From assembly GCA_006503475.1 (NCBI GenBank), contig RSEH01000206.1, positions 1-64,000 of the forward strand: a stretch of DNA of 64,000 bases. Reading direction: 5' to 3'. Of this stretch, positions 1 to 64,000 are shown one piece after another (the stretch's first letter is position 1; each line of letters begins with the position of its first letter). This stretch comes from Stentor roeselii. Its lineage: Eukaryota; Ciliophora; Heterotrichea; Heterotrichida; Stentoridae. A program made the position numbers and the translations under genes. The notes beneath the pieces are model-generated. The model saw only the letters and a program-made list of their open reading frames with translations, was not told the DNA's origin and ran no database searches.

Positions 1-885
1 TGCTACTTGAGTCTCTGTAAATGGAAGAGTCGTGGATTTTAAGTAACAATTATTTGAAACTCGGTCATAAATACAAGCTATTGTTGTGGAACTACATGAA
101 TATATTGTCGTTTCTGAACAGCCTGTCGATGTATCTGCACATGTAATCCCATTCGAGTTCTTTGAAATGTCCATATTTGTTGGCAAGCAACCGGTGCCTA
201 ATGATTCGTCGATAATAGAAACTGAGCAGGTTGAGCAGACTCCAGGAATTATGCAATTTGAGGCTGATCCACTAATCAAGTTTGAATAATCCGGAATTCC
301 TGAGATTATAATAAACTTCCAAACGAATCCAATCACAGCCTTAGCAAAAGCAGTGTTTCTAGTACCTAAACCAGTGTTAAAACCAGTCGATGCAGTACTA
401 AAGGCATGATTAAGGCTAACTATTTGATTTCCATTGACATATGCTTTAAAAGTTGATCCATTATAAGTCAATGCAACTAAAGACCAGGCTCCTGATGGAA
501 AACTTCCACTAGGGCCAGTAATCTCGCCGTTTCCTTGATAATCGACATATATATAAATAGCATTTAATGATTGGTTTCTACCCAAATGATATCTAATAGA
601 AGGATCATAAGTTCTGTATATTAATCGCGATTCTGAATTTGTAGGCATTATCCATTCCAAGTATGAGTGAGGAGTGGGAAGAGCCATGCTAGCTGGAGTT
701 TCTATTTGACAGTCGATGCTACCTAAGTATGCTCCTCGGTCAGTTGACTTTATAGTTCCTAATTCATTATAACTATGCCTGTTATTTCCTGAATAATCCC
801 AAAACCTCTTCCCGAAGTTTATTCCAAATCGATATTCGACAAGAGCTGAATATACGTTCAGAAATAATAGACATATAAAAAACAT
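1..885 (-). CDS. Secreted LamG-like, Cys-rich protein (3' end outside window)
   Basis: An open frame runs from an ATG at 883-885 on the minus strand for 295 codons to the left edge without a stop, so the gene is 5'-complete and 3'-partial. The first ~14 residues (MFFICLLFLNVYSA) form a typical signal peptide. Residues ~15-205 resemble a concanavalin-A/LamG jelly-roll: W-x-L-V-A-L-T-Y-N-G-S-x-F-x-A-Y-V-N-G is the usual LamG strand pattern. After it comes a Cys-rich stretch with many Ser/Thr and repeated CS.C spacings, as in ciliate surface proteins. The protein is probably exported to the cell surface or a secretory organelle. Ligand and family member are unknown. The start lies just after an AT-rich TATAAATG context seen before many genes here. 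Confidence 0.72.
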   Translation of the reverse strand, partial: MFFICLLFLNVYSALVEYRFGINFGKRFWDYSGNNRHSYNELGTIKSTDRGAYLGSIDCQIETPASMALPTPHSYLEWIMPTNSESRLIYRTYDPSIRYHLGRNQSLNAIYIYVDYQGNGEITGPSGSFPSGAWSLVALTYNGSTFKAYVNGNQIVSLNHAFSTASTGFNTGLGTRNTAFAKAVIGFVWKFIIISGIPDYSNLISGSASNCIIPGVCSTCSVSIIDESLGTGCLPTNMDISKNSNGITCADTSTGCSETTIYSCSSTTIACIYDRVSNNCYLKSTTLPFTETQVA

Positions 886-3800
886 TTATAAGATATAAAT
901 GGAAGATTATCTAGTTGGCTGAGTAATAATGAGATTTTTTTTTTAGTAGGATTCCTTATAGATTAATTGTTCATCATCTGATAATTCCATCAAATTTTCG
1001 ACCGTCTTCAGGATATGCATTTCGGTTTTCAGTTGCATGAGTACTTTCTATTGACTTGCTAAAGAAATTCACTGATAAAGAAAAAAAGTGTTTTAAAAAA
1101 TAAGATCAGAGAGGCAAAACTCCTTTCGGATTGAAAATTTCTAGAAAGACTTACTCATCCCAATGTAAAACTAGAGAAAATCGACTCACAGAGAAGCCAC
1201 ATAGACAGGCAATGATTAGCTCGTAATTCTTTAGATGCTGGATTAATCTTTAAGCCTATTGTTTTTTATGAGATATGGCATCTTGGTTAGTGTCAATCAC
1301 TTTTGATTTCAGTTATATGTATCCTAAGAGAATCTCACTTGTTGGAAGTTAGATCTTCAGTAACTGATTATGAAATCATGTAGAATTGTGAAGAAATTTC
1401 GCATTCTATCTGTTTTGACTAGATCTGCACAGTTTTATAATCCTAATGATTATCGATCTGATGATTATAAAACTGAGGTAGAAAGATTTAAGAAACCTCT
1501 TCGGAATTAGGGTTGATTTTTATATACAAAATGAGCATATAAACATATGTAAATGTTAGTTTTTCATTAGATGGATTATTTAAGGAGTTTTCACTTGGAA
1601 TTCAAGTTAAATATAGATTAATACTAAAATTATTCTAATATTATATAGTTGCTATTTTTCAAGTTTGATTTTATATTGAAAGGTAGTTGTTTTAATTATA
1701 GTTAACTTCAAAGATTAATAAATTTAAAATAGTATATTATTTTACAGATTGATTTAAGTAGTTGAAATATAGCATTTAGAAAATACTTTTTTATTTCTAA
1801 TAAATAGTCTCCTTAGATATATGTTTTAGGAAATGAATTCCTAGAATGAACCTCAGGTGTTTGTATCTTAAGTAATGAAAAAACTATCTAGATAAATATT
1901 TTCTTTCCTAAACAAACAAAGTGTAATCAAAGTCCTTAGCCTTATTACTCAGCTCAGAAATTTTAATCAATATGAAGCTATATTAATAATCTCTATCTTT
2001 TAAATGGAAATCGCGAAAGTCAATATCCGAATCAAATCTTGAATCCTTTCAATTAATTTCAATCTAATCAACCGAATCTACCCTAAATTTTCTAGTCAAA
2101 GGTTTTTTGCATCAAAATTGAATATGTGCTCGGCAGAATACTTTAGCAATCATAAAAACTTGGATCTTAGTTACCTGATTAGTCTTTAACTTCTCTTACA
2201 CATTTGATGAAAGAAGAAACTGTGTAGATTATAGAATAACAAAAAGAAATTTAAAATACTTCTCTGTAGTCTTTGAAGCATCTTTTTCTTCACCTGAATC
2301 TCTAGGAAATTGTCTTGAAGTAAGATGAAAGAAAAATTTGGATATCTGGGTGAGAGAGAAAAAGAATCGAGTTTGGGATCCAGAGTGGGGTCAGGGAATT
2401 ATTCTCCGGAACTTAACACCTGATATCTGTCTTTTCCAACAACTTTGGAACAATACATTGATAGAAAATTTTAACCGTCTTCTGAATATGAAAAGACACT
2501 GTTGATTGAAAGATTTAAATTATTATTTCAATCAAGAATTTTAAATTACTAATTTTAAGTAAATTACTTGAATTGAATTTTTTTATATCTTAGATTATAA
2601 TCAATGAATATTCATTTTCAAATTATTTCAAATATTCATAGTGATATCAAATATCTTATTTTAAATTTTCTCAAATTTTTATTACTGTTTGAATATAAGG
2701 TTAAAAATTATTTTGGAGTTGGTAAACCAAAAATTATTACATATCAAAACATTAATTTTAAATTGATTATATAGTTTTGGAAATTTAAAATCTTTTAGCG
2801 TCTACTTTTTTCAGGATTGATCTCCATTTTTTTCCTCTCAAACTTTATCAACATCAGTCAAATTATATTGGATATGAAAAGAATATCATTAGAGCTAAAT
2901 CACTGAAACTAACCCTCTTATCAGCATAGGTCTGAACTTAGTCGCAAATCAATTGAAAAGAAATAGTTTTATTTATGTTAAATTAATCATGGAAAGTTTG
3001 ATTAAGCTAAAATTCTAACTTATTTATTATGATTCAATCAAAAGAATTTCAAAATTAGTCCTTCTATAATTAAGATGCTCATTTCTTGAGATTGAGGTCT
3101 ATTAAATTTAGAAGATTTTATTTCACTCTTATATTCTTGTCTTCAATTATATTATAATTTTATAGTTTATACGGGCATCTAATATAAAAGAAAAAAAAAT
3201 ATAAATTAGTTAAGTATAATGGTTTTGTATATAAATATGAATTTCTCTTTTTTCAATCAAAATAGTCAACTGAAATCTAAATTTGAAAAATAATTCTTGT
3301 CCCTTGAACACCAAATCAATCAAGCTAAGCGAATTAATTCAGAAGAAAGTATGTTAAATTGTTTTATGATAGAAAATTCTAATCTTTATTAGAAACTATT
3401 CTGGCTTTCGAGTGTTAACCATTAGAGTAGTTAAAGGTCCTGCCGAAGTTTTTGACCAATTAGCTCACAACGAGCCTTGAACATATAATTTATTATTTGA
3501 ATTTCATTTCTTACCAAGTCAGTTAGTTTTTGAATATCTGAAAAAATTTAACGATAAATTATTTTTAAATTGACAATGAAGTTTATCTCATACGCTTGAA
3601 AAAGGGCATTTTTTATTCTGAATATGATAAAAATCAAATAATTTTTAACTTATTCTTAGTACTGAATGAGGTAATTCCAAGCAGATGTTTAATTGATCAA
3701 TTTTTATTAAAAACAACTTCTTGATGAGCAGCTATACCCAAAATTAGTTTTTATTTATTTTACGGTTTCTGTTTTGAAGAAAATGACTTCAACTATTTAA

Positions 3801-5764
3801 AAGATTTAATTTTCTGGAATAATTGATTTTAATTATTTCCTCCAAAATTTACTTTTAACCTACATTTTATAAAGAAAGATCAAATAATGAATTTATATCA
3901 TCCTAAAAAAATAGATATATATACAACTTGAATCATACAATGCATAATAATTGGTCTTAAGCTCAATTACTTAATCTAAAAATATAGATATATTAAAATG
4001 AAAAAAAAATTATCAATTAAATTACATTTGATGAATTCTTGGAAACTGAAGGCAGTAAAAAGCCATTTTATATTTTAAGAAAATTAGAAGAGTACATATT
4101 CAAAGCAAATAACATAATATATAAGAAGCTTCTGGCTGATTGTACTAAATCAACCATAACTTTAGTAAATTTGATATTAATAATGCCGCACAAAAGACTC
4201 ATAAAGTGATGAAATTTATATAAATGACAATTTTATTAAATATGCTTAAGAGAGACTATTTTTTTATCTTGATAGTAATTGCAAACAAAATTTTATGATG
4301 AAAGCCAATTAGTAAACAAAAGATAATGGAAAATGAAATATTTTTCTATGGCTCATAATATTTATTATAATACAAAATTTTCAACTCAATATATTAAAAC
4401 TATCAAAGAATTCCTGTTTTTTATCATTTACTATCACTATTATCTTATCACCTTGAAAATTCATTTGCAGTATTGATCCTCATTGCAAAATAATGAAAAT
4501 ACTAAAGATTTATAGCAAACGATTTAAATTTAAACAGGCCATACAAACTTTCCTGATAATTTCAATCTTTAAATTAACCTAATCAAAACCATAAAAATTA
4601 TATAATCAAAGAATTATTAATTTTTCTGATCAATGATTAAGAATACTTTTTTAGTTCTAGGATTTTAGATAGTTTAAAATTTGAATAATTAATAGATTTT
4701 TCAATAATTATCAAAGAAATAACAAAGATTAATAAGTCTACATATAAAAAACTATGCAAATGTTGATGCTTTAAACAATTATTTAGTTGCATCAATTCTA
4801 AGTTGAATCAAATATATTTTAGCAGCTATATTTTCAAGTTCTCACAGGCTTTTAACATACAATCTTTATGAATTTATAATTTAAAAAGAAAGGAACTGAG
4901 AGAAGCTGATATCAAATATAGATCATCTCTTTATATGATTATTTTCCATGAAAATGCTCAGTTACTAAAGAGACAAAATTTTTAAACAGGCCGAGATGCG
5001 AAAATATTTATACCCTGAACTCTCAAGAATATGAAAGAAAAATTGTAATGAATATTATTGAGTAAGAGAAAAATTTATGTGATCGAGGTAAAACTGGATT
5101 TAGGGCTGAACATTTGTTATTAGATAACAGTATTGAAAATAGAGAGACCTGTAGCTGTTTATCTTATATAATTCGAACCCAGTGCATCTCTTAAAGAATT
5201 CTAGAATCATTTATTCATTGTGAAATCCTAAGGCCTGAATTAAGAGTAAAAAATCTCTGGATCATCTGATAGTAATAATATCAAGAGGTTGTGGATATTC
5301 TAAATTATTAGCTTAAATAAACTTACAAAATCAAAGTTAATATGAAAATTTATCATAATCTTGATTTTGAATAATATTTCTACTTTCTCACTAAAACAAG
5401 TATCTTTGAAAATTCATTCAAAATTCCATTTGTATTTATTCGTATATATAAGATAATAAACCAGTTGATGGAAGATTTAAGTATCATGTTCTCGAGGTTA
5501 ATTATAATTCAAGGAATGGCTGAACTAGATGTAGTTTATAACTAATTGAGTTTAAAACTTCTATTTAACTATCTTGGCTAGGGTTCACTTAAAAATAATT
5601 TCAGTGCTTAAGTCTATTCAGGTTAGGATGATCATATGTATATGAACAATTAGCTTATATAATCATGAACCTGATATATTTATAATAAATTATTTAAAAA
5701 CTTTAAAGTGACTACTAATGAATCTTTCACATAGACTATCATATTTCTTATAATAATTCTTATA
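886..5764. other. 4.9-kb AT-rich region without a supportable gene
   Basis: This is by far the longest gene-poor stretch in an otherwise packed window. All six frames are dense in stops, and no RNA gene was recognised. It is not uniform. GC-richer islands lie near 1090-1520, 2280-2490 and 4960-5300. Some frames stay open with coding-like amino-acid usage, for example 1370-1510 (46-aa ATG ORF), 2325-2423 (32-aa ATG ORF), 3569-3721 (51 codons, no ATG at the start) and 4021-4206 (62 codons, no ATG at the start). In DNA this AT-rich such runs are expected a few times by chance. I read the region as intergenic DNA possibly containing decayed gene or element copies. The family is not recognised. 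Confidence 0.5.
1430..1475. repeat. 13-bp perfect inverted repeat with 20-nt loop
   Basis: Arms CAGTTTTATAATC (1430-1442) and GATTATAAAACTG (1463-1475) are exact reverse complements. They would form a hairpin with a 20-nt loop. It lies inside a short 46-codon ORF at 1370-1510. It may be a remnant of a small inverted-repeat element or a chance palindrome in AT-rich DNA. Confidence 0.55.
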
Positions 5765-6733
5765 ATGGAAGAAATTCCCCTTTCATCTTTTATAGACAAA
5801 AATACAAACCTGATCAATCATTCCAAAAACTCATCACCCGAGAAAACCCTCCAACTTCAAAAAAATATTTACTCAACATTCGAATCTCTAGAAGCATGTT
5901 TAAAAGAATCAATCGATCTAGTATTATCTCGAAAACTACTAAGCCATTTCGATTTGAGAAAAAGAATTTCTAAAATTTTTTCTTCTTTTGACTTAATCCT
6001 AGAGAACTTCTTCCCAGAATGGCAGTTTCTCCAGAGTCAAGAATATAGATACTTCTGTGAACACACCTTTCTGACAATGGTCGTGTTATACAAGCACTCA
6101 AAATATATAAAACTTCCTGAAAATGACCAGATGTTATTAATGTGGACGATGCTTTTCCACGACATCCACAAAAGGGGAAGACCAGTTCTTGATAGCCGAG
6201 ACCCTTTTCATCCTTTTCCAAGTGCAATGCGAACTCTAGAAATATTGATAAAAAATGAAATTTTACCTAAAAATGAATACTTAAATGAATTTCGAATTCT
6301 AATCGAATCATCTTTTGAGTTAGACAGGCACCGATTACAAATAATGAGTTATACTAACATAGACCAGATCTTCAAAGGGTTTTTATTCTTTACAGGATTA
6401 TTAAATTCAATGAGTGAAGACTTTAAAAATTATCGAATGATTGAAGAAAGGTTTTCAGATGATCAGAGGTTTTACTTCGAAATGTTGATTTTGATTTTGT
6501 TTCATCAGTCACTGAACATTAACCCCTTTTTCCCTAACCCGAGCTACTTGAATGAGTTTCAGGTAGAGAAATACCTGTCCCCGCGACTGGTAAAACTTTT
6601 GCATATAGTTCATCTAGCTGATCACAACTCTTACAATATCGGGAATTATCAGTATAACCAATGGCCCAATGACAAAGAAATCAAAAGAATGGTGTCAGAA
6701 TATTTAGAATTATTCAAAATTAATCAATATTAA
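5765..6733 (+). CDS. HD-domain (metal-dependent phosphohydrolase-like) protein
   Basis: A 322-aa protein in one exon, starting in a clear TTATAATGG context. Residues ~95-215 carry HD-superfamily landmarks: an EH pair (FCEHTFL), the HD doublet in MLFHDIHKRG, and a later His in HPFPSAM. These are spaced like the metal ligands of HD phosphohydrolases. A further conserved-looking LADHNSYN lies near the C-terminus. The substrate cannot be told; the family includes nucleotide phosphohydrolases and cyclic-nucleotide phosphodiesterases. It is not the classical PDE catalytic domain found in the gene at 56074-58092. The stop is only 9 nt before the start of the next gene on the same strand. It may alternatively be a non-catalytic HD fold. 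Confidence 0.7.
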   Translation: MEEIPLSSFIDKNTNLINHSKNSSPEKTLQLQKNIYSTFESLEACLKESIDLVLSRKLLSHFDLRKRISKIFSSFDLILENFFPEWQFLQSQEYRYFCEHTFLTMVVLYKHSKYIKLPENDQMLLMWTMLFHDIHKRGRPVLDSRDPFHPFPSAMRTLEILIKNEILPKNEYLNEFRILIESSFELDRHRLQIMSYTNIDQIFKGFLFFTGLLNSMSEDFKNYRMIEERFSDDQRFYFEMLILILFHQSLNINPFFPNPSYLNEFQVEKYLSPRLVKLLHIVHLADHNSYNIGNYQYNQWPNDKEIKRMVSEYLELFKINQY

Positions 6734-6742
6734 AACCTCTAA

Positions 6743-9700
6743 ATGGATATATTTAACACATGGCAAAAGATACAGAAGGACCAGTCAATATCGAAAACAC
6801 TTGTCTTTTTTAAGTCACTGCTGGAGAATTACCCTGATCTGGAGTCGATGAATTTGTCTTTTTTATTATCAGAAATATTTGAGAAGATCACGCTTTATCT
6901 GGTCACTCTGTATGCACATTCAGAATCAGATGCATCTGCATTCTTATTGACTCTAGAGTCATTCATCTCCCTATCCAAAGACCCTCTCCTTTATCTAAAC
7001 TTCTGCGAGCTTTACAACACCCTAGGCACAATGTTCCGCAAACAAGGAAATTTAAACCGTAGCCTGAAGTTAATTCAAAAAGGTTTAGACCTGAGCTACA
7101 TAGTTCCAAGTCCAAGTCTAATCAAAGTATTCCTAAACCTGAACATGGCCGGTGTTCTATCCCATTCCTCAAAACATAAAAAAGCTTTAAAATTCTCATT
7201 TTTAGCTTCAAAACAAGCAGAAGAGCTAAACGAATTAATCCTTTCCCCAGAAGATCAAATAAAAATCCAAGAAGCCATATGCATTTCTTATCACACGACA
7301 GGAGTTCAACATGAATTCCTACAAAACCTTACCTCAGCCTTAGAATGGTACACAAAAGCATGGGACTTCGGTAAAAAAACAATAAACGACCAGAACATCG
7401 ACTTGATCGAAAAGATAGAAAAAGCAGTCAAAGCAGTTCAACTAAAATTTCATAAAAATTTTCTTCCAAAGTCAAAAGTGAATCATAGATCACTTCAAAA
7501 TTTCACGAAAATCAACAAAAGCTTCAATGTTTCTAGAACTGTTTTTTCAGCAGCTGGACCCAAGTCCAGGACTTTCAACGGAAAAGTTCTTAGAAAGTCG
7601 CTTAGCAGGTCTGTATTGTCCAGGTCCAGTCAGCGACTATCAGTAGCTAAACTAAATAAACCTCAGCCAGTTGAAGAAAAAAAAACATCAGTTGTTGAAA
7701 CTTGTGTAAAAGAACCTGAAAACTACTTCAAAAAAGTTCTGAATGGATTAGAACAGAAAGTTTTGAAAGGAAATAAAGAAACTATAGCGTGTCAGACTGA
7801 CCAGTCGACACTAACTCCTTATCTTCTTAGCAAGTTCAAAGAAACAAAATCGACTGATTTTGACTATTCTTTCGTAGAAATTTCTGAAAATGCTACAGAA
7901 TTGAAAACTGTTAACTTGCAGGTTGAATTAAAAGAAAACGATCTTGACAGAGCTTTAGTTAAATGTGGAAAAATTGATATTCACTTAAGACAATATGAAG
8001 TCTGGTATTACATCAACTCAGCTCTCACTGTTCTTCATGCAAAAGTCATGAATGAGATGGAGTCTTATGAATTTTCTTATGAACTAAATTCAGAAGACTC
8101 AATCATGGAAGTCATTGACAAGGTCATTCATACTAAACTCGATCTGGTCTCTCAGAAACTTTCTTTAGTGGACTGCAGCTCTTTTGTCCTCATCAAAGGA
8201 ATGCATGTTCGAAACAACTCTGAAATCAAGGTTTCAATCACACAGAAAAAACCTAGAGCTGAATTGAATGTTGTTTTTCACTGTATTGATAAATCTTTTA
8301 GAGGGGAATTCAAATTAATTGAAATTTTAGAGAGGAATAAGTTGGAACTTCTTGAAGCTCAGTTTATTTTTTGTTGTTTTGATGTTGAAAATAATGAGAT
8401 TGTTCTAAGGGTTCCGCCTTCACTTGAGATGATTTATTATAAACATCATGTTTTGGGAAATGGGTTTTCTTATTTCGTGAAGATCTCTGAAGTGATTTTT
8501 GGAAATGAAAAATGTTTTTTGATTGAAGGCATATCGGCTTCTTCACCTCCTGTGCTTCCTCTTTTTGCTGATTTAGATTTGATTTGTAGATTGGCAGAAA
8601 TGAATGAATCAGTTATTTTGAAGAATATTGAAATAATACCTACTTTAATTAATGTGAGAAATTCTCAGCTAAGATTCACTCAACAAAAAGGACTAACAAC
8701 CTTATTCCAAAGAATTCCAACAAAGCTAACAACCGAAATCTCATCACCAGAATACGATACCCTAAAGCAAATAGTCCTAAAGATCCAAAGCGTCTTCCGC
8801 GGTTCACAAGTCCGCAAACGTTTAAAAAAAGACGAAGTTCACTTCATAAAACGTACAATCAACAACATCGACTACATAATCCAAATCGTAGACTCTCCCT
8901 TTAACAAAATTTTAAAGCTTCGAGTGACATCATCAAAATCAACATATACCCTTCAATTCAAGTATCCAATTCCATTCACATCTCCATTCAAAGACACGAT
9001 TCCAGACCTCATCACCTTCCACGACAAGTCCCTCATAATAAAAAACCCGAAATCTTCCACGGCCTTCATTTTCGACAACTCGACAGAATTCAAAGCAATA
9101 AAAAAAATCCAAGAAATAAACCTAAAGCCAAAAAAATCCTCAAGAAATACTTTCCCTGAAGACTTTTATGGAAAAATTCACTTTCGCACTTGTGTGATTC
9201 GAGATAGACTTATCAGGCAGATTTCAATGACTTTGAATCAGTCAGATACCGGTGAAGATATGGCAGAATTTTTGATTTTAAGTGGAACTGCGAAGGATGA
9301 TTTGCAGAAACTGGTGATTGACTTGAAGTCGATATCTGAGAAGTCAGGAATCGAGAAAACAAAACTTACTGCTATTGGGTTTTATGTTGTTAGACATATG
9401 ATCTTTCATGGACAAGGCAATATGGTTTGTATTGACTTTGAAAGTGATATTGATAACTTTGAAAAAAATTTAATTAGGGTCCAAGCAGTCATTCGAGGAA
9501 AACTTTTAAGAAAAAGGCTGAAAATCGATAAAAGAGTTGTTTTGTACAAAAAGAAAGCAAATTTAAATAACTTTATTTGGACTGTTTTGCTAATGAAAGA
9601 CTTTTCTCGGTTTTATCTGATTTTAGTGAAAGATTTCATTGTTTTGAAAAAAGTGCTGAATTTGTCTGGATTTTTCTCTGATGGAAGAAGTCAGGATTTT

Positions 9701-9796
9701 GAAGTGCTGATGAGGAAAGTGATTATTCCTGAGATTAAATTGAGGAAATATGGGCTTGACTGGCAGATGAACGGACTTGAAAAGTACGAAGACTAG
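6743..9796 (+). CDS. TPR-repeat protein with two IQ motifs
   Basis: A 1017-aa protein. The N-terminal ~230 residues are helical and TPR-like, with a recognisable unit around NTLGTMFRKQGNLNRSLKLIQKGL. A basic Ser-rich linker follows at ~250-310. Two IQ calmodulin-binding motifs lie further on: IQSVFRGSQVRKRL (~residue 680) and VQAVIRGKLLRKRL (~residue 915). Each is followed by a domain of similar length and pattern (RTINNIDYIIQIV; KKANLNNFIWTVLL), suggesting a duplicated IQ-plus-beta module. The likely role is a calmodulin-regulated scaffold, perhaps cytoskeletal, but I do not recognise the family. The gene starts 9 nt after the upstream stop, so its promoter must overlap that gene. It ends 5 nt from the stop of the convergent neighbour. 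Confidence 0.8.
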   Translation: MDIFNTWQKIQKDQSISKTLVFFKSLLENYPDLESMNLSFLLSEIFEKITLYLVTLYAHSESDASAFLLTLESFISLSKDPLLYLNFCELYNTLGTMFRKQGNLNRSLKLIQKGLDLSYIVPSPSLIKVFLNLNMAGVLSHSSKHKKALKFSFLASKQAEELNELILSPEDQIKIQEAICISYHTTGVQHEFLQNLTSALEWYTKAWDFGKKTINDQNIDLIEKIEKAVKAVQLKFHKNFLPKSKVNHRSLQNFTKINKSFNVSRTVFSAAGPKSRTFNGKVLRKSLSRSVLSRSSQRLSVAKLNKPQPVEEKKTSVVETCVKEPENYFKKVLNGLEQKVLKGNKETIACQTDQSTLTPYLLSKFKETKSTDFDYSFVEISENATELKTVNLQVELKENDLDRALVKCGKIDIHLRQYEVWYYINSALTVLHAKVMNEMESYEFSYELNSEDSIMEVIDKVIHTKLDLVSQKLSLVDCSSFVLIKGMHVRNNSEIKVSITQKKPRAELNVVFHCIDKSFRGEFKLIEILERNKLELLEAQFIFCCFDVENNEIVLRVPPSLEMIYYKHHVLGNGFSYFVKISEVIFGNEKCFLIEGISASSPPVLPLFADLDLICRLAEMNESVILKNIEIIPTLINVRNSQLRFTQQKGLTTLFQRIPTKLTTEISSPEYDTLKQIVLKIQSVFRGSQVRKRLKKDEVHFIKRTINNIDYIIQIVDSPFNKILKLRVTSSKSTYTLQFKYPIPFTSPFKDTIPDLITFHDKSLIIKNPKSSTAFIFDNSTEFKAIKKIQEINLKPKKSSRNTFPEDFYGKIHFRTCVIRDRLIRQISMTLNQSDTGEDMAEFLILSGTAKDDLQKLVIDLKSISEKSGIEKTKLTAIGFYVVRHMIFHGQGNMVCIDFESDIDNFEKNLIRVQAVIRGKLLRKRLKIDKRVVLYKKKANLNNFIWTVLLMKDFSRFYLILVKDFIVLKKVLNLSGFFSDGRSQDFEVLMRKVIIPEIKLRKYGLDWQMNGLEKYED

Positions 9797-9801
9797 CCTG
9801 C

Positions 9802-10728
9802 TTAACTAAGCTTAGCTCTAAGTAAAGTTTTATTAAACTCTGAACCCAGGACGCTCATGACAGAATCTAGTGAAAGCGTCAAACATTTCGTCAAAGTCTT
9901 AGCCAGGTAGTCTTCTACCAGGCCCTCTTCCCAACAACAGATGACAAAGTCCTCAGTGCTGTTAGAAGCTTGTCCTTCGTAAACAATGAAGCATTTTCCA
10001 CAGTCCAAGGACTTGGAAGCGATGACTTCTCCAGGACAAAAAACTTCAAACTGAGCGACTTTCAAGAGTTGTTTGATTTTGTCTATTTGTACAGAATGAA
10101 ACACCTTTTGAAGTAAATCTACTATTTTTACTTTGGAGTTCCTTGAGGTCTTCTTACTGAGTTGATCAAATACTGAATTATGAAGCACCCAGCATTCAGA
10201 ATCTTCAATAGCAACAGCTTCAACTATATGTGGCACATCATGCAACAGCGAAATTTCTCCAATCAATCCTCCCGCATTGATTTCTTCCCAAACCGTATTC
10301 CCGATTTCAATTTTTACTTTTCCTGACTTGACGACAAATAAATCAGAAGTTTCAAAATCCTTGTGCGCGATTCCTGAACCTGCTTCAAACTTAACCGAGG
10401 TCATCGAATAAATGATTTCAAGAAGATCAGGATACCGAAATTTGCTAAAAATGAATGACTTGCCCAGGGCTTTGCACAAACTACTCACATCTTCAGGGCT
10501 TTTCGGAAAAAACTGAATCGGGAGGCTTTTTCTGTGATTTTCACGAGGGCGTTTGGAAGGTAATGAGAAATCAGTTAAGTTCAAGTCTACCTGCCCGTTC
10601 GAGCTGTGGTCAGAACGAGTGTCAGGCTTGCTGCCTTCGTAGGAGTCCACATCACATTCATCATTCTTACCCACAGGTTGATTAGAAAAGTGATGAACAA
10701 AAAGTTTTCTTGGCTGCACTTGACTCAT
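9802..10728 (-). CDS. Cyclic-nucleotide-binding-domain protein (degenerate pocket)
   Basis: A 308-aa protein. The N-terminal ~95 residues are polar and probably disordered. Residues ~100-190 form a CNB domain with the strand pattern of PKA/PKG regulatory modules (FVVKSGKVKIEIG) and a phosphate-binding-cassette-like GEISLLHDVPHIVEAVA. In active cassettes the P-R-A-A/T arginine contacts the phosphate. Here that position reads P-H-I-V, so cAMP/cGMP binding is doubtful. Residues ~210-300 look like a second, more decayed CNB fold. No kinase or channel part is attached. A role as a pseudo-regulatory or scaffold subunit is inference. Its stop lies 5 nt from that of the gene before it, and its start is 68 nt from the divergent uL15 gene. 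Confidence 0.78.
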   Translation of the reverse strand: MSQVQPRKLFVHHFSNQPVGKNDECDVDSYEGSKPDTRSDHSSNGQVDLNLTDFSLPSKRPRENHRKSLPIQFFPKSPEDVSSLCKALGKSFIFSKFRYPDLLEIIYSMTSVKFEAGSGIAHKDFETSDLFVVKSGKVKIEIGNTVWEEINAGGLIGEISLLHDVPHIVEAVAIEDSECWVLHNSVFDQLSKKTSRNSKVKIVDLLQKVFHSVQIDKIKQLLKVAQFEVFCPGEVIASKSLDCGKCFIVYEGQASNSTEDFVICCWEEGLVEDYLAKTLTKCLTLSLDSVMSVLGSEFNKTLLRAKLS

Positions 10729-10796
10729 TGCCCTATTATAAAACCTTCCTAAAGATAAAATCTAATTCAAAAGTCTGGCTGTGAATCAGATAATAA

Positions 10797-11222
10797 ATGG
10801 TGGCAAGACTGAAGAAGACCAGGAAGCTAAGAGGTCATGTCAGCATGGGACATGGAAGAATCGGCAAACACCGAAAACATCCCGGCGGACGAGGCAATGC
10901 TGGAGGTCTTCATCACCATAGAATCCTTATGGACAAGTTCCACCCTGGTTATTTCGGAAAAGTCGGCATCAGGACTTTGCATTACAAGAAGAACGCGAAT
11001 TGGTGCCCAACTGTCAACTTAGACCAACTAAGCACTCTCCTCAGTCCAGAACAAAATGCATCTAAAGATGTCCCAACTCTTGATGTAGGAACACATGGAT
11101 TTTTCAAGGTTCTTGGAAGAGGTACGCTAGCTCGTCCAATGGTTGTTAAAGCTCGTTTGTTTAGCACTAAAGCTGAAGAAAGGATTAAAAAACTTGGAGG
11201 AAAATGCGAATTATCAGCATAA
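10797..11222 (+). CDS. RPL27A: Large-subunit ribosomal protein uL15 (L27a)
   Basis: A 141-aa protein matching eukaryotic uL15/RPL27A over its full length. It has the N-terminal basic [24 protein letters not shown]-type region, the Gly/His-rich [13 protein letters not shown] segment, [12 protein letters not shown]-like [12 protein letters not shown], and the C-terminal [14 protein letters not shown] with F..KAEE. It is a structural protein of the cytosolic 60S subunit. There is no intron. It is transcribed divergently from the CNB-protein gene across a 68-nt shared upstream region with a TATAA-like tract. Assignment is firm. Confidence 0.97.
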
Positions 11223-11400
11223 GTTAGATAAAAATAGGAATGAATTAGTTTAGGTTGTTTAAAGGATGGCAAGAAAGGGAAGAGTTTTTTTATTGGGGAA
11301 AAGATTTATTTGTTGAAGGGTATTTGAACTTGATTAGAGATATTCTAATGAGCTGATTAAGTATATTGAAAAGACTTATTTTAATGGCTTAATATTAAAA

Positions 11401-11724
11401 ATGACCAAATTCCATGAAGAGCTTTTCGGATGCTTCTCAAATGTTCCAGTTTGCCTTTGGGGAACTTTTGTCCCTGCTGGCGCTCTTTGTATCCAAGCCT
11501 CAGCAGTGAATAAGGCTAATAACCAAGGTGCTATTGTTCCTTATCTCCTTGTGGCCTGCTTGGCGTGCATCGGAGGAGCTGTGAATAGAGGGAAAATTAG
11601 AGATCACTTTAGCATTGAAGGAGGATTCGTTGGAGATATGTTTATTTGGTGGTTTTGTGCTCCTTGTGCTGCATGCCAAGAATATAGAGAAGTTCTATCT
11701 AGACATCATCATCATGGCCATTAG
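11401..11724 (+). CDS. PLAC8-family small Cys-rich protein
   Basis: A 107-aa protein with the PLAC8/cornifelin pattern: an N-terminal FGCFSNVPVCLWGTFVPAG segment rich in Cys and aromatics, two short hydrophobic stretches (~15-35 and ~45-65), and a C-terminal WWFCAPCAACQEYRE. The last corresponds to the CP-x-C-x2-Q-x2-E motif that ends most PLAC8 domains. The tail ends in RHHHHGH, a possible metal-binding cluster. PLAC8 proteins are often membrane-associated and linked to cell-size or metal handling in plants and fungi. The role here is unknown. The 178 nt upstream holds no gene. Confidence 0.85.
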   Translation: MTKFHEELFGCFSNVPVCLWGTFVPAGALCIQASAVNKANNQGAIVPYLLVACLACIGGAVNRGKIRDHFSIEGGFVGDMFIWWFCAPCAACQEYREVLSRHHHHGH

Positions 11725-12044
11725 GTATTTAGCTAATTACTTTCAATAAAACATTAGAGCTTTAAAGCATATTGATAGATTAGGCCAATTCAAACTTTCC
11801 CTTGATTATTTGTAATTCATACAACAATTTATAATCATTCAAATTCATCCTGATGGAGCAAAACTTAATTAACGATATAGTATTATTCACATATATATAT
11901 TTTGAAAAAATTTATAAGGTAAACATTCCTTTCATCTAAGGTATAAATAATTTAATCATATCTCATACTAATAAACAATGATCTTGATAATCAACCAATA
12001 AGCAATCTCTTCATATTTTCATACTTATCAATCTATTATTTCAT
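11725..12044. other. Convergent intergenic spacer
   Basis: 320 nt between the PLAC8 stop and the stop of the convergent sirtuin gene. It is AT-rich with scattered short palindromic AT runs. I see no ORF, RNA gene or repeat in it. Confidence 0.6.
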
Positions 12045-13217
12045 TTAAAGTCTTGTCACACTTTCCCACCTTTTTCTAAGTGGGTCAAAGACCATATGAT
12101 AAACAGCCATCTGTAAATCATTCGTATTCAAATCAAAATTCACAGGAGGTTCTCCATAATGCCCTTGAAAATTAAGAGTCACTTTATACTGTCCACTAAT
12201 AAGATTTTCCTGGTACTTCAAAGGACTTTTCTTCAACTCTTTTTTAACATTCCCCTTCGAAACCACAACCGAAGTAAACAAAGAATAAGGACATCCATCA
12301 ACATCAATTCCCAAAAACTCCAGAAAATCTTGTTGACTTCCATTTTTCGATTCAGTCTTCTTAGTGACCCTAAGTCTTCTATTCAACTTAAAAGCAGGAA
12401 TATCCAGATGAAGTTTTTCCATTAACATCTGAATAACAGTATCACAAAAAGCATGAATTTTCAAAGCAGCGAATTTATCCAAAGGAGTCTTCTGCAAGTT
12501 AACAATAACAAGTTTCCCTCCTCTTTTGCTTGTAGTCTTCGGCATGTTTGCCGCAGGAGTGACAGTCAAGCTGCTGCCCATAGCAAGACACAAGTCCGCC
12601 TGTTCCGAATGAGCGAATCCATTTTCCAAAATAACATCATCTAAATTTTCCCCAAAGTTAATGATACTATCAATCAATTTCCCTCTGCACTTATCATCTT
12701 CACAAAGTCTTCCAGTTTCATGATCATGGACTTTCTGAGCAGTTCTTACCCTGAAGTCCCTCATGTATTCCTTTTTGCATTTCAAGCACTTTTCTAAATT
12801 AGTATTTCCATGAACTTCAGCTAATTTTCCAGGGTCAATCCCGCTTCTTCGATGAAGGCCGTCAACATTTTGACTGATAAGGTACTTCAAAAGTCCTTCT
12901 TCCATGAGTCTGACAAGTGCCATGTGGGTCGGGGTGGGAATAGCTTTAGACATTTCTGTTCTGATTTTTGGTTTATTTGAAGCCTTGCCCTGTGCTTTTT
13001 TTTCCCAACAGCCAGGGCCGGTGGGGAGGACAGTGTTGAACCCAGAGCGATAATCAGGAATTCCAGCAGAAGTCGAGATGCCTGCTCCTGTGAAAGCAGT
13101 GAAGTGGCTGGACTCTTGGATCCAGGCAGCGAGTTGATTTACTTTTGCATCGAGTTCTTCAGGAGTGTCGAAATATTCTTTTTTTTCTTCTTCAGTCTTT
13201 AAGGCTGTATCTGCCAT
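12045..13217 (-). CDS. Class IV sirtuin (SIRT6/SIRT7-like NAD-dependent deacylase)
   Basis: A 390-aa protein with the complete sirtuin core. It has FTGAGISTSAGIPDYRSG (NAD binding), SQNVDGLHRRSG, the catalytic HGN (VHGNTNLE), two Cys pairs for structural zinc (CLKCKKEY and CEDDKC), GSSLTVTPA, and VNLQKTPLD. The GISTSAGIPDYRS and VNLQKTPLD forms are characteristic of the SIRT6/SIRT7 class, which are nuclear enzymes acting on histone acyl-lysines, DNA repair and rDNA chromatin. The C-terminal ~120 residues extend the core with a beta-rich segment of unknown role. It is single-exon and 24 nt downstream of its same-strand neighbour. It starts in a TTATAAATG context. Confidence 0.93.
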   Translation of the reverse strand: MADTALKTEEEKKEYFDTPEELDAKVNQLAAWIQESSHFTAFTGAGISTSAGIPDYRSGFNTVLPTGPGCWEKKAQGKASNKPKIRTEMSKAIPTPTHMALVRLMEEGLLKYLISQNVDGLHRRSGIDPGKLAEVHGNTNLEKCLKCKKEYMRDFRVRTAQKVHDHETGRLCEDDKCRGKLIDSIINFGENLDDVILENGFAHSEQADLCLAMGSSLTVTPAANMPKTTSKRGGKLVIVNLQKTPLDKFAALKIHAFCDTVIQMLMEKLHLDIPAFKLNRRLRVTKKTESKNGSQQDFLEFLGIDVDGCPYSLFTSVVVSKGNVKKELKKSPLKYQENLISGQYKVTLNFQGHYGEPPVNFDLNTNDLQMAVYHMVFDPLRKRWESVTRL

Positions 13218-13241
13218 TTATAACAGACCAGGCCAAGATGA

Positions 13242-14378
13242 TTAATTAAATTTTTTTAATAGCCCTTTTAATGATAGTTTTTTCATAGAACGACGGGAAG
13301 GGAAGGAGGGGACTGGCAAGTTAAAACTAGCACCTGAAGGACTTTTCGTTTGGGAGACAAGAAAAGTGTCAGGACTCAGGAGCATCGGAGATGAGACTCT
13401 TGGAAGGGGAGACGGGAAGTTACGAGGGGAAGAGTCCATCCACATTGTCCTTCTGGGAATTTTTTCATTTTTAGAAGACTTTGATGTCAGGTGTCGATCA
13501 CTCATCATTTTCAAGACCTTCACTTTTTCCGCATTGATTTCGTCGTATTCAGCGTAGAACAACCGAGACGGCAACTTCAGGTCTGGACTTTGACGTTCTT
13601 TTATCCGTTTTCGACAAATCAACTCTAAAAAGTCGCTGTTGAAAGGCTCAGCAGATTTCCCTACACTGATTCTTTTGACCTGTGCAGAAAGTGAATCTCT
13701 TGAAGAAGGTTGAGAATTTTCACTGATTTCAGGAGTTTCTAGTTCCAAATGAATTTTTCCTGAATTTTGTTGGATTTTTACCAGTTCACAAGACTGAAGA
13801 AAAGAGATCCAAAAGAAATCCTGATCGTCTTTGACAAGTTCGTATTTCGCTTTTTTTACCTGTTGTCCTGTGCTTTTTTGAACGATAATATTGACACTAT
13901 TCAGCATGTCCTTAATCCTTTGAATCCAGATAATGTTCTTCACCTTCTTCTTCCCACCTTCATGACTGAAAAACAAGGACATTTCGTATTTTTCTTTTAA
14001 AACCACTGAAGCTGTAAAAATATTACAACTTTCACTGCATTGTGATATACTTTTCTGAATATAGGTGAAATTGTGGTGAGGGTTGATAAAGTACTCCTGT
14101 AATGAAGACTCGTTGAAATAAATCCGCCCTCCTCGCAAATGGCCAATAGCCTGAGTTGAACGAGCATTGCGATTAAATGATTTTTCCGCAGTGATATCCT
14201 GTAAAATCTCCTTTCCTTGCAAGTCATTCAGTACTTTTCGATGTTGCAGTTTCGAGTTTTCCATAAAAAAATAGTCAGTGGCTGAAAAGTTCCTCATCAC
14301 AAAAGTGTCTAAAACCCGAACATTCGCAGCGACTTCAGATAAAATTGTCAAAAGCCATTTAAACCCTTTGTTTTTCAT
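13242..14378 (-). CDS. Hypothetical protein, Ser-rich C-terminus
   Basis: A 378-aa protein I do not recognise. Residues ~1-205 are mixed helix and strand with no clear motif. The stretch from ~215 is low-complexity, rich in Ser, Pro, Lys and Arg, with several proline-directed S-P sites (SSPRNFPSPLPRVSSPMLLSP). It ends in a basic KKLSLKGLLKKFN. It may be a phosphorylated adaptor, but that is a guess. It lies 19 nt downstream of the TTLL gene on the same strand and 24 nt upstream of the sirtuin. The alternative ATG at residue 28 (MRNFSATDYF) cannot be excluded. Confidence 0.65.
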   Translation of the reverse strand: MKNKGFKWLLTILSEVAANVRVLDTFVMRNFSATDYFFMENSKLQHRKVLNDLQGKEILQDITAEKSFNRNARSTQAIGHLRGGRIYFNESSLQEYFINPHHNFTYIQKSISQCSESCNIFTASVVLKEKYEMSLFFSHEGGKKKVKNIIWIQRIKDMLNSVNIIVQKSTGQQVKKAKYELVKDDQDFFWISFLQSCELVKIQQNSGKIHLELETPEISENSQPSSRDSLSAQVKRISVGKSAEPFNSDFLELICRKRIKERQSPDLKLPSRLFYAEYDEINAEKVKVLKMMSDRHLTSKSSKNEKIPRRTMWMDSSPRNFPSPLPRVSSPMLLSPDTFLVSQTKSPSGASFNLPVPSFPSRRSMKKLSLKGLLKKFN

Positions 14379-14397
14379 ACTATTTAAAAATCTTCAG

Positions 14398-16233
14398 TTA
14401 ATTATTAATCAAAGGGTACATCTGTTTCGCATACTTCAATAAAACATTGACAGGAGTTTTCAAGAACTTCCAAAGCAACAAATTGTTATACCTGGGAACT
14501 TCAAAGAACTCAGAATAATAATCAACGTTTGTCTTCAAAGGGAAAATCCTTTTAAAACTTCCAGTGCGATAAAGTTCTTCCTCAGACTCAAAAAGGACTT
14601 CCAAGTCTTCTTCAGCTAAAGGAAACTCTTCAAGACTTTTGCAATTTTGAAGTGCGAGAAGATTTCTTTGCAAGATTTTTCCTTTTTCAAATCCAAGAAG
14701 TCTGCTGATTTTTTGATTTTCAGTTTCTTTATCAAGTTGTTTCCGGTCATAAGGCACGAAGCCGACCATGTTGAAAACGTCGCACATGAGAGAAGTTTTG
14801 ATTTTTTTATCAAGAGGCGAGGAACTACTCAAGGAAGGACAGACGTTGACTTCAAGAAGCCAAGGCCTGAGGTCAGAGTCGAGGAGGATGTCGAAGCCGT
14901 AAGTTTCAAAGCACATGTTTTTATGTTTATTTGTTTGGTTCATGATGTTCACGATGTGAGGCTCGATGGAAATCAATGCTTTTATTATGATGTCTTGGAT
15001 CTTTATGAAGGTGCCCTCGTAGTCGATACCTTTTTCTTTGAATACCTTGCGAAGAGCGAAAAGAGACCATTTTGAACCTTCACCGTCAATGCAAGCGTCT
15101 TGATTTTTTACAAATTTTTCAGATCTTTTGTTTACGCTGAAGTTGGTTAGATGAACGTAACGCTTTTTCATTGTTTTTTTGTTTGGAGAATACTGCTCTG
15201 TTGCGAATCGCACCAGACCGTCGTCGTAGAGGTAGATACGAAGAGGGTCAAATGAAGTAACGCAGACGTATATTCGTAGGTCGTATTTGAAACCGTTTAA
15301 TGTGTGAGGGTTTGAAATGTATTTGGAAATCACTAGTGACTGTTTTTTTGAAATGTGACTGTTTGCTGTTATTAGACGGATTCCTCGTCCACAAGACGAC
15401 GCTGAAGGCTTCAAAATCCACAACGACTTCGGGTTTTCTTCCAACTCTCCCTGCAATCTCGAATAATCCTCTGGCAATATAAAAGTCTTCGGGCAGATCT
15501 CATAGTCTGCCCCATGTTTCCTTCTCATTCGATACACATTTCTCCATAAGTTATCCTTTCTCCCAATTTGCCAAATTCCAGGAAAATGATTTGTTTTCTG
15601 AAACTGGTTAAATTTTCGCAGTACTTTCGGATGAGGAACTCCTGATACTTTAAAGTTGTAACCTTTTCCTAGAATTGCTGAAAAACCTGCCTGGGACAAT
15701 GCGTTTACCATGCAGTTGTATGTGTGAACTGTGTCAGAGATTTTGTAGAATAAAGGCTTTGAATCGCTTGTGTCCGTTTGAAGGATCACTCGACTGGATT
15801 TACGTGATTGCTTTTGGCATTGAAGTGGGTAGTCGAATAGGACTGTTGATGGACGGTTACTGTAGATTGCGTTTAGAAGGTAAACTTCTTTTGCCACCTT
15901 CACCGGAGAAGCTTCACAATTACCTTTCCTCATCAACTTAGGCAGACACACACAGTTAGAATTACATTTTTCACAAGTATTAATCTCTTCAACCGCAAAA
16001 GCTGAGTGATTTCTATCCTGTTCTTTTCCAGGACTACTCCGATTATAACTTTCCGAGCTTCCAACCTGATTTTTATGTAACTTGCCAGTCTCCTGATTTT
16101 TCGGGTAAGAAGTACAAACAGCACTTAAGTCGCGAATTCTCCGATGCGACTTTTTCGCTGATCGTTGTCTATGTTTTTGCTCACTTCTCGCAGGTGACAA
16201 GTTGAGTTCGGCAGCATTTTCAGAGTTTTGCAT
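14398..16233 (-). CDS. TTLL4: Tubulin-tyrosine-ligase-like protein, TTLL4-like glutamylase
   Basis: A 611-aa protein. Residues ~165-520 are a TTL domain of the ATP-grasp fold: HFPGIWQIGRKDNLW, LWILKPSASSCGRGI (ATP-binding Lys and Gly loop), KYDLRIYVCVTS, YVHLTNFSVNK, and CFETYGFDILLDSDLRPWLLEVNVCPSLSSSSPLD. The last block, with its Glu-x-Asn metal/ATP ligands and S-S-S-P-L-D, is close to TTLL4-type glutamylases. It probably adds glutamate to tubulin or other proteins in cilia and cortical microtubules. The N-terminal ~100 residues are low-complexity. Its first ATG is 5 bp from the divergent ATG of the next gene. A downstream Met near residue 105 is an alternative start that would leave the TTL domain whole. 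Confidence 0.92.
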   Translation of the reverse strand: MQNSENAAELNLSPARSEQKHRQRSAKKSHRRIRDLSAVCTSYPKNQETGKLHKNQVGSSESYNRSSPGKEQDRNHSAFAVEEINTCEKCNSNCVCLPKLMRKGNCEASPVKVAKEVYLLNAIYSNRPSTVLFDYPLQCQKQSRKSSRVILQTDTSDSKPLFYKISDTVHTYNCMVNALSQAGFSAILGKGYNFKVSGVPHPKVLRKFNQFQKTNHFPGIWQIGRKDNLWRNVYRMRRKHGADYEICPKTFILPEDYSRLQGELEENPKSLWILKPSASSCGRGIRLITANSHISKKQSLVISKYISNPHTLNGFKYDLRIYVCVTSFDPLRIYLYDDGLVRFATEQYSPNKKTMKKRYVHLTNFSVNKRSEKFVKNQDACIDGEGSKWSLFALRKVFKEKGIDYEGTFIKIQDIIIKALISIEPHIVNIMNQTNKHKNMCFETYGFDILLDSDLRPWLLEVNVCPSLSSSSPLDKKIKTSLMCDVFNMVGFVPYDRKQLDKETENQKISRLLGFEKGKILQRNLLALQNCKSLEEFPLAEEDLEVLFESEEELYRTGSFKRIFPLKTNVDYYSEFFEVPRYNNLLLWKFLKTPVNVLLKYAKQMYPLINN

Positions 16234-16238
16234 TAATA

Positions 16239-17450
16239 ATGGAAAAGAAGCAGCTTCAGCAGTGGCTCAGTGAAATCGACAAGGCGATTGAAGAAGAAAA
16301 ACAAATGAGAACTGCACCTTTTTGGCCAGGGTCTAACTTTTCAGACTCAGGGTCAAGTAGTTCGAGATATGACCAGCTTTACTCAGGCTCTGAAAAAACA
16401 GCATCGAAATTAGAGCAAAAACGTCAGGAAAAGCTTGAAGAAGAACTTGATTCACTTCGAAGTCCTCAAATCTCGAAAAAGTCTCAACAAATCATAGTAA
16501 AAAATAAACGTGAAGGAAAAGTTGAAGATAGACTCATGCAAGAAGCTTTAAAAAGAAAACAAGAAGCTTCTGAAAGAGAAGCTAAATTGAAAATGGATGC
16601 GAAGCAAAAGTCTATGCCTGTTATTACACCTCTTGCTGCTGGACTTAAAAGAGATGGCGATGTTGTTGAAAGACTTTGGGACTATCAGAAGGTTTATCAG
16701 GAAAAAAAAGAGACGCTTAAGAAGGAAATTGAACCTGAAGCTGTGAAAGCCATGCCGAAAATTAATAAGACGAATGTGGAAAGTCGATATATGAAACCTG
16801 TTAAAAGCTCGGTTCAGGCTGAAGAGTTTAGCTATAAACCTGAAATTAGTGAAAGATCTGCTAAACTTGCTGCGAAATTAGGTGAGTCTAAAGATAGACT
16901 CTTGCAGAAACCTGCTCCGAAAGTGGTAGAAGACTCGGAATGCACTTTTACACCAAATATTATTAAAAAGGACAGTGAAAATAAAATTTGGTGGGAAAAT
17001 CTTTATCAGCAAAGCAGAATTATACAGGAAAAAAGGGATAAACAGAAGGAAACTATGGATAAAATGAAGGAAGACCCTGAATGCACTTTTAAACCGAAAA
17101 TTTCGAATACTGGGGAACGGAAAGAAAATCCTGATGAAAGGATTAAAAAACTTCAGGATTGGCAGAAGTCTAGAGAGGAGAGGATGAAACAGTTTAGAGA
17201 GCAAAACAGTAATAAAGATTTGGAAGGATGTACTTTTGCACCAAAGATTAATAAAAATATTGTCCCTGCTCAGCAAAGTAAACCGGTTAGCACTCCAAAC
17301 AAGTTTTTACAAAGACAACAAATGAACAAGCTGAGATCTCCAACAGAAGCCAGTAGACATATTGAAATCGAAATGGATATGGACGACCAGGAATACTTTC
17401 AAGCAATGAAATCAATTCAAGACGAAATAAACGCATTAGTGCTGGAATAA
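16239..17450 (+). CDS. Charged coiled-coil protein with ECTFxPxI repeats
   Basis: A 403-aa protein, very rich in Glu and Lys and mostly helical. It carries a repeated short motif, E-C-T-F-x-P-x-I, at three places (SECTFTPNII, PECTFKPKIS, GCTFAPKIN), plus related FSYKPEIS and VITPLAAGL-type strands. Each repeat sits between stretches of predicted coiled coil ending in K-x-x-x-W or L-x-x-W (ERLWDYQK, KKLQDWQK). This repeat type is common in large protist proteins linked to the cytoskeleton, but the exact family and role are unknown to me. It is head-to-head with the TTLL gene, so co-expression of the pair is plausible but not shown. Confidence 0.7.
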   Translation: MEKKQLQQWLSEIDKAIEEEKQMRTAPFWPGSNFSDSGSSSSRYDQLYSGSEKTASKLEQKRQEKLEEELDSLRSPQISKKSQQIIVKNKREGKVEDRLMQEALKRKQEASEREAKLKMDAKQKSMPVITPLAAGLKRDGDVVERLWDYQKVYQEKKETLKKEIEPEAVKAMPKINKTNVESRYMKPVKSSVQAEEFSYKPEISERSAKLAAKLGESKDRLLQKPAPKVVEDSECTFTPNIIKKDSENKIWWENLYQQSRIIQEKRDKQKETMDKMKEDPECTFKPKISNTGERKENPDERIKKLQDWQKSREERMKQFREQNSNKDLEGCTFAPKINKNIVPAQQSKPVSTPNKFLQRQQMNKLRSPTEASRHIEIEMDMDDQEYFQAMKSIQDEINALVLE

Positions 17451-17485
17451 CTCAACTAGTAAAATTAAATAATCTATACAATTTT

Positions 17486-18811
17486 TTAAGATCTCTTAAT
17501 TTCAAGCACTTTTTCTTTCACCGTTTGCTGTAAAGCCCTGAATAAATCGACTATTGTTGCATCCCTCTTCGCCTTTCCACCAATCAAAATTAAAATTCGT
17601 GCCACCCATCTAAAAATTTTCTGTTTAATCACAACAAGCCTATCTTTCTTAGCATTTAATCCACGAACCATAGCAACCAATTCAGTAATACAACTCTTTA
17701 AATTCCTGATATCAACATCAAATCCAGCTCCTTGAGTCAAGCTAAAATTTTCAATTTTTAATTCAAGTTCCTGATTTTTTTCCTTGATTTCCTGAGTCCT
17801 GCATCTAGTATCACTAAGACAATGCATGAGTTCCACAAGTTTTTCTTCTTTCCTCAAAAACTTTTCAACAATTTCATCAGGATCATTGATTTTCGTGACA
17901 ATTTTAATTTTCTTAAAAGCTTCAATCATTCCCATAGACTTTTTCTTTGACTTCTCTTCAAAAGCATTAAGATATCGAGTCCACATCACACTAACTAAAA
18001 GTTTTTCTCTAATAAAATTACTTTTCAAGTCGCCTTCATCAATAGCAGCAGCTTCCGCAATTTCTCCATATTTTTTCATACGTTTATGTCTTAATTCATG
18101 TATTTTTCCACGTGCACCGATATCATCTTCTAAGATATTCAAGTCCTGAATGCGATCTTTCATATCAAGACTGACAGTTTTGCTAGTAATTCGAAAAGCT
18201 TGGACCATTGTAAATTTTTTTTCAAGAGTTTGTATTTTTTTTCTATGTTCACTGTCAATAAGGAAGTCTTTCGCCTTGATCTGATTTTGAAGGTACTGAT
18301 TTTTTAGTTCAAGATGCATTAAAGTTTGTCTTAACCGTTCTTTTACATGCTTGTAAACCAAGTTATTACTGAATTCATCTCGAATCCTGGCAAGCATCTG
18401 GTCTTCTTCTCTTTCCAACCCTTTAAAGTAAAAGTGAAGATAATTCAAATCATGCTGACCGACATGTTCCAATTCACTTACTTTATGACTCTCTGAAAGC
18501 AACATTGTGACTTTTCTGTTTCCTTTATTGTAGTCTTCCTGCATCAAGTTAAAAGTTCTTTTTAAAAGTTTCACTTGAAGAGAAGCCTCTTTTTTTTCAA
18601 AGTCCGACCGAGTCTCTCGAGCGCTCATGAAATTTGGAGGCTGACGTGAATAATCAGGAGGCTTCAAAAGAGTTCTTACTTTTTGCTTGTACAGAGGGTA
18701 TGGCGTGTAGGCTCGGGTTGATGTCATGAAGGTTCGGTCTATTGGAGACATTGAACGTGTAAAGCTGGCTTGTGAAGAGTCTTTTATTAACGATGGGGTT
18801 CGCGTTCTCAT
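17486..18811 (-). CDS. Coiled-coil protein, outer-dynein-arm docking-complex-like
   Basis: A 441-aa protein, with a Ser/Arg/Pro-rich N-terminus (~1-75) then long coiled coils (~75-225 and ~250-380). The segment FKKIKIVTKINDPDEIVEKFLRKEEKLVELM resembles the conserved block of the CCDC63/CCDC114/CCDC151 family (F-x-K-I-x-x-x-T-x-V-x-D-x-x-E-I-V-x-K-F-x-x-x-E). Those proteins dock outer dynein arms onto axonemal doublets. The match is by eye over one block, so the family call is tentative. The rest has only generic coiled-coil character. It converges with the gene before it across 35 nt and is single-exon. Confidence 0.6.
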   Translation of the reverse strand: MRTRTPSLIKDSSQASFTRSMSPIDRTFMTSTRAYTPYPLYKQKVRTLLKPPDYSRQPPNFMSARETRSDFEKKEASLQVKLLKRTFNLMQEDYNKGNRKVTMLLSESHKVSELEHVGQHDLNYLHFYFKGLEREEDQMLARIRDEFSNNLVYKHVKERLRQTLMHLELKNQYLQNQIKAKDFLIDSEHRKKIQTLEKKFTMVQAFRITSKTVSLDMKDRIQDLNILEDDIGARGKIHELRHKRMKKYGEIAEAAAIDEGDLKSNFIREKLLVSVMWTRYLNAFEEKSKKKSMGMIEAFKKIKIVTKINDPDEIVEKFLRKEEKLVELMHCLSDTRCRTQEIKEKNQELELKIENFSLTQGAGFDVDIRNLKSCITELVAMVRGLNAKKDRLVVIKQKIFRWVARILILIGGKAKRDATIVDLFRALQQTVKEKVLEIKRS

Positions 18812-18867
18812 TTAAATTATTCGGTTTTTTTTGGGGAAAGATGAAATTTGAAGGATGATTAATTTAG

Positions 18868-19215
18868 TTATGACTTAGAATTTCGGAGATCTGGAGAGTA
18901 GATTAGTCTGTAGGTTTGAAGACGACTTGGACTTGATGGGGATTGAAGGGAAAAGTCTTTGAATAGGTGACGGCTTTGGATTTCTTTACGGACTTTACGG
19001 ACTAGACGGTCTTTTGAGAATTTTTTAGAGTATTTTGACATTAGGTCTTTATACCTTTGCATATGATTCAGACTTTCATTACCCCCCAGTCTATACATCT
19101 GCATGAACTTTTCACTTTTATCTAACTTGTTAAAAGACTGATTCGTTGAAGCATCTTTAACAGAATGAATAACTTTCACATTAAACCTCTTCTGATTCAA
19201 CAGAGGTAGCTCCAT
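18868..19215 (-). CDS. Small basic hypothetical protein
   Basis: A 115-aa basic protein (MELPLLNQKRFNVKV...). It is Lys/Arg/Ser-rich, with one probable helix (~35-75) and a Ser/Pro-rich tail (SLQSPSSPSRLQTYRL). No known domain is visible. The position between two coiled-coil genes on the same strand (56 and 53 nt away) and the ATG in an AT-rich context favour a real gene. Codon choice matches its neighbours. Confidence 0.55.
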   Translation of the reverse strand: MELPLLNQKRFNVKVIHSVKDASTNQSFNKLDKSEKFMQMYRLGGNESLNHMQRYKDLMSKYSKKFSKDRLVRKVRKEIQSRHLFKDFSLQSPSSPSRLQTYRLIYSPDLRNSKS

Positions 19216-19268
19216 GATTATATCATCATAATAAACCTTATTAAGTATCTGAGGTAATTAAATTATCA

Positions 19269-20609
19269 CTAAACTATTCTACTTATCACCTCTTCTAACA
19301 GTTCACTCAAATTCAAGTCCTTCCCAACACAAGTCCTGAGCCTTTTTAAAAACTGCTTCATTTCATGAACGAAGAAAAACAAGTTTTCAATTGTTTGAAT
19401 TTCGTTTTCATCATCAGAGATTTGAAACAATTTCCTTATTTTAAACACGTTTTGAATCTTTTCGAGGACTTCGGAATGTCCTGATGATTTTTTCATTCCG
19501 AGACCTGAGATCATGTTGGCTTTGAACTCTTCTAAGTATTTCACTGTGTTTACCAAGTCATTCACTTTACTTAGGATCTCCTCGAAGATTGACTCGTATT
19601 TCAATATAAAACTTCCTGATATTGGCCTTGTGAACAACTGGTAAAATAACTCTTGAACTACTTTTTCAGTTTCTTGAAATACGAAAGCTTCTTGTTTCAA
19701 CTTCGCGATCAGGGAAAGGGCTTCTGTGCTGGAAAAAACTTCTAGTTCATCAAGAACAACCTGAAGTTGTCCACTATCTGCCTTATTTTCATAGTTCTCA
19801 ATAATAGCCAATATTTTTTGATCAGTTTTACTTTTCTCTCTACATTCGCGAAACATAAAACTACTAAAAATCTTTTTAAGTTTCTCTTTATTCGGAAAGT
19901 TTTCCTGATTAACAGAAAGTTTTTCAGAAAATCCTTGTGTGATTCTAAGTTCCCTAATAATAGAGTCCTTTTCCTTAAGTTTTTCCTTTAATTTATTGAA
20001 CCTGGCTTCCATCTCTTGGGTCATTTTTTCAAGTTCCTGAATTTCTGAATCAAAGTTTTTTCTAGGGCCGGCTTTTTGCAGCTTTTGCCTTAGTTGATTG
20101 TTTTCTTCAAGTAATATTTCGTATTCTTTTTCATTTTTCATGAGAGCGTCTTTGTTTTGGTCAAGAATTCCTTTTTGATTGGACATCTCGTTTAAAATTT
20201 GCATGAATGCTTCACAGAGAACTTCATAGGGCACCTCGTCGTTTACTGTTTCAAGGGAAGAATATCCGAGACTCAAAAGGACTTCGTTGACTTTATCCCA
20301 GTCAATCCTTTCAGAAACCTCCATCACTTTACTTTCCTGAAACTTCGGAGAAATTTGTTGACAAATCTCAGATAATTTTCTAATCTCATCCTGAATCTCA
20401 GTAGACTGTTTTAAAAACTCCTGAACACTCGAAGTAAATTCTGACTTTTTATTCTTCTGCTGTAGTTTGTTTTTAAAGTTATCAGGGGTATTATTAGTTT
20501 TATACCCTTGCGAGTTAGAAAACGAGTCAGAAGAGTTCAAATCATTAACTTTCGACACAACTCCAAGGTTTCTCACAGGTTTGTTAAACTTGGGACCAGT
20601 TGCAGCCAT
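19269..20609 (-). CDS. Coiled-coil protein of unknown function
   Basis: A 446-aa protein. An upstream ATG at 20735 would add 42 residues overlapping the end of the CEP104 gene in another frame. I chose the ATG at 20607-20609 (MAATGPKFNKPVRNLG) because it has the usual AATATGG context and leaves a normal 25-nt gap. Residues ~95-145 (WDKVNEVLLSLGYSSL ... YEVLCEAFMQILNEM) look like a small helical domain. Residues ~150-230 are strong coiled coil, and the rest is helical. A centrosome or basal-body role is possible given that neighbour, but I cannot name a family. Confidence 0.68.
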   Translation of the reverse strand: MAATGPKFNKPVRNLGVVSKVNDLNSSDSFSNSQGYKTNNTPDNFKNKLQQKNKKSEFTSSVQEFLKQSTEIQDEIRKLSEICQQISPKFQESKVMEVSERIDWDKVNEVLLSLGYSSLETVNDEVPYEVLCEAFMQILNEMSNQKGILDQNKDALMKNEKEYEILLEENNQLRQKLQKAGPRKNFDSEIQELEKMTQEMEARFNKLKEKLKEKDSIIRELRITQGFSEKLSVNQENFPNKEKLKKIFSSFMFRECREKSKTDQKILAIIENYENKADSGQLQVVLDELEVFSSTEALSLIAKLKQEAFVFQETEKVVQELFYQLFTRPISGSFILKYESIFEEILSKVNDLVNTVKYLEEFKANMISGLGMKKSSGHSEVLEKIQNVFKIRKLFQISDDENEIQTIENLFFFVHEMKQFLKRLRTCVGKDLNLSELLEEVISRIV

Positions 20610-20634
20610 ATTAAGATTAATTAACCAGCAGAGA

Positions 20635-22752
20635 TTAAGAATTGACTTTTTTCGCTTCTTCTTCAGCGAGTTTCGAGATTTGTTCTCTGAGTTGATGACG
20701 ATTTTTATGTTTAGTGGCTGGAGGACTGTCTTCACTGTCTTCTTGTTGTTCCTTTATCGGCATCATTCCTCGGTTTTGGTCGATGTCGAGCATCTGTTGG
20801 TAAATCAGCTTTGATATTATTGGCTTTATTCTTGCACCGAAGCCTTCGATCTCTGCTCGGACTGGCATCCCTATTTTTTCGTAGAGGGTTACCACGATGC
20901 TTACGCAGAAGTTTCTTACGTCAACTGCCGCGTGGGAAAAGAGAGGAAGGATTAACTGGGAAAGAACGTCTTTCCATTTCCATTCGTTACTGTCTGCACC
21001 GAAATCTTGGATTATGTGTAGAAGGATTTCTAAACGGGATAATACTATTCGCCATGGCTGCTTTTCTACTGGCCCACCAGCAGAATTAGTCATTCCCATA
21101 ATATAATCAACAAGTGGCCCAACCCTAACCTTGGGATGTTTAAAAAGTTCAATAAGAGTATTCATAGAAAGTTCTCTAGCCCTATAATTAAGCTCAGAGA
21201 TCTTATTCAACAAAATAGGAATAAACATCTTCATCGCATCATTCAACATTTTCGGAGTAACTTTTTTATCACAAATAGGAGAGCTCATAGCAGTAAGTAA
21301 AATTTTAAGCCCAGACAAATAAATCGGCATGACTTTATCTTCACAAGCAATAAGCGCGATTCCAACAGCAGCTCTAAACAATCCACGAGTATCATTTTCA
21401 TATTTCGGCAGCAGAGGTGCATCAAGAAAATCAAAAAACGCTTTAACAGCAGCTTCCCGATGTCTCCAATTCGAGCTAAACAAGCAGCTCCAAAGTTGAG
21501 CCCCGATGACTTTTAAAAACTTGTCATTATAAGCTCTTTTAAGTATATCCATAGCAGCGAGTTCAAGTTTTCCTCCAGCTTCATTAAACCTGGGGCGAAA
21601 GTAAGGCTCTAGGTCGAGGTCTCCTTCATTATAAACAAAAGGGTCATCAAAGTTTCTCTCTTCTTTAGTCTCTTTTTTCTTCTCTCTTCTTTTAGGTGAA
21701 GGAGCTTTTCTATTGACTCTTGATTCTTCCATTCTTCTTTTCCTTTCAAGTTCTTCGAGGTATCTTCGATGTCGCTCGTCTTCTTCTTGTTGTTGAAGAC
21801 GAAGAAGCTCATTTCTGAGACGTTCTTCTTCCATCATTTTGTTTACCATTGCAAGGTAACTGTCTGAAGGGTCGCCCATTGCCATCATTTTGTAGTATCT
21901 TCGAGTTTCGTATTTTGCGTCGATGTCGTCTCGAATCCTTTCTAGTTCTTTCATTTTGTTTCGAAGATTTTTTGCCTCGTCGTAGTCTTCTTTTGTCACT
22001 GCGAATTGAAGCTCGCGCTTTAGACGAAGAAGGTCGGCTCCGAGGTTGAATACGGTTTTAGCGTCTTTTGTTACTTCTCGAAGTTTCATGAAATCTTCTT
22101 CTTTGTAGGCCTTTTCTTTTACTTGCTCAAGCTCTAGTAAGGTCTCCCGCGAGTCTTCGTCGATTGGAGCGTAACGGAAGGAGTCTGGGTCTTCTTTTGA
22201 CCATAAAATCATTTCGAGTGGGACTCCCATGCCGATTAAAAGTTTATCAACCTCATCAGCATAAGTTTTAACAGGTGACTTTTTATTGATGTCTATAGTC
22301 GACTTAACAATCCTTGCCCAAACCTTTAAATTAGTAAGACTGACCTGCCCATGAGGATTCGAAGGACTAGGTCTAGGTTTAGTAACAAAAACTACTTTCA
22401 AAAACGATCCGATTCCATTAACACTAACTTGACTGGGCTGAGCAGTGATATTAAACCCTTTCCCACCAAAGGAGTAATCAGCATCATCAAAAGAAGCCAC
22501 AAGTCCATCTCCAACAAAAACCTCGACATCAGGGATGACTCTATCATTTTTCGTCTGTAGGATTATATAAGAGAACTGCACTCGAAAATCAAGCCGAAAG
22601 ATTATGAACTGAGGAAAACTCGCAAATCTTGCGCATTCCCAGTGATCTTGCATAGACTGATAAGACCTCTCAAGCGAAAGCACAGATGATCCATGGGCTT
22701 CGCTGCTGGCACAGACTACTGAGTACCCAATCAGTGTATGCTCTTCAATCAT
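20635..22752 (-). CDS. CEP104: CEP104 homologue (ciliary tip protein), short form
   Basis: A 705-aa protein in CEP104 order: an N-terminal jelly-roll (~1-150, with CARFASFPQFIIFRL and SVNGIGSFLKVVFV), a short helical hairpin, coiled coils (~200-345, with AVTKEDYDEAKNLRNKMKEL), then a TOG-type HEAT array (~385-655). CEP104 binds tubulin and EB1 at the distal ends of ciliary microtubules and tracks growing plus ends. Animal CEP104 also has a C-terminal zinc-finger region. This protein ends shortly after the TOG domain with a charged tail (HQLREQISKLAEEEAKKVNS), so that region appears absent. It is single-exon, 19 nt from its upstream neighbour. Confidence 0.88.
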   Translation of the reverse strand: MIEEHTLIGYSVVCASSEAHGSSVLSLERSYQSMQDHWECARFASFPQFIIFRLDFRVQFSYIILQTKNDRVIPDVEVFVGDGLVASFDDADYSFGGKGFNITAQPSQVSVNGIGSFLKVVFVTKPRPSPSNPHGQVSLTNLKVWARIVKSTIDINKKSPVKTYADEVDKLLIGMGVPLEMILWSKEDPDSFRYAPIDEDSRETLLELEQVKEKAYKEEDFMKLREVTKDAKTVFNLGADLLRLKRELQFAVTKEDYDEAKNLRNKMKELERIRDDIDAKYETRRYYKMMAMGDPSDSYLAMVNKMMEEERLRNELLRLQQQEEDERHRRYLEELERKRRMEESRVNRKAPSPKRREKKKETKEERNFDDPFVYNEGDLDLEPYFRPRFNEAGGKLELAAMDILKRAYNDKFLKVIGAQLWSCLFSSNWRHREAAVKAFFDFLDAPLLPKYENDTRGLFRAAVGIALIACEDKVMPIYLSGLKILLTAMSSPICDKKVTPKMLNDAMKMFIPILLNKISELNYRARELSMNTLIELFKHPKVRVGPLVDYIMGMTNSAGGPVEKQPWRIVLSRLEILLHIIQDFGADSNEWKWKDVLSQLILPLFSHAAVDVRNFCVSIVVTLYEKIGMPVRAEIEGFGARIKPIISKLIYQQMLDIDQNRGMMPIKEQQEDSEDSPPATKHKNRHQLREQISKLAEEEAKKVNS

Positions 22753-22771
22753 AAATAATTATTAGGCTATA

Positions 22772-23194
<423 letters not shown>

Positions 23195-23218
23195 TTATAA
23201 TGTTTTCTAATGATTTAA

Positions 23219-23557
23219 CTAATCTTCATGCTCATGCTTTACCAGCACTTCAGCCTTATCCATAAACTTGGCAAGCCACAAGTCCTTTTTAGTCAATCCT
23301 CCTGCATCATGAGTTGTCAGGTTTACGTCGATTCGGTTGTAAACATTTGTCCATTCTGGGTGATGATCATGCTGATCTGCACTCTTTGCTACGAGTTCCA
23401 TAAATTGCCAGGCTTGTTTGAAATCTTTGAATGTAAATCTCTTCTTCATTGATAGGTGACCGTTCACTGTCCAGGTGTTGAAATTTGAGCTAAGTCCTTC
23501 AAGTTCTGTACGACTCAATAAAGAGGCGAATTGGCGTAGAGACCTTCTAGTTAGCAT
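23219..23557 (-). CDS. PCBD: Pterin-4a-carbinolamine dehydratase (PCD/DCoH)
   Basis: A 112-aa protein, the normal length for the family. It has the catalytic-site pattern: D-H-H-P-E-W-x-N-V-Y-N (HDHHPEWTNVYNRIDVNL), T-H-D-A-G-G-L-T, and F-K-D-F-K-Q-A-W-x-F-M. It dehydrates 4a-hydroxytetrahydropterin formed by aromatic amino-acid hydroxylases, recycling tetrahydrobiopterin. The first ~15 residues (MLTRRSLRQFASLLS) are Arg-rich and amphipathic, so a mitochondrial targeting sequence is possible. The stop-to-start gap to the next same-strand gene is 24 nt and its start is 7 nt from the stop of the upstream gene. Confidence 0.95.
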   Translation of the reverse strand: MLTRRSLRQFASLLSRTELEGLSSNFNTWTVNGHLSMKKRFTFKDFKQAWQFMELVAKSADQHDHHPEWTNVYNRIDVNLTTHDAGGLTKKDLWLAKFMDKAEVLVKHEHED

Positions 23558-23564
23558 TTATTAA

Positions 23565-24278
23565 TTATTTATTTCCTTTGTTTTTGTGACTAGGCGAAAG
23601 TACATGATAAGGTTTCGGAGTCTTATCTCTTGACGAGTAGAACTGAAAAGTAGTTTTATTCTCATAAAAAAGAACACTATTATCAATAGTCGATTCCATA
23701 GTAGCAACCTTCGGAGAGAGTCTTTGTTTCTTGATGATTTCCTTAAGAGGAGAAAACTTACTAAATTTTTTATGTCTTTGAATCGATTCACTTCTCTGAA
23801 AAAACCTTTCCTTGCTTCTTTCCAGGCTAAATTCATTCGTAATGAAAACATCAGGACTGCCACTCGGACGATGTGTGCAGTTCAGTAATTTTGCAATCGA
23901 CCTGTTATACTTATTAGGCGAAAAAATCCTTTTCACAGTTTTTTTTTCATTAGTCTTGCTTTCTTTCGACTTCTTTCTTGGTCTTTGCTTGATCTCAGAA
24001 AGATGGTGGTAAGCATTAACGAGATTTATTTTGAATTTGATGCGACTCGATAAGGACGACTTCGGCATCATCGAAGGTTTTATTTTCGAGTTGTCTGGAG
24101 TGCTTGATTGGAAAGTTTTAGTTAAAACTTCGGACCGGTCGTATAAAGTTGAAGGCTTTTTTTTGTCGACTGACCTTTTCATGTGTTTTACGTAGTCGTC
24201 CGCTTTTTCGTAGGCGTAAAAACGGAAGTCGTCAAGGACTTCTTTTGAGACTTTTTTTGTAAGAAAGGATGAATTCAT
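23565..24278 (-). CDS. Basic hypothetical protein
   Basis: A 237-aa protein, strongly basic (Lys/Arg/Ser-rich) and probably disordered, with no domain I recognise. N-terminal residues ~1-40 (VSKEVLDDFRFYAYEKADDYVKHMKRS) may be a helix. Later short segments such as SPNKYNRSIAKLLNCTH and FSPLKEIIKKQRLSPK look like linear motifs. Its stop is only 7 nt from the start of the dehydratase gene downstream. It is divergent from the Obg gene across a 1.1-kb region. The coding call rests on length, codon use and spacing. Confidence 0.6.
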   Translation of the reverse strand: MNSSFLTKKVSKEVLDDFRFYAYEKADDYVKHMKRSVDKKKPSTLYDRSEVLTKTFQSSTPDNSKIKPSMMPKSSLSSRIKFKINLVNAYHHLSEIKQRPRKKSKESKTNEKKTVKRIFSPNKYNRSIAKLLNCTHRPSGSPDVFITNEFSLERSKERFFQRSESIQRHKKFSKFSPLKEIIKKQRLSPKVATMESTIDNSVLFYENKTTFQFYSSRDKTPKPYHVLSPSHKNKGNK

Positions 24279-25360
24279 GTGTTTTTTTAATTAATTATAA
24301 GTATTTATAATCTTGGATAATTTTAAACGGGAAATTTTGGGTTTAGTTGAGATTTAGGTTTGGTAAATAGGATTGTAGATGTTGGATTTAGTGAAATATT
24401 AATTTGATTAGTTAAGGTTTGGAGAGGATATTGGATGTAATTTTAATTGATTTGTGATTAGTTGATGTTATATGAAAAAAAATTAGTATTAAAGATATAG
24501 TTTAATAATATAGAATTTACCATTGTTTTTATTTTAACTTTCAAGACCTAAGTAATAAAACTCTAGCTTCTGATTGACATGGTCTTCATATGAAATGCAT
24601 ATAAGCATGAGAATGTTATTGGATATGAATTATTACAATTGGTGGCTTATTATTTATAGGGTTACAATCAGCCTTTCTTTCGCATAATGATCATTTTGAA
24701 TCATGTCCTATAGCTTGTTCATGCACATCCATCCTTCAATATTATTGTATTCAACTTCGATTTAATAATAAGTTATTCCAAAATTGTAAATGAAATGAAC
24801 TCTTCTACTCAACGATAAAAGAAATTTTTAAATGGTAAATAAATCTGATTAGCTTAATCTATAATCACTGTACATTAATAGTGAAAAATGTGATTAAGAT
24901 AATCCTTGTATTATATATATCAGAAATTTACAGTCTATATTGAAATTCTTCGAAAGGAATTATAAGAAGATTAGCACTATAATAAATAAATTTTCGCTGT
25001 GGTGTTATCAGAAAATTATTCTTATGCTGTCAGTACTCTGAGCACCTTATGAGTAATTTCGATGAGTATTAAGACATATAAGTTTAACATGAGAATAGTT
25101 TTCAAGTACTAAATGAGTTCAGAATTTCATACTTTGTGACTTAGAATAAAATGCCTAAACCAATAATTATCTATTTTAATTTTAAACCAAATTTTCAAAC
25201 AAGAAAAAATCTTCAAAAAAAACATCAAAAATTTCAATAAATCCTTAAAACTCCAAAAAAAATCTAAAAACTATCACCAATCCACCAATCTACCTCCATC
25301 ACCTAAATCCCCAAAATCTAAATACCCAAAAAAAAATCCAAATATAAAACAATAAAACCG
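24279..25360. promoter_or_regulatory. Divergent intergenic region with extreme strand skew
   Basis: 1082 nt between two divergent genes, with no ORF or RNA gene that I can support. 24329-24519 has no C at all (191 nt), and 25204-25359, ending at the Obg start codon, has no G at all (156 nt). Each tract lies next to one of the two diverging starts and is G-free on the sense strand of the gene it precedes. The middle (24540-25140) is ordinary AT-rich DNA. A promoter role for the tracts is inference from position. Confidence 0.6.
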
Positions 25361-26455
25361 ATGCTATTTCGCAGTCTTCGGTTTCTCTCCAATCAATTTC
25401 CAATCTCATCATCAAGTTCCGACTCAGACTCCGCATTAGAGACAATAACAAAAACAACAGAGCAAATAACCCAAAACGTATTAAAACTAAACAAACCCTT
25501 CATCGATTTCACAGAAATCGAAGTTCATTCGGGTAATGGAGGCAACGGTTGTTACACATTCATCCGAAACCGAGGCTTCCGAGGAGTATTCCCGGCAGGT
25601 GGCAACGGCGGAGCCGGAGGCGACGTATGGATCACGACAAGTCCTCACAAAAAGACCTTAAAAATGCTGAAAGCTTTCAAAGCCGAAAACGGAGAAAACG
25701 GCCAAGGCAAAGACATGCACGGCAAAGGCGGAGAAGACTCAATCATAACAGTTCCCTTCGGCACAATCATCAGAGAAGTAAACAAATTCGGCAAAACTCG
25801 TCTCTTGGCTTCACTTGATAAACCTGAAGATAAAATCAAAGTCGCTGAAGGGGGAAAAGGCGGTAAAGGCAACAAGGAACACTCTCAGATCACTGAAGCT
25901 GGAAAAGGCGAACCTGGAAAGAGAAAAAGACTGCAACTTGAACTGAAGCTTATCGCGGATATCGGCTTTGTAGGCTTTCCAAATGCAGGGAAAACGACTC
26001 TTCTCGCAGCTCTTACTCGAGCCTGTCCGAAAATAGCGAGTTACCCGTTTACTACTCTTCAACCTTATGTTGGAATTTTGGACTTTATCGACGGGCTTCG
26101 AATCACCGTCGCTGATATGCCGGGGATCATTGAAGGAGCTGCTGAGGGAAAAGGACTTGGACATGATTTTTTGAAACATATTCAAAGAACTAAAGGACTT
26201 GTTTATGTTCTTGATATTAATGATAGTCCTGGTAAGACTTTACTTACTCTTTATAATGAGTTACAACTTTTTGATGAAAAACTCGTTAGAAAGCCCTTTA
26301 CTATTGCTTTGAATAAAGCTGATGCCGCTTCAGAGCCAGAAAATATTCAAAAGACTTTTGGTGAGAAGTCTGTGATTATTAGTGCTCGGTATGGAAGAGG
26401 ACTTCCAGAACTTGTGAAACAGTTGAGGGATATTGTTGAGTCTTTTCAGAACTAA
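25361..26455 (+). CDS. MTG2: Obg-family GTPase, probably mitochondrial (MTG2-like)
   Basis: A 364-aa protein. Residues ~45-205 form the Gly-rich Obg fold: SGNGGNGCYTFIRNRGF, PAGGNGGAGGDVWI, AENGENGQGKDMHGKGGED, VAEGGKGGKGN. Residues ~205-360 are the GTPase: G1 GFPNAGKTT, G2 SYPFTT, G3 DMPGIIEGA, G4 NKAD, and a G5-like SARYGRG. Obg proteins act in large-ribosomal-subunit assembly. A Leu/Arg/Ser-rich N-terminus (MLFRSLRFLSNQFP) looks like a mitochondrial presequence. Codon use changes within the gene, from A/C-ending early to T/G-ending late. It is preceded by a 156-nt G-free tract. Confidence 0.95.
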   Translation: MLFRSLRFLSNQFPISSSSSDSDSALETITKTTEQITQNVLKLNKPFIDFTEIEVHSGNGGNGCYTFIRNRGFRGVFPAGGNGGAGGDVWITTSPHKKTLKMLKAFKAENGENGQGKDMHGKGGEDSIITVPFGTIIREVNKFGKTRLLASLDKPEDKIKVAEGGKGGKGNKEHSQITEAGKGEPGKRKRLQLELKLIADIGFVGFPNAGKTTLLAALTRACPKIASYPFTTLQPYVGILDFIDGLRITVADMPGIIEGAAEGKGLGHDFLKHIQRTKGLVYVLDINDSPGKTLLTLYNELQLFDEKLVRKPFTIALNKADAASEPENIQKTFGEKSVIISARYGRGLPELVKQLRDIVESFQN

Positions 26456-26481
26456 AGGTTTCTTAGATGTATTAAGTTTAA

Positions 26482-27099
26482 ATGTCGAATCAAAAACCTA
26501 CGGGATACCTCGACTTTCTACAGGCTACCAATAACTTTCTGTTGATTAAGGATGAAATTGGAAAACCTAAACCAACTACGAGGGCTCTTCCTGACTCGAG
26601 CTTCATGTACGGAAAAAAAATTGAAATGGATAAAGAAGGGGCCGGGTCACTCATAACATCCTGGCAAAGTCACAGATCAAGCAGCGTAGCCAAAGCTGAC
26701 AAAGACTTCAAACGTTTAAACGCCCTGAGTGTGTCAGAAAAGGTGTGCACGTCATCAGAGCAATACAAATTTCGTCAAAACGCTGACGTGCGCATGAAGT
26801 CAGCTCAATCTAAATCGCGAGCAGGTGTTCCAGACATGACATTTGGAAGTGAAAACAGACCAAGTACTCCCATGAAAGCTGTTCTTTCCAACTTTTACGG
26901 AGAGTTCGCAGGGGACCATCTGAACAGGTCTTATACGCCCTTGAGTACCAAGCCGAATATCCCTAAAGGTAGATCAACGAAAGGATTTGATAAGAGAAAT
27001 GAGGCGATAAAGGCCAGTCTTACAAACCACTCAAAGACTTTGTTTAAATTGAAAAAATTCTCCAATGTTCAAAGTAAGACAGAAACACGTCGAAAGTAA
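26482..27099 (+). CDS. CFAP77: CFAP77-like ciliary microtubule inner protein
   Basis: A 205-aa protein sharing the order of short blocks recalled for CFAP77: KPKPTTRALPDSSFMYGKK (cf. P-x-x-F-V-Y-G), EGAGSLITSWQSH, DFKRLNALSV, and near the end PDMTFGSENRPSTPMKAVL (cf. P-P-D-M-T-F-G-x-x-x-R-P-S-T-P). CFAP77 lies in the lumen of the axonemal B-tubule. The match was made from memory, but the DMTFG/RPSTP block is distinctive. The gene starts 26 nt after the Obg stop on the same strand. Its C-terminus is basic. Confidence 0.75.
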   Translation: MSNQKPTGYLDFLQATNNFLLIKDEIGKPKPTTRALPDSSFMYGKKIEMDKEGAGSLITSWQSHRSSSVAKADKDFKRLNALSVSEKVCTSSEQYKFRQNADVRMKSAQSKSRAGVPDMTFGSENRPSTPMKAVLSNFYGEFAGDHLNRSYTPLSTKPNIPKGRSTKGFDKRNEAIKASLTNHSKTLFKLKKFSNVQSKTETRRK

Positions 27100-27631
27100 T
27101 GAAAAGATTGAGGTCTATATAATAGCATAGTAATTGAAGGCATTTTAGATTATCATAGATTTTCTCTTTTGATTTAATTGATGTTGGGGATTTTTTTTGT
27201 TATCAGTTTGGAGCTTTATTCTCAGATTTTGATGAAAGTTAATTGAAGAGGTAATGACTGTGTGAGTATTAGTCAATTAGATAGAAATTATATTGGAAGA
27301 TCTTACTTATTATGATCTTATTAATGATAACTGGGTAAATTCATATCTTATCAGAAAAGATTTTTTCTTATCAAAACATCAGAACCTGGAAAGTAAAATA
27401 ATTTATTTTCATCATATCTACAAGTTAATCTTAAAATTCTTCTAATAAAACTTTCGATAAAAATCCTCTAAATGACCATAATGGAAATGCAAGCTATTAA
27501 ATAAAAATCTTAAAATCTGTAAAAAACTAAATTCTTCTATCAATAAACCAAACGACATCCCAAAATCATAAAATTAAAAGAATAAACGATAACTATTTCT
27601 AAGCCAATCTGTGTCAATCAATCCGAAAACC
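27100..27631. other. Convergent intergenic region
   Basis: 532 nt between two convergent stops, with no gene seen. On the plus strand the first half (27100-27290) is T/G-rich and the second half (27400-27630) A/C-rich, so both flanking genes have a T/G-rich 3' flank on their own sense strand. This is the mirror image of the divergent region at 24279-25360. Confidence 0.6.
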
Positions 27632-30280
27632 TTAAAAATCTTGATCCCACCCATCCTTAACCTTAACAGGTGTCCTTCTATTCGAAGGTATCTTATCCTG
27701 ATCCTCCACCTTTCTTATCGCCTCATCAATTTCCTTTCCACCTTCAACCAAATGTTCAAAATTTCCCCAATCCTTCCCTTGCGGTGCATAAGGCGGTTGC
27801 AAAGCTTTGCTTGCAAGTTTTTCCCAATCAAATCCAGTAAACCAAGAATGAAGTTTCAAGTTTTCATATCCTCCAGGAATTCTTTTTGCCGGGTTTTTAC
27901 TAAGCAACTGCGAGATAAGGTCCTGCACCTTCGACGCTTTCGACATCCATCCAGGAAAATCAAGTTTCCGTTCTTGGACTTTCTGATAAATAATATAAGG
28001 GTCTTCATCGTCTTCTCCAAAAGGGACCATGCCGAACAAGAATTCAAAAATCATGATTCCCAAACTCCAGCAGTCACTTTGAAGGCCGTATCCGTTGCTT
28101 GTAATGATTTCTGGAGCCATGTAATGAGGAGTTCCGATTATTGTGTAAGTTCGGCCTTTTAGGAACTTCGCTGTGCCGAAGTCGATCAGCTTTGGATAAC
28201 CTTCCTCGTCGATTACGATGTTTTCTGGTTTTAGATCACGGTAGATTATCTCTCGCTCGTGAAGGTGCTCGAGGATGTCGATTAAACAGCAGGTGTAGAA
28301 TTTGGAGTCGGATTCGTTTAAAAGGTTGAGTTTTCGCATCACCTCGAATAGGTCCATTCCGTTTATGTACTCGAGAAGGAAATAAAGACGATGGTCATCT
28401 TTGAAAGTCTTGATAAGCTTTATTATAAAAACGTGATCAAGTTGCATTAAAATCCTTTTTTCCAATGTAATCGATTCATGTAGTTCATAAGCTGAGATTT
28501 TTTTCCTGTCAACTGATTTCAACGCGAATAGTTTTTTTTTTCCTTTATGAGCAGCAAGAAAAACATTTCCAAACATTCCAGCTCCGAGTAACTTAACAAC
28601 AGTGAGTTCTTCAAGTAAAATGCTGTCATCCTGATTGTCAATTCTTTTCAACAACTGAACCCTGACGTTTTCCTGAATAAGGGTCATGAAATCAGTCCTT
28701 AAAAGTTTCCAACAAGAAACTTTTCCCCTTGCAACAACAGTCGCAGATCGAAAGTCATTAAACAAAAGACTTCTTTCCCCAAAGTAATCATGTTTCGTGA
28801 TAACTCTCAAACTGACCCCATCACGAAAAGCTTCAACATTTCCATGTTTAACAATAAAAAAAGAATCTCCAAGATCATTTTGTTCAACAATAGTTTGTCC
28901 ATCTTCGAAATTTTCTTCTTTCATGACAGCGAAAAGTTTATTTAAAGTGCTTGAATTGAGACTTCTTAAAATCATGACTTTTCTAAGGACTTTTAAAGCT
29001 TCATTCTTTTTAATGACTGTGAAATAATCAGCACCTAAGACCGCCCTGAAGTCTTCTTTTGATATAAAAGCGACGTCGGTTTCACCCTGAGCGACCAAGT
29101 TGGTTTCAAAGAGACCTTCAATGTCTTTAATCATGCTTTCAACAGCAAGGATGTCGAAGACCTTTCCGATGACTTCTCGTCCTTCCTTAGCGATGGTTCC
29201 TTTGAGAATGAGCCAGATATATGAAGACCTGTGAGTTCCAGCATGGATAACAACAGAGCCATCAGAGAAATTTTTAAGTTTCATGTTGACCATCAACAGT
29301 TCGATCTGTTCTTTGTTTAACTTTTTCAACAGCTGGTTTTTTTCCATGCAGATCCTCATCGAATTCTGATAAATGATTGAACTCAGCTTGTCTCCAAGGA
29401 CTTTATTTAACTTAGCACCTGAAATTGCAATTGCCTTTACATTATCAATCGCTGTTACTGTGGCAGTCCTCATTTCATTATAAATCAAAGCCTGTTCTCC
29501 GAAATAACTTCCTTTTCCCATCCTTCTTATCTCCTGTTCAGCTCGAGTACAGAGAACATTTCCTTCTTTAACAATATACAAAAGTTCCCCTGGGTCTCCT
29601 TCTTTTATAATCTTGGTGCCCGGGTTGAAGTACTGAGTTGAAAAACTGTGAACAAGTGCTTCTTTCTGCCCAGTCGTTAAAGTCTCAAAGATAGGAATCG
29701 TTTCAATAAACTGTTTATTTTCCAAGTAATTCACAGACTCAAGTAACTCTAAAGTTTTACGAAAAGTTTTCCGATCAAGTCCCCAAAGTGAGCTTTTTTC
29801 TAATGTTTTAATAGTCGCGGTTCTTAAAGTGTCATGAATCAAGGCCATTTCGCCGAAACTATCTCCTGGCTTTAAAACGCTCACAGGTTTCAAATTGATT
29901 ATTACTTCTAGTTTTCCACTTGCAACAACGTAAAAATAGTTCCCTGGCTTGCCTTGTTCGAAGACAGTTTCATTTGAGTTTAAGAAGAAGTGCTTCATGT
30001 GATGCACCATGATTGACTTGTACTCTGGTTTTAAACTAGCGAAAATAAAGTGATGTTTCAATGAATTCACTATTTGACGAATTTCTTGCTCGGTCTTTGG
30101 AATATCTTGGACTATCGCTGTTAGGACTTCTGAGTAAATCATCGATGGTAAGCGGCCATCTACCATCATTCCTGCTTGTTTGTGATTTTTACGAGTTGTT
30201 GATTTAGGAAGCGACTCTGGACGGTTGTTTGGCTTGGAAAAAGATCCGGGGTTGACAGTGCGGCCAGTGCAAGATCCCAT
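27632..30280 (-). CDS. PKG: cGMP-dependent protein kinase, alveolate-type with four CNB domains
   Basis: An 882-aa protein. It starts MGSCTG, a good N-myristoylation signal with an adjacent Cys for palmitoylation. Four CNB modules follow at ~70-185, ~190-305, ~310-425 and ~430-545. The first (FGEMALIHDTLRTAT), second (FGEQALIYNEMRTAT) and fourth (FGERSLLFNDFRSAT) keep the phosphate-binding cassette with its Arg. The third lacks it. The AGC kinase domain (~555-815) has GAGMFGNV, ALKSV, IYRDLKPENI, DFGTAKF, GTPHYMAPE, and a C-terminal extension. Four CNBs with a dead third one is the arrangement of Plasmodium and Toxoplasma PKG. It probably acts at membranes in cGMP signalling. It is divergent from a MYND-kinase gene. 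Confidence 0.96.
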   Translation of the reverse strand: MGSCTGRTVNPGSFSKPNNRPESLPKSTTRKNHKQAGMMVDGRLPSMIYSEVLTAIVQDIPKTEQEIRQIVNSLKHHFIFASLKPEYKSIMVHHMKHFFLNSNETVFEQGKPGNYFYVVASGKLEVIINLKPVSVLKPGDSFGEMALIHDTLRTATIKTLEKSSLWGLDRKTFRKTLELLESVNYLENKQFIETIPIFETLTTGQKEALVHSFSTQYFNPGTKIIKEGDPGELLYIVKEGNVLCTRAEQEIRRMGKGSYFGEQALIYNEMRTATVTAIDNVKAIAISGAKLNKVLGDKLSSIIYQNSMRICMEKNQLLKKLNKEQIELLMVNMKLKNFSDGSVVIHAGTHRSSYIWLILKGTIAKEGREVIGKVFDILAVESMIKDIEGLFETNLVAQGETDVAFISKEDFRAVLGADYFTVIKKNEALKVLRKVMILRSLNSSTLNKLFAVMKEENFEDGQTIVEQNDLGDSFFIVKHGNVEAFRDGVSLRVITKHDYFGERSLLFNDFRSATVVARGKVSCWKLLRTDFMTLIQENVRVQLLKRIDNQDDSILLEELTVVKLLGAGMFGNVFLAAHKGKKKLFALKSVDRKKISAYELHESITLEKRILMQLDHVFIIKLIKTFKDDHRLYFLLEYINGMDLFEVMRKLNLLNESDSKFYTCCLIDILEHLHEREIIYRDLKPENIVIDEEGYPKLIDFGTAKFLKGRTYTIIGTPHYMAPEIITSNGYGLQSDCWSLGIMIFEFLFGMVPFGEDDEDPYIIYQKVQERKLDFPGWMSKASKVQDLISQLLSKNPAKRIPGGYENLKLHSWFTGFDWEKLASKALQPPYAPQGKDWGNFEHLVEGGKEIDEAIRKVEDQDKIPSNRRTPVKVKDGWDQDF

Positions 30281-30324
30281 AAATGATTATTATGATTCTT
30301 TAAAGTACCATGGTTATAAAAATA

Positions 30325-31710
30325 ATGAACTGCAAAAATAAATTCTGCTCGAACTCGGCTGTTGACAATAAAATTTGTCCTAGTTGCTGCAAGGTCATGT
30401 ATTGTTCTGATGCATGTCTTAAAATTGACTGGGATAGTCATAAAAACTCATGTACTCCTCATTTTTTCATATTGAAAGACCTGGTCACTATCAAAAACTC
30501 AGCTAAAAGTATTCTTGGAAGAGGGGCTTATGGAGAAGTGCAACTTGTTCAACATGCCAGATCGAAGATTTTGTATGCACTTAAGATTATTAAGAAGGAT
30601 AACTTGAACTATCAGACACCTGTTGAGATCTTTTTAAGGGAAATTTCTATTCATAAGTCGGTCATTCATCCGAATATTACGAGGCTTTACGACCATCTCG
30701 AAGACAAGCAAAAATTCTATCTAATTCTCGAATACGTAGAAAAAGGCAGCCTGTATAATTTAATTAAAAAGAAAATCAAGCTCTCCGAGTTAGAAGCCTG
30801 CGAAATTTTCAAACAAGCCTGCGTAGGAGTGAGTTTCCTTCACGACAACAAAATAATCCACCGTGACATAAAATCCGAAAATTTTCTAATAAGCAAAGAC
30901 GACATCGTGAAACTCTGCGATTTCGGCTGGTGCGCGATTGGAATTCAACCACGTGCAACATTTTGCGGAACAGCAGACTACATGGCTCCAGAAATGACGA
31001 GCAGCGAGAGCTACAACCACAAAGTCGACGTCTGGGCCTTGGGGATCCTTTTATACGAGTTAGTCCACGGCAGGCCTCCTTTTTTAACTGTGAACATTTT
31101 CGATAAACTTCAAGAAATCGAATCAGGAAATCTTCAAATAAGACCTGGGGTCTCTGAGTCACTTGCAAGCCTTATTCGCATGATTTTGAATAAAAATCCT
31201 GAAGAAAGACCGGAAATTAGAGATATTCTTAAACATCACTGGTTTTCAGAAAGGATCAGCTGTAAGTTTCGAGTTGGAAACGCTGTTAAACACCCGGAAT
31301 TTGGAGATGGTACTGTTGTTGATACTCAGGGAATGATGTGTATTTTGGAGTTCGGGAATAAAACGGTTGAAATGATTGATGTTGAAATTCAGAGAATATG
31401 TGAAAGTAAAGCTAATCGAAGTAGTGTTACTAGAAGTCAGGAATTCAGGAATCGACCTCCTCTTGCCAAGGCGGTTGATAAAAGTCCGAAGATTAGTATT
31501 AACAAGGTCAACTCGCAGAAGGAGTTCTTGAAAAAGTCACCCTTGCCTAAGAGGGTAAGTGTTTTAAACACTTCTGTTGAAAGTTTACTTAGTCCTGCAA
31601 CTCGTGCCAAGAAAAAAAGAGGAACTTTGTTTGACTTTAGCTTTGATGGAGTTTGTGATATTTCTTCGTTGTCGCCTGTTAAAGAAAGACGGAGAAGTCC
31701 TTTAGCTTAG
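30325..31710 (+). CDS. MYND zinc finger fused to a Ser/Thr kinase and a C-terminal tudor-like domain
   Basis: 461 aa from the chosen ATG (MNCKNKFC), whose TATAAAAATAATG context is better than the in-frame ATG at 30310. Residues 3-43 fit a MYND finger: C-x4-C, CPSC, YCSDAC, then W-x2-H-x3-C. The kinase follows (~55-305): GRGAYGEV, ALKIIKK, IIHRDIKSENFL, DFGWCAI, FCGTADYMAPEM, with an Aurora-like activation segment. Residues ~315-360 (VGNAVKHPEFGDGTVVDTQG..CILEFGNKTVEM) resemble the small tudor/KOW-like domain at the end of UvrD/PcrA helicases. The tail is Ser/Lys-rich. All kinase residues are present, so it is probably active. I do not know this domain combination from other lineages. Confidence 0.85.
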   Translation: MNCKNKFCSNSAVDNKICPSCCKVMYCSDACLKIDWDSHKNSCTPHFFILKDLVTIKNSAKSILGRGAYGEVQLVQHARSKILYALKIIKKDNLNYQTPVEIFLREISIHKSVIHPNITRLYDHLEDKQKFYLILEYVEKGSLYNLIKKKIKLSELEACEIFKQACVGVSFLHDNKIIHRDIKSENFLISKDDIVKLCDFGWCAIGIQPRATFCGTADYMAPEMTSSESYNHKVDVWALGILLYELVHGRPPFLTVNIFDKLQEIESGNLQIRPGVSESLASLIRMILNKNPEERPEIRDILKHHWFSERISCKFRVGNAVKHPEFGDGTVVDTQGMMCILEFGNKTVEMIDVEIQRICESKANRSSVTRSQEFRNRPPLAKAVDKSPKISINKVNSQKEFLKKSPLPKRVSVLNTSVESLLSPATRAKKKRGTLFDFSFDGVCDISSLSPVKERRRSPLA

Positions 31711-31813
31711 ACTTTTCAATCAAAATTATTAAAAATGATGAAAAGAAAACTTCAGTGAATACTTTTAATCCTTTATTGATTAAGCAAATGATTAAACTGA
31801 AGATCTTTATTAA

Positions 31814-31837
31814 CACCTTAACACCCTAACACCCTAA
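31814..31837 (+). repeat. Three tandem telomere-like 8-mers upstream of SEC8
   Basis: The sequence reads CACCTTAA CACCCTAA CACCCTAA, that is three 8-nt units with one mismatch in the first. CCCTAACA permutations are, as I recall, the telomere repeat of Stentor and Blepharisma. The array sits 9 nt before the SEC8 start codon, well inside a chromosome. Confidence 0.75.
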
Positions 31838-31846
31838 ACTATAAAG

Positions 31847-34501
31847 ATGTCTAAACTAGAAGACCCTACATATGACCCCTACCTGGAAGTCTTAAAGCTT
31901 CTACAAGACCCCAGCTCTTTAAAGTCACAAGTACAGAAACTTCAGCAACTTTCTACTAACATGGACGCGATAGCAGGCAAAAACGTTGACCAGAACCAGA
32001 CAGAGATAAATGATTACCTCGTGAATCTTCGTGAAAGTGAAGAAGTCCTGATTGACTACCTGGGGTACATCCAAGAGATCCGAGGAGAACTTAAAGACTG
32101 CAAAAAGATGCTGAGTGAAAAACAAAGAGACATTCGAGGTATCTGGTTAAGTGGGATCTATAATGGAGAACTTGTTCATGGCTTTGAAGAAATCGATGAA
32201 ATTATTGATAATTTGTATTCGATTGACCTGCTGATCAAGGAAAGAATGTACATGAAAGCTTCTAATGTGATTAAAGAAAATGTTAAGATTATTGATGCTT
32301 CGGATTTTGGATATCTTCCTGTTTCACAACGCATCAAAGAAGCTTTTACTAAAAAGATGAGGAAACTCAGTGATCAGATCATGGAAGAACTCAAAACTTA
32401 TCTGGTTCTTAAACATAGTTCTTTTGAAGTTGAACTCAAAAAATATGCTGTTGTAGGAATGCTTAATATTCCTTATTTACTCTCGGAAGATGATGAAAAA
32501 GAACAGAATGATACTCAAACTTCGATACCTGGACTTATTGATGCTCTGGCATCTATTGACCAGCTTTCTAGAATTGAACATCTTAGCATGTGGGACCTTC
32601 AGACTGATATTCAGGATTTGTATAAAAAATGCTTTGCGCAGTTTCCGACTATTCCTTTGGAAGAAGATGCTAAGTACTCTTATGCGCTTTCTTCTATTGT
32701 TGTTTCTAGAAATTCGAGAGAGACTGCTTTGAAAGTTATTAATAGTGTTATTGCTGTTGCTGCTTTAGTACTAAAAAATCATTTTTTGTTGAAACAGAGC
32801 TTGAATAAGTTCAAGTATACCTTTTCAATGGGAGGTCTCTGGGAAAAGCTCCAAAAAGAAACAATCGACATCTTCCGAACAATATGCAAACTTCCCGATA
32901 ATGCAAGAGAATCAATGGCAGTCGACATATTAAACATAGAAGAAAAAGACTCAACCTATTTCTCTCTTCTTTCCTCAATTCTTGATTTAAGCAACTTCCA
33001 CTTCCCCTACCTGTACCACCCAGTAACAACATATCTCGAGCAATTCCATTCCGCAGTGCAAGACGGTATTTTATTCTCCTGGGTCGAAGACTTTTCTCTT
33101 CAATTTTTAGACATCCTAAAAGCAGACTCATGCAAAATGTTTTCCTCTTGCATGGTTTGCAACGATGCATTTCGAGTCGTTAAAACAAGTGACTCCAAAT
33201 TTTTATCAAGTTTCGTTTTAAGTCAAAACCTTGAAACTTTAAACGAAATAAAAAATGCTTTACCAGAAAAGTACTCTTTTTATATCATCGACATTGCAAT
33301 GAACATGGTTTATCTCTTCATTAAAGACCTGCATATTTTGATGGACAAACAAACAAAAGACTCGAAATTTTACTCTTTATTCTTAGAAGACGATGAAATC
33401 TTTCAAGAACTTCGACTCGAGAAGCTCTTCCAGAAAGTTTCTTTAAAAATCCCGAATGAAGTCACTCATGGATTTTTATCTGCTCTTGGAAGGCAAAAAT
33501 TAAGCAACGGAAAATTAGAAGAAACTGAAAATAACTTCTTAAAATTTAACCTTATTGGAAAAAGTGAATTTATCGGAGAAAGTGCGAAGGTAAGTACTAA
33601 ATAGCTGAGTTTTTTCGCGAATCTTGTGAATAACTTAGAAGTCGTTTATAATAACTTGCTTCGTCTTTTAGACGACATCGTCGAGATGATCTTCGAAGAC
33701 GGTGAAGAAAAAATCCAAGACGAAAAACTTGAAAAAGTGATGAAAAAAAATTCAGCTTTTCGAAAATTCACCACAAAAATCAAGGAAGGTTTAAAAAAAC
33801 GTCGATTTTCTCACAAGTTTTTCATAGAAGCCCGTTTATCATCAGAGCAATTGAAAGGAACTGATGAAGAAATCACGACAAGTTTAAAGAACCTTTTAAT
33901 TTCTTTTCACAAAATTCACGACACTTGTCTTTTCCTTCTGCGAGGCGAGATTCGAATGAGGATCTACTCGTTTTTAAGTCATATAAAAGGACAGAACTAT
34001 TGGGACGGCGAAGAACATTCAGATGCTGAGTGGTTCATCGGGCACTTGTCAAGAGAAATGATTTTGCTTCAACTTGCGATAAAGCACGTGATGCCCAGTA
34101 ACAAGTTGATGTTTGTCTGGGAAAACGCTTTAGAAATCATGGCTGAAATGCTTATCACTGGACTTGGAGAGATCAAAGACCAGAGCATGTCGAAACAAGG
34201 ACTTGCTACTTATGTAAAAAACGTGAAAGTCCTTCAGTCAGAACTACTTCAAATCGAAATCGTAAAAAACAAGTAGCCTGGAATCGTTCAAAGAGACGTT
34301 CTTGCAAAAGTTGTAGATTTTCTTGAACTTCTTCAACATAACGAGAAGAACCTGGTGAAAATCGTTAAAAGTGACCCTCAGAAGCTACCTGAACATCATT
34401 GGAGCATTTTGATGAAAATCAAGACTCCAGCGAGGCCTTATGCAGTGATGCAGAACACCCAGAAGGTGATTTGGGACATTTTAAGAAGTAAAAAAGTATG
34501 A
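31847..34501 (+). CDS. SEC8: Exocyst subunit SEC8/EXOC4 (two 15-nt introns)
   Basis: Three exons (31847-33589, 33605-34261, 34277-34501) join in frame to 874 aa, the usual SEC8 length. Removing the introns GTAAGTACTAAATAG and GTAAAAAACAAGTAG clears the in-frame stops. The N-terminus aligns by eye with animal SEC8: IQEIRGELKDCKKMLSEK then DIRGIWLSGIYNGELV, and LLIKERMYMKASNVIKENV then MEELKTYLVLKHSS (cf. I-K-x-V-K-x-x-L-x-x-C-K-x-L-L, W-x-x-G-I-E, Y-L-S-A-T-D-x-L-V). The exocyst tethers secretory vesicles at the plasma membrane. The end (LRSKKV) is 13 nt from the stop of the convergent nucleoporin gene. Confidence 0.9.
33590..33604 (+). other. 15-nt intron (SEC8 intron 1)
   Basis: GTAAGTACTAAATAG lies between codons (phase 0). 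Its last three bases form the TAG that would end the reading frame if it were retained. Confidence 0.93.
34262..34276 (+). other. 15-nt intron (SEC8 intron 2)
   Basis: GTAAAAAACAAGTAG, phase 0, also ends in an in-frame TAG. The frame is open for 74 codons after removal. Confidence 0.9.
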
Positions 34502-34514
34502 AAATAGTTATTTA

Positions 34515-36863
34515 TTATAAGTGTTGGATTTTGAAGGTGAACTGATGAGTTAATTGGTCGTATTTTATGAATTCTGTCCCGTTTTCTTCACATTTTATTC
34601 GCAGGTCGATCTCGACTTTCCCTGGGTTCTTGCGAGGCTTGATGTTGTATAAAGTCACGAATGCTGGGCGGTTTAGTCTTTGATCTGAAATCTCTCCATT
34701 TGGAAAGCCGATGAACTGTTGGCTTTTAAAGCAGATGAACTGGTCGAAGTCGATTCCCACTACATCGACTTTTCCTTCAAAAACGATTTTTCCGAAGACG
34801 TTTTCTAATACAAGATTTTCCACGTTTTTTAATTGTTTCAAGCTCATTCTTTTCATCTGCTCGAGATCAGGAGTTACTTTTAAACATTGAGTGACAGGCA
34901 GGTGATGCTCTTCAGGGTATTCTTCAGTTTGAGTTTCGAAGAAAAGTTTAGAATTTGAATCAATTCCGAGATTAGCAACAGTTTCATATCCTTGAAGGAC
35001 ACGATCATTAAATTTCATTACAAAAAGTTTATTTGTATTCAGAGCTTGCATGACTTTTTCCCTGATATCAGAAACGGTGCTATATAAAAAAGCACTTATT
35101 TTAAGTTTCTCCTCAACATCTGAATCATAAACAATGACTAAAAACTCAATCGGCTCTTCTTTAATCTCCACCATCTTCGGTTGAATCACAGTTCCAACAT
35201 CTTGAATATTTCTCTTAAACTTAATCTTTTTACTTTTTTCCCTTTTCACAAAACAAAGCCCTTCATCACGTTTAAACCTGGAAAAAAGCCCAACAGGTTC
35301 ATTAATATTAAAATTTTCCTCTCTTTTCGACCCAAGAGGCACAGGTGCTTTAGGAGCTTTACGAGAAGCTAAAGATGAAACTTGAGGAGTTGTTTCCTTT
35401 ATCTTAAATTCATTCACTAGTTTTTCAGGGTCTTCATCAGGGAATATCCAAGTAAGTCCATGAGGGTCTTTGAAAGGGTTGACCAGAACTGGGAAGTCCG
35501 GCTTTGCAGTGTTCGTTAAAGTACTGGTCATGTTGTTGTACATGCTTCCTCCGAAATTCGGCATTTGCCCGCTGTCTGAGGGCCAAACTGACGACTGTCT
35601 GTAGAAGCCGCTATGAAGGTAGGGGTTTGAAGACGATTGGAAAAATCCAGAGGGTTGACTGTAAAATGATGGAGTTACACTTGTGAACTGATTAGGTCGC
35701 ATTTGATTTGAATAAAAACTTGACTGGTTAAATGCATTTGATTGGTGGGAAGGATTCGACCAAGATGAAGGAGATGGACCTACTTGGCTTGTAGTGAAAA
35801 ATGAACTTCCATTTGATGGACCGTTGAATGAGTTTGAGGAAAATCCAGAACCGTTGAATGGATTTGGTTGAAATCCTGATGATGAATTGTTGAATGGATT
35901 TGATTGAAGACTTGAAGAGCCAGTCATGAATGGATTTGATGAGGACCCATTGGCAAATGGATTTGATTGGAATCCGGAGGATGTACTCTGGGGAGAGATT
36001 GATGAGGCAAAGGGATTCATTTGAGTTGAACTGGAATAGGGCAAGGCTTGAGGTAAACTTGATGTGAAGGAATTGGAAGTTGAGGAATTTCCTGTTGTCA
36101 ACGGGTTGAATGGGTTGGAATTCAATGATTGGCTGGAAAAAGGATTTGATTGACTTGGCTGGGTTAGGTTCTGGGGTCTTATTGAACTGCTTGGAAAACC
36201 TGAGCTATAACCTCCAGAAGAACCATTAAATGATCCTTGTCCTGAAGAGACATTAAAAGGATTATTACCTGAAGTATTAAATCCATTCCCCTGACTGGTT
36301 TGAGAAAAAGGGTTACCCGCATATCCAGTGCCACTATTTCCAGGATTAAAACTTCCTGCGAATGAGTTATTCACAGGAGTGTTTGGTTTAAAAGGGTTAT
36401 TTCCTTGATTCACATTAGAAAATGAGTTATTTGCGTAGTTATTCTGACTTTGATACCCGGGTCTATTGAAAGAATTTCCGCTGCTGAAAGAGTTTGACTG
36501 GTTTCCAAGGCCTGAATTGTTATTAGAAAAAGACTGTCCAGAACTAAAACCACTTGAAGTGCCTCCAAATCCATTATTTGAAGAAAAACCGGAAGAGTAA
36601 TTTGAAGGGCGGGTTTGCCAGGTCTGACTGTTGCCAATAGCTGCACCGGTATAGGAGTACTTGTCGGGAGTCGCTGAATTCGGGCCAAAAGTGTTAAAAC
36701 CTTGTCTTTTTTTCATTTGTCTGAAGCGGATTTCTTCAAGGGACTCGGATTGATTTTCATGAACTGCGTTGATGTTAAATACGGTTATTGATGATGAGTC
36801 TTCCATGAGTTTGAAAAAATTCATTGAACTTGGTTGGGTATAACTAGAATTACTCCAGTTCAT
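34515..36863 (-). CDS. NUP98: Nup98-like nucleoporin with NPF repeats, ubiquitin-like insert and C-terminal autopeptidase fold
   Basis: A 782-aa protein. Residues ~50-460 are a low-complexity Ser/Asn/Gly/Phe repeat domain. The dominant unit is NPF (SNPF, GNPF, NNPF), with SxF and GF units; GLFG is absent. Residues ~555-630 (FLVIVYDSDVEEKLKISAF ... VLQGYETVANLGIDSNSKLFF) look like a ubiquitin-like fold. Residues ~635-782 match the Nup98 autopeptidase domain: FGKIVFEGKVDVVGIDFDQ, LNRPAFVTLYNI, and EFIKYDQLTHQFTFKIQHL. The chain stops at HL, exactly where animal Nup98-Nup96 is cut after H-F. No Nup96 part follows, so no self-cleavage is expected. It is a phenylalanine-repeat pore-barrier protein anchored by its C-terminal fold. 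Confidence 0.88.
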   Translation of the reverse strand: MNWSNSSYTQPSSMNFFKLMEDSSSITVFNINAVHENQSESLEEIRFRQMKKRQGFNTFGPNSATPDKYSYTGAAIGNSQTWQTRPSNYSSGFSSNNGFGGTSSGFSSGQSFSNNNSGLGNQSNSFSSGNSFNRPGYQSQNNYANNSFSNVNQGNNPFKPNTPVNNSFAGSFNPGNSGTGYAGNPFSQTSQGNGFNTSGNNPFNVSSGQGSFNGSSGGYSSGFPSSSIRPQNLTQPSQSNPFSSQSLNSNPFNPLTTGNSSTSNSFTSSLPQALPYSSSTQMNPFASSISPQSTSSGFQSNPFANGSSSNPFMTGSSSLQSNPFNNSSSGFQPNPFNGSGFSSNSFNGPSNGSSFFTTSQVGPSPSSWSNPSHQSNAFNQSSFYSNQMRPNQFTSVTPSFYSQPSGFFQSSSNPYLHSGFYRQSSVWPSDSGQMPNFGGSMYNNMTSTLTNTAKPDFPVLVNPFKDPHGLTWIFPDEDPEKLVNEFKIKETTPQVSSLASRKAPKAPVPLGSKREENFNINEPVGLFSRFKRDEGLCFVKREKSKKIKFKRNIQDVGTVIQPKMVEIKEEPIEFLVIVYDSDVEEKLKISAFLYSTVSDIREKVMQALNTNKLFVMKFNDRVLQGYETVANLGIDSNSKLFFETQTEEYPEEHHLPVTQCLKVTPDLEQMKRMSLKQLKNVENLVLENVFGKIVFEGKVDVVGIDFDQFICFKSQQFIGFPNGEISDQRLNRPAFVTLYNIKPRKNPGKVEIDLRIKCEENGTEFIKYDQLTHQFTFKIQHL

Positions 36864-36905
36864 TTTTATCTGGGATTAAATCAGGATTCACTTGGATTTA
36901 TTAAA

Positions 36906-37550
36906 ATGTTATTGTCTCCTAATACTCCGAAGGTCCTCTGCATAGCGAAAAATTACTTTGAGCATGCAGTAGAGATGGGAGCATCAGACGTGCCACCGCA
37001 CCCAGTGATCTTCCAAAAGCCTCTGACAAGCATAATCTACGAGGGTGAAAAAATCAGAATCCCAGATTCAGTGGAAGTGCATCACGAACTAGAACTTGCC
37101 TGCCAAATCTCAAAACGTGGCCGAGACATTCCAGCAGCTTCCGCCTACGAGTACATCTCTCACTATTGCCTGGCCCTTGACCTCACAGGGCGGAATATTC
37201 AAGCCGAAGCCAAAAAAAACTCGTGGCCGTGGGACATATCCAAAGGTTTCGATACGTTTCTTCCACTTTCGTCCTTCTTGGATAAGGACCAGCTGGGTGA
37301 CCCGTATCGACTGACTCTTGAACTAAAGATCAACGGAAACCCTCGACAACGAGGACTGGTCGGTTCAATGCACTACAAGATTCACGACATCATCGAGTAC
37401 GTCTCTCGTGTAATGACCCTCAACCCTGGAGACTTGATTTTGACTGGCACACCTGCAGGAGTAGGACCCATCAGGTCTGGCGATGTCCTTGAATGCAACT
37501 TGACTGACGGAGAAGCTTCAGTTTTGAAAAGCCGGTTTGAAGTTGAGTAG
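36906..37550 (+). CDS. FAHD1: FAHD1-like fumarylacetoacetate-hydrolase-fold enzyme (acylpyruvase/oxaloacetate decarboxylase)
   Basis: 214 aa from the ATG at 36906 (MLLSPNTPKVLCIAKNY). An in-frame ATG at 36834 would overlap the divergent nucleoporin start and exceed the family length. It has the FAH-fold catalytic and metal motifs: C-I-A-K-N-Y-x-x-H, VIFQKPLTS, VHHELELACQISKRG (metal ligands E-x-E), YCLALDLTGRNIQ, WDISKGFDTFLPLS, DLILTGTPAGVGPI. FAHD1 cleaves acylpyruvates and decarboxylates oxaloacetate in mitochondria. No clear presequence is seen here. Only 5 nt separate its stop from the next gene. Confidence 0.93.
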   Translation: MLLSPNTPKVLCIAKNYFEHAVEMGASDVPPHPVIFQKPLTSIIYEGEKIRIPDSVEVHHELELACQISKRGRDIPAASAYEYISHYCLALDLTGRNIQAEAKKNSWPWDISKGFDTFLPLSSFLDKDQLGDPYRLTLELKINGNPRQRGLVGSMHYKIHDIIEYVSRVMTLNPGDLILTGTPAGVGPIRSGDVLECNLTDGEASVLKSRFEVE

Positions 37551-37555
37551 TAATT

Positions 37556-38191
37556 ATGGAAAATCTTGAAATACTTCTAAGGCTTAAACAAGCGAAGCAA
37601 AGCAGGAAACAAGCTGAAGAAGATGCTGAAAAAATCGCGAAAAGGATAAAAAGACTCAGGGATAAACAAGTTAGTTCTCAGAAAAGAATTGAAATTCTTA
37701 GAGATGTTTCTTTGAAAGTCAAAAAAATAAGGGATGAAAAAGATGAGGCTTTTAAGGAAAGGGAATATTTTAAATCGGTTAATCAGGGAATTGTTCAGAG
37801 GAATAGAGAAGAGATTAAATTGAGGAAGATTGAAGGACTTGCGTTAAAAGAAGAAAATGTTAGGAAAATCTTGAAGGAAAGGAAAAATTATTATTTGGTT
37901 GAAAAGGAAAAAAAAAAGAATGATGAAGATTTTGTCAGAAGTCGAATTGAAACTTGTGCTGAGATTAATGCTTTAGTCAAAAATGAGATCTTTTTGAGGA
38001 AAGACCAGGTTTTAAAGCAACGCGAATTTGAATGGAGTGAAAGGAAAATGAAAACTCGACAAGATTTTGAAATGAGGGTTGAAAGAGAAAGAGGAATTGT
38101 TGATAGGAAAATGCTTGAAAAGAGTCTAATGCAAGATGTTGACTTAGGTGTACTTGAAAGACTTCAAAGTAATAAGTTCTTTGAGAGTTAA
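37556..38191 (+). CDS. Highly charged coiled-coil protein
   Basis: A 211-aa protein, almost entirely Lys/Arg/Glu-rich helix with heptad character throughout (ILLRLKQAKQSRKQAEEDAEKIAKRIKRL and onward). No other domain is visible and I do not recognise the family. It begins 5 nt after the FAHD1 stop in an AATTATGG context, so its promoter must lie in FAHD1 coding DNA or the two share a transcript. Codons become strongly A/G/T-biased along the gene. Confidence 0.65.
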   Translation: MENLEILLRLKQAKQSRKQAEEDAEKIAKRIKRLRDKQVSSQKRIEILRDVSLKVKKIRDEKDEAFKEREYFKSVNQGIVQRNREEIKLRKIEGLALKEENVRKILKERKNYYLVEKEKKKNDEDFVRSRIETCAEINALVKNEIFLRKDQVLKQREFEWSERKMKTRQDFEMRVERERGIVDRKMLEKSLMQDVDLGVLERLQSNKFFES

Positions 38192-38363
38192 TCTGGATAA
38201 GGATTTAAATAAAAGTTTATAAAATTCTTTAGGGAATAGTTTAAATTATTTGTACATTTAGTCAACTCTAATGATGATTCTTCAATCATACACTCCTTCA
38301 TCATTCAAAAATCCATCATAAAGAATGATATTTAAAATCTCTGTAAAACTTCATCCAATAAAT

Positions 38364-41300
38364 ATGGGAAACTCATCTTCTGAACTCTACCAAAAAATCT
38401 TAACCTTCTCCGACCTCGAATTACAAAAATTCCTCCATGAAGATGAAATCCTATTAACCCCAATCCCTGCACCTCTTTCATCAATCCTGGAATCTCAAAA
38501 GCAATCAAATCCAAACTTAATATTCGAAAACCCATCATCTTCAGAGACCTTAAACTCATCAATAGAAGACTTGAAACTCTGTTTCTCATCAAAAAAATCC
38601 TCAAAACTCAAAGAAAAGTACGAAAGTCTTCTTCACTCCTTACAACTAGATCAAAATTCTCTACTTTGTTCACTTCCAGACCCTTCATTCGAGGTCCCTT
38701 TAAAATTGATTTCATATTCTCTGAGCAAACAAAAGTCTCTTCTACAGTCCGAAGAGCGATTACGTCGAAAGCTCGAATCTTTAAAAATTAAGTCCTCAAC
38801 TAATCAAGATTCAATTCCCTCTGAACCTTTACCCGCAGTAACAGAAGCCGGGGTAAACTTTTGCATCCGATCAGTGGTCGACATGATAGACTTACTCTCA
38901 GGAGTCGATGCAAGTATTTCCTTAAAAGTTTTAAAGAACCTTAACCAAATCCTATCAGAACTTCCTTTAAACTCACTAACTTCCTCTAAAAACTTCAGTT
39001 CAAACCTACAAAAACTTGATGATTTTCTATTGAACCTCGAATTAAAAACCCCTTCTTCCGCCTTACTAAGTCTCTTTTCATTATCTCTAGCATCAGGTAA
39101 TCTCGGTAGAACTCTTTGGATAGCTTTAAAGTTGTATGAAACTCGCTTTTTAACCAAATCCGATGCAAAAAATTTCCAAGAAACCTGCAAAAAACTAAAA
39201 AATTTCGAAGGAAAATCTTTCGGAAAACGTGTGTGGATGACCTGGAGTCACCACCGTTCAGCAGGAGACGTGATTTCAACGAACCAGTCACTTACCGCTG
39301 GCAGAAATGAAAACTCTGGTTGGGGCTCGATGGTCACAGAGCAAAGTTTAAAGACAGGCTTTCATTATTTCGAAATGAAAATCGACAGAAGAAGCAACAG
39401 CTCGAGTCTTGTTGGACTTGCAGGAAGGACTTTCGCGAGCTTTAATAAAAAGGCTTGCATTAGTCAATGTTTCACTTTACATGCTGATGGAGATGTTTTT
39501 ATTAATGAGGCAAATGCTGGAAAAGCTTTCAAGTTCGTTGAAGGAGACCGCGTCGGATTGTTTGTTGATATGGAAGCGAAATGTTTAACGTTTTATTTGA
39601 ATGGAGTTAAACAGATCAAACCGCCTTTTTACCCTTTGCCTGATGAAGTTGTGTTGATTGCTTGTTTTGGAACTTCGGGACATTTGGTTACGATTGTTAA
39701 TGATCCTCAACTTCCTGATGACCTTAAATTAACACTTGGACCTTTGGCTAAGTTGTTTGAGAAACCTTTTGTTGAGAAGAAGGATGACGTGATTGAAAAA
39801 AAGGAGAATTTTGGGAATTTTGATGATTTTTTTGGATTTCCTTTTTTTGCAGAAAGAATTTTAGAACATAAAGTACTGAATAAGGATTATTTGAATGAAA
39901 AAGAAATTTCTGTTGTTGTTTTAGCATCATTGGATCGGATTGTTAGTCATTATTTCAGAATTTTTGACTTGCAAAGTATGAAGAAAGAGGTTAAGACTTG
40001 TTTAGATATTCCTTGTTTCGAACCGCTTGCTGTTGAAATCAGCGAAAATGTTATGAAAACGCTTTTGGGGATTCTTGAAAGGGTTTTCAAAGATATCTCT
40101 CAGCTGAACTGGCAAGATATCGACTCTAGTCTTACTATTTGGACTTGTTTAAGTACCTTAAGGATACTAAAAGCTCACTTTTTTGTTATCGATTACTTGA
40201 AAATCGATGGAATTACTTTTGGGATGACTCCAGAGCAAGCAAGTTGTTATTGTGTCCTTCTCGAGCAGCTTATAAATATCGATCTTCATGATTTTCCAGC
40301 ACAAGATGCAGAAAAAGCCTTAAACGAGATAAAAAAAGAGGCTTCCCTTGCTTTTTACTATGGTTTTGACCTGTTTTACGCTTCAACTTCCTCTAAACTT
40401 CAATTTCTTCTAACCCGCCTTCACCTTTTTTCTGAAGAAGCGAAACAACAAGATGTTTACAAATCAATAACCTTAGACCTTCTCCATCCTGTTAACTTTT
40501 CAGTTATCTGCACAGAAGTTTCTCCTGATTTCGAGGAAAATTTCTCATTAATATCAGAAAAAATCCTGGAAATTATTAAAAACTTTCTAGAAACTAAAGA
40601 AATACCAAAAAACAGCGAAATCTTCCTGATTGCCTTGAATTCGATTCACTCGACACTTCTTTCAAAATCCAGTCGCAACGATTTCAAAGGCCTTTGGAAG
40701 AGTATTTTAATGAGATACTCTCTGAAACTACTAAATGTATTAAAGGGGGTTTTTGAGTCAACTCCTGAAAACTTTTCAAGAATTGCGAAAAGTTCTGTTT
40801 TTTCTTGCTTTGTTGTTTTTTTTTATAATCTTTCATTTGCGAAACCAGATCTTACTGAAATCTCAGCGATTCTTGAAGGCACTGCCTCAGTCATCAAGTT
40901 AATGAATCGAGATGGGTTTAGAGACTACAAAGGAGAGTGCTGGAATTTTGAAGATTTCAACACTATTCATCCTTTTTCAGGGCAGGTTCCGGAAAAAGGA
41001 ATAAAAACTCAAGGCCAGTCTAAATTTGAACTTGAATTTAATCAACTCTCTTCAACTGCAACTGAAAAGAATTTGCTAAAAATTTGGAAATTTACGGATA
41101 AAAAAGTATTGGTTGGCAGTTACTGTTTGAATGGCTTTCCACAAAAAGTTACTTTTGAGGGTTCTCAGATGCTTTTTGAGTACTGCCCTGAAGACCCTGA
41201 AAAGGAAAGCTGGGGCTGGGAAATACGAATAAAATATGTCTCCATCGACTTAGAATCCCAGTCTAACTTCAAAAACCTGCTGCTAAGTCTATCATTTTTA

Positions 41301-44300
41301 TCAATATTTTACTTGAAAACGTTAGTTTCTCTAGATTTTTCTTCAGAATCTTCTGAAATTTCTAAATTTTTATCAAATCCGATGATACGTTTCACCTTTC
41401 CATCAAAGATTAACTCAATACCAAAAAAATTTGTTATTGAAGATCTTTTAAAATTAAGTGAATTATCTTTTTCCCCATCAGGACCAGTTCAATTTGACGA
41501 CATTTCTTCTGAAGCCAGCCAAGCGAGATTATCAGAAATTTCATTTACCAAGACATCAGACTCGATTCAAGACTTCATTGAAAGTTTTACCCAGGTAACC
41601 CTGCCAGACCTTGACAACTCTTTATTCTCCAAGTGGACTAGTGAAGACGATGCAGTAAAAGAAACCTGGGCCTGGTTAAAAGAACTTTCAATCACCCCAG
41701 GACCAAACTTTTCCATCGGTGGAAGTGATTTAGACAATTTAGAAAAAGCTGTTTTTTTCACTTTTTCAGTGATTTTCGGGTTCTCAGAGCTCTTAAAAAA
41801 CCTAAAAAACCGCCCTGAACTCCCTTCTTCCTTTAAACTCCTCGTCAAACAAGCCTGCAACATCCGGGTCTGGGCTCAGCACTTCAAACAGACCTTAATC
41901 GATGAAGGAAACGAAAAAACCTATTCAGAAATCTCAGAAGAAGTCCTGAAAAAGTCGATGTTTTTCATCGCTGCTGGAAAAATCGACTTGGAAACCCAGG
42001 ATTTTTGGAGTTTTCGAGAAAAAATCAAGAATTTCTTAGGAAGGACTGAAAAAGAAGAAGAAAGGTCAGGGGACAGAAAAATCGACCTGGCCAAAGCTCT
42101 TGAAAGGGTCGGAAAATCTGTTCAAAGTGTGGGATTTGGAGGAGATGACCAGAAAAATGACTTGAATGTTGTGAAAACTGTTTATAAATGCTTGATTGAC
42201 TTTTATAGTTCGAAGATATCTGCAGAGGTAATTTTAAGTTCTGTTAATTCTCGAAGAAAACTTGCTGTGGCTCGACTGATTGGAATTGAATTGTTTCATA
42301 AGATGCTTTCGACCTTCTCAGCATCTAGAGACGAGATCTCCAATTGGACAATGCGTTTTTTTTCAGAGTCGTTCAAGTCGCAGCCTGGGAAAAAACATTA
42401 TCTTTGCTCTTTAGAAGGAATCGAGCTACATCTACAAAAGCTTCTAAGATTGTCATTATTTTCTTTACAAAAACATTTATTTTCTATTCTTTCTTCAACT
42501 CAACCCTTGACCTTATCAAGATCTCAACTTTTTTTTTACTTATCTATATTGGACAATCTAGTTTTTCCAATAAAAGCTGAGGACATTTTGAGTCTTTCAT
42601 CATTCAACCTCCACGAATATCTTTCTTTTCTTATATCAACAGCGCAGGGACAGGCTTTACTGTTTCAGCCAACAGGTAAGAAAGATCTGTCGAAAATAAT
42701 AACAGGACTTGAAGTGCTAACAGAATATCCTGGACCTGGTTTTGAAACTGTTTGTCTTACTTCTGACCAGTCGGGATGTGAAAGTCTTGATTTCTTTGAA
42801 AGTAAAAAACTTTGGCTTAAAATTGAAAGAAATGAAAAAAATGAACTCTTGGATCCGATTAGTGAAATTTTTACTGGAAATGAATGTCCTGATGGCTTTG
42901 AACCTGTTCAAGGAAGTATCGCGGAATCAGGTGAAGATTTATTTATTTTTGTGAAAAGAACTCCATTGATACCTGGAAAGAAGTTTTTAACTGGTTTAAA
43001 AGTTTTGGAAGAAAGACCTGTTGTTTTTAAGTGCTTTTTTGTGACTTTTGAAGAAATATTGGTTAAGGAAAATTATGAAAATGAAGAAGATGATAAGTTA
43101 CTTGGGTTGTTGATTAGAAAAATGGCTTGGGTTTTGTTTAAGTTTTTGTCGTATTCTATTATTGAGAATAGCCTCAATAGTAGCATATCCAATCAAAAAG
43201 CACAAAAGATTTTAGTTAATGTTCTGCTTGATTCAGTTAAATCGTTTGAATTTAAAACTTTACAACAAGAATTGAATACTGAAGAAAATTCTCCTTCTTT
43301 GTTTGAAATCTGTTCTGGAGAAAAGTGGATAAGAGAGACTTTCAAAGGAATTCTTATGAGTCAAAATCCGATGAAACTCTGGATTCACGAGTTTAAACGA
43401 CTTTTCATTAAACAAGATGAAGATCAGTTGCTTTATGAACTAATTCAAGAGTTTATCATCGACTTAGATCCTTGCATGTCAGGAGTGGTCGAAACTGAGA
43501 TAATTGAAGGTTTTGAAGATTGGACAAATAGTGAAGGAAAAATCGACTTTTTCGTATTTTTAAATTCAACTATCAAGAAAAACTACGCTGATCTCTGCCC
43601 TGATCTGCTATCCCATCCTTTTATGAAAATTCTTCCTAGAGACATGCAAGAAGCTCAATTTTTACTATCAGAAGATCCAGAAACATTGACTAAAGTTCTC
43701 TTAAAATACGGAAACTTCTCATCAAGCCAATCGTTCTCATTATATCTAAACCTTCTTCTTCAACAAGAGTCTCAAGTATTTAAAGGTAGAATACCCCCTG
43801 CCTTCCTTCCTGAAGGGACTCCTCAAAACTTCTTAAACGACTCAGGTGAATTCGATTTAATAAAATCAATCTCATCAATTCTTGATGATCCTTCAAAATT
43901 TCCAGTTTTTTATTCAGAACTTGAACCTTTTACTATCTTTTTACGGCAAATCAAATTGTTTAATGATGCATCTTGCAATAATGAAAAAACTTTATCTTCA
44001 ATTCAATTCTTTTCTGAGTCTATTTTATGGATTTTGATGCAATCTCTTCCAGCACCTTGCATGAAAAAGATCTTAAGTCAAGAAATCGAGCTTTTTATCA
44101 AACTTTCTCTTTTAAGTCCAGGGTTTTTAAGTCAATTTTCCTTTAAAGTCCTTTCCGAGGTGCTGCCTTCTCATCATTCACCTCATTCTTTAAAATCAAT
44201 TTGGCAAAGATTAGACTTTTTCGAGTTAAAATTCACTTTTTTAGATCCTTCTGATTGGATTCGCACCTTTTTCTTAATAATCGGATTTGCAGGACTTTGG

Positions 44301-47300
44301 GTGGCCAGGACTGATTATTCCTGGTTTTCTAATTTCGGATGCGACGTAAAATTAATAAACAGACTCAACAAGCTCTGCTCTGAAAGCTGTTTATTGCTCG
44401 GTAGTCTCTGCTCTAGTCCAAGATGGAAAACTTTCATCATCTCAAGTCTTTGTTCTAGTTTAATTGATCCTGATTCTTTACAAGTCATGATTGGAGGTCT
44501 GAGATTTCTGAGTAGATGCCTTGGGACCAATGATCTTTTAGACTGCTGGGTTTTCGAATGGACTAAAATTAAACAATCTGGTTCAGTTCCAGCTGGAGTT
44601 GTGATTAGTTCTGATAACGAGAAAGACTTCGCCACTCTTTACAATGAAGAAACTGACTCTTTTCTTGAAATCGGAATTGAAAAACTGGAAAATATTGAAC
44701 CTGCCTTTTGTTTAGATCTGTCATCGCTGGATCCCACCCTTAAAGAAAAAATTGTCAATAAATTGATTCAATTGGTGAAAAGTCAGCAACTAAGAAAATG
44801 GATTGAAAATTCAGGATTTTCTTATGTTTCTATTGTTGAAAACATCTGTTGTTCACTTATTTTTCGAGTAATTTCTGGAATTTTTCAAGATCTCAGCGAT
44901 TTTAAAAGAATTGAACACGAAATTGTGATATTTCTGGTTAAAAAGTTGAAAAGTATCAAAAGTAAGGCAGTGAAAGAATCAGGAATCAGAATTCAAGAGC
45001 TGTTGAAAGTTCTGAGTTCTAGACTTGTCAAGCGAATTTCTTCAGAAAATAAAGAATTTAATGAAAAAGCTGAAATTCAAGGAAAAATCAGGTCTTTTCA
45101 AATTTCTGCAGCAGATGAAGCAAGATTAATTTCAGGCATGAATGAAAATTTGCAGATAACAGTAGCTACTTTACAGTCATTAAACTTCACCTTCTCAGAT
45201 ATTTACTCAGCGATACAGCTGGGAATCACAGGTACTGAAGAAATCATGACTTTTCTAGCAAGTCAAGAAGATAAGCTGAAAAATTCCTTCGAGATTCAAG
45301 AAGAAAAAGACAAATCCTTGATTTACAAGCTCCAAAAAACCCATTCAAAATTTTCAATAAAAGACCCAAGTTGTTTAGGCCATTTCGAAATAAGTCCATC
45401 AGGTCAGATGTCGATTCAAACTTCACATTCTTTAAAATCTCCTCTTTTCCTTTACAACACCCTTTCATCTCTGGTGACTCATTCTTTTTCATCAAGTAAA
45501 AATTTGGAAATTTTCATTAAAGTTTCTTTACTTGAAAATTTACTGTCAGGTTTATTTTTCTTCATTTTTGGAAAATTGAAAATCCGAATTGACAGTCGAT
45601 TCGATGACTGCTCACTTTATGCGAATGGGGATTATATCGGCTCTGTTGAAAAAAGAAAGGACTTTGTTTTCAAGATTTCTTTGGAAGGACAGTCTTTTGA
45701 CGACCTTTTCATCCAACTTCGAGACTCGCTTGTTTTTTTCAATTTGACTGACTCGAGTGTTTTTAATGGACTTTCCTTCGGCAGGTTCGGAATCGGCCTG
45801 GCTGAAGGAGCTGGAATTGTTTTAAACGACTTGGAAATCCGAGTTTTGAATGAAAAAATTGATGTGGATGAATGGCTTTCAACTGCTGAACCTTTTATCC
45901 CCAGTCCAATTGAGAGGTCGTCTTTTACAATTGAAAACAAGGCAGAGGTCACAGAAGCCAGCAAAGCAAGACTGAAACTTTTAGCAGTTTCAGAAGAGGA
46001 CCTGCGAACAGTCAGTAGTTTTCATGACTTTCAGACAGTGCTTAAAGCGACTCTGCCCAAAATCCCTTCGTTTCTTGCTGACGAGGCTAGGGGGAATTAC
46101 TTTCCTGTCATAGACGTGCAGCTCTTTGATACCCTTGAGGAAGTCCCTGAGGGTTTCACAGTAGTTCGAACTGTTTTCAAAGACCAAAAACTGTTCCCAC
46201 TAGTTAACTCTGGCGAAAACTTCACGAAACTACTTCCAGGCCAGAGAGTTTTATGCATAAAACAGGGCAAAACCAGCTCTACAAGTGAAAAATACGTCGT
46301 TGGACTAAGTCTTGTTGACAACTTCGCGAATTCCTCAGGAGTTGACCTGGGCAGTCTCTTCAAAGAAAGCGAAAAGACTTGTAAAGTATGGGTCAATAAG
46401 ATAAGCAGGTCTAAACTTGCAGGGATTTTACCTTTAAGCGATGTTTTTATCTTAGAAGTTGAAAATGGACTGCGACCTCAGCTGCCTCTTGGTTATGAAA
46501 TTGTTGAAGTTGATGGAAAACTTGTAAATCTCGCACCTGGTGCAGGTTTTTTTTATTTATGCTTCTCGAGACTTACTTTTATTTTTAATATGCCTTTGGT
46601 TCCTCTCGTGTTTTCAAAGAGAAGCGTGCCGGATAAAGGAATGACTTCCGAAATGAGGAAACCGCCGTTGGCAGGAAGGTCAAAAAAACTGGCAAAAGCT
46701 GTTAAAGACTACCCAAGACTCTCTACTCTTGAATTACTCAGTCAAGTGCAGGCTATTCACTACTCCAACAAGCATCTCTCTATGATTCTTTTGTTGAAAA
46801 AAATTGTAAAAGCTAGTCCTGATGTTTTTTCTTCTGTTTTTTTAAACTCTTCAAGAGTTTTCAGGAAGTTTTTCAAGATTTTTGCAGAAGATCTTGAATT
46901 TTTAAGGGTTTCAATTGAAAAAGTGCTTCTTCAGGATTCAAAACAAGAGAAAAGCAGGATTTTTTTCATGTTCGTTGAAATGATGACCTGTTTATCCTTC
47001 CAACCAATTCAAGATCCAGGTCTCGATGAGCAGCTTGTCGATTTAAAACTTCAAAACGACGAGAAAAACGATGAAGAAATCGCGATCCCTGGCGCTGACG
47101 GTTTACGATTAGAATTTCTAGAAGTTCGCATAGAAAAATTATCAGATCTTTATTTTTACCGTCATAAAAACCGTATCGGTCTTCTACAGAAGTCAATAAA
47201 AGGAAAAATAAATGATTTTCAAGTACCTGGGGAAAGACTTTTCATGCATTTCGAGTCAAGCAGCTCTTCTCAAAAAGTTTTAAAATTCCGGGTGGTCCCT

Positions 47301-50300
47301 CTGCGCTTCCCAGGACTTCCCAAGCTGATGCTTCCAGACCACACAAGTGTCCTTCAAAGCAGGTGGCTTTTAAAGTGCCTTTTAAAGCACAGTTCAGAAC
47401 TTTTTGAATTTTTAAGCCTTCCTCACTTCCAGGCAGGAGTTTTTTCATTTTTTCATAATACAAGTGACGAAGAGCTCAGACTGGACCTGCTTCAGTTGTT
47501 GGAAAAATCATTGAGTTTGAGGACTTCGAGTTTTAGCTTATCTCTGAATTCTTTTTTGCATCATGAACTGTGCCAGATACGACAGGCAGATAAAAGAAAT
47601 AGTCAAATAACGACACTTCAACAAAAGTTAATATCTTTTTCGTGTGCGTCTTTTAATGACTCGCTGGTTAAACCTGAAGCAATTAATGAAAAATGGCTCC
47701 TGGAGACTCATAATTTTTACAAATTTATGCATGGAATGGTTCACAAGAGTCGGTTTCAAGATGCGCAGAAGGTTATTTTGTTTCTTAATATCAAAAAAAT
47801 TCCTTTGGTTAAGGTTAGGGAAAGTTTTCATCCGTATTCGAAGAAGAGTTTAAAACAGCTGGTTAAGATTGAAGGAGCGGCATTGCTTGAAATTAAAATT
47901 GACCCTCGCTGTGAACTAGACGTGGAGGACTCAATGTTATTTTCTTACGACCTTGAAGGAGAAAAGAGGATCGAGGCTAAAAAATCAATAGAAAATCAAG
48001 AAGCTTTTTGGTCAAGTAAATTCAAATGGACCGATGTCGTGTTTTCAAACAACAACTTATCAATAACTCGCACCAATTCAAGTGGCTGGGGATCAGCTCT
48101 TTGGTCTGAAGTATATTCAAAAGGAAAAATCAAACTTTCCTTTAAAATCGACAACGATGGTAAATCCGATTACCTCTACATCGGAATTTTGAAAGCTGAT
48201 GGAAACTACAAATTAAATGAAGTAGTCAACAGCGACAACTCTCACGAGCTTTGGACCTGGAAAATCACTGGCGAGTTCCACCGAAAAGGATCCCGTCAAT
48301 CAATTCCAGAAGGCAAGTACCGAACAGGAGACATTGTAAGTCTATTGCTAAATTTCACAGATCTTTCAATGACATGTCTTAAAAACGGAATCGAAGTTTT
48401 CAAGTTCCTTCCGATAAGTAAAGAAGTAATTCCGATTATTTCTTTCGGAGGGTCGAACCAGCATGTGACAGCGCTTCCTGTAGAAAACTTGAGAAACGAC
48501 CAAGAAAACCTAATCTGCAAAAAACTTCTAGTTCAGGGAGACTCGTTCTTTTTTCATTTTCCTGTAAGTTCTGGTCTTTTCTCACCGAAGCTGTTCTGGA
48601 AGCATAACTTTGAGAAGACTGTATTTTTTTCTAGTGACTTAAAAATCGCTAAAAGTCTTCCAGGCCTTGATGAAAAAGGATTGGTTTTGAATATTGGAGG
48701 AGCTTTCAAGGCTGGTAAGCATTTTTGCCAGATAGCTGCAAGGACTTCAAATGAGTCTACAGTGGCTTTTGCCTTGATTGCTGAAAATAGCGAAAATGAG
48801 GAAAAAAATGAGAAAAATGCATTGGTTTGGTTTGAAAGTAATGGAAAATTGTTGATTCAAGGAAATGAATACGAGATTAAGAGCTTTGGAAACATGGAGA
48901 AAGTTAGTATTTTCTTTGATTATGACGCGGGAGATGTAGGGTTGTTTAAAGATCATCAACAACTGGTCTTTACTAAGGTAAAGGTCGATGTTTCCAGCTA
49001 TTCTTTCGCTTTTAAGTTCAAATCGCCTGGACAGCTTGCAAAGATTATAACGAATCCTGAAGTTCCTCCTTCTTTAAAAGCATTTTTAACAAGTTCTCTT
49101 TGGACTTCTGGAAGTCAGGGATCTAGCTGGGGGTACAAATTTTCAGTAATTCCTCATTTCTGGGGATCTTCAGTGACTCAACTAATTGAAACTCTATCAA
49201 GTTCATACCGAGAAGATTACTTAAAATTCTCTGAAACTTACAAAACTTCAGTTCCAAGGCAAGTAGAAGAGTTTTTAGTCGAATTCATCGACGAGCACTG
49301 CCAAAAATCAAAAACCGACCCACTTTTATTCTCATTTCTAAAACCCGGTTTAAAAGAAGACCTTCAAAATTTCCCTTCACTATCATCAATCCCAAGTGAA
49401 ATATTAGAATCCCATTTAAATTCCCTTCAAAAATTCAACAAATCTCTTGAAAAATACCTGCCTCTTATCTCTTTAACCCTTTCAGACCTATCCGAAGAGT
49501 CTTTCTCCAAAAAAATCGAAGACTCTTTGCAAAGACTAGTCTTCTCAAGCGGTCCCTATATTTTTAATTCAGTTAAATCAACCTTTTTCTCCTCATCATT
49601 AACTTCTTCAGCATCCGAAGGAAAGTTAGAAGTTTCAATCGACAGGACAAAGGCCTTGAAGCTAAAAACATCAGGAAAATCAGACAGTCAAGGAATGGTA
49701 TCAGTCTTCGGGCAGGTCTTCCGAAGTTTAAGTCAAGTTTCAAGCAGTCTTCTCCGAAGTAATGAAAGAAGTTTCAAAGTTCTCTTCCGTGGAGAAGGAG
49801 CAGTTGACTTAGGAGGTCCTTACAATGAAACTTTAAGCTGCATGTGTGACGAGCTGATGTCGAGGACTTTGAATCTTTTCATTCCCACTCCGAACCACGT
49901 GCACAACACTGGAGAGAACCGCGAGTCATGGACTATCAACCCTTCAGCGACTTCTAAACTCGCTTTAGACATGTTTGAGTTCTTCGGAAAATTTATTGGA
50001 TTCGCCATTCGCACTAATATCAACCTCAGCTTAACTCTTCCTCCTATCTTCTGGAAAAGACTCTTAATGCAAAAGACTTGCCTGAATGACTTGAAAGCTG
50101 TCGATGAATGCTGCTGGCAGATGATCAAAGACCTGAAAAATATGAAAAATATGAAAAATGGCTCAGAAGAACTAGGAAAAATCGAACATCTCTTCTTTGA
50201 AGTTCATGATTCTAGTGGGAAACTTGTCGAGTTGCAAGAAAATGGAAGGATTTTAAAGGTTGAACTTGAAAATTTGAATAAGTTTGTAAAACTGCTGAAA

Positions 50301-50798
50301 AGACTCAGACTTGAAGAAGCGGAATTACAATTTAGAAGGATTAGAAAAGGACTTAGTGCGATTTTACCTTTTGATATGTTGTGTTTGTTCACTGGGAAAC
50401 AAGTTGAAGATATGGTCTGTGGAACTGCTGACTTTGATGTTGATGTGTTGAGAGCTGTCACGGAGTATCAGGGATTTGACGCTGAAGGACCTGTGATTAA
50501 AGGTTTTTGGCAGGTTTTAAAGGAAATGACGGCGAAAGACAAAAGCTTGTTTTTGAGGTTTGTGTCTGGAAGGTCACGTCTGCCTTTAAATCAGGAATAT
50601 AGGAAGTTCAAAATCTTTTTACTTAAGAAAAGTGGAAACCCTGACCATTATCTGCCAGTTGCACATACTTGCTTCTTTCAAATTGATCTGCCGCAGTACT
50701 CGAGTAAAGAAATTTTGAAGGAAAAAATGTTTTATGCGATTAGACATTGCCGGATTATTGACCTTGATGCTATTGCTGGCGGAGGATGGGCAGATTAA
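38364..50798 (+). CDS. Giant HECT-type E3 ubiquitin ligase (about 4,144 aa, single exon)
   Basis: The start is taken at MGNSSSELY, a good myristoylation-type N-terminus in an AATATGG context. An in-frame ATG at 38325 would add 13 residues. Visible modules: SPRY/B30.2 at ~290-450 (SGWGSMVTEQSLKTGFHYFEM ... GDRVGLFVDME); a UBA-like helix triplet at ~2250-2300 (ITVATLQSLNFTFSDIYSAIQL); beta-prism segments at ~1445-1550 and ~2575-2735 resembling MABP repeats (P-x-G-F/Y-x-x-V ... F-F-Y-L-C-F-S-R); a second SPRY at ~3210-3370 and a weaker third at ~3440-3565; HECT at ~3790-4144 (RGEGAVDLGGPYNETLS, EFFGKFIGFAIRT). The catalytic Cys is ~4103 in PVAHTCFFQIDLPQYSS. The HECT tail is nearest in look to HERC-type ligases. 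The middle is probably helical repeat. Confidence 0.93.
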   Translation: MGNSSSELYQKILTFSDLELQKFLHEDEILLTPIPAPLSSILESQKQSNPNLIFENPSSSETLNSSIEDLKLCFSSKKSSKLKEKYESLLHSLQLDQNSLLCSLPDPSFEVPLKLISYSLSKQKSLLQSEERLRRKLESLKIKSSTNQDSIPSEPLPAVTEAGVNFCIRSVVDMIDLLSGVDASISLKVLKNLNQILSELPLNSLTSSKNFSSNLQKLDDFLLNLELKTPSSALLSLFSLSLASGNLGRTLWIALKLYETRFLTKSDAKNFQETCKKLKNFEGKSFGKRVWMTWSHHRSAGDVISTNQSLTAGRNENSGWGSMVTEQSLKTGFHYFEMKIDRRSNSSSLVGLAGRTFASFNKKACISQCFTLHADGDVFINEANAGKAFKFVEGDRVGLFVDMEAKCLTFYLNGVKQIKPPFYPLPDEVVLIACFGTSGHLVTIVNDPQLPDDLKLTLGPLAKLFEKPFVEKKDDVIEKKENFGNFDDFFGFPFFAERILEHKVLNKDYLNEKEISVVVLASLDRIVSHYFRIFDLQSMKKEVKTCLDIPCFEPLAVEISENVMKTLLGILERVFKDISQLNWQDIDSSLTIWTCLSTLRILKAHFFVIDYLKIDGITFGMTPEQASCYCVLLEQLINIDLHDFPAQDAEKALNEIKKEASLAFYYGFDLFYASTSSKLQFLLTRLHLFSEEAKQQDVYKSITLDLLHPVNFSVICTEVSPDFEENFSLISEKILEIIKNFLETKEIPKNSEIFLIALNSIHSTLLSKSSRNDFKGLWKSILMRYSLKLLNVLKGVFESTPENFSRIAKSSVFSCFVVFFYNLSFAKPDLTEISAILEGTASVIKLMNRDGFRDYKGECWNFEDFNTIHPFSGQVPEKGIKTQGQSKFELEFNQLSSTATEKNLLKIWKFTDKKVLVGSYCLNGFPQKVTFEGSQMLFEYCPEDPEKESWGWEIRIKYVSIDLESQSNFKNLLLSLSFLSIFYLKTLVSLDFSSESSEISKFLSNPMIRFTFPSKINSIPKKFVIEDLLKLSELSFSPSGPVQFDDISSEASQARLSEISFTKTSDSIQDFIESFTQVTLPDLDNSLFSKWTSEDDAVKETWAWLKELSITPGPNFSIGGSDLDNLEKAVFFTFSVIFGFSELLKNLKNRPELPSSFKLLVKQACNIRVWAQHFKQTLIDEGNEKTYSEISEEVLKKSMFFIAAGKIDLETQDFWSFREKIKNFLGRTEKEEERSGDRKIDLAKALERVGKSVQSVGFGGDDQKNDLNVVKTVYKCLIDFYSSKISAEVILSSVNSRRKLAVARLIGIELFHKMLSTFSASRDEISNWTMRFFSESFKSQPGKKHYLCSLEGIELHLQKLLRLSLFSLQKHLFSILSSTQPLTLSRSQLFFYLSILDNLVFPIKAEDILSLSSFNLHEYLSFLISTAQGQALLFQPTGKKDLSKIITGLEVLTEYPGPGFETVCLTSDQSGCESLDFFESKKLWLKIERNEKNELLDPISEIFTGNECPDGFEPVQGSIAESGEDLFIFVKRTPLIPGKKFLTGLKVLEERPVVFKCFFVTFEEILVKENYENEEDDKLLGLLIRKMAWVLFKFLSYSIIENSLNSSISNQKAQKILVNVLLDSVKSFEFKTLQQELNTEENSPSLFEICSGEKWIRETFKGILMSQNPMKLWIHEFKRLFIKQDEDQLLYELIQEFIIDLDPCMSGVVETEIIEGFEDWTNSEGKIDFFVFLNSTIKKNYADLCPDLLSHPFMKILPRDMQEAQFLLSEDPETLTKVLLKYGNFSSSQSFSLYLNLLLQQESQVFKGRIPPAFLPEGTPQNFLNDSGEFDLIKSISSILDDPSKFPVFYSELEPFTIFLRQIKLFNDASCNNEKTLSSIQFFSESILWILMQSLPAPCMKKILSQEIELFIKLSLLSPGFLSQFSFKVLSEVLPSHHSPHSLKSIWQRLDFFELKFTFLDPSDWIRTFFLIIGFAGLWVARTDYSWFSNFGCDVKLINRLNKLCSESCLLLGSLCSSPRWKTFIISSLCSSLIDPDSLQVMIGGLRFLSRCLGTNDLLDCWVFEWTKIKQSGSVPAGVVISSDNEKDFATLYNEETDSFLEIGIEKLENIEPAFCLDLSSLDPTLKEKIVNKLIQLVKSQQLRKWIENSGFSYVSIVENICCSLIFRVISGIFQDLSDFKRIEHEIVIFLVKKLKSIKSKAVKESGIRIQELLKVLSSRLVKRISSENKEFNEKAEIQGKIRSFQISAADEARLISGMNENLQITVATLQSLNFTFSDIYSAIQLGITGTEEIMTFLASQEDKLKNSFEIQEEKDKSLIYKLQKTHSKFSIKDPSCLGHFEISPSGQMSIQTSHSLKSPLFLYNTLSSLVTHSFSSSKNLEIFIKVSLLENLLSGLFFFIFGKLKIRIDSRFDDCSLYANGDYIGSVEKRKDFVFKISLEGQSFDDLFIQLRDSLVFFNLTDSSVFNGLSFGRFGIGLAEGAGIVLNDLEIRVLNEKIDVDEWLSTAEPFIPSPIERSSFTIENKAEVTEASKARLKLLAVSEEDLRTVSSFHDFQTVLKATLPKIPSFLADEARGNYFPVIDVQLFDTLEEVPEGFTVVRTVFKDQKLFPLVNSGENFTKLLPGQRVLCIKQGKTSSTSEKYVVGLSLVDNFANSSGVDLGSLFKESEKTCKVWVNKISRSKLAGILPLSDVFILEVENGLRPQLPLGYEIVEVDGKLVNLAPGAGFFYLCFSRLTFIFNMPLVPLVFSKRSVPDKGMTSEMRKPPLAGRSKKLAKAVKDYPRLSTLELLSQVQAIHYSNKHLSMILLLKKIVKASPDVFSSVFLNSSRVFRKFFKIFAEDLEFLRVSIEKVLLQDSKQEKSRIFFMFVEMMTCLSFQPIQDPGLDEQLVDLKLQNDEKNDEEIAIPGADGLRLEFLEVRIEKLSDLYFYRHKNRIGLLQKSIKGKINDFQVPGERLFMHFESSSSSQKVLKFRVVPLRFPGLPKLMLPDHTSVLQSRWLLKCLLKHSSELFEFLSLPHFQAGVFSFFHNTSDEELRLDLLQLLEKSLSLRTSSFSLSLNSFLHHELCQIRQADKRNSQITTLQQKLISFSCASFNDSLVKPEAINEKWLLETHNFYKFMHGMVHKSRFQDAQKVILFLNIKKIPLVKVRESFHPYSKKSLKQLVKIEGAALLEIKIDPRCELDVEDSMLFSYDLEGEKRIEAKKSIENQEAFWSSKFKWTDVVFSNNNLSITRTNSSGWGSALWSEVYSKGKIKLSFKIDNDGKSDYLYIGILKADGNYKLNEVVNSDNSHELWTWKITGEFHRKGSRQSIPEGKYRTGDIVSLLLNFTDLSMTCLKNGIEVFKFLPISKEVIPIISFGGSNQHVTALPVENLRNDQENLICKKLLVQGDSFFFHFPVSSGLFSPKLFWKHNFEKTVFFSSDLKIAKSLPGLDEKGLVLNIGGAFKAGKHFCQIAARTSNESTVAFALIAENSENEEKNEKNALVWFESNGKLLIQGNEYEIKSFGNMEKVSIFFDYDAGDVGLFKDHQQLVFTKVKVDVSSYSFAFKFKSPGQLAKIITNPEVPPSLKAFLTSSLWTSGSQGSSWGYKFSVIPHFWGSSVTQLIETLSSSYREDYLKFSETYKTSVPRQVEEFLVEFIDEHCQKSKTDPLLFSFLKPGLKEDLQNFPSLSSIPSEILESHLNSLQKFNKSLEKYLPLISLTLSDLSEESFSKKIEDSLQRLVFSSGPYIFNSVKSTFFSSSLTSSASEGKLEVSIDRTKALKLKTSGKSDSQGMVSVFGQVFRSLSQVSSSLLRSNERSFKVLFRGEGAVDLGGPYNETLSCMCDELMSRTLNLFIPTPNHVHNTGENRESWTINPSATSKLALDMFEFFGKFIGFAIRTNINLSLTLPPIFWKRLLMQKTCLNDLKAVDECCWQMIKDLKNMKNMKNGSEELGKIEHLFFEVHDSSGKLVELQENGRILKVELENLNKFVKLLKRLRLEEAELQFRRIRKGLSAILPFDMLCLFTGKQVEDMVCGTADFDVDVLRAVTEYQGFDAEGPVIKGFWQVLKEMTAKDKSLFLRFVSGRSRLPLNQEYRKFKIFLLKKSGNPDHYLPVAHTCFFQIDLPQYSSKEILKEKMFYAIRHCRIIDLDAIAGGGWAD

Positions 50799-50827
50799 CA
50801 ACCATTATATCTAGTAATTATAAAATT

Positions 50828-51265
50828 ATGCCTCGAAGGTCTCATAGCTCTTCATCGTCCTCTAGTTCAGATTCGTCAAGATACCAGTCAAGTTCATCCT
50901 CATCCCGAAGTCCTTCACCCGTGAGTCGTTTACTAAAAGTCTCAAACTTAACAGGTAACGTGAACCGTAACCACTTATTCGAAATCTTCGAAAACTACGG
51001 AGTAATCAAATCCGTAAAACTCGCCGAAAAGCAAGTTCACGAAGGAAAACTCAAAAGAGGCTACGCTTACATAAAAATGGTTCACCGAGAAGACGCTTCA
51101 ATGGCCAGAAGATGCATGGACGGTGGTTGGATCGACGGAAACATCATCGGAGTTTCAATGGTCGAAACAAAAAAGCACAAAAGAAGATACCGTCCAAGGT
51201 CCCGATCAGATCGACGTTCAAAGCGAAGCGATTCTTGTTCTTCATGCTCATATCGCAGGTCCTAA
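50828..51265 (+). CDS. RNPS1: RNPS1-like RRM/SR protein
   Basis: 145 aa from the ATG at 50828 (MPRRSHSSSSS). A further upstream in-frame ATG at 50786 overlaps the HECT stop and is less likely. An N-terminal Ser-rich tract (~5-38) is followed by one RRM (~40-118) with LKVSNLTGNVNRNHLFEIFENYGVIKSVKL and RGYAYIKMVHREDASMARRCMDGGWIDGNIIGV. This closely parallels RNPS1 (L-T-R-N-V-T-K-D-H-I-x-E-I-F-x-x-Y-G, K-G-Y-A-Y-V, M-D-G-G-x-I-D-G). A C-terminal Arg/Ser tail follows. RNPS1 is an exon-junction-complex/ASAP splicing factor, of interest in a genome with 15-nt introns. Confidence 0.9.
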   Translation: MPRRSHSSSSSSSSDSSRYQSSSSSSRSPSPVSRLLKVSNLTGNVNRNHLFEIFENYGVIKSVKLAEKQVHEGKLKRGYAYIKMVHREDASMARRCMDGGWIDGNIIGVSMVETKKHKRRYRPRSRSDRRSKRSDSCSSCSYRRS

Positions 51266-51286
51266 TTAACAGAATTGCTGTACACT

Positions 51287-53035
51287 TTAATTCTTATTTA
51301 AAAAGTTGACTGAACGCTTGTGAGAACGATGCACAGTCGCCTTCACCAGCACTTCACTTGTCTTCTTGATATGTCGCGGGGTGAGTCCTTGATGAGGCTG
51401 GGCACTTCCTCCTCGCGAACTGCTCTTGTTGAGTTTAGGAGAGTCTGAAAACCATTCATGTTCCTTTGCCTCTTCTGGAGTCAGTCTTCTTGAAGGGTCC
51501 CACTCGAGACAGGCCATTACAAGTTGCAGGAAAAGACTGTCTGCCTTTCTTAGAAGGTCTTTAAGTGGTTTTTTTCCAGGGAACCTTACTTTTCCTCTTG
51601 AATTTGGAGTGATTCTTGGATGGTCACCGTCAAAAAACAGCTTTTTTCGAGTGGCTCTGTCTAAAAGGCTTGAAGGTGGCAAACCGAGCACTTCCATCAT
51701 GCACTGGATCTGCTCAGCTTCACTTTCTCCAGGAAAAACTGGGTACCCTGTGAAGAGCTCGACGAGAATACAGCCGAAGCTCCACATGTCGATGCTAGTA
51801 TTATAAGAAATTCCTAGAATAATCTCCGGTGCCCTGTAGAAGCGGCTTTGAATATAAGTGTAAATTCTCTGTTCATAGAAACAAGATGAACCGAAATCGA
51901 TTACCTTTAAAGAAGAGTGTTTTTCACTTTTTAGTAAAATGTTCTCTGGTTTCAAGTCGCAGTGAATGACTTTGTGCTTGTTTAGTAGAACCAAAGCTTC
52001 TAACATTTGACTTGCGAATCTTTTTATCAGTGACGGGCTGAGACCTTGGAAAGAGTTCAACTTGAGGAACTCGTAAAGGTTCATACTGAGCAGTTCGAAG
52101 GTTATGCACATGTGCTTTCGAAAGGAGAAGTAATCGCTAAGGTGCACTATGCAGTGATGGTCGTTAGGGTCTCTTTCTTTCAGGTATTTCAGGATTTTCA
52201 CCTCGATCAATGCCTGTTCATGGAACCGAGACTTGTTTCTAATTATTTTAAGTGCGAGTTCTTGCTTTGATTTATGGTCAAAGGCTTTTACCACTTGTCC
52301 GAAACTTCCTCTTCCAAGTACCTGCAAGATCTCATACCTATAAGAGACATGATCTCCAATAATAATCTTATAATCTCCTCTATCATCATCAAAAACCTGG
52401 CTCTTCACCTGTTCTTTTCTCTCAACAACCAGCCCCAAATAATAAATTTCGGCATATCCAAGAATTTCTGCCTGTTCAAAATTACTCATTCTATGCATGA
52501 AAAGTTTTAAAACAGTCGCTGGAGAAGCAGGCAACTTCGTCATTTTCCAAGAAAGTCTTCTGTCATCATCAACTGTTTTACGTGGAGTGTAATTCTTAGA
52601 AAGAGACTCAGTTGAAGAAATAGTTTCGATGCCTCGATGAGGAGACCCCACCTGTCTTGAAAGTTTACTTTCATTAGGCCGGGCTGTCGCGCATTGGAAA
52701 CTCGCCTGCAAGTTGTTAAGATGAGTCAAGTTGTCGCTCAAGGTGTACTTGTGACGGCGGCTTCTGTTCGATGAAAGCTGACTGTCGCCTTCGTGGTTCA
52801 GCTTTGTGAATAAAAGCTTTGGCACTTCGTTCAATTTCCGGCTTGTTTGAGGCGCTTTTGATTGAAAACTCGTTGAAATGTACTTTGGAGTCGAGTAGTC
52901 TGATACTGATGGACGTTGGACTGACTTTTGAAGGGTCGCTGTCAGTTTTACTGCCGGACGTTTTAGTCTGATTTCAATTCGCTTGTGAGGAGATATTTCT
53001 GGTTGAGGAAGTTTTAGTCTTGTGAGGTTTAGCAT
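51287..53035 (-). CDS. DYRK: DYRK-family dual-specificity kinase
   Basis: A 582-aa protein. The N-terminal ~215 residues are low-complexity. A DYRK-homology-like box (DDRGDYKIIIGDHVSYRYE) precedes the kinase at ~235-530: GRGSFGQVV, ALKIIRNK, VIHCDLKPENILL, DFGSSCF, and the activation loop YTYIQSRFYRAPEIILG with the Y-x-Y autophosphorylation site. HCDLKPEN, DFGSSC and the Y-x-Y loop are DYRK hallmarks, and the upstream box suggests the class II (DYRK2/4, Pom1) group. These kinases regulate the cytoskeleton and cell cycle. The tail is basic and Ser-rich. The 5' flank is almost C-free on the plus strand. Confidence 0.94.
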   Translation of the reverse strand: MLNLTRLKLPQPEISPHKRIEIRLKRPAVKLTATLQKSVQRPSVSDYSTPKYISTSFQSKAPQTSRKLNEVPKLLFTKLNHEGDSQLSSNRSRRHKYTLSDNLTHLNNLQASFQCATARPNESKLSRQVGSPHRGIETISSTESLSKNYTPRKTVDDDRRLSWKMTKLPASPATVLKLFMHRMSNFEQAEILGYAEIYYLGLVVERKEQVKSQVFDDDRGDYKIIIGDHVSYRYEILQVLGRGSFGQVVKAFDHKSKQELALKIIRNKSRFHEQALIEVKILKYLKERDPNDHHCIVHLSDYFSFRKHMCITFELLSMNLYEFLKLNSFQGLSPSLIKRFASQMLEALVLLNKHKVIHCDLKPENILLKSEKHSSLKVIDFGSSCFYEQRIYTYIQSRFYRAPEIILGISYNTSIDMWSFGCILVELFTGYPVFPGESEAEQIQCMMEVLGLPPSSLLDRATRKKLFFDGDHPRITPNSRGKVRFPGKKPLKDLLRKADSLFLQLVMACLEWDPSRRLTPEEAKEHEWFSDSPKLNKSSSRGGSAQPHQGLTPRHIKKTSEVLVKATVHRSHKRSVNFLNKN

Positions 53036-53394
53036 TTTTAAATGAATTGTTGAAAGATAACTGAATTTTTAGATTTGGATTATATGAAAATAGTGGGAGG
53101 TTGGTTTTAGGTTGGTGGGATTGGAGTGGGTTTAGAGGAATAACTAGTATTAAAATGGAAGTAGAATGGATTTTAGATTATATTGGAATGATTAGATTTT
53201 GGAACTGGGTGGATAATTGAAGGGTGAAAGGTTGAGTAATTTAATTAAAATAATAGTGTGTATTGGTTCAGATATTGGATTTATTTTAGCTTAGAAATTT
53301 AAGAGTTATTATTGAATATTTTATAAGAAAACGACATTACTAATCAAAGTAGATAATCATTCAATAGAAAAGGATTAGCAATAATAAATAAACC
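53036..53394. other. Intergenic spacer with strong strand skew
   Basis: 359 nt between the DYRK start and the CDPK stop, both minus-strand. 53040-53270 has only about four C in 230 nt on the plus strand, that is G-poor on the DYRK sense strand. No gene or RNA is seen. The DYRK promoter presumably lies here. Confidence 0.6.
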
Positions 53395-54837
53395 TCATTT
53401 TGTGTTATTCATCATGACTTCAATAAACTCCATATAATCAATTTTCCCATCGCGATTCTTATCAACAGCATCAATCATATTCTGTATCTCATTAAGCCTA
53501 ATCGCGACCTCTCCAGTGCTAAAAACATGTTTAAGTTCATTAACAGTAATAAACCCGTCTCGATCCTACCTAAACCTTACCTCATCATAAAACTCAAAAG
53601 CACTCTTCAAAATCCCAACATCAACATAAGCCTGTCCCGAAACACAAGCACTAATAAACTCAGTATAATCAATTTTCCCATTATGATTCATATCCATAAC
53701 CTTCCACAAATTATCCAAATCACTTCTTTCCAATTTTCTCTGCATCCCTTCAAAAGCCCTATCAAATTCCGCTCGACTAATACTTCCATTTCCATCTTTA
53801 TCAATAGAAACAAAAACATCTTTCAACAAATTAATTTCCTTTTCAGTTAACCGAGAAGCGATGTACATTAAAGTCGCTCTTTTAAACTTAGAGAAATTCA
53901 TAAAATTGCTGATATCATCAAAAGTCTCTGAAGGCAAAGGACATTCAGGTACAGGGGACAAGACCTGAATCCAGGGGTGTTCAAAGGCTTGTTGAGCGGT
54001 GAGTCTCATTGCAGGGTCGTTGACGAGAAGACGTGAAATTAGGTCTTTTGCCATTTTTGATACTTTTTGAAAGGCTTTGCCCCTCAAGGAGTAGCTTCCG
54101 TTGTAGACCTTCATGAGGACTTCTTGGTTGTTTTTGCCTGTGAAAGGAGGTGAACCGGAGAGCATTGTGTACATAATGATGCCGAGTGACCAGCAGTCGC
54201 ATGTTAAGGAGTAACAACCGGAAAGCACCTCAGGAGCGACGTAATAAGCAGTGCCGCAGATTCTGTTTAAAGCTTGTTGCTCGGTGATAAATGCTGCCAA
54301 CCCGAAATCTATTATTTTTATGTCGCTCTCGTCTGAAGTGTCTACCATCAAACAGTTCTCTGGCTTTAGATCTCGATGGCAGAGACCGTTTGAATGGCAG
54401 TACATCACTGCACTTATTAGCTTTCGCATTATGAATGCGGCTTTTAGCTCTGAGAAATTACGCTCTTGAGATAATTTTTGGAATAGCTCTCCTCCTTCGC
54501 AGAACTCTAAGACTAGGTAACATAGCCTGTCAGTTTCAAAATACTCAAGAAGTTTGACAATATTCGGGTGATCCAAAAACTGCAAAACTTCCAATTCCTG
54601 CTTAAAAGTATGAGATTCAACCACTCGATTTTTCTGAATAATTTTGACCGCAACCAAGCGATTCGAGTTTTTTTCACGTGCCTTGAGGACAGTTCCATAA
54701 GTCCCCTTTCCGATTTCCCCTTCAAAAGTATAGCAATTTTCGATAGGATCTTTCCTAGAGTTGAGAAACCACTGCTTTCTGAGTTCAATGGAAGCATAAA
54801 CCTCAGCCATTTGTGGATTAATATTCAATAAAACCAA
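53395..54837 (-). CDS. CDPK: Calcium-dependent protein kinase (CDPK), one 15-nt intron
   Basis: Two exons on the minus strand (54837-53581 and 53565-53395) join in frame to 475 aa. Removing GTAAGGTTTAGGTAG restores EF-hands 3 and 4. Kinase at ~35-295: GEIGKGTYGTV, AVKIIQK, LCHRDLKPENCL, DFGLAAF, CGTAYYVAPEV. An autoinhibitory junction lies at ~305-345. Four EF-hands follow with loops D-K-D-G-N-G-S-I-S, D-M-N-H-N-G-K-I-D-Y, D-E-D-R-D-G-F-I-T and D-K-N-R-D-G-K-I-D-Y. All four keep the key acidic ligands. CDPKs couple calcium to secretion and motility in ciliates and apicomplexans. No N-terminal Gly2 myristoylation signal is seen (MVLLNINPQMAEVYAS). Confidence 0.95.
53566..53580 (-). other. 15-nt intron (CDPK)
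   Basis: On the minus strand GTAAGGTTTAGGTAG interrupts the third EF-hand loop between FYDE and DRDG (phase 0). Without removal the protein would stop after VRFR and lose two EF-hands. Confidence 0.95.
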
Positions 54838-54934
54838 GTTAGTATTAATATTCTAAAAAAGTTATTCTTCAAGCAGTAAAGTCCTCAGACAGTCCGAATC
54901 AATTTTTCCTGAAGATCAGTTTTTAATTAAATAA

Positions 54935-55426
54935 ATGCGAAGAGCGATAATTCCTGAACTAAACAACAAGTTGTTTAACACCCTGCGATTTATCAGACAA
55001 CTGGAGGAATCTTCACAGCTGGTTGACTCTTACACTGGAGGACTTCAAATGATTTTTTCAAATGGCAACGAAAGACTCATTCCTTTTCAAGTAGAAGAAG
55101 CGAATGAGCAACACCCTGAGCCTCATCATTTCAGCTTTGCCAATGAATCTGACATAGAAAATCCTCAGATTTATGCGGAATCAGGAATGATTTCTGAGGA
55201 AGATAAAAATATTGATGACTTTCCAGTGATTAAAGGTATTGAAAACTACTCAACTGTCGTATATCGAAAAAATCAGACAAACTTAACATGTTCAATCTGT
55301 TTAGAAGATTTCATCGAAGGTGGTGAAGTGATTCGATTAGAATGTTTCCACGTCTTCCACAATAACTGCATCCGTGACTGGGCCAAGTCCAGTGAAATCT
55401 GTCCTGAATGTCGACGAGAAATTTAA
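54935..55426 (+). CDS. Small RING-H2 E3 ubiquitin ligase
   Basis: A 163-aa protein. The C-terminal RING-H2 has the canonical ligand order: CSICLEDF, CFHVFHNNCIRDW, CPEC (C-C-C-H-H-C-C-C). The rest (~1-110) is acidic and without a domain. No membrane span is seen. It is probably a soluble E3 working with E2 enzymes of the UBC4/5 type, as is usual for such RINGs; the substrate is unknown. It is divergent from the CDPK gene (97 nt) and convergent with the next gene (26 nt). Confidence 0.93.
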   Translation: MRRAIIPELNNKLFNTLRFIRQLEESSQLVDSYTGGLQMIFSNGNERLIPFQVEEANEQHPEPHHFSFANESDIENPQIYAESGMISEEDKNIDDFPVIKGIENYSTVVYRKNQTNLTCSICLEDFIEGGEVIRLECFHVFHNNCIRDWAKSSEICPECRREI

Positions 55427-55452
55427 AGATTTTCGATAAATACTTAAAATAA

Positions 55453-56064
55453 TCAATCCTTTACCTCTTCATCTAATCCAAAAATCAACTTGGCAATATA
55501 GTCATTTTTCAGATAAACCCTTTCAGTCACTATCCGAATGTAGTTGATTTCTTCCCACAATAAGAACTTCGTAGTCGTCGTCAATCCCAAAGCGTCAGTC
55601 ATTCCGTTCAAGGTTTTCAGGTCCCAACTGAGAACATCGCGAATTGTAATGTTTCGCGTTTTCAGCCTTTGGACCAAACTTGAGTCGCACTGGGCTCGCG
55701 ACATGAGAAGCTCGAGAGGGTGAAGCAGGTCTTCGTAGTTTGGTGAATAATTATAACGAACTTCTATTTTGTGCACTGTTCCGTGAAGGTCTAAGAGATG
55801 AGTGTCTAAACAGTATAAACAGTAGTTTTTACCTGTGCACCCACACATTACTTTTGCTTGAGCCAAACAACTTAGACCGTCACATTTCACGTAACCGATT
55901 GATGAGGGTATCGACTTTTCTTGCTGGATTCGCTTTGTGTTGTGAAAACCTGGAAGTGAGGTGTGGAATGAAAGGTGACTCATGCATATTAGAACTTTTG
56001 GAGATGAACACTCGCAGATTACTGTCGGCTTTTTTTGACAGTCGGGGAAGTAACATGAACTCAT
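55453..56064 (-). CDS. Cys-rich zinc-binding protein with SAM-like tail
   Basis: A 203-aa protein. Two Cys/His clusters (~4-40: CYFPDCQ..VICECS..LICMSHLSFH; ~60-95: CDGLSCLAQAKVMCGCTGKNYCLYCLDTH) are spaced like degenerate B-box zinc-binding modules. Residues ~120-170 (LVQRLKTRNITIRDVLSWDLKTLNGMTDALGL) look like a SAM-type five-helix bundle with an end-of-domain L-G-x-x. No catalytic signature is present. A role as an adaptor is inference. The gap to the downstream phosphodiesterase gene is 9 nt on the same strand. Confidence 0.65.
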   Translation of the reverse strand: MSSCYFPDCQKKPTVICECSSPKVLICMSHLSFHTSLPGFHNTKRIQQEKSIPSSIGYVKCDGLSCLAQAKVMCGCTGKNYCLYCLDTHLLDLHGTVHKIEVRYNYSPNYEDLLHPLELLMSRAQCDSSLVQRLKTRNITIRDVLSWDLKTLNGMTDALGLTTTTKFLLWEEINYIRIVTERVYLKNDYIAKLIFGLDEEVKD

Positions 56065-56073
56065 TATAGGGGG

Positions 56074-58092
56074 CTACACATTAGAATTATTATTTTTTTC
56101 ATTTAATCCACTTTTTTCCTTTTCATCCTCCAAAAAGCTTTTACGTCTCGAGGAAGACTTATAACTATCCCAGAACAGTTGATTAGCCAGAAGTTGCTGA
56201 ACACATTTTTCATCAATAACAGAAGAAGCAAGTACCACATTCAAAGTAGAAAACAAAGGAAAAACGATATTTTTAATAAAACCCGACTGAGACTTTCCAA
56301 TATCCGTAGTTTCTCGATCACAGTACATCGAAACAGGAAGACCAAGTTGTTTTTCAAGGTCTCCCTGTTCATAAAACTCCTGAATAACAAGTCCACACCA
56401 CTTTTCATGCAACTCAATAGATTTCGCGGCATGTCCAATATCAGCAGCCTTAATAATAAGTTTAAACAAATCAGCTCTAGTTTCCGCATCATCAAAATTA
56501 TGATGTTCCGCACTAAGATACTTCGCTTTAAAAATCCCCAAAAGTTCAAAATGTTTTCCCATATCAGTCGCAAGTATCATATCAATAATATCCTTCCTCA
56601 TAATAGCAAACTTTTCATCATTAAGTGAAACAAGTAAATTATTATCAGGTTTCTGCAGAATTTGAAAGAGTTTCGACGAGTGCATCATTTCTAAAACGCT
56701 CATATCATTATAAGTTATCGCGATTTCATCTCTGCTCATCACGATAAACCTGTTATTCTTACCCGGGTGGCCCAGGTCATGAGCGAGGGCCGAGATGATA
56801 TTTGCCAGGAGCTCTAAAGACGTGAGACTTTCAATCAAACCTGAAGATTCAAGCAAAAAGACCGAAGAACACATCACGTCTGCCGCATGGATCGAGTTGT
56901 GATAAGGATTTTTCAAGTAGGCACTTTCCATTTCTAGCAAAAAAGCATTCAACCTTCCTTCCGGGATCTGAAAAGCCTCGTCAAGACCAAAGCGTTTTAT
57001 TGAATAAGACCCGATTACTTGTAAAGGAAGGTCATTTGTGCAGTTTGAAATGAAAAAAGTGTTGAAGTTCCAGTCTTTCCCGATATTTTTTAAGATTCCT
57101 AAAAGTTCTGACATACCGTAAGATGTTTCTCGGTCTTTTGGAAGGGGAAAGTCGAGTTTCGAGGTCCTTCTGCTGGAGACGTAGCTTTCGAAACAGGCCT
57201 GTTCGATGAAAATCTTGTCTTGTGCGTCGATGTCCTTCAGCACTGAGCTCATGTTTGCAGAGTAGATGTTCGGAGTTTGTCTCAAGGCTTTGTTTACCAG
57301 TTGAAGTTGACTGATGATTTTATTGAAATTGTTCGGGTTTTCATCGTTTTCGTGAATTTCTTGCATCTTGTGAAGGATTCCGTCTAGATTTGAAAGAATG
57401 TCTTCTACTCCTGTCGTAACTGGACCTGTTTGAACAGGTTTCGTCTTTGAAACTACTGTCTTTGAGTACAGTGCTCCGGTGGATAAGTAGATAAACAACA
57501 GGAAAAAGTGGAAAATTACTGAAAGTTTAGAAGTTTCGTTTGAAGATTGAATTATCGTCAGGATAAAAGACGTAGAACCCAACATTGTCATTACTGCAAA
57601 AGTCTTTAAAGTGCTTGACAAGTACCGATAACTCAAAGCTGCAAACAACACTAAAACCTGCAAACTAGAAAGACTCGATTTCAAGTCCTTATAAAAAAGT
57701 CCAAAAACTGTTCTAGGGTCAAGCAACACAATCAAAAAAGCAGAGAAAAAAATCAAAGAAGTTCTATTAAAAATTCGAGAAAGTCTTGAAAACGATTCAT
57801 GTTCTTCTGATAAAATACACATCGAGCTGAAAAGCAAAACAAAAAGCAAAAGAACAGTCGTCGTGATCAAACAAGGCGAAAAGTTCATATCAAGTCCCAT
57901 ATAAACCAAACTATTCGAAAAGCTTAAAAACAAAATCAGGTAAAACTTCAAGTAAAAGTTTCTTCCAGGCTCAAGTAAAGCTTGAGGCTTCTGATTTTCT
58001 CTTGGTTTTAAACTTTTCTGAGGTTCTGAAAAGTGCTCAAAGTCGATAAAGCTGGTATGTTGAGACGTGTCCTGAATTTTCTGAGGGTTCAT
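56074..58092 (-). CDS. PDE: Membrane-bound 3',5'-cyclic nucleotide phosphodiesterase
   Basis: A 672-aa protein. Residues ~47-215 contain about six hydrophobic segments, so it is a polytopic membrane protein. The catalytic domain (~325-640) has the class I PDE pattern: YHNSIHAADVM, the HD pair in ISALAHDLGHPGKNN, the third His-Asp in IIKAADIGHAAKS, and the substrate Gln region DIGKSQSGFIKNIVFPLF. All metal ligands are present, so it should be active. Specificity for cAMP or cGMP cannot be told. It would oppose the PKG encoded at 27632-30280 if cGMP-selective. Membrane-spanning PDEs of this form are typical of ciliates and apicomplexans. The start is 11 nt from the stop of its upstream neighbour. 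Confidence 0.94.
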   Translation of the reverse strand: MNPQKIQDTSQHTSFIDFEHFSEPQKSLKPRENQKPQALLEPGRNFYLKFYLILFLSFSNSLVYMGLDMNFSPCLITTTVLLLFVLLFSSMCILSEEHESFSRLSRIFNRTSLIFFSAFLIVLLDPRTVFGLFYKDLKSSLSSLQVLVLFAALSYRYLSSTLKTFAVMTMLGSTSFILTIIQSSNETSKLSVIFHFFLLFIYLSTGALYSKTVVSKTKPVQTGPVTTGVEDILSNLDGILHKMQEIHENDENPNNFNKIISQLQLVNKALRQTPNIYSANMSSVLKDIDAQDKIFIEQACFESYVSSRRTSKLDFPLPKDRETSYGMSELLGILKNIGKDWNFNTFFISNCTNDLPLQVIGSYSIKRFGLDEAFQIPEGRLNAFLLEMESAYLKNPYHNSIHAADVMCSSVFLLESSGLIESLTSLELLANIISALAHDLGHPGKNNRFIVMSRDEIAITYNDMSVLEMMHSSKLFQILQKPDNNLLVSLNDEKFAIMRKDIIDMILATDMGKHFELLGIFKAKYLSAEHHNFDDAETRADLFKLIIKAADIGHAAKSIELHEKWCGLVIQEFYEQGDLEKQLGLPVSMYCDRETTDIGKSQSGFIKNIVFPLFSTLNVVLASSVIDEKCVQQLLANQLFWDSYKSSSRRKSFLEDEKEKSGLNEKNNNSNV

Positions 58093-58103
58093 TTATTAAA
58101 TAA

Positions 58104-59198
58104 CTACTTCTGGTTCGACTGGTCCAGAAAACTCGAGTCAGACACCAAAGGAAAAAGATTAGTCTTACAAACTGGGCAAAAGGGAATATTCAAGTTGTTT
58201 CTCACCCAGTTTTCAATGCAACTCGTGTGAAAAATATGCTTACAAGGCGTTTTTCTCACAAGTCCATCAACAATAAATCTGTTTAAAACTCACTCATCAA
58301 AGCAAATAGGACAAGCAGGTTCTCCAACTTCTTGAAGACTTTTCTCGTACTTGATAACAGGGAGAACTTGATTTAAATTTTCATCTGAGATCTGAATTAA
58401 AGAGTTTTCTGGAATCACTTGATAAATCCTTGAACGTGCTTGGGTCCTTCTTCGGTTTCGCAGTCTCCAGGCTCTTGAGAACTTGAAACAGCAGAAGACG
58501 CAGCAGGAGCAACAAAGAAATAAAACAACTGAGACTGTGATGATCGCGACGATGCTTTCAATGTTAAGTTCACTTTTCTGACTTCCACATTTCCAAGAGA
58601 TTTCAAGGTTTCCGTAGTAGTTTTGATTAGTTCCAGTGAAATAAACAATGTTCAAAAAATCGTCTTTCATCCAGACCCCTTTTTTCCAGTTATTTTTTAA
58701 AGACTCGCCTTTATACTGGGAAAAGTCGTTGATTGAGGATGGAAGACGATAAGAAAGAACCAGAAGAGACCCGGCAGGCTGTTTAAAGAATACAAATGAA
58801 CGTTTTATTTGGAGAAAAAGTGAAAGATCTGTCGAAGTTGAAAGAGCCTCACGCATGTCTAACACCCACTCGCATAAACAACCGCCTGGCATCGGCTGGG
58901 ACAAGCTGAAAAGACCTGAGCTTGACTTCGTCATTTGCACTCGGCAGACCTCAGTTTTAAATGAACAGTCTGGAAAGGAAGAGACCTCCGAGCAGAGCAC
59001 TGAAGAGTTCCCTTCAAGACAGGAACTACAGGAATTATCGCAGGTTAAGTCTGATTCTAAACAAATAGAATTTTTGCAGATGTTGCTGAGTTTTTATTAC
59101 TGGAGCCATAGTTCTTCACCTTTGAAACACTTCGTGCAAGGCTGGGAACAAGAAAGAGTTTGATGGATTATAAGGAACAAATGGATCAGCTTTATTAT
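58104..59198 (-). CDS. Transmembrane RING-H2 protein with Cys-rich ectodomain (two introns; start unresolved)
   Basis: Minus-strand exons ~59198-59101, 59085-58294 and 58278-58104 join in frame after removal of GTAATAAAAACTCAG and GTGAGTTTTAAACAG. The product reads: hydrophobic signal-like LIHLFLIIHQTLS, a Cys-rich segment (CSQPCTKCFKGEE ... CDNSCSSCLEG), a long ectodomain, one TM span (IVAIITVSVVLFLCCSCCVFCC), a basic cytosolic part, and a complete RING-H2 (CPICFDE ... CKHIFHTSCIENW ... CPVC). The architecture is a membrane E3 ligase. No in-frame ATG precedes the signal-like segment. The only nearby ATG (around 59221) is in another frame and no 15-16-nt intron joins them, so the 5' end here is approximate. 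Confidence 0.72.
58279..58293 (-). other. 15-nt intron (membrane RING gene, last)
   Basis: GTGAGTTTTAAACAG on the minus strand lies in the middle of the first half of the RING. Its removal links CPICFDE to FIVDGLVRKTPCKHIFH and so completes the eight zinc ligands. Confidence 0.95.
59086..59100 (-). other. 15-nt intron (membrane RING gene, first resolved)
   Basis: GTAATAAAAACTCAG on the minus strand. Its removal clears an in-frame TAA and extends the Cys-rich ectodomain upstream to CTKCFKGEELWLHN. Confidence 0.8.
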
Positions 59199-59248
59199 AC
59201 TTAAGATAAATTGAATTGAGATTCATCTTTGAGGTTTATATAGAGTAA

Positions 59249-60493
59249 ATGGAAGGAAATCATTTGGAAAATCTTGGAATTCATGAAATTTTAGAAGTAT
59301 TCGCTCGTGGAAATAAAGTGGCTGGAGAGGAAAGTGAAGTCATTGTAAAAACTTTTGAAAATTTTGCAGTAAAGCTTACAAAAAAACAACATAATTACCA
59401 ATATGATTTTTTAACAAATTATAGGAAAATTAACTTTCCTAATGTTATTAAAATATACAATGTTGTTGAACTGGAAAATTGTTTTTATACGAAAATGGAA
59501 AAACTTTCAGAAGTTTCTCAAGGATTTAAGTCGTATAATGAAGCTTTTCGATTTTTAAAAGATTGTATCAATGGATTGTTTGATTTACAGAAAAATGAAA
59601 TCGCTCATAATGATATAAAAAATAAAAATATTATGAAAACAGATGACGGTGTGTTTAAAATCATCGATTTGGATTATATTACAGTTGACAAGCACGACAA
59701 AAACGGTTTTAAAAATTCAAATTCAAATATTTTTACTGGAACTCCTGGATATTATAGTCCTGAACGTTTGAAACAGAGTGAATTATATAATTTAGGCATA
59801 GAATTTAAGATAAATGCATATAAAAGTGATGTATATTCACTCGGAATCAGTTTTTTGAATCTTTTATTCTTTACTTTTAATGGATATTATTGTAATTTAC
59901 CTCTAGATAATCAAAATATTGAGGATCTGATTAATAATTTACCAGAGCCTTACAGTAATTTTAGGGAAATCATTACAGAAATGTTGAATGATAATCCTGA
60001 TCAAAGAGTAGATGCCATAGATCTCTATTATCAATTCCATGAAAAATTTGAAACTTGTCAGAAACTCTCAGGCTCCTGCTTTCTATGTAAATCTGAAAAT
60101 ACCCCTGAAAATGATTTATTTATTCTAGAAAATCGAGGAGTCTGCTGCAGAGACTGCATAAAAATAGTCCATTATCAATTTAAAAAGTAATAAAAATCTA
60201 GGAACGAGCTGTACTAAACACTTAGTGAATGCTCTGAATGTTCTAACATAAACTGTGCTCATCTCTTTTGCTTCATCTGCAAGTCATTAACCCACAACAG
60301 TTCCTGTGCTGAGCAAGAAGGAAGATCAATGATGAAAATCAAATGTCTTCAAAAGAACTGCACATCTTACCTCCTTCCAACAATCTCTTACTTCAAAAAA
60401 TGTGAGGAAGACCACTACACCTGCATCGTCTGTTTCGGGGGTCTATGGCTTTCTCATGAAGTCTGCTCAAAATTCTATTCACTCGGTTATTAA
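59249..60493 (+). CDS. Divergent protein kinase fused to an RBR-type zinc finger; 9-nt micro-exon
   Basis: Exons 59249-60186, 60202-60210 and 60226-60493 join in frame to 404 aa. Kinase fold at ~20-270: the ATP Lys in FAVKLTKK, catalytic loop IAHNDIKNKNIM (HRD altered to HND, Asp kept), IIDLDY in place of DFG (Asp kept), GTPGYYSPERL, and DVYSLGISFLNLL. There is no Gly-rich loop, so activity is uncertain. The C-terminus has Cys pairs CFLC and CCRDC. Then comes ECSECSNINCAHLFCFICKSLTHNSSC, an exact C-x2-C-x4-C-x4-C-x2-C-x4-H-x4-C IBR/RING2-type pattern, and then a second set (CLQKNC ... CIVC ... HEVC). Without splicing the protein would end before the zinc fingers. Function may be ubiquitin-linked; this is inference. 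Confidence 0.88.
60187..60201 (+). other. 15-nt intron (kinase-RBR gene, first)
   Basis: GTAATAAAAATCTAG contains the in-frame TAA TAA that ends the unspliced reading frame. Exon 1 ends two bases into a codon. Confidence 0.9.
60211..60225 (+). other. 15-nt intron (kinase-RBR gene, second)
   Basis: GTACTAAACACTTAG follows the 9-nt exon GAACGAGCT. Together the two introns leave only nine coding bases between them. Confidence 0.9.
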
Positions 60494-60513
60494 CTATTCA
60501 AGACTTATTATTC

Positions 60514-62469
60514 TTATTTTTTTACCCCCCTTCCTCGACGATTATAAGCAGAATATTCTTGTCTCTGATTTTCGCTTAATCTTTGACGAATGGCCTCGAC
60601 TTGATGTTTTTCTATGAAATTTTCAGAGATATTTGCAACGGTTTTCCAAAAATTGATTTTTTCCTGGAAGTTCGAGTTTTCTTTTAAGAGGTTTAATATT
60701 TCTAGGTACAAAGTCTTTTTGAAACCTGGATATCTTGATAGTCCTTTCAGGGAATTTAAAAGGTTGTTAGGGTCTTCTTCTGGAGAGTTTAGAGATTCGA
60801 GTAAAAGTTTGATGATGAGGTTTTTGATTTCTTGTTCTGGCTTTGAAGTGGACTCGGGTTCTGGAATGTTGGAAGACTGGGGCGCTTGGTGGTCAGAGAT
60901 CAGGTCTTCGTCTTCATAGGACTTTGGCTTGATTTTTATTTGAAGAGCGGTTGAAGTAGATGGTAGTTCAGGTTTTGATTTACTTTCTTCTTTTTCTGGA
61001 GGTTTTGTATTGTTTTCGTCGTTTATTGAAGGATTTAGGTTTATTTCTTGTTTTTCTAAAGGTTTTGAATTGTTTTCTTCTTTTTCAGGGGATTTTTCTT
61101 TGGTTTCATGAGTTTTTTCGTGGGTGTTGGGAAGGTTTGAGTATGGGTTAGTTTCACCAGACTTTTTTACATATTTTTTACCTTTGTACTCAACAGTGTC
61201 AAAAAATCTTTCTTTTTCATGTGGTTTTGAGCCTTTAAAGCCACTCTTTCTGCTTTCTTTTGACTCTTCATAGTTTCTGTTCTCTGCTGACTGCTTGTGC
61301 TGCTTGAAACTGTTTTCAAGTCCCAGTTTTCCATACCTAAAAGTATCAAAAAAAGATTCAGTTGACTTTTCGTCTTGAGTAATCGGTTCATCTGTGTAAG
61401 GTTTTTGGACTACTTTGATAAGACTTGCCTTTGGAGTCTGTTTCGAGTCATCTTTTTCCACTTTTTCAACATTTGAGTCATCTTTTTTGGCTTTTTCAAC
61501 ATTCAAGTCATCTTTTTTCACTTTTTCAACATTCAAGTCATCTTTTTTCTCTTTTTCAAAATTCGACTCATCTTTTTTCACTTTTTCGACATTCAAGTCA
61601 GGCATTTTTACCTGACTTAGCTGTCCTGGCTTGATATAAACCGTGTTTGGGTCTTCAGATCTCGAGCTTTCTAAAGGATTTTTATTTTTCAGCTGAGAAT
61701 CTATCAGCAGCGAGCCAAAAGAATATCTAGAAAGCTCAGAATTCACTTGATTCACTTCTGTCTCAGGAAAAACCTTCGAGTTTCTCACTAAGATCTCAGA
61801 AATCCTCGTCAAATCTTCATTTTTATGGTGTTTCGCATAGCTTTGTACCTTAAACAGCAAAAAATTAGCCAAATTTCTCATATCTTGTGTGAATCCTTGT
61901 TCTAAAACACTACAAGTTGCCTCTAAAACTTCACAAAACTCATTCAAATCAGCTAAATAATGAATTTTCGACAATTCATCAATTTTTCGCACCAGGTTAT
62001 CACTGACACTTGCCAAAAAACACTTAAGCAGAGGTCTGTTCTTCATGATTGCCTTAAGCATGATAGCGAATATGTCGTTTTCACAGAAGAGACTGACAAA
62101 CTCCTGAGCGGTCTTCGAAAACTCCTGCGAAAAGACTTCGATTTGGGAAATCGTGAACTTGAGCTCACTGATGTACTTGCAGAATTTGCAGAAAAGTTCA
62201 GAAATGTAAGAAATCGTAGTATTATAGATTTTCAGGTAGTTTTGAGACTCTTGTAAAAATTTTAAGATACCTGCGGTTTGGATGTCTTCTCGTTTCAAGG
62301 AGATGATTGTGAAGAGTGTCTCGAGAAGGTCGAATTCGTTGCTGATGTCGCTTTGATTGCATGAAAAAACTAACCCGATTACGAATGAGTTCAACTCTTG
62401 ACTTCCGCCTTTGATTGAATCTAAAAAGGAGGATTTGCTGGATATATAGAGATGCAGAGAAGTATCCAT
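60514..62469 (-). CDS. Unknown protein with helical N-terminus, Lys/Asp/Glu repeats and helical C-terminus
   Basis: A 651-aa protein. Residues ~1-235 are alpha-helical, HEAT- or VHS-like in look, without a named match. Residues ~285-335 are five tandem 10-aa repeats (LNVEKVKKDD type). Two related F-F-D-T segments follow (FFDTFRYGKLGL, FFDTVEYKGKKYV). Residues ~440-540 are a second low-complexity stretch rich in E, K, N and P. Residues ~545-640 are helical again, and the chain ends in an Arg/Gly tail (YNRRGRGVKK). It may be an RNA- or translation-related scaffold, but I cannot assign it. It converges with the kinase-RBR gene across 20 nt. Confidence 0.72.
   Translation of the reverse strand: MDTSLHLYISSKSSFLDSIKGGSQELNSFVIGLVFSCNQSDISNEFDLLETLFTIISLKREDIQTAGILKFLQESQNYLKIYNTTISYISELFCKFCKYISELKFTISQIEVFSQEFSKTAQEFVSLFCENDIFAIMLKAIMKNRPLLKCFLASVSDNLVRKIDELSKIHYLADLNEFCEVLEATCSVLEQGFTQDMRNLANFLLFKVQSYAKHHKNEDLTRISEILVRNSKVFPETEVNQVNSELSRYSFGSLLIDSQLKNKNPLESSRSEDPNTVYIKPGQLSQVKMPDLNVEKVKKDESNFEKEKKDDLNVEKVKKDDLNVEKAKKDDSNVEKVEKDDSKQTPKASLIKVVQKPYTDEPITQDEKSTESFFDTFRYGKLGLENSFKQHKQSAENRNYEESKESRKSGFKGSKPHEKERFFDTVEYKGKKYVKKSGETNPYSNLPNTHEKTHETKEKSPEKEENNSKPLEKQEINLNPSINDENNTKPPEKEESKSKPELPSTSTALQIKIKPKSYEDEDLISDHQAPQSSNIPEPESTSKPEQEIKNLIIKLLLESLNSPEEDPNNLLNSLKGLSRYPGFKKTLYLEILNLLKENSNFQEKINFWKTVANISENFIEKHQVEAIRQRLSENQRQEYSAYNRRGRGVKK
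61445..61594 (-). repeat. Five tandem 30-nt coding repeats
   Basis: Units start at 61445, 61475, 61505, 61535 and 61565, each 30 nt, encoding variants of S/L-N-V-E-K-V-K-K-D-D/E on the minus strand. Units differ by a few substitutions and keep the frame. Such repeats usually vary in number between alleles. Confidence 0.9.
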
Positions 62470-62721
62470 TTATATGAGTTTGGCATGAATGATGGGATCT
62501 TTGAGATAGCTGGGTGTTAAATTTAAAGGGGATTATTTTTTTATAATTTTTGTGAGGAGTATTTTAGGATTTTGCTTTTGTGAAGAGAAGAATTTGATTT
62601 GGATTATGTGAGATTTATGAGATTTAGATTAGGATGAATCTTTAGTTGGGTTCGTATTTGAAATATTGGCAGGGGTTTTTTATTAAAACTTCTTCCATAT
62701 TAAATTTGCATTTTCACAACG
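62470..62721. promoter_or_regulatory. Divergent promoter region
   Basis: 252 nt between divergent starts. On the plus strand the half next to the minus-strand gene is C-poor and T/G-rich. It includes one GGGTGTTAA (62503-62511), the complement of a single telomere-like TTAACACCC unit. There is no ORF. Confidence 0.45.
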
Positions 62722-64000
62722 ATGCATCTTCCTTCTGCCCCTGCATGGTCATTTCAAGGAAAATTTCCGAATAAATTACAAGAATTAACACCCGGGCCAG
62801 GTCTCTACTCATCAAATTTGAACACTTCATCTCCAAGTTACTCAATAGGCATAAGCAAAAAAGCAGAATCTTCATCTTCAATGACTCCTGGGCCAGGTAG
62901 TTATTCTTTAAAATCTCCCAATCCAGGTCCAAAGTACTCGATAAGCCGCAGTCCAAGACCTGAAACATCATCAAGAGACCGAAGCTCAAGTCCAGGCCCA
63001 GGGTCTTACAACTGTCGAGACCAGTCAAAAATTCAAGGAGGAGTAATTCCGAGATCTGACAAATCTTTTACTTTGATCAAGGCTGACAACCCAGGGCCAG
63101 GTTCATACAGTTTTAACTCTTTAGCAGTTGGAGGACCCAAGTTCAGCTTTCCGGAATCTCGCAGGCAAGAGTCATTAGAAAGCTCTCCTGGGCCTGGGGC
63201 TTATTCGTATTCTTATCAAAATTTTAAACCGAGGCCTCCCTCTGCACGTATTGGAACTGCTGAGAGGTCGAATGATAGAAGGTCTTTCTCTCCTGGACCT
63301 GGATCATACAAAGTTCAAGGATACTGGGCAGGACCAAAGTGGGGATTCAGCAAAACACAACGATGTGGACAAGAAATTTCTGGAATACCTGGCCCTGGAT
63401 CTTATGAAATAAGAGCAGAACCAACAAGAGGATATACAATGCGTGGAAGAAAAGAATCAAAAAGTCCTGAAAACTCGCCTGGACCAGGGGCTTATAATAC
63501 TTTTAATAAAAGCAGGTCTCCAGCATATAGTTTGGCAAGATCATCAAGAGAAAATTCTCCTTTCGGTAGAGGGAAGGATAAGAATTCGAGCCCAGGTCCA
63601 GGTGCATATTCATCTAAGTCCACTTTTGAAACACTCGGGGGAAAATTCAGCAGATCAGAAAGGAACCTTATCAATATATCAAATTCAAATCCAGGCCCAG
63701 GACAGTACAGTTATCAAGACCTGAAGACCTCGCCATCATATTCCATAAGAGGCCGAAAACAATCAGAAAAAAATAACTCTAACCCAGGTCCCGGTCATTA
63801 TTCATTATCAAGATCAGAGAGTTCTCCATCATATTCCTTCAGATCTCGTCCTCAAACCTCACAAGTGAATAACAACCCAGGTCCAGGGCAGTACAGTTTA
63901 AGAGATCTACAAAAGTCTCCATCATACTCAATAGGCTTGAAACCTTCAAATATTTCAAAAGAATCATTGCCAGGTCCTGGGCAGTACTCGATTTCTTTAA
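62722..64000 (+). CDS. SHIPPO/ODF3-like PGPG-repeat protein (3' end outside window)
   Basis: An ATG at 62722-62724 opens a frame of 426 codons that runs to the right edge. It contains about 13 copies of the SHIPPO repeat (S/N/T)-P-G-P-G-x-Y (TPGPGLY, SPGPGSY, NPGPGQY), spaced roughly 25-45 residues apart. Between them are repeated S-P-S-Y-S-I/F and basic R-x-R segments. This repeat family includes ODF3/CIMAP proteins, which line microtubules of sperm tails and cilia. It is likely a ciliary or cortical microtubule-associated protein. Repeats near the right edge are more alike than those at the start, suggesting recent local duplication. The C-terminus is not seen. Confidence 0.92.
   Translation, partial: MHLPSAPAWSFQGKFPNKLQELTPGPGLYSSNLNTSSPSYSIGISKKAESSSSMTPGPGSYSLKSPNPGPKYSISRSPRPETSSRDRSSSPGPGSYNCRDQSKIQGGVIPRSDKSFTLIKADNPGPGSYSFNSLAVGGPKFSFPESRRQESLESSPGPGAYSYSYQNFKPRPPSARIGTAERSNDRRSFSPGPGSYKVQGYWAGPKWGFSKTQRCGQEISGIPGPGSYEIRAEPTRGYTMRGRKESKSPENSPGPGAYNTFNKSRSPAYSLARSSRENSPFGRGKDKNSSPGPGAYSSKSTFETLGGKFSRSERNLINISNSNPGPGQYSYQDLKTSPSYSIRGRKQSEKNNSNPGPGHYSLSRSESSPSYSFRSRPQTSQVNNNPGPGQYSLRDLQKSPSYSIGLKPSNISKESLPGPGQYSISL

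Follow-up and report, generated by a model that had tools for sequence, protein, structure and literature searches.

A probable 9-nt exon between two 15-nt introns

The kinase gene at positions 59249-60493 of the window, the 64,000-nt stretch of Stentor roeselii genomic DNA analysed here, very likely codes for protein in exons of 938, 9 and 268 nt, interrupted by two spliceosomal introns of the ordinary 15-nt kind, with GTA at the start, YAG at the end and an A at position 10; these would be removed one by one by a fixed ruler, intron 2 being probably old and intron 1 probably a later insertion. Exon 1 (59249-60186, on the forward strand like the rest of the gene) encodes the Pfam PF00069 kinase domain, at residues 34-256, together with the first cluster of Cys residues in the tail. 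From the ATG at 59249 the frame is open for 313 codons and then meets a TAA (60188-60190) within GTAATAAAAATCTAG, the putative intron 1 (60187-60201, phase 2), whose candidate branch-point A lies at 60196 (position 10). Exon 2, GAACGAGCT (60202-60210), stands between both 15-nt introns and is followed by GTACTAAACACTTAG, the putative intron 2 (60211-60225, again phase 2), with a candidate branch-point A at 60220 (position 10). Exon 3 (60226-60493) comprises 268 nt including the stop codon TAA (60491-60493) and encodes a Cys/His-rich tail, putatively a divergent IBR-like half-RING. Removal of both 15-mers gives a spliced CDS of 1215 nt, that is, 404 amino acids plus stop. A preliminary description of this DNA had ended the frame at the TAA in GTAATAAAAATCTAG, obtained the 9-nt and 268-nt exons by removing GTAATAAAAATCTAG and GTACTAAACACTTAG, and given a total length divisible by three, and its coordinates and length were reproduced.

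Both putative introns are 15 nt long, start with GT, end with AG and have an A at position 10. Exon 2, with 9 nt in the gene model, is a coding internal exon of no more than 15 nt: it completes K313, encodes N314 and E315 and provides the first two bases of L316. If intron 1 were retained, the frame would run into TAA TAA and the predicted product would end after residue 313; if only intron 2 were retained, an in-frame TAA would end it after residue 317. In both cases most of the zinc tail would be lost, as expected from the earlier proposal that failed splicing would yield a kinase lacking its zinc fingers, and a tail-less kinase arising by intron retention is possible.

The length of exon 2 is a multiple of three, so that the frame is also kept when the 39-nt block 60187-60225 is cut as one piece, in which case the nine bases would belong to the intron; this block, too, has a GTA start and a TAG end. 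Since both cuts keep the frame, frame alone does not tell a pair of 15-nt introns from a single 39-nt one. A single 39-nt intron would, however, have to skip two complete 15-nt introns, and we consider it very unlikely.

Intron length and motif across the genome

The genome was scanned for introns over 273.5 kb, by collecting GT..AG pieces of 9-45 nt whose removal connects two open frames of 60 codons or more and whose retention brings in a stop. Coding-score thresholds tried first gave 0 candidates at every length, and these open-frame criteria were used instead. When a positive codon score was required on each side, 13 candidates of 15 nt remained, compared with 0-5 for every other length. 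The unscored GT..AG counts had no peak at 15 nt (24, compared with up to 26 at 19 nt); the unscored GTA..AG counts peaked at 15 nt, with 18 candidates compared with at most 7 at any other length. The codon scores at the junctions of the query gene were weak (-2.2 at the end of exon 1 and 0.0 at the start of exon 3), and since they are not positive, the query itself would fail the scored scan. In the scored GTA..AG class, 39 nt was the second most frequent length (4 candidates, after 11 at 15 nt), which favors a single 39-nt intron in the query. Three of these four, however, use the same donor as a 15-nt candidate, of which they are shadows, the query is not among the four, and all GT..AG pieces of 39 nt showed no clear excess (11, with 4 scored) over a TG..GA control (9, with 4 scored). 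In essence, the 273.5-kb scan gave no sign of a class of 39-nt introns.

An A at position 10 was found in 20 of all 24 15-nt scan candidates and in 14/14 of those with the form GTA...YAG, compared with 56 of 141 of all GTA-N9-YAG 15-mers. It was also found in 10/10 tabulated introns of sister genes of the query, whose models had been searched with a pattern that demands this A. The motif table combines 14 of the 24 scan candidates with 10 of 11 sister introns; it omits three candidates in a kinase cluster (L010), which were counted as sisters, and seven without a GTA start or a YAG end, of which three have an A at position 10. The eleventh sister intron, in C213b, came from the pattern demanding A at position 10. 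At position 9 intron 1 has an A, where 22 of the 24 tabulated introns have C or T. According to an excerpt of PMC9505925, 8173 of 8806 Stentor introns are 15 nt long and 8005 have the branch A at position 10; these figures and the scan peak at 15 nt agree with the preliminary description, in which Stentor introns were given as 15-16 nt. The query introns resemble the 15-16-nt introns of Stentor and Blepharisma as described in parts of PMC9505925, PMC9942806 and PMC11441545 in being 15 nt long with an A at position 10, in beginning with GTA and ending with AG, and in their small number per gene.

To gauge how rare such a frame is, a pool of 273.5 kb of genome DNA, window included, was used, which holds 333 stop-ended open frames of at least 100 codons. 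A double rescue was defined as the removal of two motif-matching 15-nt pieces, 1-31 nt apart, that extends the frame by at least 80 codons. It occurred in one of the 333 frames, the query alone, while rescue by a single intron was seen 13 times. With random placement, a double rescue came up once in 200,000, possibly the query itself, the window being part of the pool. The double-intron arrangement is more than chance.

Stop codons act as stops

If TAA, and also TAG and TGA, were read as amino acids, the query frame would be open and no introns would be needed. Some ciliates do reassign stop codons. In Blepharisma, UGA is read as Trp, as stated in a section of PMC9942806. We searched the S. 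roeselii genome (44.39 Mb in 522 contigs) with the query protein and obtained 96 kinase matches, of which 86 have no inner stop, the other 10 including all three stop types. Stop-to-stop frames of at least 300 codons end in TAA (51), TAG (26) or TGA (8). Such usage of all three codons, together with the 86 kinase matches free of inner stops, indicates that stops act as stops, and it fits the standard code given for Stentor in part of PMC9505925 better than the UGA = Trp code of Blepharisma. Moreover, the stops near sister tails sit in 15-nt motif-bearing pieces, except in C150d, the tail of which is broken. We therefore give stop reassignment at this gene almost no credence, and the intron-containing model is preferred.

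Three units of CCCTAACA had 220 forward and 327 reverse matches in the genome and 0 in a reversed control, and among the matches listed, all were at contig ends. This unit was reported as the telomere repeat of Blepharisma in a portion of PMC9942806.

The kinase domain and its zinc tail

The kinase part of the query is clear (PF00069, E 7.9e-19). Its catalytic region contains H-N-D-I-K-N-K-N and D-L-D, which we take to be altered HRD and DFG motifs, the key Asp, Lys and Asn apparently being present. The kinase is the sole Pfam domain of the query protein, and no Pfam match to IBR or RING was found in its tail; of the kinase-RBR fusion proposed earlier, the kinase stands and the RBR assignment is weaker. 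The zinc module, described as C-x2-C-x4-C-x4-C-x2-C-x4-H followed by a spacing of x4, has all the earlier spacings, but the last one is x3. Pfam was run on 6 of 16 sister tails, and IBR was matched at E < 0.001 in three of the six. The scores were 24.9 bits in C266, 23.8 in C138, 20.5 in C171 and 11.3 (E 0.37) in C150c, so that C266 alone passed the curated cut-off (24.3 bits), and C516 and C507 gave no IBR match in Pfam. The best PDB match of a profile made from sister tails was RING finger protein 31 (2ct7) at E 0.044, by itself not significant. The tail shares the C-x2-C-x4-H-x(3,4)-C end with IBR/RBR modules (PF01485; 2ct7). RBR ligases have the order RING1-IBR-RING2 with a catalytic Cys, and the query tail is without an IBR or RING match. 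The tail would thus appear to be a divergent IBR-like half-RING, and the protein not an RBR ligase.

Sister genes and the age of the two introns

Among the kinase matches, 17 sister genes were modelled, with L008, L021 and L022 left out. A kinase followed by a Cys-rich tail was found in 16 of the 17, the exception being C150d with its broken tail; the pairing of the two parts, which had been called unusual, is the common layout of this family within this genome. A single phase-2 15-nt intron was present in 11 sisters and no intron in the modelled frame of the other 6; at some loci the intron was picked by its place among several 15- and 16-nt candidates. With respect to intron 2 of the query, five of the 11 sister introns are in the same alignment column and five within two columns, while the intron of C11b is 56 columns off, in a gappy stretch. 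No counterpart of intron 1 was found in the 17 modelled sister genes. Since the place of intron 2 is common to sisters and that of intron 1 occurs in none, we infer that intron 2 is probably the older and intron 1 probably gained. On this comparison of sequences, intron 2 is probably old in the kinase family, and intron 1 would be a later gain, probably inserted nine bases upstream of intron 2 with no loss of coding residues.

Of the 16 sister tails, all but C11a and C11b went into the alignment and the tail profile, 14 in total. The query residues before intron 2, F-K-K-N-E-L, align beside F-E-E-D-K-L, F-E-V-D-K-L and F-K-D-D-S-L of sisters, with a one-column gap preceding the last four or five sister residues. 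The residues of exon 2 thus form part of a variable linker, alignable with the sister residues just before their intron but not identical to them. By hand count, 13 residues separate the last Cys of exon 1 from the residue at intron 2 in the double-spliced query, and the corresponding distance in the 11 sisters is 11-17, with eight at 11-13. With the whole 39-nt block cut out instead, the distance from the Cys to the junction would fall to 10 residues (hand count), just under the range of the sisters.

Two other origins of intron 1 were considered and are not supported. For tandem duplication of intron 2, the two introns are identical at 11 of 15 positions, which is within the range of 6-14 seen in pairwise comparison of 25 introns. 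Intronisation of coding sequence lacks support because the coding length is not shortened compared to the sisters.

A tree of the kinase part was made with 22 rows, including 4 outside kinases and also C150d, which was kept out of the alignment on account of its broken tail. It places the query within an 11-row group (96/99), and intron-bearing genes occur both inside and outside this group. The branch of the query (3.3) is the longest in the family, and its exact place in the tree is unsure. Gene decay is possible on such a branch. Intron 1 might accordingly be unspliced, the gene ending at the TAA at 60188 with the tail as a decaying remnant, or its retention might serve as a regulated switch to a tail-less kinase; the long branch, the weak codon scores, the altered kinase motifs and the immediate stops given by retained introns fit such an account. 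However, the frame of exon 3 is intact, and seven Cys/His columns are identical in the query and the 14 sister tails. When the profile of these 14 tails, query excluded, was run against 954 window frames, exon 3 matched at E 4.4e-10 and the next best frame at 0.094. Intron 1 also bears the splice motif. We consider an unspliced intron 1 unlikely, and the model with both introns removed is retained.

One locus of the family, L010 (C150:66000-75500), holds five kinase genes, of which three have a single intron; C150c has no intron, and C150d is the gene with the broken tail.

Other probable tiny exons in this genome

The whole genome was searched with a pattern in which the first intron starts with GTAA and two motif introns lie 1-31 nt apart. 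It gave 65 matches, compared with 20 for the reversed pattern, and a small set of short repeats, often close to contig ends, accounts for many of the 65. Eight matches had a spacing of 4-14 nt, and seven were examined (C508 was left out). Both introns need removal in four of the seven: the query, with an exon of 9 nt, C57 and C247, with 10 nt each, and C36, with 6 nt, in which a single 36-nt intron would keep the frame too. In C29 and C170 the second intron alone needs removal, and C77 has no clear need of either. At the same spacing, first introns starting with GTAT and GTAC gave 6 and 2 raw pattern matches (controls 2 and 4); the first-intron patterns covered GTAA, GTAT and GTAC, with GTAG and GTG outside.

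The two genes with 10-nt exons match Pfam CDP-OH_P_transf (C57, 2.5e-9; C247, 1.1e-10), and spliced C247 aligned with choline/ethanolaminephosphotransferase 1 (8gyw) at E 3.6e-19 with no gap at either junction. The 10-nt exon of C247, TCCGAACCTA, completes A and then encodes P, N and L of APNLIT. The genome has six matches to the choline/ethanolaminephosphotransferase-like (CEPT-like) protein, three with inner stops and three without. The third with stops, C48, has the same 15-nt/10-nt/15-nt layout around the exon AGCGAATACA; it escaped the pattern, as its second intron begins with GTG. An intron-free relative, C111 (L059), one of the three matches with no inner stop, reads WLAPNLVT straight through, and the residues of the CEPT-like 10-nt exon, (A)PNL, are kept in relatives. 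Ten is not a multiple of three, and the frame would be lost if 40 nt were removed as one intron, so that inclusion of the CEPT-like microexon is hard to avoid. The same layout in three genes, in which one long intron is impossible without a frame shift, also argues against a single 39-nt intron in the query. Overall, the sister genes and the unrelated genes suggest that tiny exons are real in this genome.

Six more matches, five spaced by 3 nt and one by 15 nt, were examined and rejected as microexons. Chains of 15-mers spaced by 3 nt (L052, L053 and L054; L055-L057) have the look of short tandem repeats, often with an 18-nt unit, and no double-splice frame was obtained from them. Tandem repeats of this kind, for instance TGTAACCTACAACGAAGA in L053, imitate 15-nt introns separated by 3-nt exons (L052-L055 and other listed places). 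Copies of these intron-mimicking repeats are often near contig ends and possibly belong to a repeat-bearing subtelomeric gene family.

Proposed removal of the two introns

The preliminary description held that the spliceosome defines the 9-nt exon. The two 15-nt introns and the exon between them stand, but exon definition is not needed, as intron definition with a fixed length would explain the arrangement. The splicing machine would measure each intron as a fixed 15-nt unit, with the branch A at position 10 and five bases from there to the 3' end. The two introns would be taken out in turn, since two assembled complexes would scarcely fit on 39 nt at the same time, and the intron left after the first removal would be an ordinary one of 15 nt. 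An intron spliced from the outer sites would, by contrast, be 39 nt long with its branch A far from the 5' site. If introns and not exons are what is recognised, exon length would be irrelevant and a microexon would be included by default. Both the ruler and the order of removal are our interpretation of the gene models.

We lean slightly towards a more general reading, according to which heterotrich splicing would use a fixed-length intron ruler that is blind to exons, so that two introns and an exon fit into 39-40 nt. New 15-nt introns could then land beside old ones and leave 6-10-nt exons that are always included; one such exon would predate the split of three phospholipid-synthesis genes, and the one in the kinase gene would be younger.

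Whether introns or exons are recognised in splicing, and the minimum size of each, is a long-standing question, and a clean natural test of how the splicing machine finds both is available here. Complexes could probably not sit side by side on two 15-nt introns separated by 9-10 nt, and such loci would therefore allow a direct test of the order of removal and of the joining of outer sites. The kinase locus would in addition show a likely gain of a 15-nt intron beside an older one. Tiny introns have reportedly been described for Nyctotherus.

Microexons as such are already known. In plants, where they are defined as exons of 1-15 nt in an excerpt of PMC8831610, they are likewise coding exons of a few nt, the bases of which are carried in one large exon in some species or copies; according to the same excerpt, their small size means that under intron definition a splicing complex could not bind the introns on either side simultaneously. 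The cases described here differ from them in that both flanking introns are 15 nt, which gives 39-40 nt for the two introns and the exon together. Such exons may well escape gene predictors and read mappers, as part of PMC8831610 reports for plant microexons. The smallest constitutive exon known as of 2015 was 6 nt, as stated in a passage of PMC4674806, a paper on a single-nucleotide exon of Arabidopsis. Because intron size is constant, it has been argued that Stentor may have no exon skipping (PMC9505925, in part), and the word microexon has 0 occurrences in the text of that source. In the literature searched, which did not include the main Stentor genome paper, no report of heterotrich exons of 6-10 nt was found; a search for Stentor together with microexon found no paper, and in one Tetrahymena paper with the word microexon it refers to a mapper option. 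As judged from the gene models, what appears to be new is the pair of 15-nt introns around a 6-10-nt exon, one case being common to three gene copies and one probably younger.

Neighbouring genes in the window

A RING-like gene, so labelled from its motif, lies on the reverse strand at 58104-59000 of the window and has a 15-nt intron, GTGAGTTTTAAACAG, at 58279-58293. Removal of GTGAGTTTTAAACAG by eye joins CPICFDE to FIVDGLVRKTPCKHIFHTSC. A forward-strand gene at 31847-34700 has two 15-nt introns (33590-33604 and 34262-34276), and its spliced product of 874 amino acids had no Pfam match at E 0.01. An uninterrupted open frame of 4157 codons extends over 38325-50798 on the forward strand.
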